Shown here in pieces: positions 1-64,000 of a stretch of DNA of 64,000 nucleotides (the first letter of the stretch is position 1; every line of letters starts with the position of its first letter). The notes under the pieces are model-generated. The model saw only the letters and a list, made by a program, of their open reading frames with translations. It ran no database searches and was not told the DNA's origin. Source of the DNA: Flavobacterium lacus (GTDB taxonomy: Bacteria > Bacteroidota > Bacteroidia > Flavobacteriales > Flavobacteriaceae); the NCBI RefSeq assembly GCF_003268815.1, contig NZ_QLSV01000004.1:186001-250000 (forward strand), written 5' to 3'. A program made the translations under genes and the position numbers.

Positions 1-1
1 A

Positions 2-622
2 GAAAAACTTCAAAAAATGAATCTACCAAAAGGCTATTCCATCAATGAATTATATATGGAGCAACCTTCCGATGAAAGCAATTTCACTGTAAAATGGGAT
101 GGAGAATGGCAAATTACCTTAGAAGTTTTCCGTGATTTAGGCGTGGCTTTCTTAGTTGTAATTTTGGTGATTTATATGTTGATTGTAGGTTGGTTCCAAA
201 ACTTTAAAACGCCTATTGTGATGATGTTAGCCATTCCGCTTTCGTTGGTAGGAATTGTGTTAGGTCACTGGTTGTTGGGAGCTTTCTTCACGGCAACTTC
301 ATTCATCGGAATGATTGCTTTAGCTGGAGTAATGGTTCGAAACTCTGTTTTATTAATCGACTTTATCGAAATCAGATTAAACGACGGAATCGAATTAAAA
401 CAAGCCATCATCGAAGCCGGAGCCGTGCGAACTACGCCCATTTTATTAACCACCGGAGCCGTTGTAATTGGAGCATCTATAATTTTATTTGACCCTATTT
501 TCCAAGGTTTAGCCATCTCGTTAGTAGCCGGAGCGATTGTATCGACGTTGTTGACTTTAATTGTAGTTCCGTTGATTTATTACATGACAGAACGCAAAAA
601 ATGGGAGAAGAATAGTGATTAG
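2..622 (+). CDS. RND efflux permease, C-terminal fragment (5' end outside window)
   Basis: This is the last ~206 residues of a large inner-membrane RND (AcrB/CusA-like) drug or metal efflux pump; the reading frame is open to the left edge, so the gene starts outside the window. The fragment holds a stretch of soluble porter domain, then the final block of membrane helices, with the loop MVRNSVLLIDF and the helix around TTGAVVIGASI that are typical of the last transmembrane helices of this family. It would export substrates with proton antiport, together with a periplasmic adaptor and a TolC-like channel presumably encoded upstream. The substrate class (HAE or HME) cannot be told from this part. 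The next small gene starts 38 bp downstream, after a short repeat array. Confidence 0.9.
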   Translation, partial: EKLQKMNLPKGYSINELYMEQPSDESNFTVKWDGEWQITLEVFRDLGVAFLVVILVIYMLIVGWFQNFKTPIVMMLAIPLSLVGIVLGHWLLGAFFTATSFIGMIALAGVMVRNSVLLIDFIEIRLNDGIELKQAIIEAGAVRTTPILLTTGAVVIGASIILFDPIFQGLAISLVAGAIVSTLLTLIVVPLIYYMTERKKWEKNSD

Positions 623-655
623 TCCTTAGTGAAACCTCAGAACCTTAGCACCTTA
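613..655 (+). repeat. degenerate octamer array, CCTYAGMA type
   Basis: The gap between the RND stop codon and the next start consists of near-repeats of an octamer. CCTC/CCTT cores occur at 635, 643 and 651, exactly 8 bp apart, with a further core at 624. The last unit runs directly into the A-run before the ATG at 661, so it occupies the ribosome-binding region. A closely similar array precedes the next gene. Confidence 0.7.
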
Positions 656-660
656 AAAAA

Positions 661-966
661 ATGAAACTAGTCTTATTAACCGCTGTCCATTCTTTCAAAC
701 GAGAGATACAGCATTTGCTCAAACAATCCGGTGTAAAAACCTATTCGTATCGTGAGGTAACCGGATTTAAAGATGTGTCAGAAGAAGCCTTGGCATCCAA
801 TTGGTTTGGAAGTGAAATCAACGAAAACGAATCCATTGCTTTTTATGCTTTTGTGCCGGTTGAAAATTTGGAAAAATTATATGAATTAATCCTAATATTC
901 AATCAAGAATTAGAAACCAAATCAAAAGTGCATTTGGCAACATTTAGTATAGAAAAATTTATATAA
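661..966 (+). CDS. small PII-like (DUF3240-like) protein linked to RND pump
   Basis: A 101-residue soluble protein without signal peptide or membrane segment. It opens with a beta strand (KLVLLTAV), has an alternating beta/alpha pattern and a strand-like middle (ESIAFYAFVPV), and resembles the small ferredoxin-fold PII/CutA-like proteins that sit next to RND efflux genes. I infer the family from size, predicted secondary structure and position; no diagnostic PII T-loop motif is visible. It follows the RND gene on the same strand and precedes a DUF2892 membrane protein, so it probably belongs to the efflux operon and could sense or modulate the pump. It could equally be an unrelated hypothetical protein. 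Confidence 0.6.
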   Translation: MKLVLLTAVHSFKREIQHLLKQSGVKTYSYREVTGFKDVSEEALASNWFGSEINENESIAFYAFVPVENLEKLYELILIFNQELETKSKVHLATFSIEKFI

Positions 967-1056
967 AAGGTAGTAAGGTGCTGAGGAATTGAGGGTCTAA
1001 GTTAAAAATAGTCCTCAACCTCAGAACCTTAGAGCCTCAGAACCTTAGAACCTTAA
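967..1056. repeat. inverted octamer repeat array (RAGG / CCTY units)
   Basis: The whole gap between two small genes is an inverted array. On the left, AAGG/GAGG/AAG cores occur at 967, 975, 983, 991 and 999, all 8 bp apart. On the right, CCTC/CCTT cores occur at 1019, 1027, 1035, 1043 and 1051, again 8 bp apart. The two halves are roughly reverse complements, so the transcript could fold into a long imperfect hairpin. The array starts right after the stop at 966 and ends in the A-run before the ATG at 1062. Confidence 0.75.
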
Positions 1057-1061
1057 AAAAA

Positions 1062-1250
1062 ATGAAAAACAGAATCGTACGCGGCATCGCAGGAACATTT
1101 ATTATCATTAGTTTATTATTAGCAATTTATGTCAACCAAAATTGGTTGTGGTTTACCGCTTTTGTGGGAGCCAATTTATTGCAATCTTCCTTAACCAAAT
1201 GGTGTTTAATGGATGACATTTTAACTAAAATATTCAAGGTAAAAGATTAA
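1062..1250 (+). CDS. DUF2892 family small membrane protein
   Basis: A 62-residue protein with the RGIAGTF N-terminus and two hydrophobic segments (about residues 8-24 and 30-43) typical of the DUF2892 / YgaP-like inner-membrane family, whose biochemical role is not settled. It ends with a short cationic tail facing the cytoplasm. It is the third gene of the apparent RND-linked operon and is followed at once by a good intrinsic terminator. The ATG is preceded by an octamer array and an A-rich stretch instead of a recognisable Shine-Dalgarno sequence, which is usual in this phylum. Confidence 0.8.
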   Translation: MKNRIVRGIAGTFIIISLLLAIYVNQNWLWFTAFVGANLLQSSLTKWCLMDDILTKIFKVKD

Positions 1251-1275
1251 GTACCTGTTGTCTTTTATCGAATAG

Positions 1276-1303
1276 AACCCTATGCAATGTATAGGGTTTT
1301 TTT
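1276..1303 (+). terminator. intrinsic terminator after DUF2892 gene
   Basis: Perfect 8-bp stem (AACCCTAT / ATAGGGTT) with a 7-nt loop, followed by a T-run at 1297-1303. It closes the efflux-linked operon. Confidence 0.85.
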
Positions 1304-1431
1304 AGGTCAATTTTTTTTGTAATGACTTCAATTTGGGGCTAAATACTCAAAAATAAACTATTAAATAATTTCAATTTTTGAAAAAGCTAGAGTTTACGTA
1401 AATTAAGAAATAAAATTAATATACAAAATGT

Positions 1432-3096
1432 TTATTTTGTCAATTCTCCCAACAATATCCCCGAAACATTCCAAGCACTAAAACTACTGCCTTCCGGCAA
1501 TCCTTGCGGAATTTGAACGCGAATCGTATGTATACCGGCAGATAAATTGCCCAATTCAATCAACATTGGATTTGTAACTGTGCCCGGACACCAATTAGAG
1601 CGGCTATAATCGGAGGATGATAAACCATTGCCAAAATTTCCAGAAGCAGGATTAAACAATCGATACGAACCGCAATCTTGTCGCCAAGGGATAAACGAAA
1701 AAGCAAGTTGTTCGTCTAAGTAAATACTATTTTTCTTAGGTACAAATTCGTCGCCGTTTTCCCAGCCGCCATGTCCGGTGGTAATGTATCGCAATTGTGC
1801 ATTTTTAATCGGTTTTTCTAAATTGAAAATAACCTCTAAACCTTTCTCAACCGAAAACATGGTGGCATATTCTTGTCCGCCCATTTCCATTACATTAGTT
1901 GTATTAAAAAGTGGCAAAGCGAATGTTGTTTTTTTAGTTTCGTTTTCTTGCGGATGAATTGTAATTTCTACTGAAACCCGATGTCCGCCTTGATCATAAT
2001 TACCAATAAAAGCTCCGACCCACATTTCTTGATTACTTAAAATTGGTTGTAATTCTGAAATATCCTGACGATAAGGAACTTCATTGAACCATGTTTTATC
2101 TTTTAATGAAATATGATTGTATTGCTTAATTCCAAAAGGCGTAAAAAACCGCATTAACTCTGTTAAGGGTTGATAATCATCTTGTAACACAACACCTTGA
2201 TAGGTTTTTCCGTTTCCGTTTTGATAAATGGGTAAAGTATTCATACCGTTTTTTAAACCATTAAAAAAAGTATTTTCATCTTTTACAGGAATTACAAAAA
2301 GCGACCCAGTTCTGTCATAAGCATCACCGGTAGAATTTGTTTTTAGTTCCGCAAAAATAGGAGTTCCGTTTGTTATAATAGGAAATTTCACTTTACGTAA
2401 GATGATCGTTCCATTAGCGAATCGTAAAATGCTGTCGTTTGATTTTGATTGATTTGAAAAATTGATGGTTTCGTTTTCAAAGACAGAGAGCGTTACAAAA
2501 CGGCTTTTCCAAAGTAAATCACGGTAGGTTAATCCGTCGGAAAAATTTGTTTTAGGTAAATCAATTTCAGCTGGTAATTTTTTTAGTTTTTCAATTTTGG
2601 TTGCAGTAATAACGAAGTTATTATTCCGGTTCATTTCTAAAACCAATCCTAAATTCTGACCTAAAACAGTTGGAGCACCTTGCACCTTGAGGTCTTTGGT
2701 GTACCACAATTCAATGGTATTAGAATTAATAATAGTTTTGGCTTTTTGACATTTATAGCCTAAAATGGTTTTTGTTTCGTTCAACAATTCAAACGATTGT
2801 TTTGCTAAAGCTAATGAATCTTGTGTTGCAATGAATTTATTCTCCGCCAAATAGGCCAATTGAATTAAGCTTTGCTTATTTCTATCAATAAACGTTTGCT
2901 CAAAAGGAAATTCATTTTTACCCGAAAAAGTTCCAACCGAACTCACCATCGTTACGGTTGAATTGGTGAAAACTAGAATAGGATCTTGGTTGTCATTTTT
3001 GGTGCCGTTGCTCCATTTTTCATACGTTATTTTATAGGATTGGCCACTTGCCGGAAGAAAATTTAAAAGAAGTAAACAAAACAATAATTTTTTCAT
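1432..3096 (-). CDS. PNGase F-type peptide N-glycosidase with GLPGLI-like N-terminal domain (PNGase F-II-like)
   Basis: A secreted 554-residue protein predicted to cleave N-glycans from glycoprotein asparagine. Residues 1-18 form a signal peptide. About residues 20-175 resemble the GLPGLI family (ILGYKCQKA, a WYT strand, and LGLVLEM where the family has its GLPGLI motif). The C-terminal half has the two-jelly-roll PNGase F layout, including GHGGW at ~441, an RQDCGSYRLFNPASGNFG segment and a WCPG motif at 502-505. I recall PNGase F-II of Elizabethkingia as having a similar length and extra N-terminal domain; this is a memory-based match, not an alignment. It lacks a T9SS C-terminal domain. It lies 78 bp downstream of a response regulator on the same strand, possibly in one transcript. 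Confidence 0.85.
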   Translation of the reverse strand: MKKLLFCLLLLNFLPASGQSYKITYEKWSNGTKNDNQDPILVFTNSTVTMVSSVGTFSGKNEFPFEQTFIDRNKQSLIQLAYLAENKFIATQDSLALAKQSFELLNETKTILGYKCQKAKTIINSNTIELWYTKDLKVQGAPTVLGQNLGLVLEMNRNNNFVITATKIEKLKKLPAEIDLPKTNFSDGLTYRDLLWKSRFVTLSVFENETINFSNQSKSNDSILRFANGTIILRKVKFPIITNGTPIFAELKTNSTGDAYDRTGSLFVIPVKDENTFFNGLKNGMNTLPIYQNGNGKTYQGVVLQDDYQPLTELMRFFTPFGIKQYNHISLKDKTWFNEVPYRQDISELQPILSNQEMWVGAFIGNYDQGGHRVSVEITIHPQENETKKTTFALPLFNTTNVMEMGGQEYATMFSVEKGLEVIFNLEKPIKNAQLRYITTGHGGWENGDEFVPKKNSIYLDEQLAFSFIPWRQDCGSYRLFNPASGNFGNGLSSSDYSRSNWCPGTVTNPMLIELGNLSAGIHTIRVQIPQGLPEGSSFSAWNVSGILLGELTK

Positions 3097-3174
3097 GTAG
3101 CAGTTTTCGATTTGAATTATACGATATCAAAAGTAGCATTATAAATTAATTTATGCAGAAAATTACATGAACAA

Positions 3175-3561
3175 TTATCCCAAAATAGTTTTTAAATTTT
3201 CAATTGTTAACGGCTTAGAAATAAAATCTTTAATTTCAGAATAGCTTTTTGCTTTGTCTTTATCTACCTGAGAAATAGATGAACTCACAATATAAATTTC
3301 AATACCCGTGAGCAATGTGTTTTCAATTTTGCAGTATTCGTCCATAAATTCCCAGCCATTCATCACGGGCATTTCGATATCTAAAAAAATAATTTCCGGA
3401 AGCTTACTTTTAGTTGCAAGAACGTTGATTATAAAATCGATGGCAGTATAACCGTTTTTTTCTACAAAAATTGTTTCGGCTAAATCAAGTTTTTCAATAA
3501 TTTTTTGAGAAATTGTTCGGTATATCGGATCGTTATCAATAATTAAAACTGATTTTTTCAT
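3175..3561 (-). CDS. single-domain CheY-like response regulator
   Basis: A 128-residue stand-alone receiver domain. The acidic pocket is D9/D11 (the usual second position is N10), the phospho-acceptor is D61 in the strand IIFLDIEMPVMNGW, the switch serine lies in IVSSS at 92-95, and the conserved lysine is K116 before a proline. There is no output domain, so it must act through protein contacts or phosphotransfer. Its start overlaps the stop of the upstream sensor kinase (ATGA at 3558-3561), so the two are translationally coupled and almost certainly a cognate pair. This kinase plus small receiver arrangement is common in Flavobacteria, often in relays with unlinked partners. Confidence 0.93.
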   Translation of the reverse strand: MKKSVLIIDNDPIYRTISQKIIEKLDLAETIFVEKNGYTAIDFIINVLATKSKLPEIIFLDIEMPVMNGWEFMDEYCKIENTLLTGIEIYIVSSSISQVDKDKAKSYSEIKDFISKPLTIENLKTILG

Positions 3562-6395
3562 TTGAAATAAATTTTAAAAGTAGTTTCATTTTTTGAATTT
3601 TCCACTTGAACTTTTCCATTCAACGCTTCAATTTGTGATTTAGCAATAAACAAACCAAAACCATGATTAATATCGGTGTCGTTTTCGGGAGTTTGAAAAA
3701 GACTGAAAATTTTATCGCTAGTTTTTTCAATATTTAGTCCATCTCCTATATCTTTAATTTCCAAAACAACATAATTATTTTCTAAATAGGAAGTGACTTC
3801 AATAGTTGGAATTGTTTTTAAATCTTTGTTTTTCAAGATATAATAAAAGAAATTCATAATTATATTATCTAAATACAATTTGTTGTGATGGATAATAAGG
3901 TTGTTGGACAATAAGTTTTTAACTTTTGCTTTTCGCAAAGTAATGATGTTGTTTAGGTTAAATAGAACACTTTCTACAGCCAATTTAAGTTGAATTTTTT
4001 GTTTTTCAATACTACTATTGGTGTAGATATTGGTGATTTCATTTAAATGATGAACCGAATCGTCTAAATCGCTCGAAACCAGTTTAAGCATGTCTAAAAG
4101 TTCTTCTCTTTCTTTTGGTTTTTCAGTTATTTCTAATAAGTTAATAATCGATTGAATATTACTGGTATGTGTTCGCAAATTATGTGAAACTATATGCGAA
4201 AAATTAAAAATTCTTCGGTTTTGTTCTGTTACAATATCTAACGATTGATAAAGATTGGTTTCAATTTGTTTGGCTTGATTGATGTTGATAATAACACCTC
4301 GAATTAATTTATTTTTTGTTCTTTTATTTTTAAAATAGTTAATGATTCCTCGTACCCAAATAATTTTTCCTTTTGAAGAAATCATGCGGTATTCAAGATC
4401 TAAATAGTTATTCTTACTATTTAATGCTTTCATTTTAGTGATAACAGCCGCTTGGTCATCTGGGTAAATATGTTCTTCCCAAAATGAATTATTGCTCATG
4501 ATTTCATTTTTAGAATAGCCTAAAAGATGATCAACTTTATCGCTAATAAAACTAAACTTTCCGTTTTCCTGATTAAATTCCCATACGATTCCATCAATAG
4601 AATTAATCAGTTCATTCAATTTTTTTTCAGACTCTTCCAATTTACTCAGAGTAATAACGCGTTCCGTGATATCGTCTGTTGTTATAATAATTCGTTCTAA
4701 AGATTCTTCATAACCAGAAATTGCATTCCATTGCAAATGAATGTATTTTTCTGTTCCTTTCAAGGTTTTAATTTGAGTTGTAGTTTTAAAGGAAGATTTA
4801 TTTTTACAAATCATAATAATTTGTTTTTTAACGGTTTGCAACGATTCGTTAGTGAGCATTGATTGAAAGTTTTCTATCAATTCCAGTGGTGTTTTGGCTT
4901 CGTGAAGAATAAGCGATTGCTGATTCATGGTGATAATTCGGATTCTATTCACGCAGTCGGTAACAACTTCCGGATTTTCGTTGATATAGTCTTCTACTTC
5001 TTTTTTAGATTTACCAATCAAATTAAGTGAAGTTAAGTAGTTTTTTACTTCCGAATAATCTTCTTCCCAAAGCGGAATTGGCGAATCTTCAAATAAACTT
5101 TTTAAACGTTTATTTGTTTCAATAATTAAATGTTCTGCTTCCTTTTTTTCTGTAATATCTTCAATAATTGCCATGTTTATCGAAGATGAAACAGTGGAAA
5201 CAATCAAATTGACCCAAATTTCACGCTTGTCTTTGGCTTGTAACCTTATTTCAATAGTATAATCTTCAATTTTACCCGATTTAAGTAATTGTTCTTTTTC
5301 CTGAACCAAAATATAATCACATTTTTGTGTTATTTCAGTCAATGTTTTAGATTTCAGCTCATTTGTCGTATATCCTAACATGTTGGCAAAATGCTGATTA
5401 ACTGTGACAAATTCTTGATGTTGCCCGCAAATTTGAACTATTCCAACTGCGGCTTTATCAAAGATTGTTTTAAAAAGACTTTCGGTTTTTATAATCTCTT
5501 TAGCTTGTAAATTAACCAGTCGAATCAGTTCTGCCGGACGTTTAAAAATAAAATAAGCAAATAAACCGGATACAATAGACAATAAAAAAGCAAGTAGGAG
5601 TGAAGGAAGTAATTCGGCCAATAGCTGATTTTTTTGCTTTTCAATAATGTACAACTTCCAATCTTCATCATTAATTTTTACAACTTTATAATTAGAAGCA
5701 CTAATTTCGGCTTTATTGTCAAAAAAGAATTCCTCTTTTTTCGTAATAGGATTAATTTTAGATAATTGAAAATAAAATTGTTTCGACTTTATATTTTTAA
5801 TTCCAGACGATTTTATTAAACTTTCTATTCTAATAATCACCGCCGAAAAACCCCAAAATTTATTGTTATTGTATACGGGAAGACGACCAATAATTCCAAT
5901 TCCTCCTTGTTTCAACTCAATTGGTCCAGCAAAAAACATCTTGCGGCTACCAATCATTTTTAAGGCTTCGTTTCGAACAATAGGGTTTGTGGAAGAATCC
6001 AAAATATTATAGCCAATAACACTTTCATTTCCTTCCAGCGGATAAACATATCTTATCACACCATCCGGTACCAATTGAACCAAATCGATCGCTGGGTTTT
6101 GTCGGATAATTTCCTGAGAGACTTTTTCAAAGTTTTGTGGCTTCCCTTCACTATCTAGTGTTAAGGCTAAGGTTAGATTAGCAGTATAAGAATTATTTAA
6201 CGATTGTTGAATGTTTTTTTGAGCAATTGAAAGTAAACTACTCATTTCATTTTGTCTGTTTTTCGCAATAATTTCAGACCGAAGGTAAACGATAAACAAT
6301 CCAAAACATAAGACAAGAAAATAAATCAGTAAACCTCCGAGTTTTGGCTTTATTTTAACCCTCGAAACAAGTTTATTTGAAGTGTAGGTATTCAT
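3558..6395 (-). CDS. CHASE/PAS multi-domain sensor histidine kinase
   Basis: A 945-residue membrane sensor kinase. A transmembrane helix at about 22-40 and a second at about 262-285 flank a CHASE-like periplasmic sensor of ~220 residues. The cytoplasmic part carries three PAS domains (starting near 305, 425 and 585), a dimerisation/phosphoacceptor helix with the H-box SHIVSHNLRTHTSN, and a C-terminal ATPase with an N-box (IIMNFFYYILKN), a G1 box (DIGDGL) and a G2 box (GFGLFIAK). The N-box is degenerate: the usual NLxxNAxKY is NFFYYILKN, so ATP binding may be weaker than usual. It overlaps the receiver gene downstream and faces a 923-bp gap upstream. The ligand is unknown. Confidence 0.92.
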   Translation of the reverse strand: MNTYTSNKLVSRVKIKPKLGGLLIYFLVLCFGLFIVYLRSEIIAKNRQNEMSSLLSIAQKNIQQSLNNSYTANLTLALTLDSEGKPQNFEKVSQEIIRQNPAIDLVQLVPDGVIRYVYPLEGNESVIGYNILDSSTNPIVRNEALKMIGSRKMFFAGPIELKQGGIGIIGRLPVYNNNKFWGFSAVIIRIESLIKSSGIKNIKSKQFYFQLSKINPITKKEEFFFDNKAEISASNYKVVKINDEDWKLYIIEKQKNQLLAELLPSLLLAFLLSIVSGLFAYFIFKRPAELIRLVNLQAKEIIKTESLFKTIFDKAAVGIVQICGQHQEFVTVNQHFANMLGYTTNELKSKTLTEITQKCDYILVQEKEQLLKSGKIEDYTIEIRLQAKDKREIWVNLIVSTVSSSINMAIIEDITEKKEAEHLIIETNKRLKSLFEDSPIPLWEEDYSEVKNYLTSLNLIGKSKKEVEDYINENPEVVTDCVNRIRIITMNQQSLILHEAKTPLELIENFQSMLTNESLQTVKKQIIMICKNKSSFKTTTQIKTLKGTEKYIHLQWNAISGYEESLERIIITTDDITERVITLSKLEESEKKLNELINSIDGIVWEFNQENGKFSFISDKVDHLLGYSKNEIMSNNSFWEEHIYPDDQAAVITKMKALNSKNNYLDLEYRMISSKGKIIWVRGIINYFKNKRTKNKLIRGVIININQAKQIETNLYQSLDIVTEQNRRIFNFSHIVSHNLRTHTSNIQSIINLLEITEKPKEREELLDMLKLVSSDLDDSVHHLNEITNIYTNSSIEKQKIQLKLAVESVLFNLNNIITLRKAKVKNLLSNNLIIHHNKLYLDNIIMNFFYYILKNKDLKTIPTIEVTSYLENNYVVLEIKDIGDGLNIEKTSDKIFSLFQTPENDTDINHGFGLFIAKSQIEALNGKVQVENSKNETTFKIYFK

Positions 6396-6781
6396 TTAAT
6401 TTATTTTTATACGTTTTTAGGAAAGCTTTGGGGGCTTTTTTAAATTTGACAAAATTAAGTCAATTAAACAGTTTTATTGTTGTAATTCAATTAGTTGTGA
6501 TAATTTTAGTATTAGTTAAAACAACTTTTTTCTTGTAGAAGGAGAAGTTTTTTTGTACTATAATTAATTCAGGTATCATCATGAAAAGCAATTTTTGAAT
6601 GTTATAGAAAAGGGGTTAAAATCAATAGATAACGTTTTTGCATTCGTTTTTTTTGTACAACATCAACACCAAAATCTTCTTTAAAACCAATGAGGCTAAA
6701 AGATAGAGAACGAAATATCTTTATTAGATTGAGATTTAACCTAAAAAAAGAAATCTTTAGGTTAGTGAAAAGAAATATAAA

Positions 6782-6802
6782 AGCATAGTTATGCTCTTTT
6801 TT
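6782..6802 (+). terminator. weak terminator-like hairpin
   Basis: A 5-bp stem (AGCAT / ATGCT) with a 4-nt loop followed by CTTTTTT. No gene ends nearby on this strand, so it may be a relic of a lost gene or chance. Confidence 0.3.
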
Positions 6803-7094
6803 AGTAATTGAGGTCAAGTTTCAGTTGTTTTGGGTTGTGCAAACCTAACCATTTTTAACAGAATTTTAAACAAAAAAGCATAATAAAATGTTAAATAAAA
6901 TGTCGTTGTGTGTCGTTCTTCGATAATGTAGGTGTATTCATCGGCATTTGTTGTGTTTTGAATGGCTAATATTAAAATCAAATAAAATTATAACAACCAG
7001 CGATTCTGAAACTTTTTTTGTTTCATCTATTTTTTTTAAATGATGTATGATTTTTTATATTTTTAAAAATATAAATTGAGAAGCCGACACAACA

Positions 7095-7240
7095 ATGAGT
7101 AATCGAGACAAATTATATGCCTTACCTATTTATCAAAAAGCGTACGATATTTTGAAAATGATAAACAGTTTATGAGAAAATATGCTAGAGGACCGTGATT
7201 TTTTTTAAACATGATTGCGATCAAAAGGAGCAGATTTATT
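7095..7240 (+). pseudogene. remnant of a small four-helix-bundle-type hypothetical protein
   Basis: An ATG at 7095 opens 26 clean codons (reading MSNRDKLYALPIYQKAYDI and on) and then hits TGA at 7173-7175. The same frame resumes as ENMLEDRDFF before another stop, and after a frame change the DNA reads KGADLFLKMN near 7210-7240. These pieces resemble, in order, the start and middle of small Bacteroidetes four-helix-bundle proteins (LPIYQKA near the N-terminus, a GADLYxxRMEN-like segment later). The family assignment is from memory and the fragments are short. No expression signals are evident. Confidence 0.4.
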
Positions 7241-7272
7241 TCTAAAAATGAACTAATCATTCAACATTTTAA

Positions 7273-7304
7273 TTTGAATTGAATTTATTTCTTCCTTACC
7301 TTTA
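7273..7304 (+). promoter_or_regulatory. possible Bacteroidetes-type promoter
   Basis: TTTG at 7273-7276, then 20 bp, then TACCTTTA at 7297-7304 (consensus TAnnTTTG with the last G replaced by A). The predicted start would leave a very short leader before the ATG at 7319. Confidence 0.35.
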
Positions 7305-7318
7305 CCAAAAGATTTTTT

Positions 7319-7858
7319 ATGTCAACTATTTTAGCTTTTGCAGGAAGTAATTCTTCCACTTCAATCAATCATGCACTTGTAGCTTATTTAACAACACAAT
7401 TAAAAAGCACTTCATTTGAATTATTCAAATTAGCCGATATGGACTTGATTGTTTATAGCGAAGATGAACAACGCGATAATGGATTTCCATCGTCAATCAA
7501 CCAAATTTACAAACATATTCAGGCTTCTAAAGGAATTATCATTTCGGTAAATGAACACAATAGCAATCCATCCGCTTTCTTTAAAAATGTTTTGGATTGG
7601 TTATCGCGATTAGATAGAAAGTTTTTAGAAGATAAGAAAGTATTTTTATTGAGTGCTTCAACAGGTGCCCGTGGTGGAATAGGTGCATTGGAAATAGTAG
7701 AAAAAATGATTCCTCGCTTTGGTGGAGAGGTTTTTGGCACTTATGCATTTCCTTCATTTAAAGAAAACTTTTCTATTGAAGAAACGAAAATTATTAATGA
7801 TGAAATTAAAAATGAAATTTTAGAGAAACTACATCAATTGGAAGTATCTTTAAAGTAA
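7319..7858 (+). CDS. NAD(P)H-dependent FMN reductase-like flavoprotein
   Basis: A 179-residue cytoplasmic flavodoxin-fold protein of the NADPH-dependent FMN reductase family. The FMN phosphate loop AGSNSSTSIN is at residues 8-17, a second flavin-contacting loop (EHNSNPSAFFKNVLDWLSR) follows near residue 80, and STGARGG near 115 forms the third. The family reduces FMN, quinones or azo compounds with NAD(P)H; which one applies here cannot be told. It lies 11 bp upstream of pabB on the same strand and probably shares its transcript. Length is normal for the family. Confidence 0.88.
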   Translation: MSTILAFAGSNSSTSINHALVAYLTTQLKSTSFELFKLADMDLIVYSEDEQRDNGFPSSINQIYKHIQASKGIIISVNEHNSNPSAFFKNVLDWLSRLDRKFLEDKKVFLLSASTGARGGIGALEIVEKMIPRFGGEVFGTYAFPSFKENFSIEETKIINDEIKNEILEKLHQLEVSLK

Positions 7859-7869
7859 TTTTATCTAAA

Positions 7870-9165
7870 ATGCTGAGAACAGTAAAAGTTTTTGCTTTAG
7901 AAAATCCTGAAGTCTTCAAACAAAAGTTGTTGGTTTGGTCTAATCAATTTCGAGAAGTAGTTTTTTTAGATAGCAACAATTATCAACAGAACTATTCCAA
8001 TTATGATGTTGTTTTGGCAGTTGAAGCTTTTACATCTATTAAAACCGATTCTTTTAACGCTTTTGAAGATCTACATCAATACCAAACGCATACCAAAGAC
8101 TGGTTGTTTGGCTATTTGTCGTATGATTTAAAAAACGATACCGAAGCGTTAAATTCTAACAATTTTGACGGTTTAGCATTCCCTGATTTATATTTCTTTC
8201 AACCTAAAAAGCTATTTTTTTTAAAAGATAACGAAGTTGAGCTGCAGTACTTGAGACTTTGTGATGATGAAATGGATAATGATTTTATGGAAATAAATTA
8301 TATTCAAAACTTACAACCTATAACTTACAACCTACAACCTATTCCTATCCAGCAACGTATTTCAAAAGAAGATTATCTTCAAAAAGTATCAAAAATGCTC
8401 GAACACATTCATCATGGCGACATTTATGAAGCGAATTTTTGTATGGAATTTTTTGCCAAAGATGCCACAATTAATCCGATAGAAATTTACCAAAAGCTCA
8501 ACGCCATTTCGCAACCTCCTTTTGCTGTTTTTTTTAAAAATAATTATCAGTTTTTACTTTCTGCTTCTCCGGAACGCTATTTAAAAAAAGAAGGAACAAA
8601 AGTTATTTCGCAACCCATCAAAGGAACAGCTCGACGTGTTTTTGATAGTGAATTAGACGAACAATCCAAAGCCGACTTAGCTGTAAATCCGAAAGAGCGT
8701 GCCGAAAATATTATGATTGTTGATTTGGTGCGTAATGATTTGTCCAAAACAGCTGCAAAAGGTGCTGTTGCGGTGGAAGAGTTGTGTCAAGTTTATACGT
8801 TCAAACAAGTGCATCAACTGATTTCTACGGTAGTTTCGCAAGTAGAAAATACGACTGCTCCAGTTGAAATTATCAAAACTACTTTTCCGATGGGTAGCAT
8901 GACCGGTGCTCCCAAAATTTCTGCCATGAAAATTATCGAAGAATTGGAAGAAACCAAACGAGGATTATACAGTGGAGCTATCGGCTATATTTCTCCGGAA
9001 GGCGATTTCGATTTCAATGTTGTGATTCGCAGTATTTTGTACAATTCAAAAAATCAATATTTGTCTTTTTCTGTGGGAAGTGCCATCACTTCCGAAGCCA
9101 CTCCCGAAGGCGAATATGAAGAATGTTTATTGAAAGCGAAGGCAATGTTTGAAGTGTTGAATTAG
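7870..9165 (+). CDS. pabB: aminodeoxychorismate synthase component I (chorismate-binding)
   Basis: A 431-residue chorismate-binding enzyme of the TrpE/PabB group. Visible motifs are SPERYLKKEG, PIKGTARR, a VDLVRNDLS segment and the FPMGSMTGAPK signature followed by RGLYSGAIGYI. The lysine of PIKGT (K251) is the residue that in PabB forms the covalent intermediate, whereas anthranilate and isochorismate synthases have another residue there, so 4-amino-4-deoxychorismate synthesis for folate is the best call. The glutaminase partner PabA is not in the window. Residues ~146-159 (NLQPITYNLQPI region) are encoded by a 7-bp tandem repeat at 8306-8347 and look like an insertion in the variable N-terminal half. 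Confidence 0.9.
   Translation: MLRTVKVFALENPEVFKQKLLVWSNQFREVVFLDSNNYQQNYSNYDVVLAVEAFTSIKTDSFNAFEDLHQYQTHTKDWLFGYLSYDLKNDTEALNSNNFDGLAFPDLYFFQPKKLFFLKDNEVELQYLRLCDDEMDNDFMEINYIQNLQPITYNLQPIPIQQRISKEDYLQKVSKMLEHIHHGDIYEANFCMEFFAKDATINPIEIYQKLNAISQPPFAVFFKNNYQFLLSASPERYLKKEGTKVISQPIKGTARRVFDSELDEQSKADLAVNPKERAENIMIVDLVRNDLSKTAAKGAVAVEELCQVYTFKQVHQLISTVVSQVENTTAPVEIIKTTFPMGSMTGAPKISAMKIIEELEETKRGLYSGAIGYISPEGDFDFNVVIRSILYNSKNQYLSFSVGSAITSEATPEGEYEECLLKAKAMFEVLN
8306..8347 (+). repeat. heptamer tandem repeat inside pabB
   Basis: Five or six consecutive 7-mers: AAAACTT, ACAACCT, ATAACTT, ACAACCT, ACAACCT, ATTCCTA. Because 7 is not a multiple of 3, repeat number changes would shift frame unless they come in threes. 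It encodes a Gln/Pro/Asn-rich loop. Confidence 0.75.
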
Positions 9166-9213
9166 TTTTTGTGTTCATTATTCCATTCTCACAAAATTCC
9201 TTACTTTTGAAAA

Positions 9214-10518
9214 ATGCTTTTGAAATTCAAAAACCACATTTTATTTCATTTTCCTTTTCTTCAAAAGGCGAAAATTCTCATCGCGGTTAGTGGTGGTTTG
9301 GATAGTATGGTTTTACTCCACTTAATTGCCCAATTAAATTTAGAGTTTGCTGTAGCTCATTGCAATTTTCAACTTCGCAAAGATGAAAGTGATGAGGACG
9401 AAGATTTTGTAAAATCCTATTGTAAAGAAAATTCTATTCAAGGTTTTTTTCAAAAATTTAATACGAATCAATTTTCCGAAGATGAAAAAGTATCGATTCA
9501 AGTCGCTGCCAGAAAGTTGCGTTACGAATGGTTTTATGAATTGTTAGCTACTGAAAATTATGATTTTGTGCTAACAGCTCACCATTTAGACGATCAATTA
9601 GAAACATTTTTAATCAATTTTTCTCGTGGAACAGGTTTGGATGGGTTATGCGGAATTCCATCACAAAACGATAAAATTATCCGACCATTATTAATTTTTT
9701 CTAGAGACGAAATTACAACGTTTGCTAACGAGAATAAGCTGAAATGGCGAGATGATTCGAGTAATGCCTCCGATACATATCTGCGAAATAAAATTCGTCA
9801 TCACGTTGTTCCAATTTTGAAAGAATTAAATCCGAGTTTTTTAAATTCTTTTGAAAACACCATTCAACATCTCAATCAAGCTCAAAGTTTAGTGGATGAT
9901 GCTTCGCGAATTGTGTATCGGAAAGTAGTGCAAGATGTTGATAATCAAAAGATAATCGATTTAAACGAATTACTTCAATTACCCAATTATCAAGCGTATT
10001 TATTTCAATGGTTATCGCCTTTCGGATTTTTGGCTTGGCAAGATATTTATGATTTGGTGGAAGCCCAATCCGGAAAACAAATTTTTTCGGAGCATTTCAG
10101 ATTAGTTAAAGATAGAGAAACACTGATTATTGAAACAAGATCTGATAAAATTTCCGACGAATATTTTATTCATAAAAACCAATCGGAACTTAATTTTCCC
10201 TTAAAGTTGACGTTTTGTAACGTAAGTGACATTACTATATCTAATTCAAAAACTATCTTTGTTGATGTATATGCGTTAAAGTTTCCTTTAAAACTTCGAA
10301 AATGGCAAGAAGGTGATTATTTTTACCCTTTTGGAATGAGCGGAAAAAAGAAGTTAAGTAAATTTTTTAAAGACGAAAAATTTTCCATCATTGATAAAGA
10401 AAATGCTTGGCTATTATGCTCTGAAAATCAAATTATTTGGCTCGTTGGGAAACGCTTAGACGACCGATTTAAAGTAACCGAAAACACACAAACTATCATA
10501 AAAATTCAATTAGTATAA
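9214..10518 (+). CDS. tilS: tRNA(Ile)-lysidine synthetase
   Basis: A 434-residue PP-loop ATPase. The ATP-binding motif SGGLDS is at residues 26-31, followed by the family's THHLDDQ-like loop (AHHLDDQLETFLINFSRGTGLDGL). The C-terminal substrate-binding domain is present (LRKWQEGDYFYPFGMSGKKKLSKFFKD). The enzyme lysidinylates C34 of tRNA(Ile) with CAU anticodon so that it reads AUA and accepts isoleucine; it is essential in nearly all bacteria. A TACTTTTG element at 9202-9209 lies just before the ATG. The stop codon overlaps the dsbD start by one base (TAATG), so the two are translationally coupled. Confidence 0.96.
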   Translation: MLLKFKNHILFHFPFLQKAKILIAVSGGLDSMVLLHLIAQLNLEFAVAHCNFQLRKDESDEDEDFVKSYCKENSIQGFFQKFNTNQFSEDEKVSIQVAARKLRYEWFYELLATENYDFVLTAHHLDDQLETFLINFSRGTGLDGLCGIPSQNDKIIRPLLIFSRDEITTFANENKLKWRDDSSNASDTYLRNKIRHHVVPILKELNPSFLNSFENTIQHLNQAQSLVDDASRIVYRKVVQDVDNQKIIDLNELLQLPNYQAYLFQWLSPFGFLAWQDIYDLVEAQSGKQIFSEHFRLVKDRETLIIETRSDKISDEYFIHKNQSELNFPLKLTFCNVSDITISNSKTIFVDVYALKFPLKLRKWQEGDYFYPFGMSGKKKLSKFFKDEKFSIIDKENAWLLCSENQIIWLVGKRLDDRFKVTENTQTIIKIQLV

Positions 10519-12521
10519 TGAAGAATTTATTTTTTACACTACTTTCCTTTTTTGTAATTTCCATTGCGCAAGCACAAATTTTAGATCCGGTTAAATGGAA
10601 AACATCCATTGAACAAAAATCCGACACCGAATTTCTATTAAAATTTGATGCAACTATTCAAAAAGATTGGCATATTTTTTCACAATTTACGCCGGATGGT
10701 GGTTCATTGCCATCGGTTTTCATTTATGAAGATTCTAAAAATAATTACCAACTAATTGGCAAAACAACAGAAAGTAAATACAAAAAAGTTTACAGTGATG
10801 TTTTTGAAGTAGATGAGTATATGTTTGAAAATTCAGCTCAATTTCAGCAATTGGTAAAAGTGACAAATCCAGCCTTAAAATCAATAAAAGTTGAGGTGGA
10901 ATACCAAGCTTGTTTGGAACAATGTATTCAGCAATTTAAGAATTTTGAATTTCTATTGCCGTTAAAAGAAGGTGCTGCTGTGGAAGGAAATATTCTAGAG
11001 ATGAATGATTCTTTAAATGCCGACTCTCGCTTAATTGTGAAAGATGAAGGGGCTCCAATGTCTGAATTGATTAATCCAAAACAGCAAAAACAAGAGGAAA
11101 AGAAAGGACTTTGGACGATTTTTATCATCGCTTTCTTCTCTGGATTTGCAGCATTGTTGACGCCTTGCGTGTTTCCGATGATTCCAATGACCGTAAGTTA
11201 TTTTACCAAACAAAGTAAAGACAGAGCTAAAGGAATTAAAAATGCCATTATTTATGGTCTTTCCATCATTATAATTTATGTAACATTAGGTTCAGCAATT
11301 ACAGCAATTTTTGGGGCAGATTCTCTGAACGAATTGTCAACCAGTGTTGCTTTTAATGTCATTTTCTTTGCATTATTAATTTTCTTCGCAGCTTCATTTT
11401 TAGGAGCTTTTGAAATTGTTTTGCCTAATTCTTGGGCTAATAAAGTAGACCGTCAAGCGGATAGAGGAGGAATTATCGGTATCTTTTTTATGGCATTGGC
11501 TTTAGCCATTGTTTCCTTTTCATGTACGGGTCCAATTGTGGGAACATTGATTGTTGAAGCTGCCTCCAAAGGTGGAATTGCTCCGATTGTTGGTATGTTA
11601 GGGTTTTCATCAGCTATCGCTTTACCTTTTATGTTGTTCGCTTTATTTCCGGGATGGATGAATTCCTTGCCAAAATCAGGCGGATGGTTAAATACAGTAA
11701 AAGTTTCACTTGGATTTTTAGAATTGGCTTTTGCGTTCAAATTTTTATCCAATGCCGATTTAGTTTTACAATTACACTGGTTTGAAAGAGAAACCTTTTT
11801 AGCGATTTGGATAGCCGTTTTTGGCGTATGGGCGTTGTACTTATTTGGAAAGATTTCGTTGCCACACGACAGTCCGTCGCCGCATATTTCCGTTGGGCGA
11901 TTGTTCGTGGGATTGTTTGTGTTGAGTTTTACAATTTATATGATTCCCGGACTTTGGGGAGCACCGTTGAAAATAATTTCCGGTTTTCCGCCGCCGTTGA
12001 ATTACAGCGAGAGTCCAAATGGAGTTGGTGGGAACGGATCCACATCAGAATTAGGAGCTTTGCCAAAAGGAGCTCATTTCGGACCGCACGGAATTGTTGC
12101 TTTTCACGAATATGAAGACGGTTTAGCTTATGCCAAACAAATAGACAAACCCATTTTACTTGACTTTACAGGATATGCTTGTGTGAATTGCCGTAAAATG
12201 GAAGATTATGTTTGGTCTGATACAAAAATTCTTTCTATACTAAAAAATGACGTGGTTTTAATTTCATTATATGTAGATGACAAAAAGGAATTAGCCGAAG
12301 ATGAGAAGTATGTTTCTAAAGAAACCGGCAAAAAAATAAAAACAATTGGTAATAAATGGAGTGATTTTCAAATCACGAAATACAAATCTAATGCTCAGCC
12401 GTATTATTTGATTTTGGATACGGATGGAAATACCATTTCAGATGAACCGGCAAGTTATGACCCTGACATCAATTTATATGAAAAATGGTTACGAAACGGA
12501 ATTGACAAGTTTGTAAAATAA
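10518..12521 (+). CDS. dsbD: thiol:disulfide interchange protein DsbD-like
   Basis: A 667-residue inner-membrane electron carrier that moves reducing power from cytoplasmic thioredoxin to periplasmic thiol proteins. A signal peptide (1-19) precedes a DsbD alpha-like periplasmic domain with a cysteine pair in ACLEQC (~131-136). An eight-helix CcdA/DsbD beta domain follows, with its two redox cysteines in TPCVFPM (~218) and SFSCTGP (~336). Last comes a periplasmic thioredoxin-like domain with CVNC (~554-557). All three redox pairs are therefore present. A proline/glycine-rich linker (~495-520) precedes the last domain. The start overlaps the tilS stop by one base. It is followed immediately by a strong bidirectional terminator. 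Confidence 0.94.
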   Translation: MKNLFFTLLSFFVISIAQAQILDPVKWKTSIEQKSDTEFLLKFDATIQKDWHIFSQFTPDGGSLPSVFIYEDSKNNYQLIGKTTESKYKKVYSDVFEVDEYMFENSAQFQQLVKVTNPALKSIKVEVEYQACLEQCIQQFKNFEFLLPLKEGAAVEGNILEMNDSLNADSRLIVKDEGAPMSELINPKQQKQEEKKGLWTIFIIAFFSGFAALLTPCVFPMIPMTVSYFTKQSKDRAKGIKNAIIYGLSIIIIYVTLGSAITAIFGADSLNELSTSVAFNVIFFALLIFFAASFLGAFEIVLPNSWANKVDRQADRGGIIGIFFMALALAIVSFSCTGPIVGTLIVEAASKGGIAPIVGMLGFSSAIALPFMLFALFPGWMNSLPKSGGWLNTVKVSLGFLELAFAFKFLSNADLVLQLHWFERETFLAIWIAVFGVWALYLFGKISLPHDSPSPHISVGRLFVGLFVLSFTIYMIPGLWGAPLKIISGFPPPLNYSESPNGVGGNGSTSELGALPKGAHFGPHGIVAFHEYEDGLAYAKQIDKPILLDFTGYACVNCRKMEDYVWSDTKILSILKNDVVLISLYVDDKKELAEDEKYVSKETGKKIKTIGNKWSDFQITKYKSNAQPYYLILDTDGNTISDEPASYDPDINLYEKWLRNGIDKFVK

Positions 12522-12524
12522 CAG

Positions 12525-12550
12525 AAAGGAGCCTAAAAAGCTCCTTTTTT
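12525..12550. terminator. bidirectional terminator between dsbD and the racemase cluster
   Basis: Stem AAAGGAGC (12525-12532) / GCTCCTTT (12540-12547) with a 7-nt loop, flanked by a T-run on the plus side and A residues on the left. It serves dsbD and probably also the convergent minus-strand cluster that ends at 12550. Confidence 0.85.
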
Positions 12551-13623
12551 TATACCACAAATTTTTCAATATAATCGGAGCTTAATAAATGCAATGCGCC
12601 CATGTATTTCAGTTTAAATGAAATTAAATCGCCAACGTTATAGTTGTTTTCAGAATTGGTAATATCAACCACCAACATATCTGAACTAGCATCTACAATC
12701 GTGATGTTTTCATCTTCAACTTCCAAATATTGTGGTTGCATGTCCAACAAACCAATGTCTAAAATCGCTCGAAGTGATGTTCCACTTAAATCATCAATAT
12801 TTGCAATTGAAAAGGAATTTCCGGCTACATTTTCGCCTAATTCACCATCGGGAACATTTGGTTTTTGAGTAATTTCGATGATTTCGGCATACAATTTAAA
12901 AACATCATTATGCATATTTTCAATGGTTTCACCGGTAAATAAATCTTTCCCAAAAAACAATGCTTCGCCTATTCTAAAATGATTTACTGCCATCGGTCTG
13001 GCATTCTTTAAAATCAATGGAATTGCTACCGAAGTTCCACCCGAAACCCAAGGAATCTGAACATTGAATTTGGCTTCAATCAATTGTTTATACAAACTCA
13101 ACTGAATCAATTTGTCCTGCGTCGGCATGACACCACTTAAACAATTTAGATTGGTTCCAATACCGCGGACTTCAATGTTTGGTTGCTCTAAAACTTCGCC
13201 GTAAAATTGGATTAGTTCTTCGCCCATCACACCTTCACGCAAATCACCCATTTCGATCATGATGATGATTTTATGGATTTTATTTTGTTTGGAAGCTTCT
13301 TCCGAAAGCAATTTGATGGTATAGATTTCGGTATTAAAACTTACATCGGCAAATTCAACAATTCGTTTAATACTTAATTTTGCCGGCGGTTTGATGTAAA
13401 CGGTTTGGATTGAAGGATTTAGTTTTTTAATTTTCTTTAAATTACTAATTCTCGAATCGTGAATTTCGGTTGTTCCCAAAGCAATTAATTCTTTCAAATA
13501 AATTATATTTCCACATAATAATTTGGAAACAACACCCCATTCGATATTTCTGGTTTTGAATAAATCATCTAAAAAATGATAGTTTTCTTGCAGTTTTGTT
13601 CGATATAATTTGATAAATGCCAT
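12550..13623 (-). CDS. ornithine-racemase-like PLP enzyme (alanine racemase N-domain family)
   Basis: A 357-residue fold-type III PLP protein. The PLP lysine is K34 in GVVSKLLCGN, and the IIMIEMGDLREG strand and SGGTSVAIPLI segment match the branch that includes clostridial ornithine racemase (Orr) and YhfX-like proteins rather than true alanine racemases. It probably interconverts L- and D- forms of a basic or modified amino acid; the substrate is not shown by sequence. It is the last gene of a four-gene minus-strand cluster: its ATG shares one base with the stop of the alanine-racemase gene upstream. Finding two different PLP racemases fused into one translation unit is unusual. Confidence 0.82.
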   Translation of the reverse strand: MAFIKLYRTKLQENYHFLDDLFKTRNIEWGVVSKLLCGNIIYLKELIALGTTEIHDSRISNLKKIKKLNPSIQTVYIKPPAKLSIKRIVEFADVSFNTEIYTIKLLSEEASKQNKIHKIIIMIEMGDLREGVMGEELIQFYGEVLEQPNIEVRGIGTNLNCLSGVMPTQDKLIQLSLYKQLIEAKFNVQIPWVSGGTSVAIPLILKNARPMAVNHFRIGEALFFGKDLFTGETIENMHNDVFKLYAEIIEITQKPNVPDGELGENVAGNSFSIANIDDLSGTSLRAILDIGLLDMQPQYLEVEDENITIVDASSDMLVVDITNSENNYNVGDLISFKLKYMGALHLLSSDYIEKFVV

Positions 13624-14774
13624 TATTTTAAAGTTTTTCTAGGAATTGATTTTGAAATTCGTGTGAGTAATTCATAATTTAATTGATTACTGTTTTCGCT
13701 AAACGAAGCCACAGAAACATCCATTTTTTCTTGGCTTCCAATCAGGATTACTTCATCACCAATTTGTATTGTTGGTATATCTGAAACATCCACTAGCATC
13801 ATATTCATGTTCACCGTACCAACCACCATACATCGATGTTGATTGATGATAACTCGACCTTTATTGCTAAGCGAACGACTGTAACCGTGAGCATAACCAA
13901 TGGGAATCGTGGCAATTTTCATTTTTTCTTTCGCCATAAAACTCGTTCCGTAACCAATGAATTCGCAAGCATCAATTTTTTTGATACTCATCACCTGACT
14001 TTTCCAAGATATTACTCTTTTTAACGGATCAATTTTTTTCTTTTTGGAAGAAATATAACTGGCAAAAACTTCCGGACTTGGCCATAATCCATATTGCATA
14101 ATTCCGATGCGAACCATATCCATTCTCGTTTCAGGAAACATAATTGAAGCGGCTGAACAAGCAGAATGTTTTATTTTCGGGATTAAATTACTTACACAGA
14201 AATAAGCATATATTTTTTCAAATCGTTCAATTTGTTGTTTTACTCTAAAGTAGTTTGACATACTTTCAGCTCCCGCAAAATGCGTACATAATCCTTTAAA
14301 TTCGATATGATTTTCTTCTTTTTTTAGTAAAGAAATTAAGCTGTTTAATTCATTTTGAACAAAACCGGTTCGATTCATTCCGGTCTCCACTTCAATGTGA
14401 ATAATCGCTTTTTTTTCTAGTTTTTTACTGATTTTAAGAGCCAGTTCTAATCGTTTTTTTTCAAAAATAAAGAATTCTATATCATTTTGAATGACCCATT
14501 CCATCAGTTCATCTGTAACAAATCCCATAATTAAAATGGTGACTTTTCTGGGAAGTTGTTTTTTGACCAATTGAGCTTCGGCGACATCAAACACAGAAAA
14601 ATGAGCAACGCCGCTTTTGTTTGCCATTGTTACAAATTCTTCGATGCCATGACCGTATGCATTTCCTTTTACGACTGAAGATAAAATTACGTTTTTACCG
14701 TACATTTTCTTTAGAAAAAGTAAGTTATTCCGATAGGAATCTGAATTAAGTTCGATGATGGAATTAGTATGCAT
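13623..14774 (-). CDS. alanine racemase family protein
   Basis: A 383-residue fold-type III PLP enzyme. The Schiff-base lysine is K36 in SSVVKGNAYGHG, the catalytic tyrosine is expected in the GYGTSF motif (~residue 270), and the MNMMLVDVS segment matches the dimer-interface strand of alanine racemases. A normal-length stand-alone Alr would supply D-alanine for peptidoglycan. In many Bacteroidetes, however, the housekeeping enzyme is a MurF-Alr fusion, so this one may be a second, specialised racemase. It overlaps the M20 gene upstream by 11 bp and the ornithine-racemase-like gene downstream by 1 bp. I leave the symbol empty because substrate specificity is uncertain. Confidence 0.85.
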   Translation of the reverse strand: MHTNSIIELNSDSYRNNLLFLKKMYGKNVILSSVVKGNAYGHGIEEFVTMANKSGVAHFSVFDVAEAQLVKKQLPRKVTILIMGFVTDELMEWVIQNDIEFFIFEKKRLELALKISKKLEKKAIIHIEVETGMNRTGFVQNELNSLISLLKKEENHIEFKGLCTHFAGAESMSNYFRVKQQIERFEKIYAYFCVSNLIPKIKHSACSAASIMFPETRMDMVRIGIMQYGLWPSPEVFASYISSKKKKIDPLKRVISWKSQVMSIKKIDACEFIGYGTSFMAKEKMKIATIPIGYAHGYSRSLSNKGRVIINQHRCMVVGTVNMNMMLVDVSDIPTIQIGDEVILIGSQEKMDVSVASFSENSNQLNYELLTRISKSIPRKTLK

Positions 14775-15918
14775 GATTGATTTCCTTACTAATTTGATGG
14801 AATAATTTTATGCCGGTTAAGATAATTTCATCCGGAAAATCGTAATCGGAATGATGCAAAGCAGGTGTTTCTTGTCCTGCTCCTAGTCCAAACATGGCTC
14901 CGGGATAATGTTGTGTGAACAATCCAAAATCTTCGCCCCAACTAAACGGAGTATCTTTTTCAACTACATCTAAAACTAAAATTTTTGAAGCATTTTTAAT
15001 ATAGTGATTGGCTTCTGAATTATTTTCATTGGCATGAAACGAGTCTGTCCATTTTATTTTAAATTCCAATTGGTTGATTTTTGCAATTTCTTCCGTCAAA
15101 TTTTCCAATTCTTTCGAAAGCCTTTCCATTTCATCATTGGTTTGACAACGAATAGTAAAATGTACTTCGCCTTTTCCGGCAGAAACGCCGTAGGCTTTTT
15201 GACCAAAAGAACTGTAAACAGGCGTAATTACCGCGAAGTCTTTTTTTGATTTATTATACTGATTTTTTAAATCAAATTGCTGAATCATTGTGGCGATTGC
15301 CATCGCTGGATTGATTCCGTTTTCAGGTTCGGCAGCGTGTGCAACTTTTCCTTTCAACCGAATAATTATACTTTTTACGGCACATGAAAATGTACCATCT
15401 TTCACTACAATTTGATTTTTTGCAAATTCGGGTAAATTGTGCAAGGCAAAAACATAATCGAGTTTTAGTACTTTGAATTTTTCATCGTAAGCCACTTTTT
15501 TGGCACCGGAACCATTTTCTTCAGCAGGTTGAAACAATATGACTACGTTTCCTTTTTCCGGTTGCTGATGATATAATTCACTTGCCAATCCGCACAAAAT
15601 AGCCATATGGCCATCGTGTCCGCATTTATGTGAAATAGTATTTTTTATCGATTTATGTTCAAATGAATTGGTTTCTTTAATGGGCAATGCATCCAGTTCG
15701 CATCGAAATAAAATTGATTTTCCTTCTTCAGCTCCTTTGTAGATGGCAATAATTCCTGTTCCACCAACATTTGTTTGCATTTCATCCGGTGGATATTGTT
15801 CTAAAAAGGAAATAATTCGTTTGGCTGTTTCAGTTTCTTTGCCTGATAATTCAGGGTTTTTATGTAATTCTTTTCGAAGACGAATGAGTGATTCCAGTCG
15901 ATTGTTTAAATTTTCCAT
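14764..15918 (-). CDS. M20D family amidohydrolase (amino-acid deacylase-like)
   Basis: A 384-residue cytoplasmic metal-dependent amidohydrolase of the M20D (hippuricase / IAA-amino acid hydrolase) group. Metal ligands are visible in KCGHDGH (C99, H101, with H104 nearby) and PAEENGSGAKK (two Glu near 134-135), with a later His in the RCQTND/HHSDYDFP regions and an AHAAEP motif in the dimerisation domain. The family removes acyl groups from N-acyl amino acids or dipeptides. In this cluster, between an acetyltransferase and two racemases, a role in deacylating an N-acyl amino acid is a reasonable inference. The gap to the upstream acetyltransferase stop is only 5 bp. Confidence 0.87.
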   Translation of the reverse strand: MENLNNRLESLIRLRKELHKNPELSGKETETAKRIISFLEQYPPDEMQTNVGGTGIIAIYKGAEEGKSILFRCELDALPIKETNSFEHKSIKNTISHKCGHDGHMAILCGLASELYHQQPEKGNVVILFQPAEENGSGAKKVAYDEKFKVLKLDYVFALHNLPEFAKNQIVVKDGTFSCAVKSIIIRLKGKVAHAAEPENGINPAMAIATMIQQFDLKNQYNKSKKDFAVITPVYSSFGQKAYGVSAGKGEVHFTIRCQTNDEMERLSKELENLTEEIAKINQLEFKIKWTDSFHANENNSEANHYIKNASKILVLDVVEKDTPFSWGEDFGLFTQHYPGAMFGLGAGQETPALHHSDYDFPDEIILTGIKLFHQISKEINHAY

Positions 15919-15923
15919 ACCGA

Positions 15924-16358
15924 TTATTTAGTCAACCTCATTTCTAAATATTTGTTGGTAAAACCTAACTTTTTGTACAAATGAAAAGCTGGATTATCGG
16001 GTTCAACATGAAGAGCGATAGAACCTGTAGTAGAATCAATTGCTTTTTGCATGAGTTTTTTGCCATAGCCTTTTCCGCGTTGTGAATTATCCACTGCGAT
16101 GTAAACCAAAATATTTTCTGGGATGTAATCTTTCATGCCGGTATTGTTGAGAATCACCACACCAACGATTTTATCTTCATCGGTTCCAACGATAATTGTT
16201 CCACCTTTGGAGGGAGTCATCACATAATCGATGCATTTTAAAATAGCTGCGGTTTTATCGCCATATTGTTCTAAATGAGTGAACAAAAATTCAGCAATAA
16301 CAGTTGGTGAATAAGTTGAATGCGTTCCGGTTTGAGTGGTAATTAAATTAAATTCCAT
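15924..16358 (-). CDS. GNAT family N-acetyltransferase
   Basis: A 144-residue single-domain GNAT acetyltransferase. The acetyl-CoA pyrophosphate loop QRGKGYGKKLM (~residue 94) and the C-terminal NPAFHLYKKLGF segment are both intact. It is the first gene of the four-gene cluster and lies 5 bp before the amidohydrolase. The substrate is unknown; context suggests an amino acid or small peptide amine. No close -7 element is seen directly upstream; a TACCTTTG element on this strand lies 215 bp away at 16573-16580. Confidence 0.85.
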   Translation of the reverse strand: MEFNLITTQTGTHSTYSPTVIAEFLFTHLEQYGDKTAAILKCIDYVMTPSKGGTIIVGTDEDKIVGVVILNNTGMKDYIPENILVYIAVDNSQRGKGYGKKLMQKAIDSTTGSIALHVEPDNPAFHLYKKLGFTNKYLEMRLTK

Positions 16359-16594
16359 AATTCATTTTTATAAAAATAGCAAAGCCATTACGCTTTTTCT
16401 CTTTTTGCTAAATTTGATTATTTATGCCGTATTTGGGATTTTCCCTTGGCAAATGAACAGTAAACTGTTTCTTGATTTTAAGAAGATTTCGCTAAATGGA
16501 AATCAAAAATTTGGATTAGTAGAATGAAAAAAAATTCAAGAAGGTAAACCAAACAAATCAATTTGATGAGTGCAAAGGTACAAAATAAAAAATT

Positions 16595-16626
16595 AAAGCC
16601 TTTTGCGGCAGATTGCAAGAGGCTTT
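16595..16626 (-). terminator. intrinsic terminator of the GAF histidine kinase gene
   Basis: A 12-bp stem (AAAGCCTTTTGC / GCAAGAGGCTTT, one G-T wobble) with an 8-nt loop. Read on the minus strand it is followed by a T-rich stretch, matching the end of the kinase gene at 16654. Confidence 0.8.
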
Positions 16627-16653
16627 TATACTAGCTAAAACGGATTAACTTGT

Positions 16654-17859
16654 TTATTTTTTAAAATATAATTTAAAGGAAGAACCAAGGCCAATTTCTG
16701 ATTCTAATTCTATTCTTCCATCTAATTTCTGAACCATATTCTGAACAGTTGAAAGCCCGATTCCGGTTCCGTTATTATTAAAACGATCTCTTTTTCCTAA
16801 TGTAGTAAAGAATGAAAAAACTTTTTCATAATCAGTTTTTGCAATTCCGATTCCGTTATCTTTTATTGAAAGTAAAATTTCTGTTGGTAAATCAATCAAT
16901 TCAATTTCAACTTTCACCTTTTCTTTATCGTTATATTTGATGCTGTTGCTAATTAAATTTGATAGAATTTGTTCTATTGCCATTTTATTAGAATGAAAAG
17001 AAAGAGAACTGTTTTTGGGAAAAATAATATCATATTCATTTTTAGAATCGAGTATAGAAATTATTTTGTTAAACAAACTATTCCAGTCAATTGCTTCTTT
17101 TTCGGTTGTATTAATTGTATCACTTTTATAATAGACCAAAATGGCATCCACAAAATTTTTCAATTCCAACGATGCTTTTGAAATGTATTCTAAATATTCG
17201 TTTCCGGCATCATCTATCTGTTTTCCATATTCATCTTGAAACAAATGTGTTAACGATATAATATTGTTTAAAGGTGATTTAATATCATGCGAAACCACTC
17301 TGGCAAATTGCTCTAATTCATTATATTTTGACAATAAACCGGCATTATTTTTTTCTAAAAGTTCATTCTTTTTTCGAAGTTCTAATAATTGAATAACTTG
17401 GTTTGCTAATTTTTCTAACGCACTTAGCTGAAAATGGGTTAGTTTTTTTGGTTCAGTATCATATACACAGAGGCTTCCCAGTGTATGTCCGTTTGGATCA
17501 ATAAGTAGAACACCGGCATAAAATGAAATTTTCGGATTACCAACAACATATCGATTATTTGCAAAATAATAATGTTCATTCATATTTTGAATTTCAATGG
17601 ATTTCAAACCATTATCCATCATGTATGTACAAAAAGCATCTTGTCGAGGGACATCAATATTGTCGAAACCTATTTTTGACTTAAACCATTGTCTGTCAAT
17701 GTCCATTAAGGTTACGGCAGAAATAGGAACTTGACAAATTTGTGAAGCTAATTCAGCCAAGTCATCAAAATCTTTCTCGGGTTGTGTCTCTAAGATGGAA
17801 TAGCTTTTCAAGGCCGCTACCCGCAGATTTTCATCTGCTTGTAAAGTTTGTTCATTCAT
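16654..17859 (-). CDS. GAF-domain sensor histidine kinase (soluble)
   Basis: A 401-residue kinase without transmembrane segments. The N-terminal half is a GAF domain of the kind found in many Flavobacterial two-component proteins (LETQPEKDFDDLAELASQIC, FKSKIGF, DAFCTYMM). After a short helix comes the phosphoacceptor motif VVSHDIKSPLNNI, then an ATPase with N-box (QILSNLISNSIKY), DNGIGIA and GTGIGLSTVQ motifs, all intact. It should sense a cytoplasmic small molecule or redox state. No response regulator gene adjoins it, so the partner is elsewhere. It is monocistronic, with its own terminator. Confidence 0.92.
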   Translation of the reverse strand: MNEQTLQADENLRVAALKSYSILETQPEKDFDDLAELASQICQVPISAVTLMDIDRQWFKSKIGFDNIDVPRQDAFCTYMMDNGLKSIEIQNMNEHYYFANNRYVVGNPKISFYAGVLLIDPNGHTLGSLCVYDTEPKKLTHFQLSALEKLANQVIQLLELRKKNELLEKNNAGLLSKYNELEQFARVVSHDIKSPLNNIISLTHLFQDEYGKQIDDAGNEYLEYISKASLELKNFVDAILVYYKSDTINTTEKEAIDWNSLFNKIISILDSKNEYDIIFPKNSSLSFHSNKMAIEQILSNLISNSIKYNDKEKVKVEIELIDLPTEILLSIKDNGIGIAKTDYEKVFSFFTTLGKRDRFNNNGTGIGLSTVQNMVQKLDGRIELESEIGLGSSFKLYFKK

Positions 17860-17926
17860 ATAGTGTGTTTTTTAAGTCTAATTGGTAGTACCATTTACGT
17901 AAAAACACAAGGTATGGTTTTAAAAA

Positions 17927-18658
17927 TTAATCAGAGGATGATTTTTTTCTTAAATCAAAATTATGGAAAACTAGAATTTGTAGGTTATGATTCATTCTGA
18001 ATGTGAAGTTAGTATTTGATTCAACCAGTTGATTCATATAAGCTATTTGAAAAGTCATTTTTTTTATTTGATAACCAATACCTAGCGAAATTCTATTTTG
18101 ATCCAGTCGGAAATTGTCTTTTATTTCTTGTCCGGCATTAAACAAAATCTCGTCGGATGCCATAAGATAGAATTTTCCTTTTTCTTGATTTTTAAAATAA
18201 TATCTCGCTTGCAGTAAATAACGAAAGCGATAATTGAAGTTAAATTCGTTTTGAAGATAATCGTCTACAATCAAACCTCTAAATCTGGCTTCGTAGCGAA
18301 GTCGGTGAAAAAAACGTATTGAATTAAATTGATGACTTAGCGTTGTTTGGCCCCAAGGCCGGTGTTCCGGTCTAAAAGTAGAACTTCCTTCAGGTGGATA
18401 AATCCAAGTATGACCATACCCTAGGGTTGATGTCATTTTATATTTTTCACCAAAATGATACGTTAATCCCGTACGAACAATCAAAAAGCTTTCGGGCACC
18501 CAATGCGTATCATTCCACCAAGAGAATGATTCTGAAAATTTTGATTCTGTGATATATCCAAGCCAAAGTTGTTGATTCTCAGTAATTTTATTTTGAGAAA
18601 ATGATGCTGTGATTGCCAAAAAAAGAGGTAAATAGATTGAAATTCTGAGAAATTTCAT
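17927..18658 (-). CDS. DUF2490 family outer-membrane beta-barrel-like protein
   Basis: A 243-residue exported protein with a signal peptide (about 1-21, ending in SFSQ). The rest alternates aromatic/hydrophobic and polar residues in amphipathic strands (FRPEHRPWGQ, YEARFRG, YLLQARYYF) as expected of DUF2490 proteins, which are probably outer-membrane barrels of unknown function. It ends with charged residues instead of a classical C-terminal Phe. It is transcribed divergently from yifB; a TAATTTTG element on the minus strand (18679-18686) may be its promoter. Confidence 0.8.
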   Translation of the reverse strand: MKFLRISIYLPLFLAITASFSQNKITENQQLWLGYITESKFSESFSWWNDTHWVPESFLIVRTGLTYHFGEKYKMTSTLGYGHTWIYPPEGSSTFRPEHRPWGQTTLSHQFNSIRFFHRLRYEARFRGLIVDDYLQNEFNFNYRFRYLLQARYYFKNQEKGKFYLMASDEILFNAGQEIKDNFRLDQNRISLGIGYQIKKMTFQIAYMNQLVESNTNFTFRMNHNLQILVFHNFDLRKKSSSD

Positions 18659-18738
18659 AACTGTTAAATAATTTTCCTCAAAATTACTTCATTTTTGAGA
18701 ATGAATTTGTGATATTTGTCATAATAAATTTATACGCC

Positions 18739-20274
18739 ATGTTAGTTAAAGTATTTGGAAGTGCCGTTTTCGGTGTTGAAGCCACCACTATTACCGTAGA
18801 AGTAAACATCGATAAAGGAGTGGGTTACCACTTGGTCGGACTGCCCGACAATGCCATCAAGGAAAGTAGCTACCGCATTGCTGCCGCCTTAAAGAATAAT
18901 GGGTATTCTTTACCGGTTAAAAAAATCACCATCAACATGGCTCCGGCCGATTTGCGAAAAGAAGGTTCTGCCTATGATTTAACATTGGCGGTAGGTATTT
19001 TGGTAGCTACTGGTCAAATAAAAGCAGAAGAGCTAAGTCAGTATGTGATTATGGGAGAACTTTCACTGGATGGAGGTCTGCAACCGATTAAAGGAGCTTT
19101 GTCTATTGCTATCAAAGCAAAAGAAGAAGGTTTTAAAGGATTTATCCTTCCCATTCATAATGTAAAAGAAGCGGCCATTGTGGAAGGTTTAGATGTGTAT
19201 GGAGTTGAAAATGTGCTACAAGTCATCGATTTTTTTGAAGGAAGAGGCGATTTACAACCAACACTCATTGATACACAAACTGAATTTTCTCGTACATTAG
19301 AATTTCCTGAATTTGATTTTTCTGATGTAAAAGGGCAGGAGGGAATCAAACGCTGCATGGAAATTGCCGCCTCTGGAGGTCATAATATCATTTTAATTGG
19401 TCCGCCCGGTTCAGGAAAAACGATGCTTGCTAAACGATTGCCAAGTATTTTACCACCGATGACCATGAAAGAGGCCTTAGAAACTACTAAAATTCATTCC
19501 GTTGCCGGTAAAACAAAAGAAGCCGGATTGATGAGTCAGCGACCGTTTCGGAGTCCGCATCACACAGCTTCAAGTGTTTCCTTAGTTGGCGGGGGAAGTT
19601 ATCCGCAGCCGGGTGAAATTTCGTTAGCTCATAACGGAGTTTTATTTCTGGATGAATTACCTGAATTTAAACGAGAAGTTTTGGAAGTGATGCGTCAACC
19701 CTTGGAAGATCGTGAAGTGACGATTTCACGGGCAAAGTTTACAATTACTTACCCTTCTTCATTTATGTTGGTGGCAAGTATGAACCCCAGTCCTGGTGGC
19801 TATTTTAATGACCCAAATGCTCCTGTCAGTTCTTCGCCGGCCGAAATGCAACGGTATTTGAGTAAAATTTCGGGTCCGCTTTTGGATAGAATTGATATTC
19901 ATATTGAAGTAAATCCCGTTCCGTTTGAAAAACTAACCGAAACCCGAAAAGCAGAAAGTAGTGTGGAAATCAGAAAGCGAGTGACACAAGCGAGAGAAAT
20001 TCAGTCGAAACGTTTTGAAAATTTTGACAATCTCCATTACAATGCCCAGATGGGAAGCAAACATATTCGTGAATATTGTGCGTTAGATGAGGCTTCGTTG
20101 AGTTTGCTTAAAACAGCAATGGAACGGTTGAATCTATCGGCTAGAGCTTATGACCGAATTTTGAAAGTAGCCAGAACCATTGCTGATTTGGAAGCTTTAG
20201 AAAACATCAAACCCAATCATATTGCCGAGGCGATTCAATATAGGAGTTTGGATCGAGAGGGTTGGCTGGGGTAA
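18739..20274 (+). CDS. yifB: YifB/ComM family Mg chelatase-like AAA+ ATPase
   Basis: A 511-residue AAA+ protein of the ComM/YifB family. In competent bacteria the homologue ComM is a hexameric helicase that promotes branch migration during DNA uptake. Order: N-terminal LonB-like S5 domain ([12 protein letters not shown] to ~170), AAA+ core with Walker [10 protein letters not shown], the [13 protein letters not shown] loop, Walker [10 protein letters not shown] and sensor MNPSPGGYF, and the C-terminal helical domain ([17 protein letters not shown]). I chose the ATG at 18739 (LVKVFGSA), since the longer frame opens with a GTG at 18709 and adds non-conserved residues. Competence itself cannot be judged from this window. 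Confidence 0.93.
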
Positions 20275-20326
20275 GCAAAAATCAATATCAATGTCAAAAA
20301 TCAATTGCAATAGCATAATCAATATT

Positions 20327-20370
20327 CTCTGTGCTTCAGCACTAACTTGTCTCCGACTTCAGTCGGAGGA
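20327..20370 (+). repeat. left inverted end of RAYT element (REP-like)
   Basis: A 44-bp segment that is an imperfect inverted copy of 20841-20884. It contains its own palindrome, CTCCGACTTCAGTCGGAG (20351-20368), and the shared blocks CTCTGTGC and CAGCACTAA. Confidence 0.8.
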
Positions 20371-20416
20371 TTAAAAAATCAAAATCATAATTATATTCCC
20401 TATTTAAAAAATATAC

Positions 20417-20851
20417 ATCCATTTTGTCTGGTGCACAAAAAACAGATATCCATTTTTAAGCACAATTGAATCGAGACAGTTGGTTTGGAATCATATTAAA
20501 GAAAATGCAAAACAAAAAGGAATTCATGTTGATTTTGTCAATGGTTATGAAGATCATTGCCATTGTTTAATTTCATTAGGAATAAATCAAAATGTTGAAA
20601 AAATTATGCAATTAATTAAAGGGGAATCTTCGTAATGGATTAATCAAAACCCTGATTTATTTCCGAATTTAAAAGGGAAAAAATTTGAATGGCAAAGTGA
20701 GTTTTTTGCATTATCAGTTTCTGAATCTATTCTGAAGCGAGTGCGAAATAATATCAAAAACCAAGAAAATCATCATCGGAAAAAATCATTTAATGAGGAG
20801 TTTGATAAGATAAAAGAGGTTTTTGAGAAAGGAGAAGTATCATCCGACTGA
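20417..20851 (+). pseudogene. decayed IS200-like / REP-associated tyrosine transposase (RAYT)
   Basis: One frame reads through an HUH-type transposase of the IS200/TnpA_REP group: IHFVWCTKNRYPFLSTIESR at the start, GYEDHCHCLISL with the HxH metal pair, IMQLIKGESS, then FALSVSES and NQENHHRKKSFNEEF at the end. It is broken in three ways. TAA at 20633-20635 interrupts the GESSxWIN motif. The frame is closed just upstream of 20417, where a one-base shift would restore an N-terminus. The tyrosine of the expected YIxNQ motif is Asn (AAT at 20750-20752). So it is inactive. It is flanked by inverted REP-like ends. Confidence 0.85.
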
Positions 20852-20884
20852 AGTCGGACGAAATTTAGTGCTGCCGCACAGAGA
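20841..20884 (+). repeat. right inverted end of RAYT element (REP-like)
   Basis: An imperfect reverse complement of 20327-20370. It holds the palindrome TCCGACTGAAGTCGGA (20843-20858) and the blocks TTAGTGCTG and GCACAGAG. The transposase frame ends inside this palindrome (TGA at 20849-20851). It lies 4 bp from the stop of the HMG-CoA synthase gene. Confidence 0.8.
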
Positions 20885-20888
20885 TGAT

Positions 20889-22244
20889 TTATTCAACAAA
20901 CTCATAATACCTCGCTCCAACCAAAACCGGATTTTCTTTTTCAATCGAAGCCAAGACAAATTCATTTTTTGGTTCTAAAACTGAATGTTGTAATTCTTTT
21001 TTATGTAATTTTTCATAGGTTTCAAAATCGATTGGATGATTATGTGCTAAGTCATCAAAAAGATTGATTTGATTGATAACTGTTTTCCAATTTTCACAAA
21101 CGGTAGCTTCAAACACTTTTGATTTCGATCCGCTTCCGTAAGCAATAAAGCCAACTTTTTTATTTTCTAAAGCAGTGTTTTGTTGAGCGTGGTAACATAA
21201 CGACGAGAGCAATCCGAGGAAGATGGAACCCGTATAAATATTTCCAATTTGGCCTGATGCAATTTCGGATGGATAAATTTTTTGGTTGATGAGTTCTACA
21301 TATTCTCCACTTTTGGTCAAAGCTTTTAATTTATCTTTTTCACTTTCGCCTATTTGATTGGCTAACAATTCCGGATTTTCATCGGCAAAGATTTCAATAA
21401 ATGTTCTTCTCCCTTGAAAACAGTAGGGGAGATGCATCAAAATGGAAGTCCAATTTTCATAGACTTTTCCGGTTTGCTGACTTTCTTTTTTAAAGTGATT
21501 ATAGGCTTCGGTGATTCGGTTGATGTAGCATTGGTTGGAATAATGTCCGTCAAAAACAGGTTGTTCTTTATAAACAGAAATTTCATTTTCTAACACACCA
21601 AACCATTCTTTATTTTCGGATGAATTTGTTATATCTGATTTGGAAAAAGTTCTTCTCGGTTTAAAAAAGTCAAAAACACCTTCTGTTGAAACGCCAACTT
21701 CACTAGAAAAACGCAATATTCTTGGATTAGAAGTAATTAACATCGCAATAGCACCGGCACCTTGTGTATATTCACCACCGGATTCCAAATCATATTTGGC
21801 ATTATCAGAAGCAATAACAATTGCTTTTTTGGTTGGGTTTAATCGAATATAATCTAAGCAATTTTGTAAGGCATCCACACCGCCAATGCATGCAAAAGTT
21901 AAATCTACTACATCACAATTTCTTAAAGAACTTTCGCCTAATTTGCTTTCTAGTAGAGATAAAACATAGGAGGCAATTGGTTTTGAACTATCTACACCAC
22001 TTTCTGAACCAATGTATATTCGAGCAATTTCGGCAGGATTAATGTTTTCTTGTTTAATCAATTTCAATCCCGCATTAGCAGCAAAAGTCACTACATCCTG
22101 ATGTTTGTCAGGAAAACTCATTTTGTGCAAACCCAACCCTTTAATCAGTTTGTCCGGTTCAATATTTCGCTTGAGTGCGAGGGTTGAAATGGGTAAATGT
22201 ATCTTAGGAATATCAAAGGAAATACTATCGATGCCAACGTTCAT
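20889..22244 (-). CDS. hydroxymethylglutaryl-CoA synthase
   Basis: A 451-residue thiolase-superfamily enzyme that condenses acetyl-CoA with acetoacetyl-CoA to HMG-CoA, the entry step of the mevalonate route to isoprenoids. With the start at 22244, the catalytic glutamate is E81 (GSESGVDSSKP) and the nucleophilic cysteine is C119 (LTFACIGGVDAL). A GSGSKSKVFE segment lies near the C-terminus. A longer frame begins with TTG at 22262, but a TAAATTTG promoter element overlaps that point, so the ATG at 22244 (NVGIDSISFDIPK) is preferred. The end of the gene abuts the RAYT element, which may have inserted right behind its stop codon. Confidence 0.92.
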   Translation of the reverse strand: MNVGIDSISFDIPKIHLPISTLALKRNIEPDKLIKGLGLHKMSFPDKHQDVVTFAANAGLKLIKQENINPAEIARIYIGSESGVDSSKPIASYVLSLLESKLGESSLRNCDVVDLTFACIGGVDALQNCLDYIRLNPTKKAIVIASDNAKYDLESGGEYTQGAGAIAMLITSNPRILRFSSEVGVSTEGVFDFFKPRRTFSKSDITNSSENKEWFGVLENEISVYKEQPVFDGHYSNQCYINRITEAYNHFKKESQQTGKVYENWTSILMHLPYCFQGRRTFIEIFADENPELLANQIGESEKDKLKALTKSGEYVELINQKIYPSEIASGQIGNIYTGSIFLGLLSSLCYHAQQNTALENKKVGFIAYGSGSKSKVFEATVCENWKTVINQINLFDDLAHNHPIDFETYEKLHKKELQHSVLEPKNEFVLASIEKENPVLVGARYYEFVE

Positions 22245-22263
22245 TTTTTGTGCTTTTTGCAAG

Positions 22264-22271
22264 CAAATTTA
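22264..22271 (-). promoter_or_regulatory. -7 promoter element for HMG-CoA synthase
   Basis: TAAATTTG (followed by C) on the minus strand matches the Bacteroidetes -7 consensus TAnnTTTG and would place the transcript start about 13 nt before the ATG at 22244. No clear -33 TTTG is seen. Confidence 0.45.
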
Positions 22272-22398
22272 TAAAAGTGCTATTCATATTTGAGGAGAAC
22301 ATTTCATAAAAAATCCCTAATTTAAAACGATTTACGAATGTTTTAAAAAAGGGAGCTTATATTTTGCAAAAAGAAGATTATTTGTTCAATTATTGAAT

Positions 22399-23250
22399 TT
22401 AATTCAACGCAGCAAATGTATCACCTTGTTTGATGTCGCCGGTTTTAAAACCTTTACCAAACCATTTAGCTCTTTGTTCAGAAGTTCCGTGCGTAAAAGA
22501 ATCGGGAACCACATGACCTTGCATTTTCTTTTGAATCGCATCGTCACCCACTGCTTGTGCGGCACTCAACGCTTCTTCGATATCACCTTCATCTAGGTAT
22601 TTACTGTTATAGTGCGTCCAAAGGCCGGCATAAAAATCAGCTTGTAATTCCAACGAAACCGATAATTTATTAGCATCAGTTTTATTCATGTTTTGCTGCA
22701 ATTGTCTCACTTTTCTTGAAGTTCCTAACAAAGTTTGCACATGATGCCCCACTTCGTGAGCAATCACATACGCAATGGCATAATCGCCGCCTTTTGCTCC
22801 AAATCGGGTTTGAAGCTCATCAAAAAAGTCTAAATCCATATAAATTTTTTGGTCTGCGGGGCAATAAAATGGACCCGATGCAGAAGTTGCTCCACCACAA
22901 GCTGATTGCACAGAACTGCGAAATAGAACCATGCCGGGTTCCTTATAAGTCATTCCATTTTCTCGAAATATTTTGTGCCAAACATCTTCGGTGTCAGCTA
23001 GTACAGTTGATACAAACCGTCCCATTTTTTCATCCTCCGGACTAAGTGGTTCTGCAGGAGCTTCGGTTGCTTGTTGCTGTTGTAATTGTTCCAATATTGG
23101 AGTTAAATTTTGAGCACCTTCACCGCCAAAAAGATTTATAAGTAACAGTATAATTCCTATTAGACCACCACCGGCCACTACTTTTCCGCCGGTTCCCATT
23201 CCTCTTCGGTCTTCCACATTTTTACTTTGTCTTCTACCTTCCCATTTCAT
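22399..23250 (-). CDS. YpfJ/KPN_02809-type neutral zinc metallopeptidase
   Basis: A 283-residue membrane-anchored protein with a single N-terminal transmembrane helix (about 24-42) and an outside-facing domain with the zinc-binding motif HEVGHH at 165-170. The rest matches the YpfJ / KPN_02809 family: ACGGATSASGPFYCPADQKIYMDL before the motif, ELQADFYAGLWTHY after it. Members are assigned as neutral zinc metallopeptidases from sequence, with no well-defined substrate. A Gln-rich linker (QQQQ, ~57-60) follows the membrane helix. Length and start (KWEGRRQS) are normal for the family. It sits between two minus-strand genes with no evident shared operon. Confidence 0.9.
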   Translation of the reverse strand: MKWEGRRQSKNVEDRRGMGTGGKVVAGGGLIGIILLLINLFGGEGAQNLTPILEQLQQQQATEAPAEPLSPEDEKMGRFVSTVLADTEDVWHKIFRENGMTYKEPGMVLFRSSVQSACGGATSASGPFYCPADQKIYMDLDFFDELQTRFGAKGGDYAIAYVIAHEVGHHVQTLLGTSRKVRQLQQNMNKTDANKLSVSLELQADFYAGLWTHYNSKYLDEGDIEEALSAAQAVGDDAIQKKMQGHVVPDSFTHGTSEQRAKWFGKGFKTGDIKQGDTFAALN

Positions 23251-23295
23251 ATCAATTTTTTATTGGTTTATAGTAGTATAAAAATATAAAATAAA

Positions 23296-26200
23296 TTACT
23301 TCTTTAACCACTTAGAAACAATTTCTTCTAAACTACCTTTTATAATTGGTTTAGAGATGTAATCATTCATTCCGATTTCGAGACATTTCTCTTTTTCACC
23401 GATAACAGTTCCAGCAGTTAGAGCAATAATCGGCATTTTTTTGCCATTCTCTAATTTACGGATTTCAGCAGTAGCTTCGTAACCGTTCATCACCGGCATT
23501 TGGATGTCCATAAAAATAATATCGATGTCAGTTTCTTGAACTTTTTCCAGTGCTTCTAAACCATTTGAAACTGTTAAGATCTTTGCGTTTGGAAGAATTT
23601 TTTTCAACAATGTTTTGGCTAAGAGCGAATTGATGTTGTTATCTTCTACCACTAAAACGGTTGCTTCGGCTAAATTTTCATACACAAATTCACCATTTAC
23701 AGCTATGTTTTTTGGGAATTCGATAGATTCTTTGCTGGAAGTTTGCAAATCGATATCAAAATAGAATGTACTCCCTTTTTCAGGAATACTCTCCAATTCT
23801 AACTTACTGTTCATTAACTCTAAAAGTTTGTTAGAAATACTCAATCCTAATCCGGTACCTCCATATTGTCTGGTGGTGGAACTGTCTTCTTGCGAAAAAG
23901 CTTCAAAAATTTTAGATTGATTTTCACGTCTAATTCCAATTCCGGTATCAACCACTGCAAAGCGAAGTCGGGTTTGATGGGTATCAATTTTATCGACAAC
24001 AGCAATTTTTAGCTTCACTTTTCCTTTGGACGTAAACTTAACGGCATTACCCAATAAATTGATCAAAATTTGTTTCAGTCTGATTGGATCTAACCAAACG
24101 GTAACAGGAACATCTGAATTAATGTGTAAATCAACATCTAATTGTTTCTGAATAGCATCAAATTTAACTGTATCAATTACTTCGGAAGCAATGTCGGCTA
24201 TTTTTGTTTCTTCAATTACTAGTTCTAAATTACCGGATTCAATCTTCGAGAAATCAAGAATATCATTGATGACTCCCATCAGTGATTTTGCCGATTGATT
24301 AACCGTTTTCATGTATTTAGCCTGAGCTTTTTCTAAGTTGGAATTCATCAATAAATCTGTAAAACCGATAATTCCATTCAAAGGTGTCCGGATTTCGTGA
24401 CTCATGTTGGCTAAAAACTCTGATTTAGCTTTATTGGCTGCAACAGCCATTTCTTTTTCTTTGATTGCTGCTTCTTGTAGTTTTCTCTCAGTTATGTCGA
24501 TAAAAATACCTTCAATGTATTTAATTTGATTGTCTTTAATAATCACATCGCCAAATTCTTCCACCCAAACGATAGAACCATTTTTATGAATTACCCTATA
24601 AATAAAATGAATTTTCTGACGATTTTCTAAAGCATATTTCTGATCCTTTACAACTCTGGCTCTGTCCTCTGGGTGAACGATGTCTATGTAATTAATTGTT
24701 TCATTCAGAAATTCTTCTTTAGCGTAGCCTGTTAAATTTTCAATTTCATTATTGAGGTAGATTTTAGTAAACTTGGTATCGTATTTAGACAAATAAATAG
24801 TTCCCGGTATGTTATCTGCTAAAAGTCGGAATCGTTCTTCGCTGTTATAAATAATACTTTCGTTCAAGTTTCTATCGATAGCAGATGAAATAGTATTCAT
24901 TAGCGATTGTAGTATATTTATTTCGTCATCTGTCCAAATTCTCTCACTAGTGCAGGCATCAAATCCAATTGCTCCGACCAATATATTTTTTACATGAATT
25001 GGAAAAATTAATACAGATAGGATATCCTGTGATTTCATAATTTCCTTGAAATCACTTTCAAACATATCTCGGACTAATTTATGATAAACCTTGCTTGATT
25101 TTAATGGGATAACAATGTCCAAAAATACTTCATATGGAACATTTTGCAGTTCAGGGTTTTCAATTTGAGGTTCAATTTGTCCTATTACCCATTCATATTT
25201 TTGCGATATTGTTCTGTTTTCTTCAATGGCTTCAAAATAGTATGTTCTATCTGCCTTTGTTACATTTCCTAACGTTGCAAGAATATCGTCAAAATTATTA
25301 AAAGTGTCCTTAGAAAGTAATATTTTTTCTGAAATTTTTGTAACGGCTGTTAACAATTCACTTTTATAAATTAAGTTGTTTTCTATAAGTTTTCGTTTAT
25401 TTGTTTCAATAGCCAAGGTGATAATTTCTGAAACGGATCTTGTGAAATTGATATCTTCATTATCCCAATACAGGTTGCTATCTGTTACCTCAAAACAGAT
25501 AATTCCATATAATTTTCCGTCTATAAAAACCGGATAATCTACTAATGATTTTATATTATTTTCTTTAAAATAATTATCAATAAATTCGGAAGTTTCCTTT
25601 TGTCGTTTTACATCAGAAGCAATAATTATTTGTTCTTTTTCGATAGATTCAAAATAAATTGGGAATTTATCTTTGTAAATTATAAAGTCTTTAGCGTGTT
25701 TGTTTTCTTTCAATTCATACAAATTCTGACATTCAATTCTGTCAGAAAAGTAATTCCAAAAACTAATTCTTTGTATTCCAGAAACATGAGCTACCTTTTC
25801 AAAAATTATTTTTAATATTGGCGTGATGTTTTCATAATTGGCAAAATTTGTTGTGGATAATGTTGTCAAGACATGATTGTGTTTTTTTATTTTTTCTTGG
25901 CGTTGATTTCTTTCAATTTCCAGATTTCTAATCAAGGTAATATCACGAGCAATGCCAGAATATCCGATAGTATCGCCCGATGCATTTTTTTTGATAGTGA
26001 TTTTTTGAGAAATCCATACTTCTTCTCCAGATTTTTTCATAATTGGAAATTCTAATAGTCTTGGAATTCCCGATCGTCTTAGTTCTTCGGTATAATATTT
26101 TGTTAGTTGTTCGCGATAATCGTAGCTAATTAATTGCGTAAAATACAGTTTCATTAATTCATTTAAATCATATTCAAGTAACTCGCACGAAAATGAATTG

Positions 26201-27354
26201 ATGTAGGTAAACTTACCATTTTCATCCGTTTCAAAAATAAGATCAGTAGCTGATTCAACTAGATTTTTATATTGATTTTCAATATTTATCTGTTCGGTTA
26301 CATCAATTCCGATACCTACGAATAGATCTTCACCAAATTCTTTATCAACCCATTGAATGTATTTATAATTTCCTTCTTTACATTTTAATTTTCGTTTATA
26401 AACCCGATCTTTTTGATAGTCTTGATGGTAATCTTCACCCACAAATTCAATGTCTTCTGTCAATTTCCAGAAACCCATTCCCAACACATCATCAACCGTG
26501 TATCCTAAAATTTCATTTACATTTTCGCTACAGTAAGTTAATTCACCATTTTTTTTAGTAGCGATGACTAATGAGTTTCCTTTGTTAACGATTTCATTAG
26601 CAAATAAAAATTTGTCTTTTGTATTTAAGATTGAGTTGTGTCGAACATAGTTTAAAATTACAATTAATAAAAAACTGATGATACAAATTACACCAACCCC
26701 AAATGCCAATTTTTCTGTGATTATTAACGTAAGAAAAATCAGAAACAATAAACCTACAAAAATCCAATAATTCTTAATTTTTTTAAAAACGTTGTAAGAA
26801 AAAAAGATTAAAATTAGTAGAGCTGAAAAAGTTATCAATTCCATTGGTTCATAAACAACTAAATTTCTTAGTACAATGGATAAATAAGTAAGATAGAAAA
26901 AAATGAAAAGCTCCGGTAGAAAGTTAAATAAAAGACTACTTTTTTTACTTAGAAAATAAATTCCTAAAAAAATTGCTCCAAAAATTAAATTTGATTTCAC
27001 CATCGGTTGATTTCGCAAATCAAACACAGAAAGTACAATTTCGATGAGAGGAATAATGATAGAAAGAGCCAGAAAATATTTTTGATATTCTACTTTTGAA
27101 AATTCAATTTCTGAGAAATCTTTAACAAAAGAGTTGTTATAAACTGCATTTCTTCTGAATAATTGATAGGTTATTGTTAACAAAAGCAGCACAAAAATAA
27201 TGACAAACAACCAATCTCTGGTCGAATTAGAAAAAAATGAGAGATTTTGAAAATAGGTCGGTTGAATTGAAAAATGAGAGGGTATCAAATCATTCAAACA
27301 ATAACATTTATTAAAAAAAAAGGTTTGGAACCATGCTTCTGTTCTTTGGGGCAT
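23296..27354 (-). CDS. hybrid sensor histidine kinase / response regulator with PAS and GAF domains
   Basis: A 1352-residue hybrid kinase. Residues ~45-236 hold about seven hydrophobic helices. Then come two PAS domains (~255-480), two GAF domains (~495-830), a third PAS (~840-965), a HisKA domain with FLANMSHEIRTPLNG, an ATPase with NLLGNAVKF, DTGIGI and GTGLGLSIS motifs, and a C-terminal receiver with the phospho-acceptor Asp in IIFMDIQMPVMNGYE and a conserved KP near the end. No HPt domain is attached, so phosphotransfer must go to a separate protein. It shares no operon with its neighbours. The input signal cannot be told from sequence. The start (PQRTEAW) is an ATG; upstream is a 144-bp gap. 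Confidence 0.93.
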   Translation of the reverse strand: MPQRTEAWFQTFFFNKCYCLNDLIPSHFSIQPTYFQNLSFFSNSTRDWLFVIIFVLLLLTITYQLFRRNAVYNNSFVKDFSEIEFSKVEYQKYFLALSIIIPLIEIVLSVFDLRNQPMVKSNLIFGAIFLGIYFLSKKSSLLFNFLPELFIFFYLTYLSIVLRNLVVYEPMELITFSALLILIFFSYNVFKKIKNYWIFVGLLFLIFLTLIITEKLAFGVGVICIISFLLIVILNYVRHNSILNTKDKFLFANEIVNKGNSLVIATKKNGELTYCSENVNEILGYTVDDVLGMGFWKLTEDIEFVGEDYHQDYQKDRVYKRKLKCKEGNYKYIQWVDKEFGEDLFVGIGIDVTEQINIENQYKNLVESATDLIFETDENGKFTYINSFSCELLEYDLNELMKLYFTQLISYDYREQLTKYYTEELRRSGIPRLLEFPIMKKSGEEVWISQKITIKKNASGDTIGYSGIARDITLIRNLEIERNQRQEKIKKHNHVLTTLSTTNFANYENITPILKIIFEKVAHVSGIQRISFWNYFSDRIECQNLYELKENKHAKDFIIYKDKFPIYFESIEKEQIIIASDVKRQKETSEFIDNYFKENNIKSLVDYPVFIDGKLYGIICFEVTDSNLYWDNEDINFTRSVSEIITLAIETNKRKLIENNLIYKSELLTAVTKISEKILLSKDTFNNFDDILATLGNVTKADRTYYFEAIEENRTISQKYEWVIGQIEPQIENPELQNVPYEVFLDIVIPLKSSKVYHKLVRDMFESDFKEIMKSQDILSVLIFPIHVKNILVGAIGFDACTSERIWTDDEINILQSLMNTISSAIDRNLNESIIYNSEERFRLLADNIPGTIYLSKYDTKFTKIYLNNEIENLTGYAKEEFLNETINYIDIVHPEDRARVVKDQKYALENRQKIHFIYRVIHKNGSIVWVEEFGDVIIKDNQIKYIEGIFIDITERKLQEAAIKEKEMAVAANKAKSEFLANMSHEIRTPLNGIIGFTDLLMNSNLEKAQAKYMKTVNQSAKSLMGVINDILDFSKIESGNLELVIEETKIADIASEVIDTVKFDAIQKQLDVDLHINSDVPVTVWLDPIRLKQILINLLGNAVKFTSKGKVKLKIAVVDKIDTHQTRLRFAVVDTGIGIRRENQSKIFEAFSQEDSSTTRQYGGTGLGLSISNKLLELMNSKLELESIPEKGSTFYFDIDLQTSSKESIEFPKNIAVNGEFVYENLAEATVLVVEDNNINSLLAKTLLKKILPNAKILTVSNGLEALEKVQETDIDIIFMDIQMPVMNGYEATAEIRKLENGKKMPIIALTAGTVIGEKEKCLEIGMNDYISKPIIKGSLEEIVSKWLKK

Positions 27355-27473
27355 TTTGTGGTATTTGGATGATATTTATTTAATAATCGCATAAAAATAA
27401 CAATATTATTTAATTCTCAAAATACTTTACTTTTAAATCGTGCAATTTGACTCTTTTGTTGAATCAAAATGTT

Positions 27474-27481
27474 TATTTTTG
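27474..27481 (+). promoter_or_regulatory. -7 promoter element before ClC channel gene
   Basis: TATTTTTG matches TAnnTTTG. Candidate -33 TTTG elements at 27446 and 27455 are at off-consensus spacings (24 and 15 bp), so this is a moderate call. Confidence 0.35.
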
Positions 27482-27498
27482 AGAAGTAAAAAATTCAA

Positions 27499-28746
27499 AT
27501 GTATTCAGATATAGCATCAAAATTTCTTATTAAATGGTTAGTTTTAGCTTTTTTTATTGGAGCTTTATCCGGATTAGCTTCTGGTTTTTTTTTATATTCT
27601 TTAGAATTTGTTACTAATTTTAGGGAAGGTAACAACTGGATTATTTGGCTATTACCTTTTGGTGGACTCATAATTGGTTATGGTTATCACGTTTACGGAA
27701 AAGAGGTTGTAAAAGGAAATAACCTGATTTTTGAAGAATACGCTGAACCTAAAAAGTGCATTCCCTTTAAAATGATGCCTTTGGTTTTATTCGGAACGTT
27801 GATTACACATCTTTTTGGAGGGTCGGCCGGACGTGAAGGTACGGCGGTTCAAATGGGAGCAACCATCGCCGATCAGTTTACCAAATGGTTTCCGTTGTCT
27901 AATGAAGACCGAAAAATTATTTTAATCTGCGGAATTAGTGCCGGTTTTGCCTCTGTGTTTGGAACTCCGTTAGCGGGAGCTATTTTTGCTATTGAAGTAC
28001 TTTTTTTTAGCAAAATCAATTACAAAAGCATCTATCCATCTTTTTTAGTTGCCTATATTGCTTATTTTACGGTTGAATTTTTGCCTGTTCATCATACATA
28101 TTACACTATTTCTTTCGTGCCAAACATATCTTTACAAAATTTATTTTGGGCTTTTTTGGTTGGAATTCCTTTTGGATTAACAGCGATGCTATTTTCAAGA
28201 ACTACGCATTGGTGGGGGGAAATATTTTCAAAATATATTGTTTTCCCACCGCTTCGTCCTTTTTTGGGTGGAATTATAATAGCAGTGGCTGTTTTTTTTA
28301 TGGGAACTACAAAATTCATTGGTTTGGGTATTCCAACCATTTTAGATTCATTTGAAACGAAACAATTGGTTTATGTTTTTTTGCTTAAGATTTTATTCAC
28401 AGGTTTTACTTTAGGTGCCGGTTTTAAAGGCGGCGAAGTTACCCCACTTTTTTTTGTCGGAGCAACGTTAGGCAGTTTTCTTTCACTCTATATTCCATTA
28501 CCAACAGCACTTTTAGCTGGAATGGGATTTGTAGCTGTTTTTTCAGGAGCTACACATACGCCCATTGCTTGCACAGTAATGGGAATGGAATTATTTGGAT
28601 TAGAATGTGGATTGTTTATAGGTATTGCTTGCTTGGTTTCCTATCTGTTTTCGGGTACAATTGGCATTTATTCTACTCAAATTATCGGAGGTGTAAAAGG
28701 AGATATTTATAAAAAATTCAAAAAAACTACATTTGAAAACTTATAA
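27499..28746 (+). CDS. ClC family chloride channel / H+-Cl- antiporter
   Basis: A 415-residue ClC-type membrane protein with about ten hydrophobic segments. The selectivity-filter motif GREGT is at 111-115 (GREGP in the classical family), and its Glu (E113) is the residue that acts as the gate and proton pathway in ClC exchangers. GGEVTPLFFVGATLG (~314) corresponds to the second filter segment, GKGxFxP, which is changed here. There are no cytoplasmic CBS domains. It likely moves chloride (or fluoride) across the inner membrane, perhaps for acid resistance. It precedes nrnA by 50 bp on the same strand. Confidence 0.9.
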   Translation: MYSDIASKFLIKWLVLAFFIGALSGLASGFFLYSLEFVTNFREGNNWIIWLLPFGGLIIGYGYHVYGKEVVKGNNLIFEEYAEPKKCIPFKMMPLVLFGTLITHLFGGSAGREGTAVQMGATIADQFTKWFPLSNEDRKIILICGISAGFASVFGTPLAGAIFAIEVLFFSKINYKSIYPSFLVAYIAYFTVEFLPVHHTYYTISFVPNISLQNLFWAFLVGIPFGLTAMLFSRTTHWWGEIFSKYIVFPPLRPFLGGIIIAVAVFFMGTTKFIGLGIPTILDSFETKQLVYVFLLKILFTGFTLGAGFKGGEVTPLFFVGATLGSFLSLYIPLPTALLAGMGFVAVFSGATHTPIACTVMGMELFGLECGLFIGIACLVSYLFSGTIGIYSTQIIGGVKGDIYKKFKKTTFENL

Positions 28747-28796
28747 TTTCCACCTATTTTTTCGTTATTAACAGAAAAAAAGTAACTTCGCATCCT

Positions 28797-29810
28797 ATGG
28801 AAGAAAATCAAATTATCGAAGCCAAAAAACTGCTTCAAGGATCCAAAAAAATTGCCATTATTCCGCATCGAAATCCTGATGGTGACGCCATGGGTTCAAC
28901 ATTGGCTTTGTTTCACTTTTTAAAAAAAATGAACCATCACCCCGTTGTCATTGCACCCAATGAATTTCCAGATTTTCTAGCTTGGTTACCGGGTTCTGCT
29001 GATGTCTTAATTTATGAAAAAGATCGAAATGGTGTAAAAAATATCCTCGAACAAGCTGAATTAATTTTTACTTTAGATTTTAATGCGTTGCATCGAACCG
29101 GTGAAATGGAAAATGTTTTAAAAACACTCCAGGCACCTTTTATAATGATTGACCATCACCAAGCACCGGATTTGTATGCCAAAGCAACTTTTTCAGATAC
29201 CAGTTATGGTTCAACCTGTGAAATGATTTATGATTTTATTGATGCAGTAAGTGACGTGAAAATGATAGATAAAACAATTGCAACTTGCATTTATACGGGG
29301 ATTGTTACAGATTCAGGGTCGTTTAAATTTCCTAAAACAACCGGAAAAACACATCGAATTGTTGCTGCTTTAATCGATTTGGGTGTAGAAAATACTGAAA
29401 TTCACAATTTTCTTTTCAGCAATACTACTTATGAGAGTTTGCAATTGTTAGGAAAAGCTCTTCAGAACATGAAAATTATTAAAGACCGTAAAACGTCCTA
29501 TATCACTTTAACACAAGAAGAGTTAGATCGTTTTCATTATAAAAAAGGCGATACGGAAGGAATTGTAAATTACGGATTATCCGTCAAAGATGTTATCTTT
29601 ACAGCCATTTTTATTGAAAATAAAGAAGAAGGAATTATTAAAATATCACTGCGTTCTATTGGTGATTTTGATGTAAATCAATTAGCAAGAGAACATTTTG
29701 AAGGTGGCGGACACAACAATGCTGCCGGAGGAAAATCAATGCTGTCAATGCAGGAAACAATTAGAAAATTTGAAAATATTGTAAACGTTCATCCCAAATT
29801 AAAATTTTAA
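28797..29810 (+). CDS. nrnA: DHH/DHHA1 phosphoesterase, NrnA-like oligoribonuclease / pAp phosphatase
   Basis: A 337-residue cytoplasmic DHH-family phosphoesterase. Metal-binding motifs are visible in order: HRNPDGDAMGS (~23-33), a LDFNALHR block with its Asp, DHHQAPD (DHH motif, ~123) and TDSGSFKFP. The C-terminal DHHA1 substrate domain carries GGGHNNAAGG (~302). NrnA removes nucleotides from short RNAs and converts pAp to AMP, substituting for Orn, which is absent from this phylum as far as I know. Its stop codon overlaps the gldI start by one base, placing it in an operon with gldI and two prolyl isomerases. Confidence 0.9.
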   Translation: MEENQIIEAKKLLQGSKKIAIIPHRNPDGDAMGSTLALFHFLKKMNHHPVVIAPNEFPDFLAWLPGSADVLIYEKDRNGVKNILEQAELIFTLDFNALHRTGEMENVLKTLQAPFIMIDHHQAPDLYAKATFSDTSYGSTCEMIYDFIDAVSDVKMIDKTIATCIYTGIVTDSGSFKFPKTTGKTHRIVAALIDLGVENTEIHNFLFSNTTYESLQLLGKALQNMKIIKDRKTSYITLTQEELDRFHYKKGDTEGIVNYGLSVKDVIFTAIFIENKEEGIIKISLRSIGDFDVNQLAREHFEGGGHNNAAGGKSMLSMQETIRKFENIVNVHPKLKF

Positions 29811-30388
29811 TGAAAGCAAGAATTTTTATAATTTTATTTGGCATATTATTCGCTATCGGTTGTCAGGATCCGGAGGCTAGAAGACCAATTCAAAAATCTT
29901 CCGGAAGTTTTATGAAAGAATCGGTAACACGCAATAAAAAATTAATTGCCAGCGAAGAAAAATTGATAGATTCTATCATGAAAAGTAATCCTGATAAAGA
30001 ATATTTAGCTTCAAAAAAAGGCTATTGGTACACGTATGAAATTAAAAATCAAGCTGATACGCTCCGACCTAAAACAGGCGATGTTGCTTTTTTTGATTAT
30101 GAAATTAATGATTTGAAAGGAAATATAATTTATACGGCTCTTGAACTTCGTCCGCAAGATTATTTAGTGGATAAACAAGAAATTATGATGGGGTTGAGAG
30201 ACGGAATAAAACTAATGCGAAAAAACGAAAAAGTTACGTTCTTATTTCCGTCGCATATTGCTTATGGGTATTTAGGCGACAAAAATAGAATTGGTCCAAA
30301 TATTCCAATCATGTGCACCGTGACCTTAACCGATTTTGGAAAAGAAAGTGAGTTAAAAAAAGTTAAAAATAGTTCAAACAATCAATAA
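29810..30388 (+). CDS. gldI: gliding-motility peptidyl-prolyl isomerase lipoprotein
   Basis: A 192-residue lipoprotein with lipobox cysteine C18 (FAIGCQD). After a helical linker comes an FKBP-type domain (~75-180) with VDKQEIMMGLRDGIKLM and FLFPSHIAYGYLGD, matching GldI, an FKBP-like lipoprotein required for gliding in Flavobacterium johnsoniae. GldI is thought to help fold or stabilise other Gld/T9SS envelope proteins. The ATG overlaps the nrnA stop (TAATG) and a further isomerase gene begins 17 bp downstream, so three prolyl isomerases are cotranscribed. The short Asn/Ser/Lys-rich C-terminal tail is not part of the FKBP fold. Confidence 0.9.
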   Translation: MKARIFIILFGILFAIGCQDPEARRPIQKSSGSFMKESVTRNKKLIASEEKLIDSIMKSNPDKEYLASKKGYWYTYEIKNQADTLRPKTGDVAFFDYEINDLKGNIIYTALELRPQDYLVDKQEIMMGLRDGIKLMRKNEKVTFLFPSHIAYGYLGDKNRIGPNIPIMCTVTLTDFGKESELKKVKNSSNNQ

Positions 30389-30405
30389 ACCAGTAAAATA
30401 AGAAA

Positions 30406-31536
30406 ATGAAAAATTTAAGATTTCTGTTTTTAAGTATAACATCTTCGATACTTTTGGTATCCTGCGGAGGCGATTACGATCATTTAGGCGATGGAATTTT
30501 TGCCGTAATTAAAACCTCAAAAGGGGAGATTATTACACAATTAGAATACGATAAAACGCCAATTACGGTTGCCAATTTTATTTCGTTGGCCGAAGGAACA
30601 AATGAACATGTAACAGATGAAGCAAAAAAAGACAAACCATTTTATGATGGCTTAACGTTTCATCGAGTGGAAGCTAACTTTATGATTCAAGGTGGCGATC
30701 CTGCTGGAAACGGAAGTGGTGGTCCAGGTTATAATTTTATGGATGAAATTACCGATTTATCTCATGATGGTCCCGGAATTTTATCGATGGCAAATGCCGG
30801 TCCGGGAACAAATGGTTCACAATTTTTTATCACACACGTAGAAACTAAATTTTTAGATGGAAGACATACCGTGTTTGGAAAAGTGAAAGAAGGTCAAGAA
30901 GTTGTGAATGCTATTGCAGCTTCCGATGTAATTGAGTCTGTAAAAATTGTGAGAAATGGTGAAGCGGCCAAAAAGTTTGATGCTGTAAAAGTTTTTAACG
31001 ACAGATTGAAAGTGGAAGCCGAAAATAGAAAAATAGCAGAAGAAAAAGCAGCAGCTGAAAAAGCAGAATTTTTAGCTCAGTTTAAAGATGTGATTGATAC
31101 CAAATTAGCCTTTTTTGAAATTCAGAAAAAAGCTACACAAAAAACTTCTACAGGTTTAGCATATACCATTTATCAAAAAGGAACGGGAAAGAAACCGGCA
31201 GCTGGCTCAACGGTTTATGTTCACTATGCCGGTTTTTTTGAAAGTGGCGAATTATTTGATTCAAGCTACGAAGATGTTTCAAAAGCATTTGGCAAATTTA
31301 ATCAACAAAAAGCAGATGCTCAGGCCTATGTTCCTTTTCCTTTTCAATACGGCAATAAAACCGGTTTAATTCCTGGGTTTTTAGAAGGTTTGGAAAAAAT
31401 GAATATTGGCGACAAAGCAGTCATTTTTATTCCTTCTCATTTAGGCTATGGAGAGGCCGGTGCCGGTGGTGTAATTCCACCAAATACCAACTTAATTTTT
31501 GAATTAGAACTTTTAGAAAATTCACCAAATCAATAA
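30406..31536 (+). CDS. cyclophilin-FKBP fusion lipoprotein (peptidyl-prolyl isomerase)
   Basis: A 376-residue lipoprotein (C20 in LLVSCGGD) holding two unrelated prolyl-isomerase folds. Residues ~30-195 are a cyclophilin domain ([40 protein letters not shown]). A charged helical linker rich in Ala/Glu/Lys (~200-240) follows, then an FKBP domain (~250-376; [42 protein letters not shown]). Catalytic-core residues of both (FHR and QFF in cyclophilin; the FDSS and GYGE loops in FKBP) are present. It should act in the periplasm as a folding helper. The next gene is a paralogue with the same architecture. The lipobox glycines suggest possible surface export. Confidence 0.92.
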
Positions 31537-31545
31537 TTATAGAAC

Positions 31546-32556
31546 ATGAAAAAGATAGTTTCCATTTTACTACTTACCATTTCAATGACCACCTTTGCTC
31601 AAAAGGAAAACGGACTTTATGCTGAAATTCAAACCTTGAAAGGGAAAATTCTATTAAAGTTAGAATTTGAAAAAACACCAATCACAGTTGCCAATTTTGT
31701 TTCGTTAGCCGAAGGCAAGAACAACGAGGTTTCTGCCGATTTAAAAGGAAAACCTTATTTTGACGGATTAAAATTTCATCGAGTAATTCCTAATTTTATG
31801 ATTCAAGGTGGTGATCCAACCGGCACAGGTTCAAGTGGTCCTGGTTATAAATTTGCCGATGAAATTACTGATTTAAAACATGATAAACCCGGAGTTCTAT
31901 CAATGGCAAATGCTGGAAAAGGAACAAATGGTTCGCAGTTTTTTATTACGCATGTTCCAACACCACATTTAGATGGAAAACATACCGTTTTTGGCAATGT
32001 AATTGAGGGACAAGATGTTGTGAATGCCATTGCACAAAATGATGTAATGGATAGAGTAACCATTATTAGAGTAGGTGACGCAGCCAAGAAATTTGATGCT
32101 CCAAAAGTTTTTGCCGGCAGACTTGCTGCTGAAGAAGCTATGAATAAAAAGAAAGAAGAAGCTTTGAAATTGGAGAAAGTTAAATTTAATGATTATGTAA
32201 AAAAGACTTTCCCTAAAGCAATAATTCTTCCTTCCGGATTGGCTTATGTGATGGAAAGTGAAGGAGTTGGAGCTAAGGCTACTGCCGGAAATAATGTTTC
32301 TGTGCATTATATTGGCGAATTATCAGACGGAAAGAAATTTGATAGCTCTTATGATCGTAACCAACCCATCGATTTTAAATTAGGACAAAAAATGGTTATT
32401 CCGGGGTGGGAAGAAGGTATTGCCCTTCTAAACAAAGGCGGAAAAGCCAAGTTAATTATTCCTTATTGGTTAGCGTATGGTGAAGATGGAAGACCTCCTG
32501 TGATTCCTGCGAAAGCCACATTAATTTTTATAACTGAATTGGTTGATATTAAATAG
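31546..32556 (+). CDS. cyclophilin-FKBP fusion, periplasmic (paralogue)
   Basis: A 336-residue secreted paralogue of the preceding gene, with a signal peptide ending in TTFAQ and no lipobox, so probably soluble in the periplasm. The cyclophilin domain (~25-185) has [27 protein letters not shown] and [11 protein letters not shown]; the FKBP domain (~215-336) has [30 protein letters not shown] and YWLAYGEDG. The charged linker between them is shorter than in the paralogue. It is the last gene of the nrnA-gldI-isomerase operon and is followed by a strong terminator. The lipid-anchored and soluble versions could serve inner-leaflet and periplasmic clients, an inference from their signal peptides. 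Confidence 0.92.
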
Positions 32557-32578
32557 ATGATCAAATAAAGTATAGTTG

Positions 32579-32613
32579 AATCCCAAAGGTTAAGCAAATC
32601 TTTGGGATTTTTG
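32579..32613 (+). terminator. intrinsic terminator of the gldI operon
   Basis: Perfect 10-bp stem AATCCCAAAG / CTTTGGGATT with an 11-nt loop and a T-run. Confidence 0.9.
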
Positions 32614-32690
32614 CATAATAAATTTTAATATTTTTATATTCTGTTAAATTTTTAGTAACTTTATTCGGAATTTGATAATTATTTATCGGT

Positions 32691-33353
32691 ATGAATAAAG
32701 TGAAAGTACTAACTGTTGTTTTGTTCATCATTGCTTTCATAGAAGTAATAGCCGAATATTTTAGAATTATACCTCTAATTTATGTATTTAAACCGCTCAT
32801 TTCAATTGTATTGATGCTTTTGTATTGGCTTAGTTCAACCAAAAAGGAAACTCTTTTTTTTCTAACAATCACAACGTCATTAATCACTAATGTTTTATTT
32901 ATACCCAATGATCTTAAATTTATTTTTGTAGGATTAATCATTTTTGTTTTTCACCGATTAATCAATATTTATTACATTCTTAAAGTCATGAAAACAAAAG
33001 ATTTTATTCCGGTTGTTCTTGCCTCGGTTCCTTTTTTAATTGTCTTTTTCTATATCTTTTTTGACACCGATTTGCTTACAAAAGAAGTATATTACATCAT
33101 GATTATTCACAACAGTTTAATTTCATTACTGGGAGGAATTGCCTTATCACACTATATTATGAATGACAGTAGCAGAAGTTCTTGGTTATTAATATGTGTT
33201 TTGTCCTTTGTAACGTTGCATTTTATCATTTTTATTGAAAAATTTTATATTGAATTACAAATTTTTAGACCTATTGCAATGAGCCTGAACGCTTTTGCCT
33301 ATTATGCCTTTTACAGATTTATTTTGATCATTGAAAGATCAAATTCTAATTAG
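32691..33353 (+). CDS. multi-pass membrane protein, YhhN-like, paralogue 1 of 3
   Basis: A 220-residue membrane protein with seven or eight hydrophobic segments and almost no loops. The segment IYVFKPLISIVLMLLYWLSS near residue 30 resembles the KP helix of the YhhN/TMEM86 (lysoplasmalogenase) family, but the GD motif expected in the third helix is not seen: the corresponding stretch is SLITNVLFIPND. It is followed by two divergent tandem paralogues that share this plan, the ISLLGG motif (residue ~150) and an aromatic C-terminal helix. I regard YhhN relationship as possible and the function as unknown. Confidence 0.65.
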   Translation: MNKVKVLTVVLFIIAFIEVIAEYFRIIPLIYVFKPLISIVLMLLYWLSSTKKETLFFLTITTSLITNVLFIPNDLKFIFVGLIIFVFHRLINIYYILKVMKTKDFIPVVLASVPFLIVFFYIFFDTDLLTKEVYYIMIIHNSLISLLGGIALSHYIMNDSSRSSWLLICVLSFVTLHFIIFIEKFYIELQIFRPIAMSLNAFAYYAFYRFILIIERSNSN

Positions 33354-33383
33354 TTTCTTTGTCTTTTTTTAATAATATACTTT

Positions 33384-34067
33384 ATGAAGGAATATTTAAA
33401 TAATTGGAGTTTTAAAGTTGTATCGTCTATTTATTTAGTTGTGGTGCTGCTATTGGTATTCGTTGTCTTCTTTGATTTTAAAACAATCGAATTTATTTTA
33501 AAATCGATTAGTATTCCGGTTTTACTATTACTTTATGTAATTACATCTGTGAGAAAAAATAAATTATATTTATTTGCCCTTTTTAGTGCAGCAGTATCCA
33601 ATATTTTATTTATTTCAACAGATTCTGATTGGTTAAATTATGGCTTATTTGCGTTTTTAATTTATAGAATTATTACGATAATTCTAGTGATAAAGGCTTC
33701 AACAAAACTCTCCTTTTTTACTGTTGGAATTGGGAGTGTCTTTTTTCTATTTCCGCTGCTTTATTTTATTGTACTCACTCAAGATTCGTTAGGACAAAGT
33801 TTTCTGGTTGCTATTATAAATGTAGTTTTAGTTTCAATTTTAGGCGGATTGTCATTGTCCAATTATTTAATGGAAGAAGGTTTCAAGCATACTTGGCTTT
33901 TAATTAGCACTTTTCTTTATACTATTATTGTTTTTTTATTTGTTATTCAAAAGTATTACGTGTTTATTCCTATTTTTCAACCAATTCGTGTTTTGGTTTT
34001 GATGTCGGCTCACTATTTTTTTTATCTTTATATTTTAATGACTGAGCAACAACTAGATAAACCATAA
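33384..34067 (+). CDS. multi-pass membrane protein, YhhN-like, paralogue 2 of 3
   Basis: A 227-residue membrane protein with the same helix plan as its neighbours. Landmarks shared with paralogues 1 and 3 are a positively charged loop after helix 2 (SVRKNKLYL), a short SNILFIxxD stretch, the motif VSILGGLSLSNYLMEE (~residue 155) and the C-terminal helix ending in an acidic/aromatic cluster. It starts 30 bp after paralogue 1 and ends 11 bp before paralogue 3, so all three are probably one transcript. No catalytic motif or known domain is evident. Confidence 0.65.
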   Translation: MKEYLNNWSFKVVSSIYLVVVLLLVFVVFFDFKTIEFILKSISIPVLLLLYVITSVRKNKLYLFALFSAAVSNILFISTDSDWLNYGLFAFLIYRIITIILVIKASTKLSFFTVGIGSVFFLFPLLYFIVLTQDSLGQSFLVAIINVVLVSILGGLSLSNYLMEEGFKHTWLLISTFLYTIIVFLFVIQKYYVFIPIFQPIRVLVLMSAHYFFYLYILMTEQQLDKP

Positions 34068-34078
34068 AACAAATTTTT

Positions 34079-34795
34079 TTGAAAACAGCTAGCAAACTAA
34101 TTTCATCTTTAACGGGCTTATTTTTTTTAGTTGTAGGTGTTTTGGCCTATGGTGTTTATTTTGACATGGAAAGTGTTATTCTTTATGCCAGAGTAATGGC
34201 TATTTTACTAGTTTTTTTTATTTATTTTTTAAGTTCATTCAGAAAAAATAAACGTTATTTAATTTCACTATTGTTTTCATTGCTTTCTATTTTATTTTTA
34301 TTTTTAAAATCAGACATAGGTGTTTTAGCAGCAACTCTTTTCTTTTTAATATTTATAGTGTTAATCACTCAAATCGTCATTAAAAACACAAATAAAATTA
34401 GTTTTATTCCTGTAATACTTGGGTTTCTGCCGTTTTTATCCATTTTGTTCTATTTGATATTTTTAACCTATTCATCCTTAGGATTAAATTATGTTCCATC
34501 TATTATTAACGCTCTGATCATTTCTTTTCTTGGAGGATTAGCGGTTTCGAATTTTGTTTTAGAAGAAGATAACATGAAGAACATTTGGCTATTGATAAGT
34601 ACTTTATTATTCATCTTACTGATTTTTGTTTTTATGATCGAAAAATATTACTTATCCGTTCAAGTGTTTAAACCAATTAGAACCATTAGCTTTTTTGGAG
34701 GACACTATCTTTTTATGCGGTATTTATTGCTTTGCGAATATCAAACAATAATCGCTTTACCTTTCGAAACAACTGAAGAATCGGTATCAAAATAA
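34079..34795 (+). CDS. multi-pass membrane protein, YhhN-like, paralogue 3 of 3 (TTG start)
   Basis: A 238-residue membrane protein with the shared landmarks FRKNKRYL, FLGGLAVSNFVLEED and a C-terminal helix. The only start that keeps the first transmembrane helix is TTG at 34079; the next ATG would delete it. The gap to paralogue 2 is 11 bp, so the weak start may rely on translational coupling. The 3' end overlaps the convergent 5'-nucleotidase gene by 55 bp (34741-34795), and both reading frames there look real. Function unknown. Confidence 0.62.
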   Translation: MKTASKLISSLTGLFFLVVGVLAYGVYFDMESVILYARVMAILLVFFIYFLSSFRKNKRYLISLLFSLLSILFLFLKSDIGVLAATLFFLIFIVLITQIVIKNTNKISFIPVILGFLPFLSILFYLIFLTYSSLGLNYVPSIINALIISFLGGLAVSNFVLEEDNMKNIWLLISTLLFILLIFVFMIEKYYLSVQVFKPIRTISFFGGHYLFMRYLLLCEYQTIIALPFETTEESVSK

Positions 34796-35655
34796 AAATC
34801 TATCCGTCCTAAATTAATACCATAACATCCAACCTGATTCACCAAAACATCCTTATTTTCTGAGTTTTTAAGAATTGTAGGTTTGTCCAAAAATGTGTGT
34901 GTATGACCACCAATAATCAAATCGATATCTTTTGTTAGCGTAGCTAATTTTGCATCGCTAATTTTATCCGGATCATTTTTATAAGCATATCCCAAATGCG
35001 AAAGACAGATAATTAGGTCGCATTTCTCTTCTAATTTTAATTTTTTTACACTATCTGCCGCAATTTCTACCGGATCGTTATAAATTGTTTCTTTATACAT
35101 TTTTTTATCAACCAAACCGGCTAGTTCAACTCCCAATCCGAAAACACCAACTTTAATGCCATTTTTGTGAAATACTTTGTATGGTTTTACAAATGGTAGC
35201 ATCACAGTATTTTTAAAATCATAATTTGCCGAAAGTACTTCAAATTGTGCATGCTGCATTTGAGCGGCCAAACCGTCAATGCCATTATCAAATTCATGGT
35301 TGCCAATTGTGGTGGCATCATAACCCAGTTTCGACATCAATTTGAATTCTAATTCGCCGCCGTAATAATTAAAATAAGGCGTTCCTTGAAAGCTATCACC
35401 GGCATCCAACAGCAAAACATTCGGATTTTCTTGTCTAATTTTTTCAATGAGAACAGCGCGTTTCACAATTCCGCCCATATTCGGGTTTTTAGGATGATCC
35501 GCCGGAAATGGGTCAATATGACTGTGCACGTCGTTCGTGTGCAAAATAGTTAACTGTTTTGTTTTTGGCTGACTAAAACCAGTTAACGGCAATCCTCCTA
35601 AACCAACTAACGTTGAGCCAGCGACTGTGTTTTTTATAAAATCTCTTCTTTTCAT
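34741..35655 (-). CDS. 5'-nucleotidase/UshA-type metallophosphatase domain, Tat-exported
   Basis: A 304-residue calcineurin-like phosphoesterase equal to the N-terminal catalytic half of UshA-type 5'-nucleotidases. Metal-ligand motifs appear in order: LHTNDVHSH, DAGDSFQG, GNHEFDNG, CLSHLGY and GGHTHTFL. The N-terminus has a twin-arginine signal (RRDFIKNT), so I start at the ATG at 35655; the longer frame to 35730 adds unrelated residues. The C-terminal substrate-binding domain is missing from this protein but is encoded by the gene just upstream (4-bp gap). The two chains could form one enzyme in the periplasm, hydrolysing nucleotides. The 3' end overlaps the convergent membrane-protein gene. 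Confidence 0.9.
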   Translation of the reverse strand: MKRRDFIKNTVAGSTLVGLGGLPLTGFSQPKTKQLTILHTNDVHSHIDPFPADHPKNPNMGGIVKRAVLIEKIRQENPNVLLLDAGDSFQGTPYFNYYGGELEFKLMSKLGYDATTIGNHEFDNGIDGLAAQMQHAQFEVLSANYDFKNTVMLPFVKPYKVFHKNGIKVGVFGLGVELAGLVDKKMYKETIYNDPVEIAADSVKKLKLEEKCDLIICLSHLGYAYKNDPDKISDAKLATLTKDIDLIIGGHTHTFLDKPTILKNSENKDVLVNQVGCYGINLGRIDFYFDTDSSVVSKGKAIIV

Positions 35656-35659
35656 ACCC

Positions 35660-36445
35660 TTAGTTTTGATCAACAATAATTCGTTGAGTTGGCGAAGCTT
35701 CCACCACATCAACCGCTTTAAAATAATCAATAAGCAAGTTTCTGATTTTATAATCTAAATCAAAAAGGCGCGTATTTTTTTGAAAGAAATTCATATTATC
35801 GCCACCATTAACCAAATAATCGGAGGTGGCAACATAATAATTTTTATCTAGATCTAAAGCCTCACCATTAATTGTTGCCGATTTAAACGAATTATTATTA
35901 TTCAATAAAATTTGAATTCCGCTCAAAGGGTGCGGTTTTTTTTCAATAATTAAATACGTAATCATTTCTAGAACCTGACTTCCTTTTAAAGCCGCCACAA
36001 CCATGTTGTTTTCAAACGGCATTATTTCAAAAGCAGTTCGTGTTGTTACATTCCCTTTTGGAATGATTGAACGAATTCCGCCGTGATTCAACAAACAAAT
36101 ATCGATGGTTTTACCATATCGTTTATTGAAAATTTTGTTGCTTTCGCTCAAGCAAACATCAGCCATAAAATTACCAATATTCGTTTGCCATTCGCCTTTG
36201 CTTTTATCCAACGTTTCCGGACAAAAAGCCAAAATACTGTCTAAGTCTTTATTGATATAATCGCGATAAGGTTTGATAAAGTTTTCAATTTCAGGGTTTT
36301 CGGAAGATGTATCAGAAATAGGAATTTGTTTTCCTTCAATTTTAACAACATCATAATTGGATTTACATCCGGAAAGCAGTAATAAAAATGTTATAAATAA
36401 CACAAAATGTGTTATTGTAATAGGATAGTTTTTTAGTTTTAGCAT
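35660..36445 (-). CDS. 5'-nucleotidase C-terminal domain lipoprotein
   Basis: A 261-residue lipoprotein (LLLLSGCKSN lipobox) that holds only the C-terminal, substrate-binding domain of UshA-type 5'-nucleotidases. Family motifs are NHGGIRSIIPKGNVTTRTAFEIMPFENN and ATSDYLVNGGDNM. It lacks all metal-binding motifs of the catalytic half, which the next gene supplies. The natural fusion order is thus reversed: the C-domain gene is first in the operon. I start at the ATG at 36445; the listed longer frame begins with TTG. Splitting may let the lipoprotein anchor the Tat-exported partner at a membrane; that is inference. Confidence 0.88.
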   Translation of the reverse strand: MLKLKNYPITITHFVLFITFLLLLSGCKSNYDVVKIEGKQIPISDTSSENPEIENFIKPYRDYINKDLDSILAFCPETLDKSKGEWQTNIGNFMADVCLSESNKIFNKRYGKTIDICLLNHGGIRSIIPKGNVTTRTAFEIMPFENNMVVAALKGSQVLEMITYLIIEKKPHPLSGIQILLNNNNSFKSATINGEALDLDKNYYVATSDYLVNGGDNMNFFQKNTRLFDLDYKIRNLLIDYFKAVDVVEASPTQRIIVDQN

Positions 36446-36493
36446 CAAAAAACAACTTTAATTCTATAATTTTGTAAACCAAGTAAAGGTACA

Positions 36494-37012
36494 ATGTTTT
36501 TAAAATATTTTAGAACTTTTTCTGCTAAAAGAGTATTAAAAAAAAGTTCACTTCATATAAATTCTCCTGTTTCAAACAAGCCAATTCAAACTGTTGGTGT
36601 CTTGGTTGATGAAACTGTTTTTGATAAAAAAGAAGCTTTACTTCAACTTTTGGTTGAAAAAGGATTCAAACCCGAAAATATTTCGGTATTGGCCTATAAA
36701 ACAAAGTACAAAAAAAAAGAAAAAATAGGTTATCCGCATTACAGCAAAAAAGACGTAACTTGGTTGGGGACCATTGAAAATAAACAGGCAAAAGATTTCA
36801 AGTCGAATCAGTTTGATTTATTAATCAGTTATTACGATGAAAAGAAAACACCATTGCAAATTGTGACACATAAATCAATGGCCGATTTTAAAGTTGGATT
36901 TGCTTCTTCAGACAAGCGATTAAATCATTTTATGATTGATACACAAGTTGAAAAGCACACTGTTTTTGTGGAAGAATTATTCAAATACCTAAGAATACTA
37001 AACAAACTATAA
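36494..37012 (+). CDS. DUF6913-like hypothetical protein
   Basis: A 172-residue cytoplasmic protein without recognised catalytic motif. The N-terminal basic stretch (AKRVLKK) is followed by an alpha/beta domain with a strand-loop [14 protein letters not shown], a lysine-rich loop ([12 protein letters not shown]) and strands LLISYYDEK and [14 protein letters not shown]. It resembles a flavobacterial conserved family (DUF6913, recalled from memory) that often precedes dapA. Here dapA follows after only 2 bp, so it is cotranscribed. A TAATTTTG element at 36467-36474 may be its promoter. Function unknown. Confidence 0.6.
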
Positions 37013-37014
37013 CT

Positions 37015-37896
37015 ATGCAATCACTTATTGGAACCGGCGTTGCTTTAATTACACCGTTCAAAAAAGATTTATCTGTAGACACGGAGGCTTTATCAAAAAT
37101 CGTTCATTATCAAATTGATAATGGAATTGATTATTTAGTGGTTTTGGGAACAACAGCAGAAACCGCTACATTAACGCAAGAAGAAAAGGAATTGGTAATC
37201 AACACGGTTATCCAAGCGAATAATAAAAAATTACCACTTGTTTTAGGCGTTGGTGGAAACAACACGCAGCAAGTAGTTGAAGAACTTCAAACAAGAGATT
37301 TGTCTGATTTTACAGCTGTTCTTTCAGTTTCACCTTATTACAATAAACCCACACAAGAAGGAATATATCAACATTTTAAAGCTATTGCAGAAGCTTCTCC
37401 AGTTCCAATCATTTTATATAATGTTCCGGGTAGAACGGCCAGCAACATGCTTCCATCAACGGTTTTACGTTTGGCAAATGACTTTAAAAATATTGTTGCC
37501 ATCAAAGAAGCAGCGGGAGATATTGTTCAGGCTATGAAATTAATTCAGCAAAAACCGAACGAATTTTTAGTAATTTCAGGTGACGATATGGTCACTTTGC
37601 CAATGGTTTTAGCTGGTGGAGCAGGAGTGATTTCGGTTATTGGTGAAGGTTTCCCAAAACAATTTTCAACCATGGTGCGATTAGGATTAGAAAGAAAAGT
37701 GGATGAAGCCTATCAAATTCATTATCAAGTAGCTGATGCAATTGATATGATTTTTGAGCAAGGAAATCCAGCCGGAATTAAAGAAGTCTTTAAAATTTTA
37801 GGGTTGTGTGAAAACACATTAAGACTTCCTTTGGTTAATGTTAACGAAGACTTAGCAAACAGAATTCAGCAAATTGTCAAAAAAATTGTAAATTAG
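37015..37896 (+). CDS. dapA: 4-hydroxy-tetrahydrodipicolinate synthase
   Basis: A 293-residue class I aldolase-fold enzyme that condenses pyruvate with aspartate semialdehyde at the first committed step of lysine and diaminopimelate synthesis. The Schiff-base lysine is K164 ([10 protein letters not shown]), the catalytic tyrosine Y135 (ILYNVPGRT), and the pyruvate-binding GTTAET loop lies at 45-50. The second tyrosine of the triad is expected in [11 protein letters not shown]. Length is normal. It follows the DUF6913-like gene by 2 bp and precedes a ferritin gene by 36 bp. Confidence 0.96.
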
Positions 37897-37932
37897 CAGT
37901 AAATTAATTAAATTAAGAAAAACTAGAAAATT

Positions 37933-38442
37933 ATGTTATCAGCAAACGTATTAGCAGCATTAAATAGTCAGATTAAAATGGAAGGTGATTCTTCTCAAGT
38001 ATATTTAGCCATGGCTTCATGGGCAGAAGTGCAAGGTTTTGAAGGAATTTCAACCTTCATGTATAGTCAATCAGACGAAGAAAGAATGCATATGCTCAAA
38101 TTAATAAAATATGTAAACCAACGTGGTGGAGAAGCCAACGTTGGAGCAACTTTAGAACCAAACCTTGATTTGTCAAATTATAAAGCTCTTTTTAAACAAT
38201 TATTACAACATGAAATTAAAGTTTCAGAAAGTATTAATAATTTGGTAGGCATAACATTAGACGAAAGAGATTTTGCAACACACAACTTCTTACAATGGTA
38301 TGTGGCAGAGCAAATTGAAGAAGAAGCAACTGCTCGTTATATCTTAGATAAAATCAATTTAATTGGCGATGACAAGGGAGGTTTGTATCTTTTTGATAAT
38401 GAAATGAAAAATTTTGTGAGCCCAATGGCCCCGGCAAAATAA
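37933..38442 (+). CDS. non-heme bacterial ferritin
   Basis: A 169-residue four-helix-bundle ferritin of the FtnA type, forming a 24-mer cage that oxidises and stores iron. Ferroxidase-centre residues are seen in IKMEGDSSQVYLAMA (Glu and Tyr of helix A), DEERMHM (Glu and His of helix B), and EQIEEEATA (Glu/Gln of helix D). No heme-binding Met of bacterioferritin is in place, so it is a ferritin. It has its own terminator and may be co-transcribed with dapA. Confidence 0.93.
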   Translation: MLSANVLAALNSQIKMEGDSSQVYLAMASWAEVQGFEGISTFMYSQSDEERMHMLKLIKYVNQRGGEANVGATLEPNLDLSNYKALFKQLLQHEIKVSESINNLVGITLDERDFATHNFLQWYVAEQIEEEATARYILDKINLIGDDKGGLYLFDNEMKNFVSPMAPAK

Positions 38443-38464
38443 TAACTATGTTAATCAAACTATA

Positions 38465-38500
38465 AAAGATGCGATTTGTAACGCATCTTTTTGTTTTTTT
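38465..38500 (+). terminator. intrinsic terminator after ferritin
   Basis: Perfect 9-bp stem AAAGATGCG / CGCATCTTT with an 8-nt loop and a long T-rich tail. Confidence 0.9.
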
Positions 38501-38529
38501 ACACGTTTTTAAGACTATAAAAAAAATGT

Positions 38530-38560
38530 TTTGTAGTCTGCAATTATTAACTAAATTTGC
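38530..38560 (+). promoter_or_regulatory. consensus Bacteroidetes promoter for bamD operon
   Basis: TTTG (38530-38533), exactly 18 bp, then TAAATTTG (38552-38559) followed by C. This is a full match to the -33/-7 consensus of this phylum and predicts a ~48-nt leader before the ATG at 38614. Confidence 0.75.
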
Positions 38561-38613
38561 AGTTCGGTTTTCGTGATTTAATTTAACGAAAATTTGCATA
38601 TAAAATACGCCTA

Positions 38614-39420
38614 ATGAATAAATTATATTTTGTTTTTCTTATTGCTGTTGTGTTAAGTTCTTGCACTCCCTATCAAAAAGCATTGAAAAGTGAAGATATT
38701 GCCGTTAAGTACGCTGCCGCAGAAGAAAAATATAATGCTGGAAAATACCAAAAAGCGATTCGATTGTTTGAACAGATAGCTGCATCATACAGAGGAAAGC
38801 CTCAAGCTGAAAAAATGTTTTATATGTATGCACAAAGTTTATACAAAACAAAACAGTTTTATACAGCAGGTTATCAGTTTGAAAGTTTTGCTTCGGGTTA
38901 TCCTAAAAGTGAAAAAGTAGAAGAAGCAGCTTTTTTAGGAGCGTTATGTTATTCTCAATTATCGCCAAAATACTCATTAGATCAGATTGATACAGATAAA
39001 TCGATTGAAAAAATGCAAGCTTTCATTGATTTATACCCTGATTCACAGTATCTCCCAGAGGCAAATAAAATTGCAAAGGAGTTGAGAGAAAAACTGGAAT
39101 TTAAAGCATTTGAAATTGCAAAGCAATACCATACAATATCAGAAGCCATTAGAGACTTTAGAGCTCCAATTGTAGCATTAGATAATTTTATTGCAGATTA
39201 CCCGGGAACTCCCTATCGAGAAGATGCTTTTTACTATAAAATAGAAGCAAGTTATAAATATGCCGTTAATAGTGTGGAATCAAAGGTTAAAATTAGACTA
39301 GATGAAACATTAGAAAATTATGATAAATTTTTAAAGCAATTTCCTGAATCAAAATACAGAGAAAAAGCAGATAAAATTAAAGAAAACGTTAATAAACTTT
39401 TACCACAATATTCAAAATAA
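38614..39420 (+). CDS. bamD: outer membrane assembly lipoprotein BamD
   Basis: A 268-residue lipoprotein (lipobox VVLSSC, C17) made of TPR-like helical repeats, matching BamD, the essential partner of BamA in inserting beta-barrel proteins into the outer membrane. Recognisable parts are the KYAAAEEKYNAGKYQKAI and GYPKSEKVEEA repeats and the YPDSQYLPEA segment. It opens an operon with rpoZ, coaBC and porD, a gene order I know to be common in Flavobacteriia. It has a consensus promoter. Confidence 0.93.
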   Translation: MNKLYFVFLIAVVLSSCTPYQKALKSEDIAVKYAAAEEKYNAGKYQKAIRLFEQIAASYRGKPQAEKMFYMYAQSLYKTKQFYTAGYQFESFASGYPKSEKVEEAAFLGALCYSQLSPKYSLDQIDTDKSIEKMQAFIDLYPDSQYLPEANKIAKELREKLEFKAFEIAKQYHTISEAIRDFRAPIVALDNFIADYPGTPYREDAFYYKIEASYKYAVNSVESKVKIRLDETLENYDKFLKQFPESKYREKADKIKENVNKLLPQYSK

Positions 39421-39429
39421 ATACTAGTC

Positions 39430-39747
39430 ATGGATTTAAAAAAGACGAATGCTCCGGTTAACACGATTACTTATGATAAGAGAGCGATTGAGCAAACTAC
39501 AGGAAACGTGTACGAAGCGATAACGATTATCGCTAAAAGAGCAAATCAAATTAATTCTGAAATTAAAAAAGAATTGATTGAAAAATTGGAAGAGTTTGCT
39601 ACCTACAACGATAGTTTAGAAGAGATTTTTGAAAACAAAGAGCAAATCGAAGTGTCAAAATTCTATGAAAAATTACCTAAGCCACACGCTCTAGCTGTGC
39701 AAGAGTGGTTAGAAGGAAAAATTTACCACAGAGATACTACTAAATAA
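39430..39747 (+). CDS. rpoZ: RNA polymerase omega subunit, Bacteroidetes type
   Basis: A 105-residue protein matching the Bacteroidetes omega/RpoZ family (DUF3276-like naming is avoided; the core VYEAITIIAKRANQIN is the conserved omega helix that binds the beta' C-terminus). It stabilises RNA polymerase assembly. Its position 9 bp after bamD and 7 bp before coaBC is the usual one. The acidic C-terminal half (EEIFENKEQIEV) is typical of this phylum and absent from the E. coli protein. Confidence 0.9.
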   Translation: MDLKKTNAPVNTITYDKRAIEQTTGNVYEAITIIAKRANQINSEIKKELIEKLEEFATYNDSLEEIFENKEQIEVSKFYEKLPKPHALAVQEWLEGKIYHRDTTK

Positions 39748-39754
39748 GAACCAC

Positions 39755-40966
39755 ATGTCAGTTTTAAACGGGAAAAAAATACTACTGGGCGTTACCGGTG
39801 GAATTGCTGCCTATAAAACTGCTTCATTGGTTAGACTTTTTATAAAAGCAGGTGCTCAAGTGCAAGTTGTTATGACACCTGCTTCTAAAGATTTTGTTAC
39901 TCCTTTAACATTATCTACACTTTCTAAGAATCCCGTTTTTTCCGAATTTTATAATGATGAAGATGAAAATGCGTTGTGGAATAATCATGTTGAATTAGGC
40001 CTTTGGGCAGATTTAATGATTATTGCTCCGGCAACAGCGAATACACTTGCTAAAATGGCAAATGGTAATTGCGATAACTTGCTCATGGCAACCTATTTAT
40101 CTGCAAAATGTCCAGTCTATTTTGCTCCGGCAATGGATTTAGATATGTATAAGCACCCAACTTCTATCGATAATTTTCACAAACTTCATTTGTTTGGAAA
40201 TATTATGATTCCGGCAGAATCCGGTGAATTAGCCAGCGGCCTTTCAGGAGAAGGTAGAATGGCTGAACCTGAGAATATTATCTCCTTTTTAGAAAATGAT
40301 ATTTTACAAAAATTACCACTCAAAGGAAAAAAAATACTGATTACTGCCGGTCCAACATACGAAGCAATAGACCCTGTGCGTTTTATAGGAAATCATTCTT
40401 CCGGGAAAATGGGTTTTGATCTTGCTAACGAAGCAGTTCAATTGGGTGCAGAAGTAATTTTAATTTCCGGACCAACGCATTTGAATGTAGATAATTCAAG
40501 AATTAAGTTAATTCGCGTGCAATCGGCAGAAGAGATGTATCAGCAATGCCATTTGTGTTTTAATGAAGTTGATGTTGCTATTGCAGCAGCAGCTGTAGCC
40601 GATTACAAACCAAAAGTGGTTGCCAATCATAAGATTAAAAAGTCGGATAGTGATTTTTCAATTGAATTGGAAAAGACAAAGGATATTTTAGCCTCATTAG
40701 GAGAAATAAAAAAAGAACAGTTTTTAATTGGTTTTGCATTGGAAACAGAAAATGAAATTGAGCATGCAAAGTTGAAAATTCAGAAAAAAAACTTAAATTT
40801 GATTGTCCTAAATTCGCTCAATGATGAAGGAGCCGGTTTTGGAAAAGCAACAAACAAGGTAACATTTATCGATAAATCATTTCATATTGAACCGATGCCA
40901 CTCAAATCAAAAGAAGAAGTTGCAAAAGATATTTTGAATAAAATAATACAATTCTATCATGCGTAA
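39755..40966 (+). CDS. coaBC: phosphopantothenoylcysteine decarboxylase / phosphopantothenate-cysteine ligase
   Basis: A 403-residue bifunctional enzyme for two steps of coenzyme A synthesis. The N-terminal CoaC flavoprotein has GVTGGIAAYKTASL (9-22), an APATANT loop and APAMDLDMY. The C-terminal CoaB domain has TAGPTYEAIDPVRFIGN and HSSGKMG (~195-215), the AAAVADYKP motif and the ATP/CTP-site EKTKDIL motif. Both halves are complete. It overlaps the next gene by 8 bp. CoaE, the last enzyme of the same pathway, is encoded in this window at 47879. Confidence 0.95.
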   Translation: MSVLNGKKILLGVTGGIAAYKTASLVRLFIKAGAQVQVVMTPASKDFVTPLTLSTLSKNPVFSEFYNDEDENALWNNHVELGLWADLMIIAPATANTLAKMANGNCDNLLMATYLSAKCPVYFAPAMDLDMYKHPTSIDNFHKLHLFGNIMIPAESGELASGLSGEGRMAEPENIISFLENDILQKLPLKGKKILITAGPTYEAIDPVRFIGNHSSGKMGFDLANEAVQLGAEVILISGPTHLNVDNSRIKLIRVQSAEEMYQQCHLCFNEVDVAIAAAAVADYKPKVVANHKIKKSDSDFSIELEKTKDILASLGEIKKEQFLIGFALETENEIEHAKLKIQKKNLNLIVLNSLNDEGAGFGKATNKVTFIDKSFHIEPMPLKSKEEVAKDILNKIIQFYHA

Positions 40967-41843
40967 AATAGTCGTTTTTGTTTTTCTAATTACCTTGAGT
41001 TTGACCCAAGCACAAGAATTAAATTGTAGCGTAAAAGTTAATTCTGAACGAATTACTTCTGCCAATCAACAAATTTTTAAAACGCTTGAAACATCATTAA
41101 ATGAGTTTGTAAATAAGAGCAAATGGAGCACACGCGATTTTAAAAACAACGAGCGAATCGATTGCTCTATGTTTATCAATGTATCGGAGTTTAATAACAA
41201 TGTTTTCACGGCAACCATTCAAGTACAAGCAGCAAGACCGGTATATAATTCAACCTACAGCACACCAATTTTAAATATAAACGACAAAGACTTTACATTT
41301 CGATATGTTGAATTTGAAAATTTGTTTTTCAATCCAAATAGCTTTGATTCCAATTTAGTATCGGTTGTGGCTTTTTATGCCTATATGATTTTGGCAATGG
41401 ATGCTGATTCATTTGAATACCAAGGCGGAAATGAGTATTTAGAAATCGCTCAAAATATTGTAGCTGTTTCACAATCAGGAGGAAAAGGTTGGTCGCAATC
41501 GGATGGACTACAAAATAGATTTTTTTTAGTTAATGATATGTTATCCAATACATTTGATCCAATTCGTTTAGGTTTTTACGATTACCACAAACTAGGATTA
41601 GATGTTATGGCAGATGATTTGCCAGCAGGAAAAGAAGGTGTAAAAAACGCTGTTTTGGCTCTTTCTAAGATTAATTCTGTTAGACCAAATGCTTATTTGA
41701 CCCGAGTTTTTTTTGATACAAAAGCAGACGAAATACTATCAATATTTACTGGAGGACCAAAAGTTGATATCACCGATTTAGTTGATAATTTAAACCGTGT
41801 TTCACCTTTAAACGCATCAAATTGGTCTAAGATAAAGTTTTAA
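40959..41843 (+). CDS. DUF4835 family protein (PorD-like, T9SS-associated)
   Basis: A 294-residue secreted protein with a signal peptide ending in LTQAQE. Conserved stretches are LNCSVKVNSERI, YEFENLFFNPNSFDSNLVSVVAFYAYMILAMDADSF-like residues near 125-155, and KGWSQSDG. The family (DUF4835) is listed in some resources as T9SS protein PorD; that naming is from memory. It is probably a periplasmic component linked to secretion or envelope biogenesis. Its start overlaps coaBC by 8 bp and recN follows after 89 bp. Confidence 0.82.
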   Translation: MRKIVVFVFLITLSLTQAQELNCSVKVNSERITSANQQIFKTLETSLNEFVNKSKWSTRDFKNNERIDCSMFINVSEFNNNVFTATIQVQAARPVYNSTYSTPILNINDKDFTFRYVEFENLFFNPNSFDSNLVSVVAFYAYMILAMDADSFEYQGGNEYLEIAQNIVAVSQSGGKGWSQSDGLQNRFFLVNDMLSNTFDPIRLGFYDYHKLGLDVMADDLPAGKEGVKNAVLALSKINSVRPNAYLTRVFFDTKADEILSIFTGGPKVDITDLVDNLNRVSPLNASNWSKIKF

Positions 41844-41932
41844 TAACTTTGTCGATATTATCTAAAACTTCAGTAAAAAAAGTTCTGATAAATTGAGTAC
41901 ATTGCCATAGTATTTTAGTTTATAATCCGGAA

Positions 41933-43585
41933 ATGCTAACATCATTATCTATAAAGAATTACGCCTTGATCGAAAAATTATCCATTGATTTTTCGAATGG
42001 TTTTTCTATAATCACAGGTGAAACGGGCGCCGGTAAATCCATACTTCTGGGAGCATTGGGTTTAGTTTTAGGAAAAAGAGCCGACTTATCTTCGTTAAAA
42101 AATAAAGAAGAAAAGTGTGTAATCGAAGCTCATTTTTCTATTTCAAATTATAATTTAAAAGCCTTTTTTGAAGTAAACGACTTGGATTATGAAGAGCAAA
42201 CCATCATAAGAAGAGAAATTCTCCCATCCGGAAAATCAAGAGCTTTTATAAACGATAGTCCGGTTAATTTAAACGAGTTGATGGAATTAGGTGAGTTTTT
42301 ATTAGATATTCATTCGCAACATCAAACTAGAGAATTAACGGAAGAGTTGTATCAATTTCAAATTATTGACGCCGTTTCGTCTAATTTATCACTTCTTGAC
42401 GATTATGCAAATAGATTAAAGAGGTATAAAAATTTAAAGGTTCAATTAGACGAGAAAAAGCAACTTTATGCCAGTGCGTTGAAAGAACAGGACTATAATT
42501 CTTTTTTATACACTGAATTAGCAGAAGCAAAATTAATTCAAAATGAACAAAGTGAGTTAGAATCTCAACTAGAAAAATTGAGCAACGTAGAATTAATTAA
42601 AGAACAACTTGAAAAAAGTTTAGCATTAGCTGATAGTGAGCAGTTTGGTTTGTTGGTTAATTTGAAAGAATTTAAAAGTACCATCCAAAGAATAAGCACA
42701 TTTTCTGCGGATTATGCTCAGCTTTTTGAACGTATTGAAAGTCTTTCCATCGAATTAAAAGATGTTGTAAACGAATTAAATCTTCTTTCGGAATCGGTTA
42801 TCAACGACCCTGAACAACTACTTTTGGTGAATCAAAAATTGCAAACAATTTATAATTTACAAAAGAAACATCAAGTAAATTCAGTTGAAGAGTTATTACA
42901 GATTCAATCTGAGCTGGAAGGAAAAGTAATTTCTGTAACATCGTTAGAAAACGAAATTGCTGAAATTCAACAGCAATTAGATAAAAACGAAGCAGAATTA
43001 AATCATTTTGCTCAAAAAATTCATACCAACCGTGAAAAAAGTATTCCAAAATTAAGCGAAATGTTGGTTTCTATTTTAAATCAACTCGGCATGCCTAATG
43101 TGCAATTTAATATAGAAGTAAGTCTTTCAGAATCATTTTATTCCAATGGAAAAGATACGATACAATTTTTAATTTCAACTAACAAAGGTTCCGATTTTGG
43201 GCTGTTGAAAAAAGTGGCCTCTGGAGGAGAAATGTCTAGAATAATGTTAGCAGTAAAAGCGATTTTAGCTAATTATTCCAATTTACCAACCCTCATTTTT
43301 GATGAAATTGACACGGGAGTTTCAGGTGAAATTGCAAATAAAATGGGCGATATTATGAAAGAAATGAGTTCAAAAATGCAAATTTTTGCCATCACACATT
43401 TACCACAAATTGCGGCCAAAGGAAAATCGCATTATAAAGTTTATAAAACCGATTTCGGTACACAAACCAGTTCAGAAATAAAGCTATTAAACAGAGAAGA
43501 TAGAGTTGTGGAAATTGCCCAAATGCTATCCGGTTCAACTGTCTCAGATTCTGCTTTAAATCACGCAAAAGCTTTATTGAACTAA
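41933..43585 (+). CDS. recN: DNA repair protein RecN (SMC-like ATPase)
   Basis: A 550-residue SMC-family ATPase used in double-strand-break repair. The Walker A motif GETGAGKS is at residues 30-37 and the Walker B / signature region carries SGGEMSRIMLA and LIFDEIDTGVSG near 430-465. The two halves of the head are joined by a long Glu/Lys/Gln-rich coiled coil (about residues 160-370). ATP-binding and D-loop residues are intact. It is near the end of the bamD operon but separated by a 89-bp gap. Confidence 0.95.
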   Translation: MLTSLSIKNYALIEKLSIDFSNGFSIITGETGAGKSILLGALGLVLGKRADLSSLKNKEEKCVIEAHFSISNYNLKAFFEVNDLDYEEQTIIRREILPSGKSRAFINDSPVNLNELMELGEFLLDIHSQHQTRELTEELYQFQIIDAVSSNLSLLDDYANRLKRYKNLKVQLDEKKQLYASALKEQDYNSFLYTELAEAKLIQNEQSELESQLEKLSNVELIKEQLEKSLALADSEQFGLLVNLKEFKSTIQRISTFSADYAQLFERIESLSIELKDVVNELNLLSESVINDPEQLLLVNQKLQTIYNLQKKHQVNSVEELLQIQSELEGKVISVTSLENEIAEIQQQLDKNEAELNHFAQKIHTNREKSIPKLSEMLVSILNQLGMPNVQFNIEVSLSESFYSNGKDTIQFLISTNKGSDFGLLKKVASGGEMSRIMLAVKAILANYSNLPTLIFDEIDTGVSGEIANKMGDIMKEMSSKMQIFAITHLPQIAAKGKSHYKVYKTDFGTQTSSEIKLLNREDRVVEIAQMLSGSTVSDSALNHAKALLN

Positions 43586-43602
43586 AATTTTAATTATATT
43601 TG
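43573..43602 (+). promoter_or_regulatory. probable promoter for fabI
   Basis: TTTA/TTG at 43573-43579, then a TATATTTG -7 element at 43595-43602. The predicted leader is about 24 nt. Confidence 0.45.
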
Positions 43603-43632
43603 AAATATCATACAAACTAAAAGAAGACCACT

Positions 43633-44445
43633 ATGTATAATTTATTAAAAGGAAAAAGAGGAATAATTTTTGGAGCTTTAGACGAAAATTCTATTGCATG
43701 GAAAACAGCAGAACGTGTTCATGAAGAAGGTGGAACTTTTGTGTTGACAAACGCTCCAATTGCTATGCGAATGGGGACAATTAGCCAATTAGCAGAAAAA
43801 ACCGGTTCGCAAATTATTCCGGCAGATGCTACTTCAATTGCTGATTTAGAAAATTTAGTAGAAAAAGCAATAGAAATCCTTGGTGGAAAATTAGATTTTG
43901 TTTTACATTCAATCGGTATGTCGGTGAATGTTAGAAAAGGAAATCATTACACGAATCAGAATTATGATTTTACACACAAAGGTTGGGATGTCTCAGCTGT
44001 TTCTTTTCATAAAGTAATGCAGGTCCTCTATCAAAAAGATGCCATGAATGAGTGGGGTAGTGTGGTTGCTTTGACTTACATGGCTGCTCAAAGAGTATTT
44101 CCTGACTATAATGATATGGCGGATAATAAAGCGTATTTAGAATCAATTGCCAGGAGCTTTGGTTATTTCTTTGGAAAGGATAAAAAAGTACGTGTAAATA
44201 CTATTTCACAATCACCAACGCCAACCACAGCAGGACAAGGAGTGAAGGGTTTTGATGGGTTTATAACGTATGCCGATAAAATGTCGCCTCTAGGAAATGC
44301 TACTGCTTTAGATTGTGCAAACTATACCGTAGCAATGTTTTCAGATTTGACAAAACGAGTTACTTTACAAAATTTATACAATGACGGAGGTTTTTCAAAT
44401 ATGGGGGTAAGCCAAGATGTAATGGAATATTTTACCAAAGAGTAA
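43633..44445 (+). CDS. fabI: enoyl-[acyl-carrier-protein] reductase (NADH), FabI
   Basis: A 270-residue short-chain dehydrogenase that performs the last reduction of each fatty-acid elongation cycle. FabI-type features are an N-terminal GKRGIIFGALDENSIAWKTA (the cofactor loop in place of the classical GxxxGxG), SIGMS after strand 4, and the catalytic Tyr-Lys pair in TYMAAQRVFPDYNDMADNKA. Tyr-to-Lys spacing is longer than in ordinary SDRs, as expected for FabI. It ends with a strong terminator and forms its own transcription unit. Confidence 0.95.
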   Translation: MYNLLKGKRGIIFGALDENSIAWKTAERVHEEGGTFVLTNAPIAMRMGTISQLAEKTGSQIIPADATSIADLENLVEKAIEILGGKLDFVLHSIGMSVNVRKGNHYTNQNYDFTHKGWDVSAVSFHKVMQVLYQKDAMNEWGSVVALTYMAAQRVFPDYNDMADNKAYLESIARSFGYFFGKDKKVRVNTISQSPTPTTAGQGVKGFDGFITYADKMSPLGNATALDCANYTVAMFSDLTKRVTLQNLYNDGGFSNMGVSQDVMEYFTKE

Positions 44446-44463
44446 TTGTTAAAAAGCAAAAAT

Positions 44464-44501
44464 ATCTCCTATTAACAGAAGTTAATAGGAGATTTTTTTT
44501 T
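44464..44501 (+). terminator. intrinsic terminator after fabI
   Basis: Perfect 13-bp stem (ATCTCCTATTAAC / GTTAATAGGAGAT), AGAA tetraloop and a 9-nt T-run, the strongest terminator in the window. Confidence 0.95.
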
Positions 44502-44534
44502 ACTTTTATAACTTAAATGTTAAATAAACAAAAT

Positions 44535-46790
44535 ATGAAAAAAATTACTTTATTCTTTTTATTGTTTTTTGGTTTTGTAGCTTCGGCACAATTTTCAGAA
44601 AATTTTGATGCTGCTACAACAGCTCCACCGGGATGGACTGTTATTAATGGCGGTGGAGCAAATGGTTTTATATTTGGTGTTGGGGCTCCTGGGTCTGCAT
44701 TTTCTGCACCAAATGCAGCACAAATTAACTTTAACGCAACAGCTCATGATGATTATTTGGTTACACCAGCTATTACAGTGACTGCTGGTCTAAATGATAG
44801 ATTAACGTATTATGTTAAAAATCAGGACCCGCTTTTTGTTGAAAGTTATGAAGTGAAATTATCTTCTACAACTCCAACGGCCGATGCGTTTACTGTGACA
44901 GTAACGCCAGTTGCTGAGGCACCTAATGTTTGGACTCAATTCACCATTGATTTGACACCCTATTTAGGTCAAACCATTTATATTGGATTTCACGCAGTTT
45001 CTGCCGATCAGTTCAGGTTGCTGTTTGATGATGTGGTAAATGACACGCCTCCAGCATTAGCTCCAAACTGTGCTACACTAACAACTCCGGCAAACGGTGC
45101 TGTTGATGCTCCATATTTATCTTTAAATTTAGCATGGTCTGCACCTGCAGCAGGTGCACCTGCTGCAAGCTATGATGTGTATTTAGATACAAACATAGAT
45201 CCTACAACTTTATTGGGTAACCAAACTGCTTTGACAAGAACTGTTACAGACTTATTGCCTGAAACAACATATTACTGGAAAGTAGTTGCTAAAAATAGTG
45301 CGGGTGATGCTGTTGGATGTTCTGTTTTTAGTTTTACAACAATGACTATTCCTGGCTATTGCCTTAATGCACCTTTTGGACAATGGCCAACGGCGACATT
45401 CACGACAGCTAATTGTGATGGTGTTACAGTGAATACGGTTACAACTGCTGGTTACGCTGGTGAATATTCTTCTGTTCAAGTGGTTTCTGGAACTACTTAT
45501 TTTTTTAGTAGCGGAACAACAGATTTAATTACGATTAGCACTGATGGAGGTGTAACAGCAGCAGCATTTGGTACAACTCCGTTGACATGGGTATCTAACT
45601 ATACTGGGGCTATTAGATTTTATTCTCATTTAAGTGAGTTATGTGAAGGGGAAGATGTTAATAGAACCAGAAGTTTTGTTTGTGGAATTCTATCAGAAGA
45701 AACTCCAGATTACGCTAACCTTCAATTTCCATCATCAGCAACAGTTTCTCAAGGCGAGTCAACTATAGTTTATGCTCAAATATACCATGCAGGTTTAACC
45801 GATGTTGAGCCAGGATTATCAGGTCAAGCTGCTGGTATTCAGGCGTGGATTGGAATTAGCCCTGTAGGAGCAAATACAAATCCGAATACTTGGTCAAATT
45901 GGGTTTTAGCAACTCATAATGCAGGGCAGGTTTCTAATAATGACGAGTATCAAGCTTCGATTGGAGATAATTTAACACCAGGAACATACTATTATGCTTC
46001 TAGATTTAGATTAAACGATGGACAATTTGTATATGGGGGTATTAATTCAAATGATGAAGGAAACTTCTGGGATGGCACAACTTATCTAAGCGGTGTTTTA
46101 ACGGTAACTCCTCCACCAGTTCCTAATAACGACGAGTGTGCTACTCCTACAACATTAACGGCGGGAGCTGTTTTTACTTCAAATCCTTTAGAAACAACAA
46201 ATTTTGGAGCAACACTGAGTTCGCAAGCTACTCCTTCTTGTGGGGCATTCAACTTTGATACTGTTGGAAAAGATGTTTGGTATAGCGTAACTGTGCCAGC
46301 TTCTGGTAATATTACAATTGAAACGAAAAGCAATGGTGGTCTAACCGACACTGTTATGGAAGTATATTCAGGAGATTGTGGATCATTAGTAATGGTTGAA
46401 TGTGATGACGATGATGGAGATGTTAATTTTTCTTTAATTCCATTAACAGGAAGAACAGCAGGTGAAGTTTTAATAATTAGAGTTTGGGGATATAATGGGA
46501 CATCAGGAAATTTTGCAATTGCTGCTTATGATGCCTCTTTAGGAACAAATGATTTTGATTCTTTGAACTTTTCATCGTATCCAAATCCGGTTAAAGATGT
46601 ATTAAACGTTTCTTATATTCAAAATATAACTTCAGTTGAGGTGTTTAATTTGTTGGGACAAAAAGTTATCACTAAAACATTAAATTCAAATGAAGGTCAA
46701 ATTGATATGAATTCACTTTCAAATGGAACTTATTTAGTTAAAGTTGCTACAGAAAATGCAACTAAAACAATTAAAGTGATTAAACAATAA
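44535..46790 (+). CDS. large secreted adhesin-like protein with T9SS sorting domain
   Basis: A 751-residue exported protein. A signal peptide (to GFVASAQ) is followed by a cleaved-adhesin/choice-of-anchor J-like jelly-roll domain (~20-165; FSENFDAATTAPPGWTV to FRLLFDDV), a fibronectin III-like domain (~175-265), several further beta-rich Cys-containing modules, and a C-terminal type IX secretion sorting domain (SSYPNPVKDVLNVSY, FNLLGQKV, LSNGTYLVKV). The CTD predicts export across the outer membrane by T9SS, with attachment or release. Two ATGs are in frame; 44517 lies just 18 bp earlier and adds LNKQN, but I prefer the second, which leaves a clean signal peptide. Ligand unknown. Confidence 0.88.
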   Translation: MKKITLFFLLFFGFVASAQFSENFDAATTAPPGWTVINGGGANGFIFGVGAPGSAFSAPNAAQINFNATAHDDYLVTPAITVTAGLNDRLTYYVKNQDPLFVESYEVKLSSTTPTADAFTVTVTPVAEAPNVWTQFTIDLTPYLGQTIYIGFHAVSADQFRLLFDDVVNDTPPALAPNCATLTTPANGAVDAPYLSLNLAWSAPAAGAPAASYDVYLDTNIDPTTLLGNQTALTRTVTDLLPETTYYWKVVAKNSAGDAVGCSVFSFTTMTIPGYCLNAPFGQWPTATFTTANCDGVTVNTVTTAGYAGEYSSVQVVSGTTYFFSSGTTDLITISTDGGVTAAAFGTTPLTWVSNYTGAIRFYSHLSELCEGEDVNRTRSFVCGILSEETPDYANLQFPSSATVSQGESTIVYAQIYHAGLTDVEPGLSGQAAGIQAWIGISPVGANTNPNTWSNWVLATHNAGQVSNNDEYQASIGDNLTPGTYYYASRFRLNDGQFVYGGINSNDEGNFWDGTTYLSGVLTVTPPPVPNNDECATPTTLTAGAVFTSNPLETTNFGATLSSQATPSCGAFNFDTVGKDVWYSVTVPASGNITIETKSNGGLTDTVMEVYSGDCGSLVMVECDDDDGDVNFSLIPLTGRTAGEVLIIRVWGYNGTSGNFAIAAYDASLGTNDFDSLNFSSYPNPVKDVLNVSYIQNITSVEVFNLLGQKVITKTLNSNEGQIDMNSLSNGTYLVKVATENATKTIKVIKQ

Positions 46791-46811
46791 AAAAGTAATC
46801 ATAGATTTTTC

Positions 46812-46845
46812 AAAAGCCATGCACCTCGCATGGCTTTTGTTTTTT
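46812..46845 (+). terminator. intrinsic terminator after T9SS protein
   Basis: Perfect 11-bp stem AAAAGCCATGC / GCATGGCTTTT, 5-nt loop, T-rich tail. Confidence 0.9.
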
Positions 46846-46872
46846 ATGCTGTATATTTGTTAAAATTTTGAT

Positions 46873-47886
46873 ATGCATTTTTCAATCATTATTCCAGTAT
46901 ATAATCGTCCGGATGAAATTGACGAACTTCTCGAAAGTCTCGTTATTCAGGATTATAATACTGCTTTTGAAATTGTAATTGTAGAAGACGGTTCAACAAT
47001 TGATTGTAAAAATATTGTCGAAAAATATGCCGAAAAATTAATCATTAGCTATTTTTTTAAACCAAATTCAGGTCCCGGAGATTCACGGAATTATGGAATG
47101 AAAAAAGCAAAAGGCGATTATTTTATCATTTTTGATTCCGATTGCATTATCCCTAAAAATTATCTTTCCGAAGTAGATTTGGCTTTAAAAGAGAATTTCA
47201 CAGATTGTTTTGGAGGTCCTGATAAGGCCTTGGATTCGTTTTCAAATATTCAAAAAGCAATCAATTTCAGTATGACTTCCTTTTTAACAACTGGTGGAAT
47301 TCGCGGTGGTTCTGAAAAAATTGATAAGTTTCAGCCCAGAAGCTTCAACATGGGAATTTCTAAAAAAGCCTTTGAATCTTCAAACGGATTCGGAAATATT
47401 CATCCCGGTGAAGATCCCGATTTATCTATCCGATTGTGGAAGATGAATTTTGAAACGCGATTAATTCCTTCTGCTTATGTTTACCATAAAAGAAGAATAG
47501 ATTGGACAAAATTTCACAATCAAGTCTCAAAATTTGGAAAGGCCAGACCAATTCTCAACAGTTGGTATCCGGAATTCAGCAAGCCAACTTTTTTCTTTCC
47601 CACCTTATTTATGATTGGTTTTTTTACAGCAGTTACAGTAGCTGTACTATTCGGGTTTTATTTTCCGTTAGTCATGTATGGATTTTATTATCTACTCTTA
47701 TTTTTCATAGCATCTTACTGTAACAAAAGTGTTAAAATTGGGTCTTTGTCAGTAGTTGCCAGCTTTATTCAGTTTTACGGATATGGTTTTGGATTTTTGA
47801 AATCTTTTTTTTTAATACAATTGATGAGTAAAAATCCTCAAGAAGAATTTCCTGAATTATTTTTTAAATCGATTAAGCATGACTAA
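46873..47886 (+). CDS. family 2 glycosyltransferase, membrane-associated
   Basis: A 337-residue GT-A fold transferase. The N-terminal catalytic domain starts with FSIIIPVYNRPDEIDELL, has the metal-binding DSD motif in IIFDSDC (~93) and an HPGEDPDLSIRLW segment (~177) with the probable base in the GED motif. Two hydrophobic helices (~240-262 and ~265-285) near the C-terminus anchor it to the inner membrane. It would transfer a sugar to a lipid or polysaccharide acceptor; the substrate is unknown. It overlaps coaE by 8 bp, an odd pairing with a CoA enzyme. Confidence 0.9.
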   Translation: MHFSIIIPVYNRPDEIDELLESLVIQDYNTAFEIVIVEDGSTIDCKNIVEKYAEKLIISYFFKPNSGPGDSRNYGMKKAKGDYFIIFDSDCIIPKNYLSEVDLALKENFTDCFGGPDKALDSFSNIQKAINFSMTSFLTTGGIRGGSEKIDKFQPRSFNMGISKKAFESSNGFGNIHPGEDPDLSIRLWKMNFETRLIPSAYVYHKRRIDWTKFHNQVSKFGKARPILNSWYPEFSKPTFFFPTLFMIGFFTAVTVAVLFGFYFPLVMYGFYYLLLFFIASYCNKSVKIGSLSVVASFIQFYGYGFGFLKSFFLIQLMSKNPQEEFPELFFKSIKHD

Positions 47887-48463
47887 AATTATTGGTTTAA
47901 CGGGCGGAATTGGTAGCGGAAAAACCACCGTTGCAAGAATGTTTATGGCACATGGTATTCCTGTTTATATTGCTGATGAGGAAGCAAAAAAATTAATGGA
48001 GTCTGATGTAATTATAAAAAAAGTTGAAAAGGCCTTTGGAAAAGAAATTTTGACAAACCAAAAAATAGATCGTGCTAAATTGGCTAGTATTGTTTTTAAT
48101 AAGGCTGAAAAATTAGAAGAACTCAATAAAATAATACACCCAGCTGTGCAAAAACATTTTAAAAACTGGCTAAAAAACCATAACACCGTTCCATTCGTAA
48201 TTAAAGAAGCGGCTATTTTGTTTGAAACCGGAGGTCATAAACAATGTGATAAAGTTATAACAGTGGTCGCTCCACAATTGTTAAGAATAGAAAGGGTTAT
48301 TTTAAGAGATAAATCTGATAAAAATAGTGTTTTAGACCGAATTAACAATCAATGGACTGATGAAAAGAAGGTTTTGTTGAGTGATTTTGTCATTGAAAAC
48401 ATTGATTTAGAGAAAACTACTACTCAAGTTAGTGATATTCTTAAAGTATTAAATAAAATTTAA
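47879..48463 (+). CDS. coaE: dephospho-CoA kinase
   Basis: A 194-residue P-loop kinase that phosphorylates the 3'-OH of dephospho-CoA, the last step of CoA synthesis. The P-loop GGIGSGKTT is at residues 8-16, with ADEEAKKL (~33) and an IIHPAVQKHFKNWL segment (~80) typical of the CoA-binding and lid regions. Length is normal. The start is embedded in the end of the glycosyltransferase gene. It completes, with coaBC upstream, two of the CoA pathway genes in this window. Confidence 0.93.
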   Translation: MTKIIGLTGGIGSGKTTVARMFMAHGIPVYIADEEAKKLMESDVIIKKVEKAFGKEILTNQKIDRAKLASIVFNKAEKLEELNKIIHPAVQKHFKNWLKNHNTVPFVIKEAAILFETGGHKQCDKVITVVAPQLLRIERVILRDKSDKNSVLDRINNQWTDEKKVLLSDFVIENIDLEKTTTQVSDILKVLNKI

Positions 48464-48521
48464 AAAACATACATGATGTTAATGTTTGGTTAATCTATTA
48501 ACAATGCAAATGTTAAAATCT

Positions 48522-48529
48522 TAAATTTG
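48522..48529 (+). promoter_or_regulatory. possible -7 element overlapping the rprX start region
   Basis: TAAATTTG ends only 6 nt before the ATG at 48535, which would give a leaderless or nearly leaderless transcript. No -33 element is at normal spacing. Confidence 0.3.
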
Positions 48530-48534
48530 TCGTG

Positions 48535-50115
48535 ATGAATAAAGTTTTGTTTAGACTACTTGTATTTTTGATGAGTTTATCACTCATTGGAATAATTTTT
48601 GTACAAGTATATTGGTTTAATTCTTCGTTAGAAAACAATCAAGAACAGTTTAAGTTTCATGTTAAACAAGTTCTAGGTAATGTTTCTGATAAATTAAAAC
48701 AGCAGGAAATACTCGCTTTTGTTGAGAAAATCAATCAATTTAAAGACAGCACAGGTTCTGATAAAGTTGTTTCAGATTTTTTAGAGTTTGGTTATTACGA
48801 AAGAAATTCACAAACTAACGAAACTATAATTTATTCCAATAGTATAAACTCCCAGGATTTTACACTATCCCCTTCGTTCTTTGATAAAAAAAATGACAGT
48901 TTGAAAATTAAGAGTTTTTCATCCAAACGGAAAACAGAAATTTATCATAACGGCATCGATAAATCAAATTTGCAAAATTCACCAACACCGGACTACAAGA
49001 TGGAAAAATCAGGCAGTTTGGAAATTTTAGACAAATTGCTTTATGATATGTCTTTTAATGATATTGCGTTGACTTATCCAATTCAAAGAAGAATTTCTAA
49101 AGAAAAATTACAAGAACTTTTGCAAAGAGAACTCAAAGAATACGGTGTAAATACACCTTTTGAATTTGGAATCTATAGCAATGGTTTAGCCACCAAAGTT
49201 AGGTCGGATAATTTCAAGTTTAACAAAATCGATACGTACAGCATTCCTATATTTACCGATAACGAAGGAATGAGTAAATATCAACTACTTGTGAGTTTTC
49301 CCGAAAAAAAGAAATTTATTTTTTCAGATTTAATAGGAATTGCAATGCTTTCGTTGGTTTTTACGTTAATTATCATAATCGCCTATTCCAATGCATTAAA
49401 TCAATTATTCAAACAACGTCAGATATCTGAAATAAAAACAGATTTCATCAATAACATGACGCATGAATTCAAAACGCCAATTGCTACGATTAATTTGGCA
49501 TTGGACGCGATTAAAAATCCAAAAGTTATTGAAGATAAAGAAAAAGTACATCGCTACCTTCAAATGATTCGAGACGAAAATAAGCGAATGCATGCACAAG
49601 TAGAAAACGTTTTGCGTATTTCAAAACTGGAAAAGAAAGAACTTGAAATAAATAAAGAACCGCTCGATATTAACGATATTATTAATGATGCAATTGATCA
49701 CGTAAGCTTAATAGTTGAAGATAGAGAAGGAACGATTACTAAACATTTTAAAGCAAATAGGACAACAGTTTTGCTTAACGATGTTCATTTTACCAACGTG
49801 TTTGTAAACATATTAGATAATGCAGTAAAATATTCGCCTGAAAAACCAATTATTGAAGTTTACACCGAAAACATTAAAGATTTTCTAATTATAAAAATAA
49901 AAGATTACGGAGCAGGGATGAGTAAAGTTGCCCAAAAAAGAATTTTTGAAAAATTTTATCGTGAGCACACCGGTGACATTCATAACGTTAAGGGACACGG
50001 ATTAGGCTTAGCCTATGTTAAAAGAATTGTAGAAGAACACAACGGACAAATTTCCGTGGAAAGCGAAAAAGGAAAAGGAAGTACATTTAGCATTAAATTG
50101 CCACTAATAAATTAA
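48535..50115 (+). CDS. rprX: two-component sensor histidine kinase, RprX-like
   Basis: A 526-residue inner-membrane kinase with transmembrane helices at ~8-27 and ~263-283 bounding a ~235-residue periplasmic sensor. The H-box is DFINNMTHEFKTPIATI, followed by an N-box (FVNILDNAVKYS), DYGAGMS and GHGLGLAYVK. It is arranged with an OmpR-type regulator 25 bp downstream, like the RprX/RprY system of Bacteroides and related to envelope/antibiotic stress control there. The signal is not evident. I use the ATG at 48535; the preceding GTG at 48532 is also in frame. Confidence 0.88.
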   Translation: MNKVLFRLLVFLMSLSLIGIIFVQVYWFNSSLENNQEQFKFHVKQVLGNVSDKLKQQEILAFVEKINQFKDSTGSDKVVSDFLEFGYYERNSQTNETIIYSNSINSQDFTLSPSFFDKKNDSLKIKSFSSKRKTEIYHNGIDKSNLQNSPTPDYKMEKSGSLEILDKLLYDMSFNDIALTYPIQRRISKEKLQELLQRELKEYGVNTPFEFGIYSNGLATKVRSDNFKFNKIDTYSIPIFTDNEGMSKYQLLVSFPEKKKFIFSDLIGIAMLSLVFTLIIIIAYSNALNQLFKQRQISEIKTDFINNMTHEFKTPIATINLALDAIKNPKVIEDKEKVHRYLQMIRDENKRMHAQVENVLRISKLEKKELEINKEPLDINDIINDAIDHVSLIVEDREGTITKHFKANRTTVLLNDVHFTNVFVNILDNAVKYSPEKPIIEVYTENIKDFLIIKIKDYGAGMSKVAQKRIFEKFYREHTGDIHNVKGHGLGLAYVKRIVEEHNGQISVESEKGKGSTFSIKLPLIN

Positions 50116-50140
50116 ATACCACTAAATTTAAAATTAACCT

Positions 50141-50857
50141 ATGGAAGCAGAAAACAAAAAAATTCTTTTAGTAGAAGATGACCCAAATTTTGGAGCTATA
50201 TTGAAAGATTACTTAATGCTAAACGATTTCGAAGTTGTTTTAGCTAAAAACGGAATGGAAGGATTTGAAAAATTCAAAAAAGACACCTACGATTTGTGTA
50301 TTTTGGATGTAATGATGCCTTATAAAGACGGCTATACGTTAGCGAAAGAAATTCGTGAAAAAAACAAAGAAGTACCTTTGATTTTCTTGACCGCTAAGTC
50401 AATGAAAGAAGATGTCTTAAAAGGATATAAAGTTGGTGCGGATGATTACCTAAATAAACCTTTTGATTCAGAAGTGTTATTGATGAAAATAAAAGCCATC
50501 ATGCAACGCAAACAGTCTGAAAGTAAAACAGATAACCTTAAATTTGAATTCCAAATTGGAAAATTTCATTTGAATTCCAAGTTGCGTTTTCTGACCTTTA
50601 ATAATGATGAGCCTATTAAATTGTCGCCAAAGGAAAACGAATTATTGAAAATGTTAGCCCTTTACGAAAACGACTTAATGCCGCGTGAGTTAGCGTTAAC
50701 CAAAATTTGGAGAGACGATAACTATTTCACATCCAGAAGTATGGATGTGTATATCGCCAAATTAAGAAAATACTTAAAATTAGACGAAGACGTAGAAATC
50801 CTTAACATTCATGGCGAAGGTTTCCGATTAGTCATCAAAAATAAAGTAACACAATAA
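50141..50857 (+). CDS. rprY: OmpR/PhoB-type response regulator, RprY-like
   Basis: A 238-residue response regulator. The receiver domain has the acidic pair (VEDDPNF), phospho-acceptor Asp in LCILDVMMPYKDGY and a lysine near LNKPFDSE. The C-terminal winged-helix DNA-binding domain (IKLSPKENELLKMLALYENDL to MDVYIAKLRKYLK) is complete. It should bind DNA as a dimer once phosphorylated by the adjacent kinase. It is the second gene of the two-gene unit and has a terminator. Confidence 0.93.
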   Translation: MEAENKKILLVEDDPNFGAILKDYLMLNDFEVVLAKNGMEGFEKFKKDTYDLCILDVMMPYKDGYTLAKEIREKNKEVPLIFLTAKSMKEDVLKGYKVGADDYLNKPFDSEVLLMKIKAIMQRKQSESKTDNLKFEFQIGKFHLNSKLRFLTFNNDEPIKLSPKENELLKMLALYENDLMPRELALTKIWRDDNYFTSRSMDVYIAKLRKYLKLDEDVEILNIHGEGFRLVIKNKVTQ

Positions 50858-50859
50858 AA

Positions 50860-50893
50860 TAAAAGCTCTCAATTTTGGGAGCTTTTATTTTTG
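50860..50893 (+). terminator. intrinsic terminator after rprXY
   Basis: 9-bp stem TAAAAGCTC / GAGCTTTTA with a 10-nt loop and a short T-run. Confidence 0.8.
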
Positions 50894-51037
50894 AACCTTT
50901 TTCCAGCTTTTCACTACAAGATTTTGGGCAAAAAAAAGAATTCTACAAACCAAAAAGAGCTTCCGTTGGTCGCTTTTTTGCTTTAAGAATTCTATATTTT
51001 TTTTCCAAAATGCTTTGCGTTTCAATCTGGGGTAGGG

Positions 51038-51781
51038 TTAGCTGCTATATTCCAATTTCAAAGCAAAGCAGGTTTTACTATTTTTGGTAACTGTCAATAA
51101 TGTAGGATGTTCCTCTTTTGATGCCTTAATTTCAACTTCGTCATTCAAATGCAATTCCCTCAAAAAATTCATGTCAAACGCTTGAATTTTATTTTTCAAA
51201 ATTAGTTTCGGATTGATGCAATCCAAACACCATTCTAAATATTTTACATTATTGGCATGATTCACAATATCCAAATCAGAAAGTAAAATCAATTTACTTT
51301 TCATAAATCGAAAATCAACATTGAAATTTATTTTTTCAAACGATTGTTTTGTTGGTAGTTTTTCAGGAAAAAATTCAAAATGTTTAAACGGTAAAGCTAA
51401 CGCTTGCGGTTTTCGCAATTCCGTATTCAAAACCACCCAAAAAGTGAGAGCACCCACTAATTTTTTATCACCAACATACAATTCCAATGCCCTAACCGAA
51501 CGTGAATCTTTCATTTCTACAATCCAAGTTCTCATCGTTACTACTTCTCGCCATTTGGGTAAATCGGTGACTTCAACCCGCATTCTGCTCAACACCCACG
51601 CTTGATGAAATTCTTGCATGTCGCTAAAACTTAATCCACCCAACTCAGCATGAAACCCTGCTGTAAGCTGTAAAAGATTACATAATTCGGTATGTTTAAG
51701 CTGTCCATTCGGATAACACTGAACAAAATTAATTTCCCAGTCTTTCGAAAATTCAGAAGTAAAATTGGATGATACTGGCAT
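51038..51781 (-). CDS. acyl-ACP thioesterase
   Basis: A 247-residue double-hotdog protein of the acyl-ACP thioesterase (FatA/FatB-like) family, which releases free fatty acids from acyl carrier protein. The N-terminal hotdog has HTELCNLLQLTAGFHAE and WVLSRMRVEV; the C-terminal one has DIVNHANNVKYLEWCLD, where the conserved Asn/His lie. It is the last gene of a minus-strand run that includes miaA and three unknown surface proteins; the gap to its upstream neighbour is 21 bp. Its product could be used for lipid remodelling; the chain-length preference cannot be told. Confidence 0.85.
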   Translation of the reverse strand: MPVSSNFTSEFSKDWEINFVQCYPNGQLKHTELCNLLQLTAGFHAELGGLSFSDMQEFHQAWVLSRMRVEVTDLPKWREVVTMRTWIVEMKDSRSVRALELYVGDKKLVGALTFWVVLNTELRKPQALALPFKHFEFFPEKLPTKQSFEKINFNVDFRFMKSKLILLSDLDIVNHANNVKYLEWCLDCINPKLILKNKIQAFDMNFLRELHLNDEVEIKASKEEHPTLLTVTKNSKTCFALKLEYSS

Positions 51782-51802
51782 TGATATAAATTTTTAAACT
51801 AT

Positions 51803-52348
51803 TTATTCTACTTCAAAAGTAAACGAATTATTTTCCAAACCAGCAAAATTTGTAAGCATCGAAATAACTTTGAAATTACAGCCTTGACGTTCAGGATTAT
51901 ACGAGGCTACATTATATATATTCACCGTATAAGAACCAGATTCTAACAATTTTATTCCAGCTCTACTTACAAAGTGGTCAGCTTCTTTCAATAAAATAAA
52001 TGTATTATAAAAAGCTCCTCCGGTATCAATTACTATCGAATTTTCATTTAAATTAATATAATTAAATCCATTAAATGCAGAGGCTTTTTTTAATTCGATG
52101 TAATACGATAGACTTTCGTCCAATTGAAATAAATCTATAACAGTATTCGAATTAGTATTTGTTTGAAGCCGGTTTACACTAGAAGCAAGCCACAGTGTGT
52201 CACCTAACTGATAGATTGCCTGTGGATTTTCAATCGTAATTAAATTTGGATTTTCAAATTCCACAAAATTACCACAAGCCACATCGTCTTCACATTGAAA
52301 TGCAAACAAAAAAGGGATGAAACTAAAAAGAAGAATAATTTTTTTCAT
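51803..52348 (-). CDS. hypothetical lipoprotein, gene 3 of an unknown surface trio
   Basis: A 181-residue exported protein with a likely lipobox (LFAFQC, C19) and a beta-rich body: LITIENPQAIYQLGDTLWLASSV and a repeated strand pattern, ending in SFTFEVE. CEDDVAC near the mature N-terminus and a later ERQGC give Cys residues that could form disulfides. No known domain is recognised. It is cotranscribed with two other surface proteins (6 bp from the barrel protein upstream) and with the thioesterase 21 bp downstream. Confidence 0.65.
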   Translation of the reverse strand: MKKIILLFSFIPFLFAFQCEDDVACGNFVEFENPNLITIENPQAIYQLGDTLWLASSVNRLQTNTNSNTVIDLFQLDESLSYYIELKKASAFNGFNYINLNENSIVIDTGGAFYNTFILLKEADHFVSRAGIKLLESGSYTVNIYNVASYNPERQGCNFKVISMLTNFAGLENNSFTFEVE

Positions 52349-52354
52349 TTTTTT

Positions 52355-52951
52355 TTAATTAATTTTTAATCCAATAGTAATATTTAGTGAACTCGCATGA
52401 TTGAAATAATCTACAAATTCATTGGTTGTATTTACTCTAAAAAAATAATAATTGTAACCGATATTCGAAAATAAAATATAAGTTTTGTTTAATTTGTAAA
52501 AAATATCTGTGCCAAAACCAAGTGTATTACCTTGTTGATTTCCATAAAATTTAGAACCATTTTTTTGTCTGAGGTCCACGCTACCAAATTTCAAGTGAGG
52601 ATCAAATACTATTTTATTACTTTCCGAAATTCTATAAGAAAGAATCCCTCGAAACGTATTTATGTTGGTTTTATCGATGTTACCTCCGATTTCAAAATCA
52701 TCCACTTGTAAAGTAGTTTTTTCATATTCAAAAGCGAGTAAAAATTGTTGATATCTCAATATATTCAATTTTAATAATGCACCGATAGCTAGTTGCTTAT
52801 GTCCTTTTGATAAATAATTATCTCCTAAATAAATATGACTTACAAAAGCTATACTCAACTCAGGTTTTAATTGAACTTTTTTATCGGCCTTATCTTGTGA
52901 CCAAGCTGTAAATGATGAAAATAGAATTAGTAAGAAAATATATTTTTTCAT
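52355..52951 (-). CDS. outer-membrane beta-barrel-like protein, gene 2 of the trio
   Basis: A 198-residue exported protein with a signal peptide ending in TAWSQ. The body shows about eight amphipathic strands (FLLAFEYEKTTLQV, NTFRGILSYRIS, YILFSNIGYNYYFFRV) and ends SLNITIGLKIN, a typical barrel C-terminus. It probably sits in the outer membrane as a small porin-like or scaffold barrel. Only 1 bp separates it from the gene upstream and 6 bp from the gene downstream. No specific family recognised. Confidence 0.65.
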   Translation of the reverse strand: MKKYIFLLILFSSFTAWSQDKADKKVQLKPELSIAFVSHIYLGDNYLSKGHKQLAIGALLKLNILRYQQFLLAFEYEKTTLQVDDFEIGGNIDKTNINTFRGILSYRISESNKIVFDPHLKFGSVDLRQKNGSKFYGNQQGNTLGFGTDIFYKLNKTYILFSNIGYNYYFFRVNTTNEFVDYFNHASSLNITIGLKIN

Positions 52952-52952
52952 C

Positions 52953-53633
52953 TTAATAATTTATGGTAAACTGAATTGATTCCTGTTCGTCAATAATGAG
53001 TAACTCTTCAAAAGTAGATACGATATTTGTACTGTTATTTCTTACTTCCCATTGAATTACTAGTTCTTGATTTTTCTTTACTAATTTTGAAAGGTTATCA
53101 AAATAATCAATGTATTCATCTGACAATGGTTTGAAATATTTAATTTCATCGGTATAATCGCCTATGTAATTGATGTTAAGAAATTGAAAATTCGCATTTA
53201 CTTGGTTCAAATTGATATAAAGATTAGCCAAATTTTCACGTTGAAAGAGTTTTTCAGTTCCGATATTTAATTCAAAATTTGAAAAATCATCGCTATCGAT
53301 GTTTCTTATTTGTCTTTTATGGTAAGGAGAATTTGAATTTATTTCGATAATAATTTCATTATAATTCGATTTTGGTTTTGGTATAACCATCGTGTAATCA
53401 CCGTTTTCGTTAGTTGTAGCTTTGCCCACAAAATTGGTTTCAGAAGGCACATAAAAAATAAATGGAATACTAGACGATTCTCGTCTAACAAAAAGTTTTA
53501 CTTCGTGATTAGAAAGTGGAAGGTTATTTTCCAAGAGCACTTTCCCTTTAACAACTAATTTTGTTTCTCCATCATATTCAATTTCACATGATAAAAAAAA
53601 TAGTGCAACTAAAAGTAAAAGTGTTTTTTTCAT
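52953..53633 (-). CDS. hypothetical lipoprotein with carboxypeptidase-regulatory-like domain, gene 1 of the trio
   Basis: A 226-residue lipoprotein (FFLSCEIEYD, C16). Residues ~25-105 look like a carboxypeptidase-regulatory/CNA-B-type beta sandwich (VVKGKVLLENNLPLSNHEVKLFV, TNENGDYTMVIPKP), the fold common in TonB-dependent transporter N-termini and surface lipoproteins. The second half is a different beta-rich region without a recognisable family. It is the first gene of the trio and lies 28 bp after miaA. Function unknown. Confidence 0.65.
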   Translation of the reverse strand: MKKTLLLLVALFFLSCEIEYDGETKLVVKGKVLLENNLPLSNHEVKLFVRRESSSIPFIFYVPSETNFVGKATTNENGDYTMVIPKPKSNYNEIIIEINSNSPYHKRQIRNIDSDDFSNFELNIGTEKLFQRENLANLYINLNQVNANFQFLNINYIGDYTDEIKYFKPLSDEYIDYFDNLSKLVKKNQELVIQWEVRNNSTNIVSTFEELLIIDEQESIQFTINY

Positions 53634-53661
53634 GGCGTTTTAATTGTAGGATGCGTAAAAA

Positions 53662-54600
53662 TTAAATTGGTTGCTTTATTTTTTTTTCGATATAAGCAAT
53701 AATATCTTTTTTATCTGTTTCAAAATCAAACCTTATCACATTTTCGGTTCTTTTAAACCAAGTCAATTGCCGTTTAGCAAAACGACGTGTATTTTTTTTA
53801 ATTTCTTCAACAGCAAATTCTAAAGTAGTTTTCTCATCAAAATAATCAAATAATTCCCGGTAACCAACGGTTTGCAAAGCATTCAATTTTTTATTTGGAT
53901 ATAGATTTTTGGCTTCTTCTACTAAACCTTCTAGTATCATCAAATCGACTCTCCGATTAATTCGTTCATACATCATTTCTCTATCCGCCTCTAAACCGAT
54001 GATGATTGATGTGAAATTTCGTTTGTTTTTTTTCTGATTTAAAAAGGAAGAATAAGGTTTTTCGGTTCCTAAACAAACTTCTACAAAACGCATCATCCGT
54101 TGCGGATTTTGTAGGGTTTGCGGATTTTCAGCACTTATTTTTTCAAAATAAATTGGATCTAATTCTTTTAATTTGTTTTGTAAATAATGTAAACCATTTA
54201 TTTCAAATTCAGCTTTAATTTCCTCTCTAATTGCTGGTGCAATATCCGGAAAATCATCAAAACCTCTCAAAACGGCATCTACATATAATCCCGAACCACC
54301 GACCATGATTTGGATGTTGTTTTTCTGAAATAATTCATCCAATTTTAAAAGAGCTTCACGTTCAAAATCACCTACCGAATAGTTTTCAAAAATCGATTTG
54401 TTTTGGATAAAATGATGTGTTGCAGCATTCAATTCATCCCCCGATGGAACAGCCGTTCCGATTTTCATTTCTTTGTAAAATTGACGACTATCGCACGAAA
54501 TAATTTCGCAATTAAAATGTTTCGCCAAAGCAATACTCAGAGCTGTTTTACCAATAGCAGTTGGACCAACAATGGTGATTAGAAAATTTAAATTTTTCAA
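53662..54600 (-). CDS. miaA: tRNA dimethylallyltransferase (TTG start)
   Basis: A 312-residue P-loop transferase that isopentenylates A37 of tRNAs reading UNN codons. Visible motifs are GPTAIGKTALSIALAKH (11-28), SCDSRQFYKEMKIGTAVPS, GGSGLYVDAVLRG and QTVGYRELFDYFD; the C-terminal FAKRQLTWFKR segment binds tRNA. The only usable start is TTG at 54600, 10 bp after the channel gene stop; no in-frame ATG precedes the P-loop. Length is normal. It is probably read from the channel gene promoter. Confidence 0.94.
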   Translation of the reverse strand: MKNLNFLITIVGPTAIGKTALSIALAKHFNCEIISCDSRQFYKEMKIGTAVPSGDELNAATHHFIQNKSIFENYSVGDFEREALLKLDELFQKNNIQIMVGGSGLYVDAVLRGFDDFPDIAPAIREEIKAEFEINGLHYLQNKLKELDPIYFEKISAENPQTLQNPQRMMRFVEVCLGTEKPYSSFLNQKKNKRNFTSIIIGLEADREMMYERINRRVDLMILEGLVEEAKNLYPNKKLNALQTVGYRELFDYFDEKTTLEFAVEEIKKNTRRFAKRQLTWFKRTENVIRFDFETDKKDIIAYIEKKIKQPI

Positions 54601-54610
54601 AGGAGTTTAC

Positions 54611-55453
54611 TTATGAATTTTTATCTAATTCGTCGCCACAATTATAGCAAAATTTAGCATCGTCACCATGATTGTCTTTACCACAGTTCATGCAATGCTT
54701 CTGTTTGGAATCTTGACCTCTTTTAAATTCTGATTTTGCAATTTCAGCTGTTACAATTCCTGTTGGAACAGCAATGATTCCGTAACCCATAATCATAACT
54801 AATGATGCGATAAATTGACCCAGTGGCGTAACAGGCGTGATATCGCCAAAACCAACAGTAGTTAGCGTCACAATACACCAATAGATACTAATGGGAATGC
54901 TAGTAAATCCAGATTCTTTTCCTTCCACCACATACATTAAAGAACCAATAAGAATACAACTAATTAAAATAAAATACATAAACGCTACAATTTTTCCACG
55001 ACTTGCAATAAGCGAATTTCGTAATTGGAGCGATTGACCTGAAAAATGAGGATGGTTTAGAATTTTGAATAAACGCAATAGGCGTAAAGCCCGGATTATG
55101 ACAAATAAATTTGAACCTGCCAAAAAATAGGACAGATACATCGGTAGGATTGCAAGTAAATCAATGATTCCATAAAAACTAAAAATATACCGTTTCGGTT
55201 TATCAATACAGATAATTCGGAGGACGTATTCTATACTAAAAAATATAGTAATAATCCACTCCAACAGAATTAATTGATTATGGTATTTAATGTCAAAACC
55301 TTTCACGGTTTCAAGCATTACCAGCAAAACACTCAGTAGAATTAAACCTAAAAGAATAAGGTCAAAAAGTCTCCCGGCTACTGTGTTGGTGCCATAAATA
55401 ATGATGTGTGTTTTCTGCCTAAAAATTTCATAACCTGATTTAGTCTCTCTCAT
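54611..55453 (-). CDS. voltage-gated-type potassium channel with C-terminal zinc ribbon
   Basis: A 280-residue six-helix channel. S1-S4 occupy about residues 18-140, with an S4-like basic helix (IIRALRLLRLFKILN). The pore is TLTTVGFGDITPVTPLG (~197-213), whose TVGFGD filter predicts potassium selectivity. S6 follows. The C-terminal ~30 residues carry two CxxC pairs (CMNC, CYNC) forming a zinc ribbon. That appendage on a Kv-type channel is unusual. The domain could serve assembly or redox/metal sensing. A promoter is seen just upstream. It leads the minus-strand run with miaA. Confidence 0.9.
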   Translation of the reverse strand: MRETKSGYEIFRQKTHIIIYGTNTVAGRLFDLILLGLILLSVLLVMLETVKGFDIKYHNQLILLEWIITIFFSIEYVLRIICIDKPKRYIFSFYGIIDLLAILPMYLSYFLAGSNLFVIIRALRLLRLFKILNHPHFSGQSLQLRNSLIASRGKIVAFMYFILISCILIGSLMYVVEGKESGFTSIPISIYWCIVTLTTVGFGDITPVTPLGQFIASLVMIMGYGIIAVPTGIVTAEIAKSEFKRGQDSKQKHCMNCGKDNHGDDAKFCYNCGDELDKNS

Positions 55454-55470
55454 AGCGACAACTTATTATT

Positions 55471-55499
55471 CAAAGATAAATAAATTATAACGTAACAAT
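55471..55499 (-). promoter_or_regulatory. promoter for the channel gene
   Basis: On the minus strand ATTG (55496-55499), 17 bp, then TATCTTTG (55471-55478), close to the TTTG/TAnnTTTG consensus. The predicted leader is about 11 nt. Confidence 0.5.
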
Positions 55500-56846
55500 C
55501 TTCATCACTTTATTTTTTCTTAAGTATCCTTGAATGATATTTTTTGTATCGCGGTTGTTTTGCATCGGAATGATGATGTTTCGAAGTACCTCAATATTTG
55601 TTATTTGATAATTCAAATCATAAAAACAATAACCTTTGTAGATTCCGTTTTCAATCAGAATAGCAGAACGTTCTTCAAGGCTTCTTCCTTTATCGATAAC
55701 CACCATATTGTCATTTTGAAATTGACTGGCTTCAATAAACTCTTCAACGCGTGAATTATATTCATCAGTTGTTATTTCTCCCAGACAAGCCCCGTCACAT
55801 TCTTTTATTTTATATTGAAAGCAGGCATTTTTTGTTTCGTATAAACCATTTAATTTCTGACACAAATTGTATTTTTCTGTAATCTTGAATAAGGCACTTT
55901 TTCCTTCTTGAATAGAAGTAAATGAGGTGATTTCCTTTTTTCTCAAATCCGTTTTTTGCAGGGAAAGTTTTAAATAACCGTTTTCATCTTTAACAGTATA
56001 CAAAGCCCATTGGAAAATGGTTTTTCGTTGAGCTCGATTGTATATTGGTTTATTGATTTTTATCTCTTCGCTTTCCTTTAAAAGAGCAATTAATTCGCTA
56101 CCGGTTTCTTCATAAGTAACGGTATAAACTTCCGTTTGAATTTTTTTGCATTTGCGACTCGTTCCAGTAAAATGTTGATTGACACGTTTTTTGATATTTT
56201 TACTTTTGCCAATATAAATTAGGTCACCTTTTTCATTGTGGATATAATAAATGCCGGTTTTGGATGGCAAACTTTCCACTATATCCAATAATTTTGGTGA
56301 CATACCGGACTTGATCTCGGTTTTCACCAAGCTTTTCATAATTTCTTTTTCTACATCTTGGGCTAAAAGCATTTTGAATAACTTTACCGTAGCCATTGCA
56401 TCACCCGTTGCACGATGTCTGTCAGCCATAGGAATTCCGAGTGCTCGAACCAATTTTCCTAAACTGTAGGAAGCATGTCCTGGCAATAGTTTTTTGGACA
56501 ATTCAACAGTACAAAGTGTTTGTTTTTGGAATTTGAAACCCAATCGCCTGAACTCGGTTTGTAAAATTCTATAATCAAAAGAAGCGTTATGTGCTACCAC
56601 AATGCACCCTTCGGTAATTTCTATAATGCGTTTGGCTACCTCATAAAACTTTGGTGCCGAACGAAGCATGGCATTATTAATACCAGTTAATTTCACCACA
56701 AACGGCTGAATCGGAATTTCCGGATTGACCAAACTGATAAACTGATCAACAACCGTATGACCATCAAATTTATAGATGGCGATTTCGGTTATTCCTTCTT
56801 CGTTAAATTGACCTCCGGTGGTTTCTATGTCGAGTATTGCGTACAA
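55485..56846 (-). CDS. DnaQ-like exonuclease fused to GIY-YIG (UvrC N-terminal-like) nuclease
   Basis: A 453-residue two-nuclease protein. Residues ~1-165 are a DEDDh exonuclease: DIETTG (6-11), HNASFDYRIL (~86) and the HRATGDAMA segment (~139-147) give the acidic/His ligands. From ~200 a GIY-YIG domain follows (GIYYIHNEKGDLIYIGKSKNIKKRVNQHF), like the N-terminus of UvrC or Cho, then a Cys-containing tail (YKIKECDGACLGE). The fusion occurs widely in bacteria and suggests repair-linked DNA incision plus 3'-5' trimming. The start must be TTG at 56846, since no ATG occurs between the upstream stop and DIETTG; a heptamer array sits 3 bp upstream of it. Confidence 0.9.
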   Translation of the reverse strand: MYAILDIETTGGQFNEEGITEIAIYKFDGHTVVDQFISLVNPEIPIQPFVVKLTGINNAMLRSAPKFYEVAKRIIEITEGCIVVAHNASFDYRILQTEFRRLGFKFQKQTLCTVELSKKLLPGHASYSLGKLVRALGIPMADRHRATGDAMATVKLFKMLLAQDVEKEIMKSLVKTEIKSGMSPKLLDIVESLPSKTGIYYIHNEKGDLIYIGKSKNIKKRVNQHFTGTSRKCKKIQTEVYTVTYEETGSELIALLKESEEIKINKPIYNRAQRKTIFQWALYTVKDENGYLKLSLQKTDLRKKEITSFTSIQEGKSALFKITEKYNLCQKLNGLYETKNACFQYKIKECDGACLGEITTDEYNSRVEEFIEASQFQNDNMVVIDKGRSLEERSAILIENGIYKGYCFYDLNYQITNIEVLRNIIIPMQNNRDTKNIIQGYLRKNKVMKIVTL

Positions 56847-56849
56847 AAA

Positions 56850-56877
56850 GTGCTTAGTAATTAGTGCTTAGTAATTA
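56850..56877 (-). repeat. heptamer array between yggS and the exonuclease gene
   Basis: Four 7-mers on the plus strand: GTGCTTA, GTAATTA, GTGCTTA, GTAATTA, i.e. a 14-bp unit repeated twice. It lies between the yggS stop (56883) and the TTG start at 56846 and includes the position of the ribosome-binding region. Confidence 0.75.
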
Positions 56878-56882
56878 GTCTA

Positions 56883-57542
56883 TCATCTGCTTCCAAAGAT
56901 ACTACTTCCAATCCGAATCATGGTACTTCCGCATTCGATGGCGAGTTGATAGTCGCCGCTCATGCCCATGGATAAAGTGGTCAGTTGGCAGTTGTCAGTT
57001 GTCAGTTGTTGATGTTGATTAAAAATAGATTTCAAATGTAAAAATTCACGTTTAATTTGCTCTTGATTTTCGGTAAAAGTAGCCATTCCCATCAAACCGA
57101 CAATGCGAATATTTTCAAAGCTTTTAAATTCTTCCGAACGCAAAATTTCACTTAATTCCTGTTCATCCAAACCAAATTTGGTGTCTTCTTCGGCAATGTG
57201 AATTTGCAACAAGCAATCTACCGTTCTTTTCCATTTAGCTGCTAATCGGTTGATTTCTTTCAACAACTTCAAACTATCCACACCGTGAATCAAACTCACA
57301 TACTGAATCATGTATTTCACCTTATTCGACTGAACATGGCCAATCATATGCCATTGAATGTCTTTGGGCATTTGTTCCCATTTATCCGTCATTTCTTGGA
57401 TTTTATTTTCGCCAAAAATACGTTGACCAGCGATGTATGCTTCCATTAAATCAGCAACCGGTTTGGTTTTTGAAACGGCAACTAATATCACGTGAGGCGG
57501 AAGAGAGGATTTAATTTCAGTAAGGTTTTCTGTTATTGACAT
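56883..57542 (-). CDS. YggS-family PLP homeostasis protein
   Basis: A 219-residue PLP-binding protein of the YggS/PROSC (alanine racemase N-domain-like) family, with the PLP lysine at K25 (VAVSKTKP), GENKIQE, HMIGHVQSNK and the signature MGMSGDYQLAIECGSTMIRIGSSIFG. The family buffers PLP and affects amino-acid metabolism without known catalysis. Between the last helix and the signature, residues ~177-189 (NQHQQLTTDNCQLTT) come from a heptamer repeat at 56978-57012, an insertion not expected in the family. It sits in the minus-strand run between DUF1015 and the exonuclease gene. Confidence 0.92.
   Translation of the reverse strand: MSITENLTEIKSSLPPHVILVAVSKTKPVADLMEAYIAGQRIFGENKIQEMTDKWEQMPKDIQWHMIGHVQSNKVKYMIQYVSLIHGVDSLKLLKEINRLAAKWKRTVDCLLQIHIAEEDTKFGLDEQELSEILRSEEFKSFENIRIVGLMGMATFTENQEQIKREFLHLKSIFNQHQQLTTDNCQLTTLSMGMSGDYQLAIECGSTMIRIGSSIFGSR
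56978..57012 (-). repeat. heptamer tandem repeat inside yggS
   Basis: Plus-strand 7-mers TGGTCAG, TTGGCAG, TTGTCAG, TTGTCAG, TTGTTGA; CAGTTG recurs at 56982, 56989, 56996 and 57003. It encodes part of the Gln/Thr-rich insertion. Confidence 0.78.
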
Positions 57543-57559
57543 TCTTTAATTTTTTATTT

Positions 57560-57613
57560 GAACACAGATTTAAGAAATTTTTAAAATTTTTAAAATTTCT
57601 TAAATCTGTGTTC
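57560..57613. repeat. 54-bp near-perfect palindrome between DUF1015 and yggS
   Basis: 22-nt arms (57560-57581 and 57592-57613) are exact reverse complements, and the 10-nt centre is A/T-rich and nearly self-complementary. It lies in the 88-bp gap before yggS. A transcript could form a very stable hairpin, but no long T-run follows. Confidence 0.85.
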
Positions 57614-57630
57614 CTGAACGTTTATCTAAA

Positions 57631-58848
57631 TTATAATTCATATACCATCAACCCACTTCTGAACTTCGGTTCGATGTACGTACTTTTTGGTGGCATAATC
57701 AAATTGTTGTCTGCCAAGGCTTTAATTTCTGAAATATCCGAAGGAAAAAGCATAAAACCCACTTCAAATTCGCCTTCGTCTATCAATTCTTTGATGGTTA
57801 AAATAGATTGCTTTCCAGGAATGTATTCAATGCGTTCATCGTTACGCAAATCTTCAATTCCAAGTAATGGTTGAAGTACATTATCGTATAAAATTTGAGC
57901 ATCTAAATTTTCTAAAATCGTTGGATTTTTGTTTTCCAATTTATAAAATAAAGCATAAAAATTTCCATCTAAATACATCCCAAATTCAAACTTACTTTGT
58001 GGTTTCCATAATTCTTGTTCTTTGTTTTTGATGATAAAATGCTCACCTAATTGAGCTAAAAACGCATTCACATCATGTCCATTTAAATCACGAATAATCC
58101 GATTGAATTCGTAAATTTTCACTTCACTTTCTGCAATTAGAAAACTCATAAAATAGTTTAAATTTTCATTTCCGGCCGTTTTAAATTCATCATATAACAA
58201 CTCTGCCGAAGCTGAACGATGATGACCATCAGCAATATATAGTTCCGGAATTTGGTCAAACTGCTGTTGCAACCACTGAATTTCTGCATCATTATCAATT
58301 TTCCACAATTGATGTTTCTCTTTGTTTGTGGTAGTATAATTGTAAATCGGAATACTTTTTTTCTTTTCAGAAATCCATTGATTTATGGAAATATTATCTG
58401 GATAAGTTATCAAAACTGGCTCCGTATTAAACCCCGTTTGATGTAAATAATCCTTGAACAATTCCACTCGATATTGCAACGTGTCTTCGTGTTTTTTGAT
58501 GACATTGTTTTTGTAATCGTCAATGGAAGTTCCGGCTACAATTCCGGTGAACGAATTGGTTTTTGTCTGAATTTCATACACAAAAAAAACGGGTTTTGTT
58601 TCCTCCACAAAAACACCATCATTTTTAAAATCTTGGTATTTATGAGCTACTCCTTTAAAACGTTTATCCAACGTAATTTTTTGCGAATGAACATAGGCCG
58701 GATGAATCACATGCAAAAACGAGTAAGGATTAAAACTTAACCAAGCCGCCAGCTCCGCTGAACTGTAATCATCATAATTTCTGCAGGTTACTAAGCCAAC
58801 TTTATCCGGTGTTGGTCGAACAGCTTTAAAAGGAACTATTTTTGACAT
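57631..58848 (-). CDS. DUF1015 family protein
   Basis: A 405-residue protein matching DUF1015, a cytoplasmic family often linked with serine biosynthesis genes in Bacteroidetes; its role is unknown. Recognisable stretches are PFKAVRPTPDKV at the start, AAWLSFNPYSFLHVIHP, YIADGHHRSASAELL near 208-222 (the most conserved part, with a His-His pair) and FMLFPSDISEIKALADNNLIMPPKSTYIEPKFRSGLMVY at the end. No serA/serC gene adjoins here. Start is ATG; length is normal. Confidence 0.88.
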   Translation of the reverse strand: MSKIVPFKAVRPTPDKVGLVTCRNYDDYSSAELAAWLSFNPYSFLHVIHPAYVHSQKITLDKRFKGVAHKYQDFKNDGVFVEETKPVFFVYEIQTKTNSFTGIVAGTSIDDYKNNVIKKHEDTLQYRVELFKDYLHQTGFNTEPVLITYPDNISINQWISEKKKSIPIYNYTTTNKEKHQLWKIDNDAEIQWLQQQFDQIPELYIADGHHRSASAELLYDEFKTAGNENLNYFMSFLIAESEVKIYEFNRIIRDLNGHDVNAFLAQLGEHFIIKNKEQELWKPQSKFEFGMYLDGNFYALFYKLENKNPTILENLDAQILYDNVLQPLLGIEDLRNDERIEYIPGKQSILTIKELIDEGEFEVGFMLFPSDISEIKALADNNLIMPPKSTYIEPKFRSGLMVYEL

Positions 58849-58854
58849 TAAAAT

Positions 58855-58905
58855 AAAAAAATAACCGTAAAGTTACAAATTTACAAATGCAACGCTACGG
58901 TTATT
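58855..58905 (-). terminator. intrinsic terminator of the barrel protein gene
   Basis: 10-bp stem AATAACCGTA (58860-58869) / TACGGTTATT (58896-58905). On the minus strand it is followed by a T-run. It closes the minus-strand gene that ends at 58951. Confidence 0.75.
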
Positions 58906-58950
58906 TTCAATTTTATGCTTTGTCTAAGCTTTGTTTTCTTTAATCTTTAA

Positions 58951-59571
58951 TTAGAATTTGAATTCGAAAGAAAAATTAATGGTATTAATTTCTTCTAGTT
59001 TTCTTTCAACACCATTTTTTTTCATTTTAGTAAAATCAGATTGCGATTCAAAACCTATTCCAAAGTTTAAATTTTTTGCTACACCAAATCGCAATCCAAC
59101 ATTAAAACCTAAACCAGCATTCCAACCTTGATTTCTATTTTTAAAAGTTTCATCAATTGTTTGAACTTCTTCTTTTAAAAGTGCATTTGCATAAACTCCA
59201 ATTCCTCCATAAGCCGAAAGTTTACTGTCTAGCTGGTCTTCAAGAATATATAAAGAATAATTTAGGTTGATAGGAATTCTTAAGTAAGATTGTTTTAAAG
59301 CATAACTTTCACCAGCAGAAACGCCATTGGCATTAAAATCCATCAGTCCAATTCCAGTGCTAAACGTTGTTCCAGAAGGAAGTCTGTAAAAGAAAAGTAC
59401 ATCTCCGGCATTTATACTTCCATTCAATAGTACCATTCCGGATTGATTTTGTTTCGCAAAACCTAGTTTTCCTGTTACATTAAAACCTAATTCTTTTTGT
59501 TTTGATTCTTCTTGTGCTTTCACATTCAATGTGATTAATACGAGCAATAATGTAAAAATTGACTTTTTCAT
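58951..59571 (-). CDS. outer-membrane beta-barrel protein (PorT/OmpW-like size)
   Basis: A 206-residue exported protein with a signal peptide ending in NVKAQ. The body has about eight amphipathic strands and a final strand ending NTINFSFEFKF, with the C-terminal Phe typical of outer-membrane barrels. Strand-forming segments include LGFNVTGKLGFAKQ, LRIPINLNYSLYI and AYGGIGVYANALL. It is a small barrel of the porin/OMP_b-brl type with unknown cargo. It is the last of three minus-strand genes with a GRAM-like protein and an AraC regulator upstream. Confidence 0.78.
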   Translation of the reverse strand: MKKSIFTLLLVLITLNVKAQEESKQKELGFNVTGKLGFAKQNQSGMVLLNGSINAGDVLFFYRLPSGTTFSTGIGLMDFNANGVSAGESYALKQSYLRIPINLNYSLYILEDQLDSKLSAYGGIGVYANALLKEEVQTIDETFKNRNQGWNAGLGFNVGLRFGVAKNLNFGIGFESQSDFTKMKKNGVERKLEEINTINFSFEFKF

Positions 59572-59616
59572 ATGTAAATAATTTAAAGGTTAAAAAAAAT
59601 GTGATTATTAAGTGAT

Positions 59617-60141
59617 TTAGTGTTTAATGGAATCATTAATTTTAGTGGTCCAAACATCTCGTTCATTTTCAGAAACATAAAATTTTAATTCTTCGTCTGC
59701 TTTTTGAATAATTAAACTATTGTAAATAAATCCTAAAGTATTATGTTGCTTCACTTTGGTGATTTCTTTTAGAGGAATTTCAACGAAAGTCTTTTTGGAA
59801 TTTAGTTTGTGAGGTTTAAACGCTAGTCTTTTTGTAGTAAGGATAAGTTTTCCTCCCGCTGAAAGCGATTTGCTTTTTAACGTCGAAGCCCCTTCAAAAA
59901 TCAATTGTTCATCGTTATTTAGCTCAATAATTGTTTTTTTTAGCACTCTATCGGTTGCAATTTTTGTCATCACCGGAAAAAGAATCCCCATAAATAGTCC
60001 AAAAAAAGTAGCATTAAATATAAATTGCCAAATATTGAACTTTTCTCCCCAAATAAATCCAAACAGAGCCATTATACTGGCATATGTAAATCCCAAAATA
60101 ATTGTTTGCACAATCATTAATTTTAAACTTAATTTTACCAT
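59617..60141 (-). CDS. membrane protein with GRAM/PH-like domain
   Basis: A 174-residue protein. Two transmembrane helices (~10-30 and ~37-58) precede a GRAM/PH-like beta domain (~75-165) with EGASTLKSKSLSAGGKLILTTKRLAFKPH, a pattern seen in GRAM domains, and IPLKEITKVKQH. Such domains bind lipids or proteins at membranes; the function here is unknown. The true start is ATG at 60141 (VKLSLKLMIVQ); the longer frame to 60213 begins with TTG in a region that would not code a plausible N-terminus. It sits between an AraC regulator and a barrel protein. Confidence 0.72.
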   Translation of the reverse strand: MVKLSLKLMIVQTIILGFTYASIMALFGFIWGEKFNIWQFIFNATFFGLFMGILFPVMTKIATDRVLKKTIIELNNDEQLIFEGASTLKSKSLSAGGKLILTTKRLAFKPHKLNSKKTFVEIPLKEITKVKQHNTLGFIYNSLIIQKADEELKFYVSENERDVWTTKINDSIKH

Positions 60142-60216
60142 GTTTTTAGATTTATTACAATGCAATACTACAATGCAATAAAATCTTAAAATTGTAAAAT
60201 TGAGACAATGCAAAAA

Positions 60217-61077
60217 TTAATTTTCAAAATACCAGTAAGTGTCTTCGAGACCGAGATGTGAAACTTTAGAAAGTAAGGTGTTCGGCGTTTCTTTAGTAAT
60301 TGATTTAAAGTGTTTTATAAAATGTGCTTGATCATAATACATACTAAATAAAGCAACGTCAGTTAGATTTGTTTTGTCTTTATTTTGATGAAAATAATTA
60401 AAAGCTTGTCGGAACATCACCATTTTTCTATATTCCTCAACCGACATAAAGGTATGTTTGTTAAATAAACGGAGAAGAGTTTTTCTATTAACTTTTAGTT
60501 TTTCTGATAATTCGGCCACTTTAATACCGCCATTGGAAATTATAATTTCGCCAAGAGCTTTCTTAAGAATTGGTTCGTCAAAAGACTTGAGTTTTTTTTC
60601 AAAAAAGTGATCTAAGAGTATGACTTTTTTTTCTACTTCTTTTTCAGAATAAACTTGACTTAAAATAAGGTTGAATTCATCTCCAAAATGTGTAAAATTT
60701 CCAAAATAAAATGTAATTATTTCATGTAGAGGCTTTTCTATGAAATGATTTATACCTAAAGGATTAAAAACAACGCCAATTTTATCAAAAGCACCGCATA
60801 TACTTACTTTTATACTTTTTTCTTTATTAATGGAATAGAGTGGTTGAAGACCACTATTTTTTGACGGTTTTATGCTAGACTCATCATTTGATATAAGAAC
60901 TTCTGAATCTTTATAAACCGTTAATGCATGCTTATAATTAGGGTAGAAAATAAAGTTTTTTTGATAATTTTGATCTTCAGATTTGTGAAAATAGTAATAA
61001 GAAATGTACTTGCTTATCTTGTTCGATGCAGGTTTTTGTGTAATAAAAATATCATTGTCCTTTTTTGAATCTTCCAA
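60217..61077 (-). CDS. AraC family transcriptional regulator (TTG start)
   Basis: A 286-residue regulator. The C-terminal ~100 residues have the double helix-turn-helix of AraC/XylS (LKVNRKTLLRLFNKH and DQAHFIKHFKSITKETP). The N-terminal ~170 residues form a sensor-like domain of the DUF6597 kind, with GVVFNPLGINHFI. It should bind DNA near its own operon and respond to an unknown ligand. The start is TTG at 61077; no in-frame ATG exists before the HTH. The two genes downstream on this strand (GRAM-like, barrel) are plausible targets. Confidence 0.85.
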   Translation of the reverse strand: MEDSKKDNDIFITQKPASNKISKYISYYYFHKSEDQNYQKNFIFYPNYKHALTVYKDSEVLISNDESSIKPSKNSGLQPLYSINKEKSIKVSICGAFDKIGVVFNPLGINHFIEKPLHEIITFYFGNFTHFGDEFNLILSQVYSEKEVEKKVILLDHFFEKKLKSFDEPILKKALGEIIISNGGIKVAELSEKLKVNRKTLLRLFNKHTFMSVEEYRKMVMFRQAFNYFHQNKDKTNLTDVALFSMYYDQAHFIKHFKSITKETPNTLLSKVSHLGLEDTYWYFEN

Positions 61078-61163
61078 GATGATTTAAGTTAAAATCTTAA
61101 AATTGAATAAATGAAAAGTTTTTATTTAGTGAAGTTGTTTATTCAAGATTCAATGCAAGTTAT

Positions 61164-61205
61164 AAGTGTTCAGTAACTGCCAACTGATTACTGAACACTG
61201 AATAC
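61164..61205 (+). repeat. heptamer array with hairpin next to the dehydrogenase stop codon
   Basis: Units AAGTGTT, CAGTAAC, TGCCAAC, TGATTAC, TGAACAC, TGAATAC recur every 7 bp, with ACTG recurring at 61176, 61183, 61190 and 61197. AGTGTTCAGTAA (61165-61176) pairs with TTACTGAACACT (61188-61199). It ends 1 bp from the 3' end of the minus-strand dehydrogenase gene at 61207 and could act as its terminator, though no T-run follows. Confidence 0.75.
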
Positions 61206-61206
61206 T

Positions 61207-62094
61207 TTACTTAAACTGCTTCGAAACGTTCTCCGCCTTTTTACTCTCCGAATAATCATAAAAACCTTCTCCGGATTTTACACCTAATTTTCCAGCCATA
61301 ACCATATTCACTAAAAGTGGGCAAGGAGCATATTTTGGGTTTTTGAATCCGTCATACATTACGTTTAGAATAGAAAGACAAACATCCAAACCAATAAAAT
61401 CGGCGAGTTGTAACGGTCCCATTGGGTGAGCCATTCCTAATTTCATTACGGTATCTATTTCTTGAACACCAGCAACGCCGTTGTACAATGTTTCGATTGA
61501 TTCGTTAATCATTGGCATCAAAATGCGGTTGGCTACAAATCCCGGATAGTCGTTTACTTCCGTTGGCGTTTTGCCTAATTTTACCGATAAATCCATAATG
61601 ATTTTAGTTACTTCATCCGAAGTGTTGTAACCACGAATGATTTCAACTAATTTCATAATCGGCACCGGATTCATAAAATGCATTCCAATTACTCGCTCAG
61701 GGTGAACCACCTGTGCCGCAATTTGCGTAATAGAAATGGATGAAGTATTCGTGGCCAAAATCACATTATGATCACAGATTTCACTCAATTGTTTAAAGAT
61801 GTTCATTTTTAGACCCACATTTTCGGTAGCAGCTTCTACCACTAAATCCGTTCCAATAACACCATCTTTGATGTCAGTGTAAGTAATAATATTTGAAATG
61901 GTTTTGTGTTTATCCTCTTCCGAAATGGTTCCTTTTGTCACCATTCTATCCAAGTTGGAGGCAATCGTTGCCATTCCTTTTTCCAACGATTTTTCGGAAA
62001 CATCAATTAATTTTACGGTAAATCCGCTTTGAGCAAAGGTGTGGGCAATTCCGTTACCCATAGTTCCTGCTCCGATTACTGCGATTGTTTTCAT
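61207..62094 (-). CDS. 3-hydroxybutyryl-CoA dehydrogenase
   Basis: A 295-residue NAD-dependent dehydrogenase that oxidises or reduces 3-hydroxyacyl-CoA (reaction with acetoacetyl-CoA). The Rossmann motif GAGTMGNGIAHTFAQSGF is at residues 7-24, the catalytic His lies in GMHFMNPVPIMKLVEIIRG and the NDYPGFVANRILMP segment follows, with GMAHPMGPLQLADFIGLD before the C-terminal helices. The family covers butyrate/PHB and fatty-acid degradation roles; which applies is not shown. A palindrome lies upstream in the gap to the Gfo/Idh gene. Confidence 0.93.
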   Translation of the reverse strand: MKTIAVIGAGTMGNGIAHTFAQSGFTVKLIDVSEKSLEKGMATIASNLDRMVTKGTISEEDKHKTISNIITYTDIKDGVIGTDLVVEAATENVGLKMNIFKQLSEICDHNVILATNTSSISITQIAAQVVHPERVIGMHFMNPVPIMKLVEIIRGYNTSDEVTKIIMDLSVKLGKTPTEVNDYPGFVANRILMPMINESIETLYNGVAGVQEIDTVMKLGMAHPMGPLQLADFIGLDVCLSILNVMYDGFKNPKYAPCPLLVNMVMAGKLGVKSGEGFYDYSESKKAENVSKQFK

Positions 62095-62112
62095 TCTATT
62101 TTAGTTTGTTTT

Positions 62113-62171
62113 GAACCATTAAGAAATTAAGTTTCATTAAGTCTTAATGTAACTTAATTTCTTAATGGTTC
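62113..62171. repeat. 59-bp palindrome between the Gfo/Idh and dehydrogenase genes
   Basis: Arms 62113-62133 and 62151-62171 are perfect 21-bp reverse complements. The centre is itself palindromic (CATTAAG, T, CTTAATG). TTAAG/CTTAA units recur at intervals of 8 and 10 bp. It sits in a 101-bp intergenic gap on a single strand of genes. Confidence 0.9.
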
Positions 62172-62195
62172 ATAATTTAAAAGTTTATTATGGTT

Positions 62196-63164
62196 TTATT
62201 TTTTTTCCATCGAATCAATAATCATATACGCCACTCTTAACGCCTCTGTTCCATCTTCCAACGTCACCACTGGAGTTGTGTTATTGTTGATAGCGTCCGC
62301 AAAAGTTTCCAATTCATCCAAAATGGCGTTGTTTAACGAAACTTCCGGATTGTCAAAATAGATTTGTTTTTTAATTCCCTCTGCATTTTGCAAAATCATA
62401 TCAAAATCACCGGGAACTTCTGGTGCATCTTTCATTTTAACGACTTCGCACACTTTATCCAAATAATCGACAGAGATGTACGCATCCTTTTGAAAAAAGC
62501 GAGATTTACGCATGTTTTTCATCGAGATACGGCTCGAAGTGATGTTTGCCACACAACCGTTTTCAAACTCAATTCGAGCATTGGCAATGTCTGGTGACTG
62601 ACTCAAAACAGAGACGCCACTCGCGTGAACGGCTTTTACTTTCGATTTAACCACACTCAAAATCGCATCAATATCATGAATCATTAAATCCAAAACAACT
62701 GGAACATCCGTTCCTCTCGGATTAAATTCGGCCAAACGATGCGTTTCAATAAACATCGGATTATCAATCTGATTTTTCACCGCAATGAAAGCAGGGTTAA
62801 ATCGTTCAACGTGACCAACCTGACCTTTAACATGATATTCTTTTGCTAAAGCGATAATTTCTTCCGCCTCTTCAACGGTAGTTGAAATCGGTTTTTCAAT
62901 AAAAACATGTTTACCTGATTTGATCGAAACTTTGGCACATTTATAATGAGAAAGAGTAGGAGTTACAATGTCAATTACATCAACAGCATGAATCAATTTG
63001 GCAATCGTATCAAATTGTTTATAACCAAATTCGGCGGCTATTTTTGCTCCATTTTCATGATTTTCATCATAAAAGCCAACTAATTCGTATTTTGAGGATT
63101 GATTGAGTAATCGCAAGTGTATTTTTCCAAGGTGACCGGCACCTAAAACGCCAACTTTAAGCAT
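62196..63164 (-). CDS. Gfo/Idh/MocA family oxidoreductase
   Basis: A 322-residue NAD(P)-binding oxidoreductase. The Rossmann motif GVLGAGHLGKIH is at residues 4-15, EKPIS follows near residue 97 and the C-terminal alpha/beta dimerisation domain is complete with VVLDLMIHDIDAI. It would oxidise or reduce a sugar, aminosugar or related polyol; the substrate is unknown. I start at the ATG at 63164 (LKVGVLGAG); the longer listed frame adds a spurious hydrophobic N-terminus. A promoter lies upstream. Confidence 0.92.
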   Translation of the reverse strand: MLKVGVLGAGHLGKIHLRLLNQSSKYELVGFYDENHENGAKIAAEFGYKQFDTIAKLIHAVDVIDIVTPTLSHYKCAKVSIKSGKHVFIEKPISTTVEEAEEIIALAKEYHVKGQVGHVERFNPAFIAVKNQIDNPMFIETHRLAEFNPRGTDVPVVLDLMIHDIDAILSVVKSKVKAVHASGVSVLSQSPDIANARIEFENGCVANITSSRISMKNMRKSRFFQKDAYISVDYLDKVCEVVKMKDAPEVPGDFDMILQNAEGIKKQIYFDNPEVSLNNAILDELETFADAINNNTTPVVTLEDGTEALRVAYMIIDSMEKK

Positions 63165-63179
63165 AAAAGTAAATTTTAT

Positions 63180-63210
63180 CAAAAATAGTAATAATAGAAG
63201 AATTGACAAG
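63180..63210 (-). promoter_or_regulatory. promoter for the Gfo/Idh oxidoreductase gene
   Basis: On the minus strand CTTG (63207-63210), 19 bp, then TATTTTTG (63180-63187). It fits the Bacteroidetes promoter and gives a leader of about 9 nt. Confidence 0.45.
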
Positions 63211-63395
63211 GAAGAATGATTTAAATTATTAATAGAATTACGAGCCATTCATCTTAATAAAATGTTATAACTGACAATTATCAGTTCAAATTTGATTGAT
63301 AATGATTAACTTTACTTTAGATAAGTGTTGACTAATGAAAACATAAAAAAAACCACTAAAAGCGAACTATAAACAACTGATTAAAACGAACTATC

Positions 63396-64000
63396 ATGAA
63401 ACGAATACTATTCCCAACCGATTTTTCAGAAGCATCAAACAATGCTTTTGTCTATGCCTTGAAATTGGCGGATGCTATCAAAGGTGAGTTGATTACCCTC
63501 CACGCTTATGAACTTCCTCAATTACACATGGGTGGGTTGCCAACCACACTAAAAGATGTTTACGACAGCATCGAGTTAGAAAATTTTGAAAATTTTAAAG
63601 ATCAAATTCCAGTACTTCGCGATATAGCCGAAAAACACAATTTAGGTCACGTTAAAATAAGTAACATCTTAAAACATGGCGACTTGATTTGGACAATCAA
63701 AAAAGTAACTAAAGAGGAAAATATTGACTATGTAGTAATGGGAACCAAAGGTGCTTCTGGACTTAAAGAAACTTTCTTGGGTTCTAATACCGGTACGGTA
63801 ATTACTGAATTGGATACTTATGTCATTGGTGTTCCTGAAGAATCTGAGTTTTCAGGTATTCAAAATATTGTATTTACAACTAGATTTCGTGAAAAAGATC
63901 TAAAGGCTCTAAAGAAAGTACTCAAATTAGCCAAACTTTTTGACGCGAAGGTGCATTGTCTTTACATAAAAACAAAAAAAGACGACGTAAACCCTGTAAT
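63396..64000 (+). CDS. universal stress protein UspA family (3' end outside window)
   Basis: The frame is open from the ATG at 63396 to the right edge (at least 201 residues). The N-terminal domain is a UspA fold: KRILFPTDFSEASNNAF with the ATP-binding Asp, and the phosphate-binding loop VMGTKGASGLKETFLGSNTG (~residue 112-131). A second domain begins near residue 155 (IVFTTRFREKDLK), so it is probably the two-domain form common in Flavobacteria. It likely binds ATP and works in stress tolerance; specific role unknown. Confidence 0.92.
   Translation, partial: MKRILFPTDFSEASNNAFVYALKLADAIKGELITLHAYELPQLHMGGLPTTLKDVYDSIELENFENFKDQIPVLRDIAEKHNLGHVKISNILKHGDLIWTIKKVTKEENIDYVVMGTKGASGLKETFLGSNTGTVITELDTYVIGVPEESEFSGIQNIVFTTRFREKDLKALKKVLKLAKLFDAKVHCLYIKTKKDDVNPV

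Follow-up and report, generated by a model that had tools for sequence, protein, structure and literature searches.

A gene cluster of Flavobacterium lacus that pairs racemases with an acetyltransferase recurs in scattered Bacteroidota and points to an apparently undescribed handling of mirror-image amino acids

What brings an acetyltransferase, an amidohydrolase and two PLP-dependent racemases together in one tight bacterial gene unit? The question is raised by a 64,000-nucleotide stretch of Flavobacterium lacus DNA (contig NZ_QLSV01000004.1, positions 186,001 to 250,000), hereafter the window, in which four minus-strand open reading frames form a single unit in the order GNAT, M20D, ALR and ORR. 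An earlier note on this DNA had connected the four genes from their order and proposed that they could make or salvage a specific D-amino acid. The linkage is real, and it takes the form of a gene set that has been reshuffled and repeatedly trimmed. The cluster recurs in scattered relatives across the phylum and points to a way of handling mirror-image amino acids that is apparently undescribed.

The unit in the window

The spacing of the genes is exactly that given in the earlier note, with a 5-bp gap between GNAT and M20D, an 11-bp overlap of M20D with ALR and a 1-bp overlap of ALR with ORR. The features are the following.

16359-16653, minus strand: gap upstream of GNAT, the position of a symporter gene in relatives; no symporter remnant near the gap
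15924-16358, minus strand: GNAT-family N-acetyltransferase, 144 aa, first gene of the unit and core partner of ORR
14764-15918, minus strand: M20D metallo-amidohydrolase, 384 aa, accessory cassette
13623-14774, minus strand: ALR, alanine-racemase-family PLP enzyme, 383 aa, assigned to a distinct subfamily by its residues (invariant N-M-N), accessory cassette
12550-13623, minus strand: ORR, ornithine-racemase-like fold-type III PLP enzyme, 357 aa, core partner of GNAT
12525-12547, minus strand: terminator-like hairpin 3' of ORR at the end of the unit, 10 pairs with a T-rich tail, a consensus match only

Four terminator-like hairpins were found in the whole stretch, against 2.7 expected by chance. 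A scan for the Flavobacterium-type promoter pattern at one fixed spacing gave six matches in the window, none of them near the unit. Values of dN/dS between 0.04 and 0.13, calculated against the three nearest relatives, indicate that all four genes are under purifying selection. The neighbouring open reading frames of 90 aa or more, covered from 7870 to 22262, include DsbD-like and histidine-kinase proteins (by Pfam) and others that by eye resemble PabB, TilS, ComM and a synthase; neither an aminomutase nor a thiolase belonging to clostridial ornithine fermentation was recognised among them. A MurF-Alr fusion, for which the earlier note had advised a search, is encoded elsewhere in the same genome as an 814-aa open frame on contig 20.

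The four enzymes

The active-site motifs, previously described as intact, turn out to be invariant among the relatives aligned (20/20 for ALR and M20D, 46/46 for GNAT and ORR). Both racemases are Ala_racemase_N proteins according to Pfam. ORR is a full-length homologue of the Orr of the clostridial ornithine cluster (38 % identity, 131 of 346 alignment positions), but it scores only 322.8 bits on the Orr model NF040742, below the cut-off of 480 that the clostridial enzyme passes with 549.6. The genomic setting differs as well: clostridial ornithine fermentation is encoded by ord-ortA-ortB-oraS-oraE-orr, whereas the unit in the window is without aminomutase genes and the partners of ORR are GNAT, M20D and ALR, joined in relatives by a symporter. 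ORR matched no solved structure by sequence at E 0.001; its fold is that of alanine racemase (best Z 27.6 with 4luy, rmsd 3.1 over 325), and the invariant Lys34 is, by its motif, presumably the PLP lysine. ORR is ornithine-racemase-like and may act on an ornithine- or lysine-like diamino acid.

One possible outlet for such an activity is the salvage of D-ornithine. ORR would deliver L-ornithine, to be converted to glutamate by ornithine transaminase, or GNAT would acylate it for the arginine pathway, which in Bacteroidota runs via N-acyl-ornithine. In 10 of the 11 tested genomes of one family (f24), ORR does have an ornithine--oxo-acid transaminase 2.7-10.1 kb away, and the full-length enzyme scores 673.8 bits on TIGR01885 (cut-off 378.4). 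This neighbour, like the homology to Orr, also speaks for the substrate class suggested for ORR. However, it is a neighbour in this family only, it also stands beside a lysine transaminase in the three f24 genomes without ORR that were fetched (3/3), and no arginine gene was seen to recur next to the ORR cluster in the neighbourhoods of relatives. The association may simply be inherited synteny, and salvage appears unlikely. Lysine catabolism through L-lysine 6-transaminase was also considered as a general outlet and rejected, the presence of this enzyme not tracking ORR: it exceeds its cut-off in 0/49 genomes of the genus (26 with ORR), in 23/23 of family f24 (11 with and 12 without ORR), in 1/5 of f17 and in 0/3 of f8.

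ALR passes TIGR00492 with 293.7 bits (cut-off 168), and its invariant Lys36 and Tyr275 are taken to be the catalytic residues. Alanine racemases possess a conserved Asp/Asp/Arg network near PLP (PMC10288493, available text). With equivalent positions deduced from alignment to 4y2w and residue offsets, the 20 cluster sequences carry His (17), Gln (1), Tyr (1) or Ser (1) in place of the GYAD Asp and Asn throughout (20/20) in place of Asp313, while Arg is found at the Arg363 equivalent in only one; the MurF-Alr fusion of the same genome keeps all three network residues. To judge by these positions, ALR forms a subfamily of its own in which the active-site Asp/Arg network is altered. Its residues give an ambiguous picture of substrate size. 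ALR shares the Alr fold with the Bsr, Bar and Lyr racemases and has the Asn that is natural in the broad-specificity Bsrs (PMC10288493); however, it retains the two gate tyrosines typical of strict alanine racemases, including Tyr367 (20/20), the equivalent of the Tyr354 that is absent in Lyr and Bar (PMC3485190, available text).

The same Asn bears on the idea that the cluster detoxifies D-amino acids or analogues released by competitors, with GNAT acetylating the toxic compound and ALR acting as an analogue-tolerant alanine racemase. In a solved alanine racemase the corresponding Asp-to-Asn change lowers cycloserine affinity 240-fold, but a much smaller effect is predicted for other alanine racemases (both in the available part of PMC10288493), and its natural occurrence in Bsrs also speaks against a resistance trait. 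Moreover, GNAT-ORR is what stays constant in the cluster, and many loci do without ALR. We regard detoxification as very unlikely.

M20D scores 230.6 bits on TIGR01891 (cut-off 153.75), which places it in the family of YxeP, IAA-amino acid hydrolase, N-acyl-glutamine aminoacylase and DoeB2, and YxeP is its best match among solved structures. Its invariant Cys99, His101, Glu133, Glu134, His160 and His355 are presumably the metal ligands. Deacetylation in ectoine or diaminobutyrate metabolism was rejected as a role: on the DoeB2 model M20D reaches 195.4, far below the cut-off of 550, no ectoine genes were noticed beside it, and none recurs near the cluster by eye in the neighbourhoods of relatives. 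GNAT scores 52.5 bits on Acetyltransf_7 (cut-off 27) and carries an invariant Arg94-x-x-Gly97-x-Gly99, the acetyl-CoA motif of the family. Its AlphaFold2 model (pLDDT 94.6) has the GNAT fold (with RimI 2cnm, Z 16.6 and rmsd 1.8 over 125). Since RimI, Ard1, GCN5 and others fall within about 1.5 Z of one another among the 50 matches listed (Foldseek, VIA-align), the model resembles a wide range of GNATs and does not reveal a substrate. An M23-like gene seen in relatives resembles the middle of PRK06148, an APH-M23-aminotransferase protein; it prompted the idea of a hydroxylysine substrate, on which titles and openings of abstracts offered nothing useful.

A constant core and an accessory pair

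In a draw of 395 genomes from the phylum, GNAT is present in all 61 genomes with a strong ORR and occurs without ORR in a single genome (Fisher p 1.7e-71, a statistic that ignores relatedness). The two genes share contig and strand in 59/61 cases and lie within 164 bp of each other in 52/61. A second draw of 150 genomes from the genus likewise has GNAT in 38/38 ORR genomes. GNAT and ORR are a nearly inseparable two-gene core. Gene order varies among relatives and the set persists. Neighbourhoods were scanned at named loci from the best 80 of 279 relatives, 76 of the 80 loci exceeding 6 kb and 69 having at least 4.5 kb upstream of ORR, and at 53 wider loci. Genes at all loci were labelled by tblastn; the ORF caller misses genes lying under longer antisense frames. 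By this labelling GNAT is found at 47 of the 53 wider loci, the six without it (L218-L223) having distant ORRs, 32-36 % identical to the queries.

The accessory genes M20D and ALR form a pair whose presence tends to coincide with that of a sodium:solute symporter. The symporter gene lies upstream of GNAT at 45 of the 69 named loci taken from the best 80 of 279 relatives; the genome of the window is without it. Within the genus draw, 20 of the 150 genomes contain M20 (E <= 1e-60), and all of these are among the 38 with ORR. Cluster-type ALR was detected in 11 of 43 tested genomes of the genus, exactly the 11 of these that have M20, and the symporter in 10 of the 43, every one with ORR (0/14 without it).

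On a tree of 114 ORRs, with GNAT at all 114 loci, the minimum number of changes is 17 for the cassette and 16 for the symporter. Of 11 independent pairs, an average of 6.9 have the symporter following the cassette and 0.0 have it going against the cassette (median p 0.016, range 0.004-0.063). This quick tree scores a gene at the locus only and counts symporters of at least 40 % identity (L213, L215 and L224 carry one of 26-28 %); it omits L182, L186 and L214, which have too little flank, and the distant L218-L223, which have no GNAT, SSS, M20 or ALR. An earlier, equally quick tree of 112 loci, with 31 of 108 inner branches weak, gave 16 changes for the cassette and 17 for the symporter, the latter following in 6.6 pairs against 0.4 (median p 0.031). 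In favour of an accessory module, one genome has SSS-M20-ALR as a separate locus away from GNAT-ORR (L166); against it, two related loci (L198 and L199) have M20 without an adjoining ALR. M20 alone was rejected as a marker of the cluster, given that 21 of the 65 M20 genomes of the phylum draw are without a strong ORR and the family is wider than the cluster; the M20 loci were inspected in 15 of the 21, and in none of them does ALR lie beside M20.

The linkage first proposed from gene order is borne out by these counts. The four-gene set itself fared less evenly: its GNAT-ORR core is constant, but the full set is patchy, though not random, the M20-ALR pair comes and goes, and what is a unit of four in the window is in many relatives a longer one with the symporter upstream of GNAT. 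Such patchiness (M20 in only 20 of the 38 ORR genomes of the genus) and the breadth of the enzyme families might suggest loose neighbours that share a promoter or a lucky neighbourhood and perform unrelated reactions. However, the set is kept through rearrangement, dispersal and plasmid carriage, and the co-occurrence counts strongly disfavour this explanation, which is barely credible.

The reduced forms of the cluster lend themselves to a biosynthetic reading. GNAT and ORR stand alone at 18 of the 69 named loci (from the best 80 of 279 relatives) and at 21 of the 53 wider ones, and of the 29 ORR genomes tested within the genus, 15 are without both ALR and the symporter anywhere in the genome at the thresholds used. 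ORR would convert part of the internal L-pool to a D-amino acid, which GNAT would acetylate, drawing racemisation forward; the N-acetyl-D-amino acid would be kept or exported, with M20D and ALR recycling it. But the accessory transporter is of a symporter (uptake) family, and no recurring export, peptide synthetase or ligase gene was recognised beside the core, where most neighbours were judged by eye. Biosynthesis is in our opinion improbable, and it is similarly doubtful that the product, in that case, would be a protective solute or a cell-surface or signal component.

Proposed reactions and known systems

The earlier note had envisaged acylation, then racemisation, then deacylation. PLP racemases bind the free amino nitrogen of their substrate as an aldimine (PMC3485190, available text), and this order fails at the alpha-amine; acylation has to come after racemisation or take place at a different amine. 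The reading that we prefer is stereo-inversion, in which material supplied by uptake and amide cleavage would be racemised and GNAT would capture one of the products; as a whole it is a serious possibility that stops short of being probable. The symporter, absent from the lineage of the window, would import an amino acid derivative whose amide bond M20D would cut, and ALR would interconvert the enantiomers of the small amino acid set free. ORR would interconvert those of an ornithine- or lysine-like diamino acid, and N-acetylation of one enantiomer by GNAT would make a reversible racemisation run one way and remove an isomer that is toxic or of no use. Where the cluster has only two genes, the GNAT-ORR pair would work on an internal pool. 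The window may well represent a transporter-less form of a conserved stereo-inversion system of Bacteroidota, though we would not call this likely. Its lineage keeps M20-ALR under selection without a transporter and about half of the tested ORR genomes of the genus do without both ALR and symporter at the thresholds used, so uptake cannot be the whole story.

Among known systems, one that is close in logic is the DgcN pathway. It proceeds by acetylation, racemisation and deacetylation, and its racemase belongs to the enolase superfamily and takes N-acetyl amino acids. The dgcN gene is described as key to an irreversible racemisation of acidic D-amino acids and their amides (PMC12363236, available text). 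Both systems couple an N-acetyltransferase, specific to D-amino acids in the DgcN case, with a racemase. However, the acetyltransferase of the window is a GNAT by Pfam and fold, not a DUF1611 protein, and PLP racemases need a free amine, so that acetylation cannot precede racemisation at that amine. Elsewhere an Orr-like racemase, which at 394.9 scores above the window's ORR on the Orr model, adjoins a DUF1611/DgcN-like N-acetyltransferase; the pairing of racemase and N-acetyltransferase hence uses at least two acetyltransferase families. A Salmonella locus also resembles the cluster in having an Orr-like racemase (31 % identical to ORR), a second protein annotated as alanine racemase, presumably a D-ornithine/D-lysine decarboxylase, and transporters. 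It differs in that no GNAT or M20D is annotated and its two permeases are of another family. No description of the cluster was found in the titles and abstract openings of the open-licence PMC literature. An ornithine racemase has been assigned to a Flavobacteriales strain by automatic KEGG annotation, with no cluster mentioned in the available part of the paper (PMC12838360).

Taken at its broadest, the cluster could be an undescribed module, spread over the phylum, where a dedicated GNAT acetylates one diamino-acid enantiomer and so turns PLP racemisation into a one-way reaction, with an optional uptake-and-cleavage module that includes a new alanine-racemase subfamily. Such a module would yield or consume N-acetyl-D-ornithine- or -lysine-like metabolites that have yet to be reported from these bacteria; we advance this tentatively and with considerable doubt. 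Just as tentative is the suggestion that it might constitute a PLP-based counterpart of the DgcN route.

To our knowledge, little is known about how Bacteroidota handle D-amino acids. These compounds are an important part of the slowly turned-over organic matter of the deep sea (PMC12363236, available text). With its acetyltransferase beside it in the gene content of 61 of 61 genomes, the racemase offers a precise and testable target, and the modular losses of the cluster provide natural knock-outs for comparison. The ALR subfamily, for its part, is a natural experiment on the active-site Asp/Arg network that has been discussed in connection with the substrate range of alanine racemases and their sensitivity to cycloserine.

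The gene unit and its predicted products

The four genes that the earlier note had placed in one tight minus-strand unit were re-found as open reading frames, with a single gap of 5 bp followed by overlaps of 11 and 1 bp, and a terminator-like hairpin at the end of the unit:

12550-16358, minus strand: genes of a GNAT acetyltransferase (GNAT), an M20D amidohydrolase (M20), an alanine-racemase-family protein (ALR) and an ornithine-racemase-like protein (ORR)

By profile matching the family assignment is firm for three of them, M20D scoring above the TIGR01891 cut-off, ALR above that of TIGR00492, and GNAT being assigned through Pfam. The sole NCBIfam match of ORR is the Orr model (322.8 vs a cut-off of 480). 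AlphaFold2 models of ORR and GNAT are both confident (pLDDT 92.5 and 94.6). ORR is predicted to fold like alanine racemases (best Z 27.6, with 4luy, rmsd 3.1 over 325), while the GNAT model superposes on RimI (Z 16.6, rmsd 1.8 over 125), many GNATs being almost as close. A clostridial Orr is 38% identical to ORR, and its neighbourhood, judged by open reading frames, resembles the ornithine fermentation cluster. In Acetoanaerobium noterae, one protein (L251 5035-6312) has a PALP-type PLP domain at its N terminus and a GNAT at its C terminus; the latter shares 37% identity with a portion of the GNAT encoded in the window.

In comparisons with the three closest relatives, dN/dS is 0.04-0.13 across all four genes, which are therefore under purifying selection. 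M20 (14764-15918) changes fastest, at about twice the rate of its neighbours, with 82-84% identity to L050-L052, the loci nearest to the window's, vs 90-96% for the other genes. Among the top 80 of 279 related loci, the closest named species is Flavobacterium orientale (ORR 92%).

A GNAT-ORR core and an accessory module

Co-occurrence of all four genes, which the earlier note had put up for comparison, held for GNAT and ORR, with M20 and ALR present in part of the genomes that carry this pair. In draws of genomes from the family, genus and phylum, ORR was matched in 15 of 149, 38 of 150 and 67 of 395 genomes, respectively, 61 of the last being strong matches (E <= 1e-75). GNAT was matched in 62 of the 395 phylum-draw genomes, namely all 61 with strong ORR and G369, which lacks ORR, and in none of the six with weaker ORR (Fisher p 1.7e-71, a descriptive value that ignores relatedness). 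The two genes share contig and strand in 59 of the 61 pairs and lie <=164 bp apart in 52; in the other seven same-contig pairs genes intervene, M20-ALR in five and something else in two. In the genus draw, GNAT (E <= 1e-15) is present in 41 of 150 genomes, including all 38 with ORR; it occurs without ORR in G160, G214 and G278. At the first two (loci L176 and L177) a lone GNAT sits between DsbD and ComM genes, and ORR was probably lost recently.

M20 (E <= 1e-60) is found in 20 of the 150 genus-draw genomes, every one within the 38 carrying ORR; in five of the 20 (L166-L170) the M20-ALR pair lies elsewhere in the genome, with a symporter alongside in one. Cluster-type ALR and the sodium:solute symporter seen at many relatives' loci were tested in 43 genus genomes, 29 with ORR and 14 without. 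The genomes with ALR number 11 and are precisely the ones that have M20; the symporter is present in 10, all ORR carriers (7/11 ALR genomes vs 3/18 other ORR genomes); 15 of the 29 have neither. This symporter belongs to the SSF family (PF00474, 185.7 bits), its TIGR00813 score being just below cut-off. No close relative was found in the window's genome (best 29%), nor any remnant upstream of its GNAT, and the gene is also absent from L050-L052 and from G274, the closest of the genus-draw genomes.

Named genomes were scanned at the protein level, and of 279 related loci the top 80 were used; 69 of these include >=4.5 kb upstream of ORR. A same-strand GNAT is present at every one of the 69: 43 add symporter, M20 and ALR, 6 add M20 and ALR but no symporter, 2 add the symporter alone, and 18 have GNAT-ORR only. 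A wider set of 53 loci, taken from other family and phylum genomes, has GNAT at 47, the remaining six being distant ORRs. All five genes are found at 14, symporter-GNAT-ORR at 8, GNAT-ORR only at 21, GNAT-M20-ALR-ORR at 1, and symporter, GNAT and M20 with no ALR seen in the locus at 3. At two of these three (L198, L199) no ALR was found beside M20; in L211, M20 sits at the edge of the fetched stretch.

Gene order varies among SSS-GNAT-M20-ALR-ORR (SSS, symporter), SSS-GNAT-ORR-(M23-like)-M20-ALR, M20-ALR-SSS-GNAT-ORR, GNAT-SSS-M20-ALR-ORR and GNAT-ORR-SSS-M20-ALR. An M23-peptidase-like gene (about 200 aa), similar to the central region of multi-domain protein PRK06148, lies inside or adjoins the cluster at 11 loci (L187-L194, L196, L199, L208); L120, L124 and L126 have a relative nearby, on the opposite strand. 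Directly upstream of the symporter at five loci of Fulvivirga species and a Flammeovirgaceae MAG (L120, L122, L124, L125, L128) is a MarR-type gene, whose product is a candidate regulator of the cluster. A Persicobacter sp. JZB09 plasmid (L256) carries all five genes as one cluster and, apart from it, a further GNAT-ORR pair (3394-8628 and 21349-23202); the system can thus travel on plasmids, and is present there in two copies.

A tree was built from 114 ORRs whose loci all contain GNAT; it requires a minimum of 17 changes for the ALR cassette and of 16 for the symporter. Across 11 independent pairs differing in the cassette, the symporter differed the same way in 6.9, the opposite way in 0.0 and not at all in 4.1 (averages; median p 0.016, range 0.004-0.063); a first version of the tree gave 6.6 with and 0.4 against (p 0.031). 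These paired changes are the grounds for distinguishing two modules: GNAT and ORR as the constant core, and M20, ALR and the symporter as an accessory set.

Racemases and substrate clues

The window's genome has four Ala_racemase_N matches. Two are the cluster's own ALR and ORR, and the others include the MurF-Alr fusion that the earlier note had suggested looking for:

Contig 20, 814-aa open frame: MurF-Alr fusion with an Ala_racemase_N match, outside the cluster
Window 56886-57539, 220-aa open frame: fourth Ala_racemase_N protein, probably a YggS-type PLP-binding protein

Given the fusion, the cluster ALR is, as judged from sequence, a second alanine racemase of the genome; it is 33% identical to the racemase part of MurF-Alr. 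With numbering from alignment to 4y2w plus residue offsets, the Geobacillus Asp313 position is Asn in 20/20 aligned cluster ALRs, the GYAD Asp position is His in 17/20 and Asp in none, and Arg occupies the Arg363 position in 1/20; all 20 retain the gate tyrosines (equivalents of Tyr265 and Tyr354). MurF-Alr of the same genome retains Asp, Asp and Arg. The Arg309-type arginine is missing from both proteins, so its absence is not special to the cluster ALR. A study of a variant mycobacterial Alr describes the Asp/Asp/Arg network, reports 240-fold weaker cycloserine binding upon an Asp-to-Asn change within it, and gives Asn there as natural to broad-specificity racemases (PMC10288493). Since the gate tyrosines are kept alongside this Asn, the cluster ALR combines strict-Alr with broad-specificity marks.

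In one family (f24), 10 of the 11 tested genomes have an ornithine--oxo-acid transaminase gene at a distance of 2.7-10.1 kb from ORR; six loci were assigned by sequence clustering, one of them confirmed above the TIGR01885 cut-off, as were four further transaminases. It adjoins L-lysine 6-transaminase in all three fetched f24 genomes without ORR, so the transaminase block is either older than the ORR cluster or unconnected with it. A link between L-lysine 6-transaminase and ORR was rejected, as the enzyme exceeds its cut-off in 0/49 genus genomes (26 with ORR) and in 23/23 f24 genomes (ORR present in 11, absent from 12).

At five Bacteroidota loci of other lineages, the gene of an Orr-like racemase (32-36% identical) has a DUF1611 N-acetyltransferase gene in its vicinity, whose product is DgcN-related (164.9 bits vs a cut-off of 480 for the one protein tested); on a Vibrio plasmid, such a racemase adjoins a DUF1611 protein. 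Such distant racemases near DUF1611 (DgcN-like) genes occur in L219-L223 and L252 (5766-8104), and a VanX-like dipeptidase adjoins them in L219-L223. Together, the transaminase neighbour and the racemase/N-acetyltransferase pairings point, short of proof, to a basic amino acid and to racemisation being functionally coupled with acetylation.

A proposed feed-racemise-trap scheme

The earlier note had ordered the steps as acylation, racemisation and deacylation. PLP racemases bind the free amino nitrogen (PMC3485190); an N-alpha-acyl amino acid is therefore not their substrate, and we replace that order by a feed-racemise-trap scheme. It builds on genes, motifs, co-occurrence and modularity, which are directly established. 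As to the substrates, direction and role that we infer for each step, uptake and amide cleavage by M20D would supply free amino acids, ORR and ALR would interconvert the enantiomers, and GNAT would trap one of them. All four enzymes belong to known families, and searches of open-licence full-text literature, judged by title and abstract start, returned no publication on this gene cluster. What these enzymes would form, with no description found in that open-licence literature, is a system built on a conserved core that couples racemisation and acetylation of D-amino acids.
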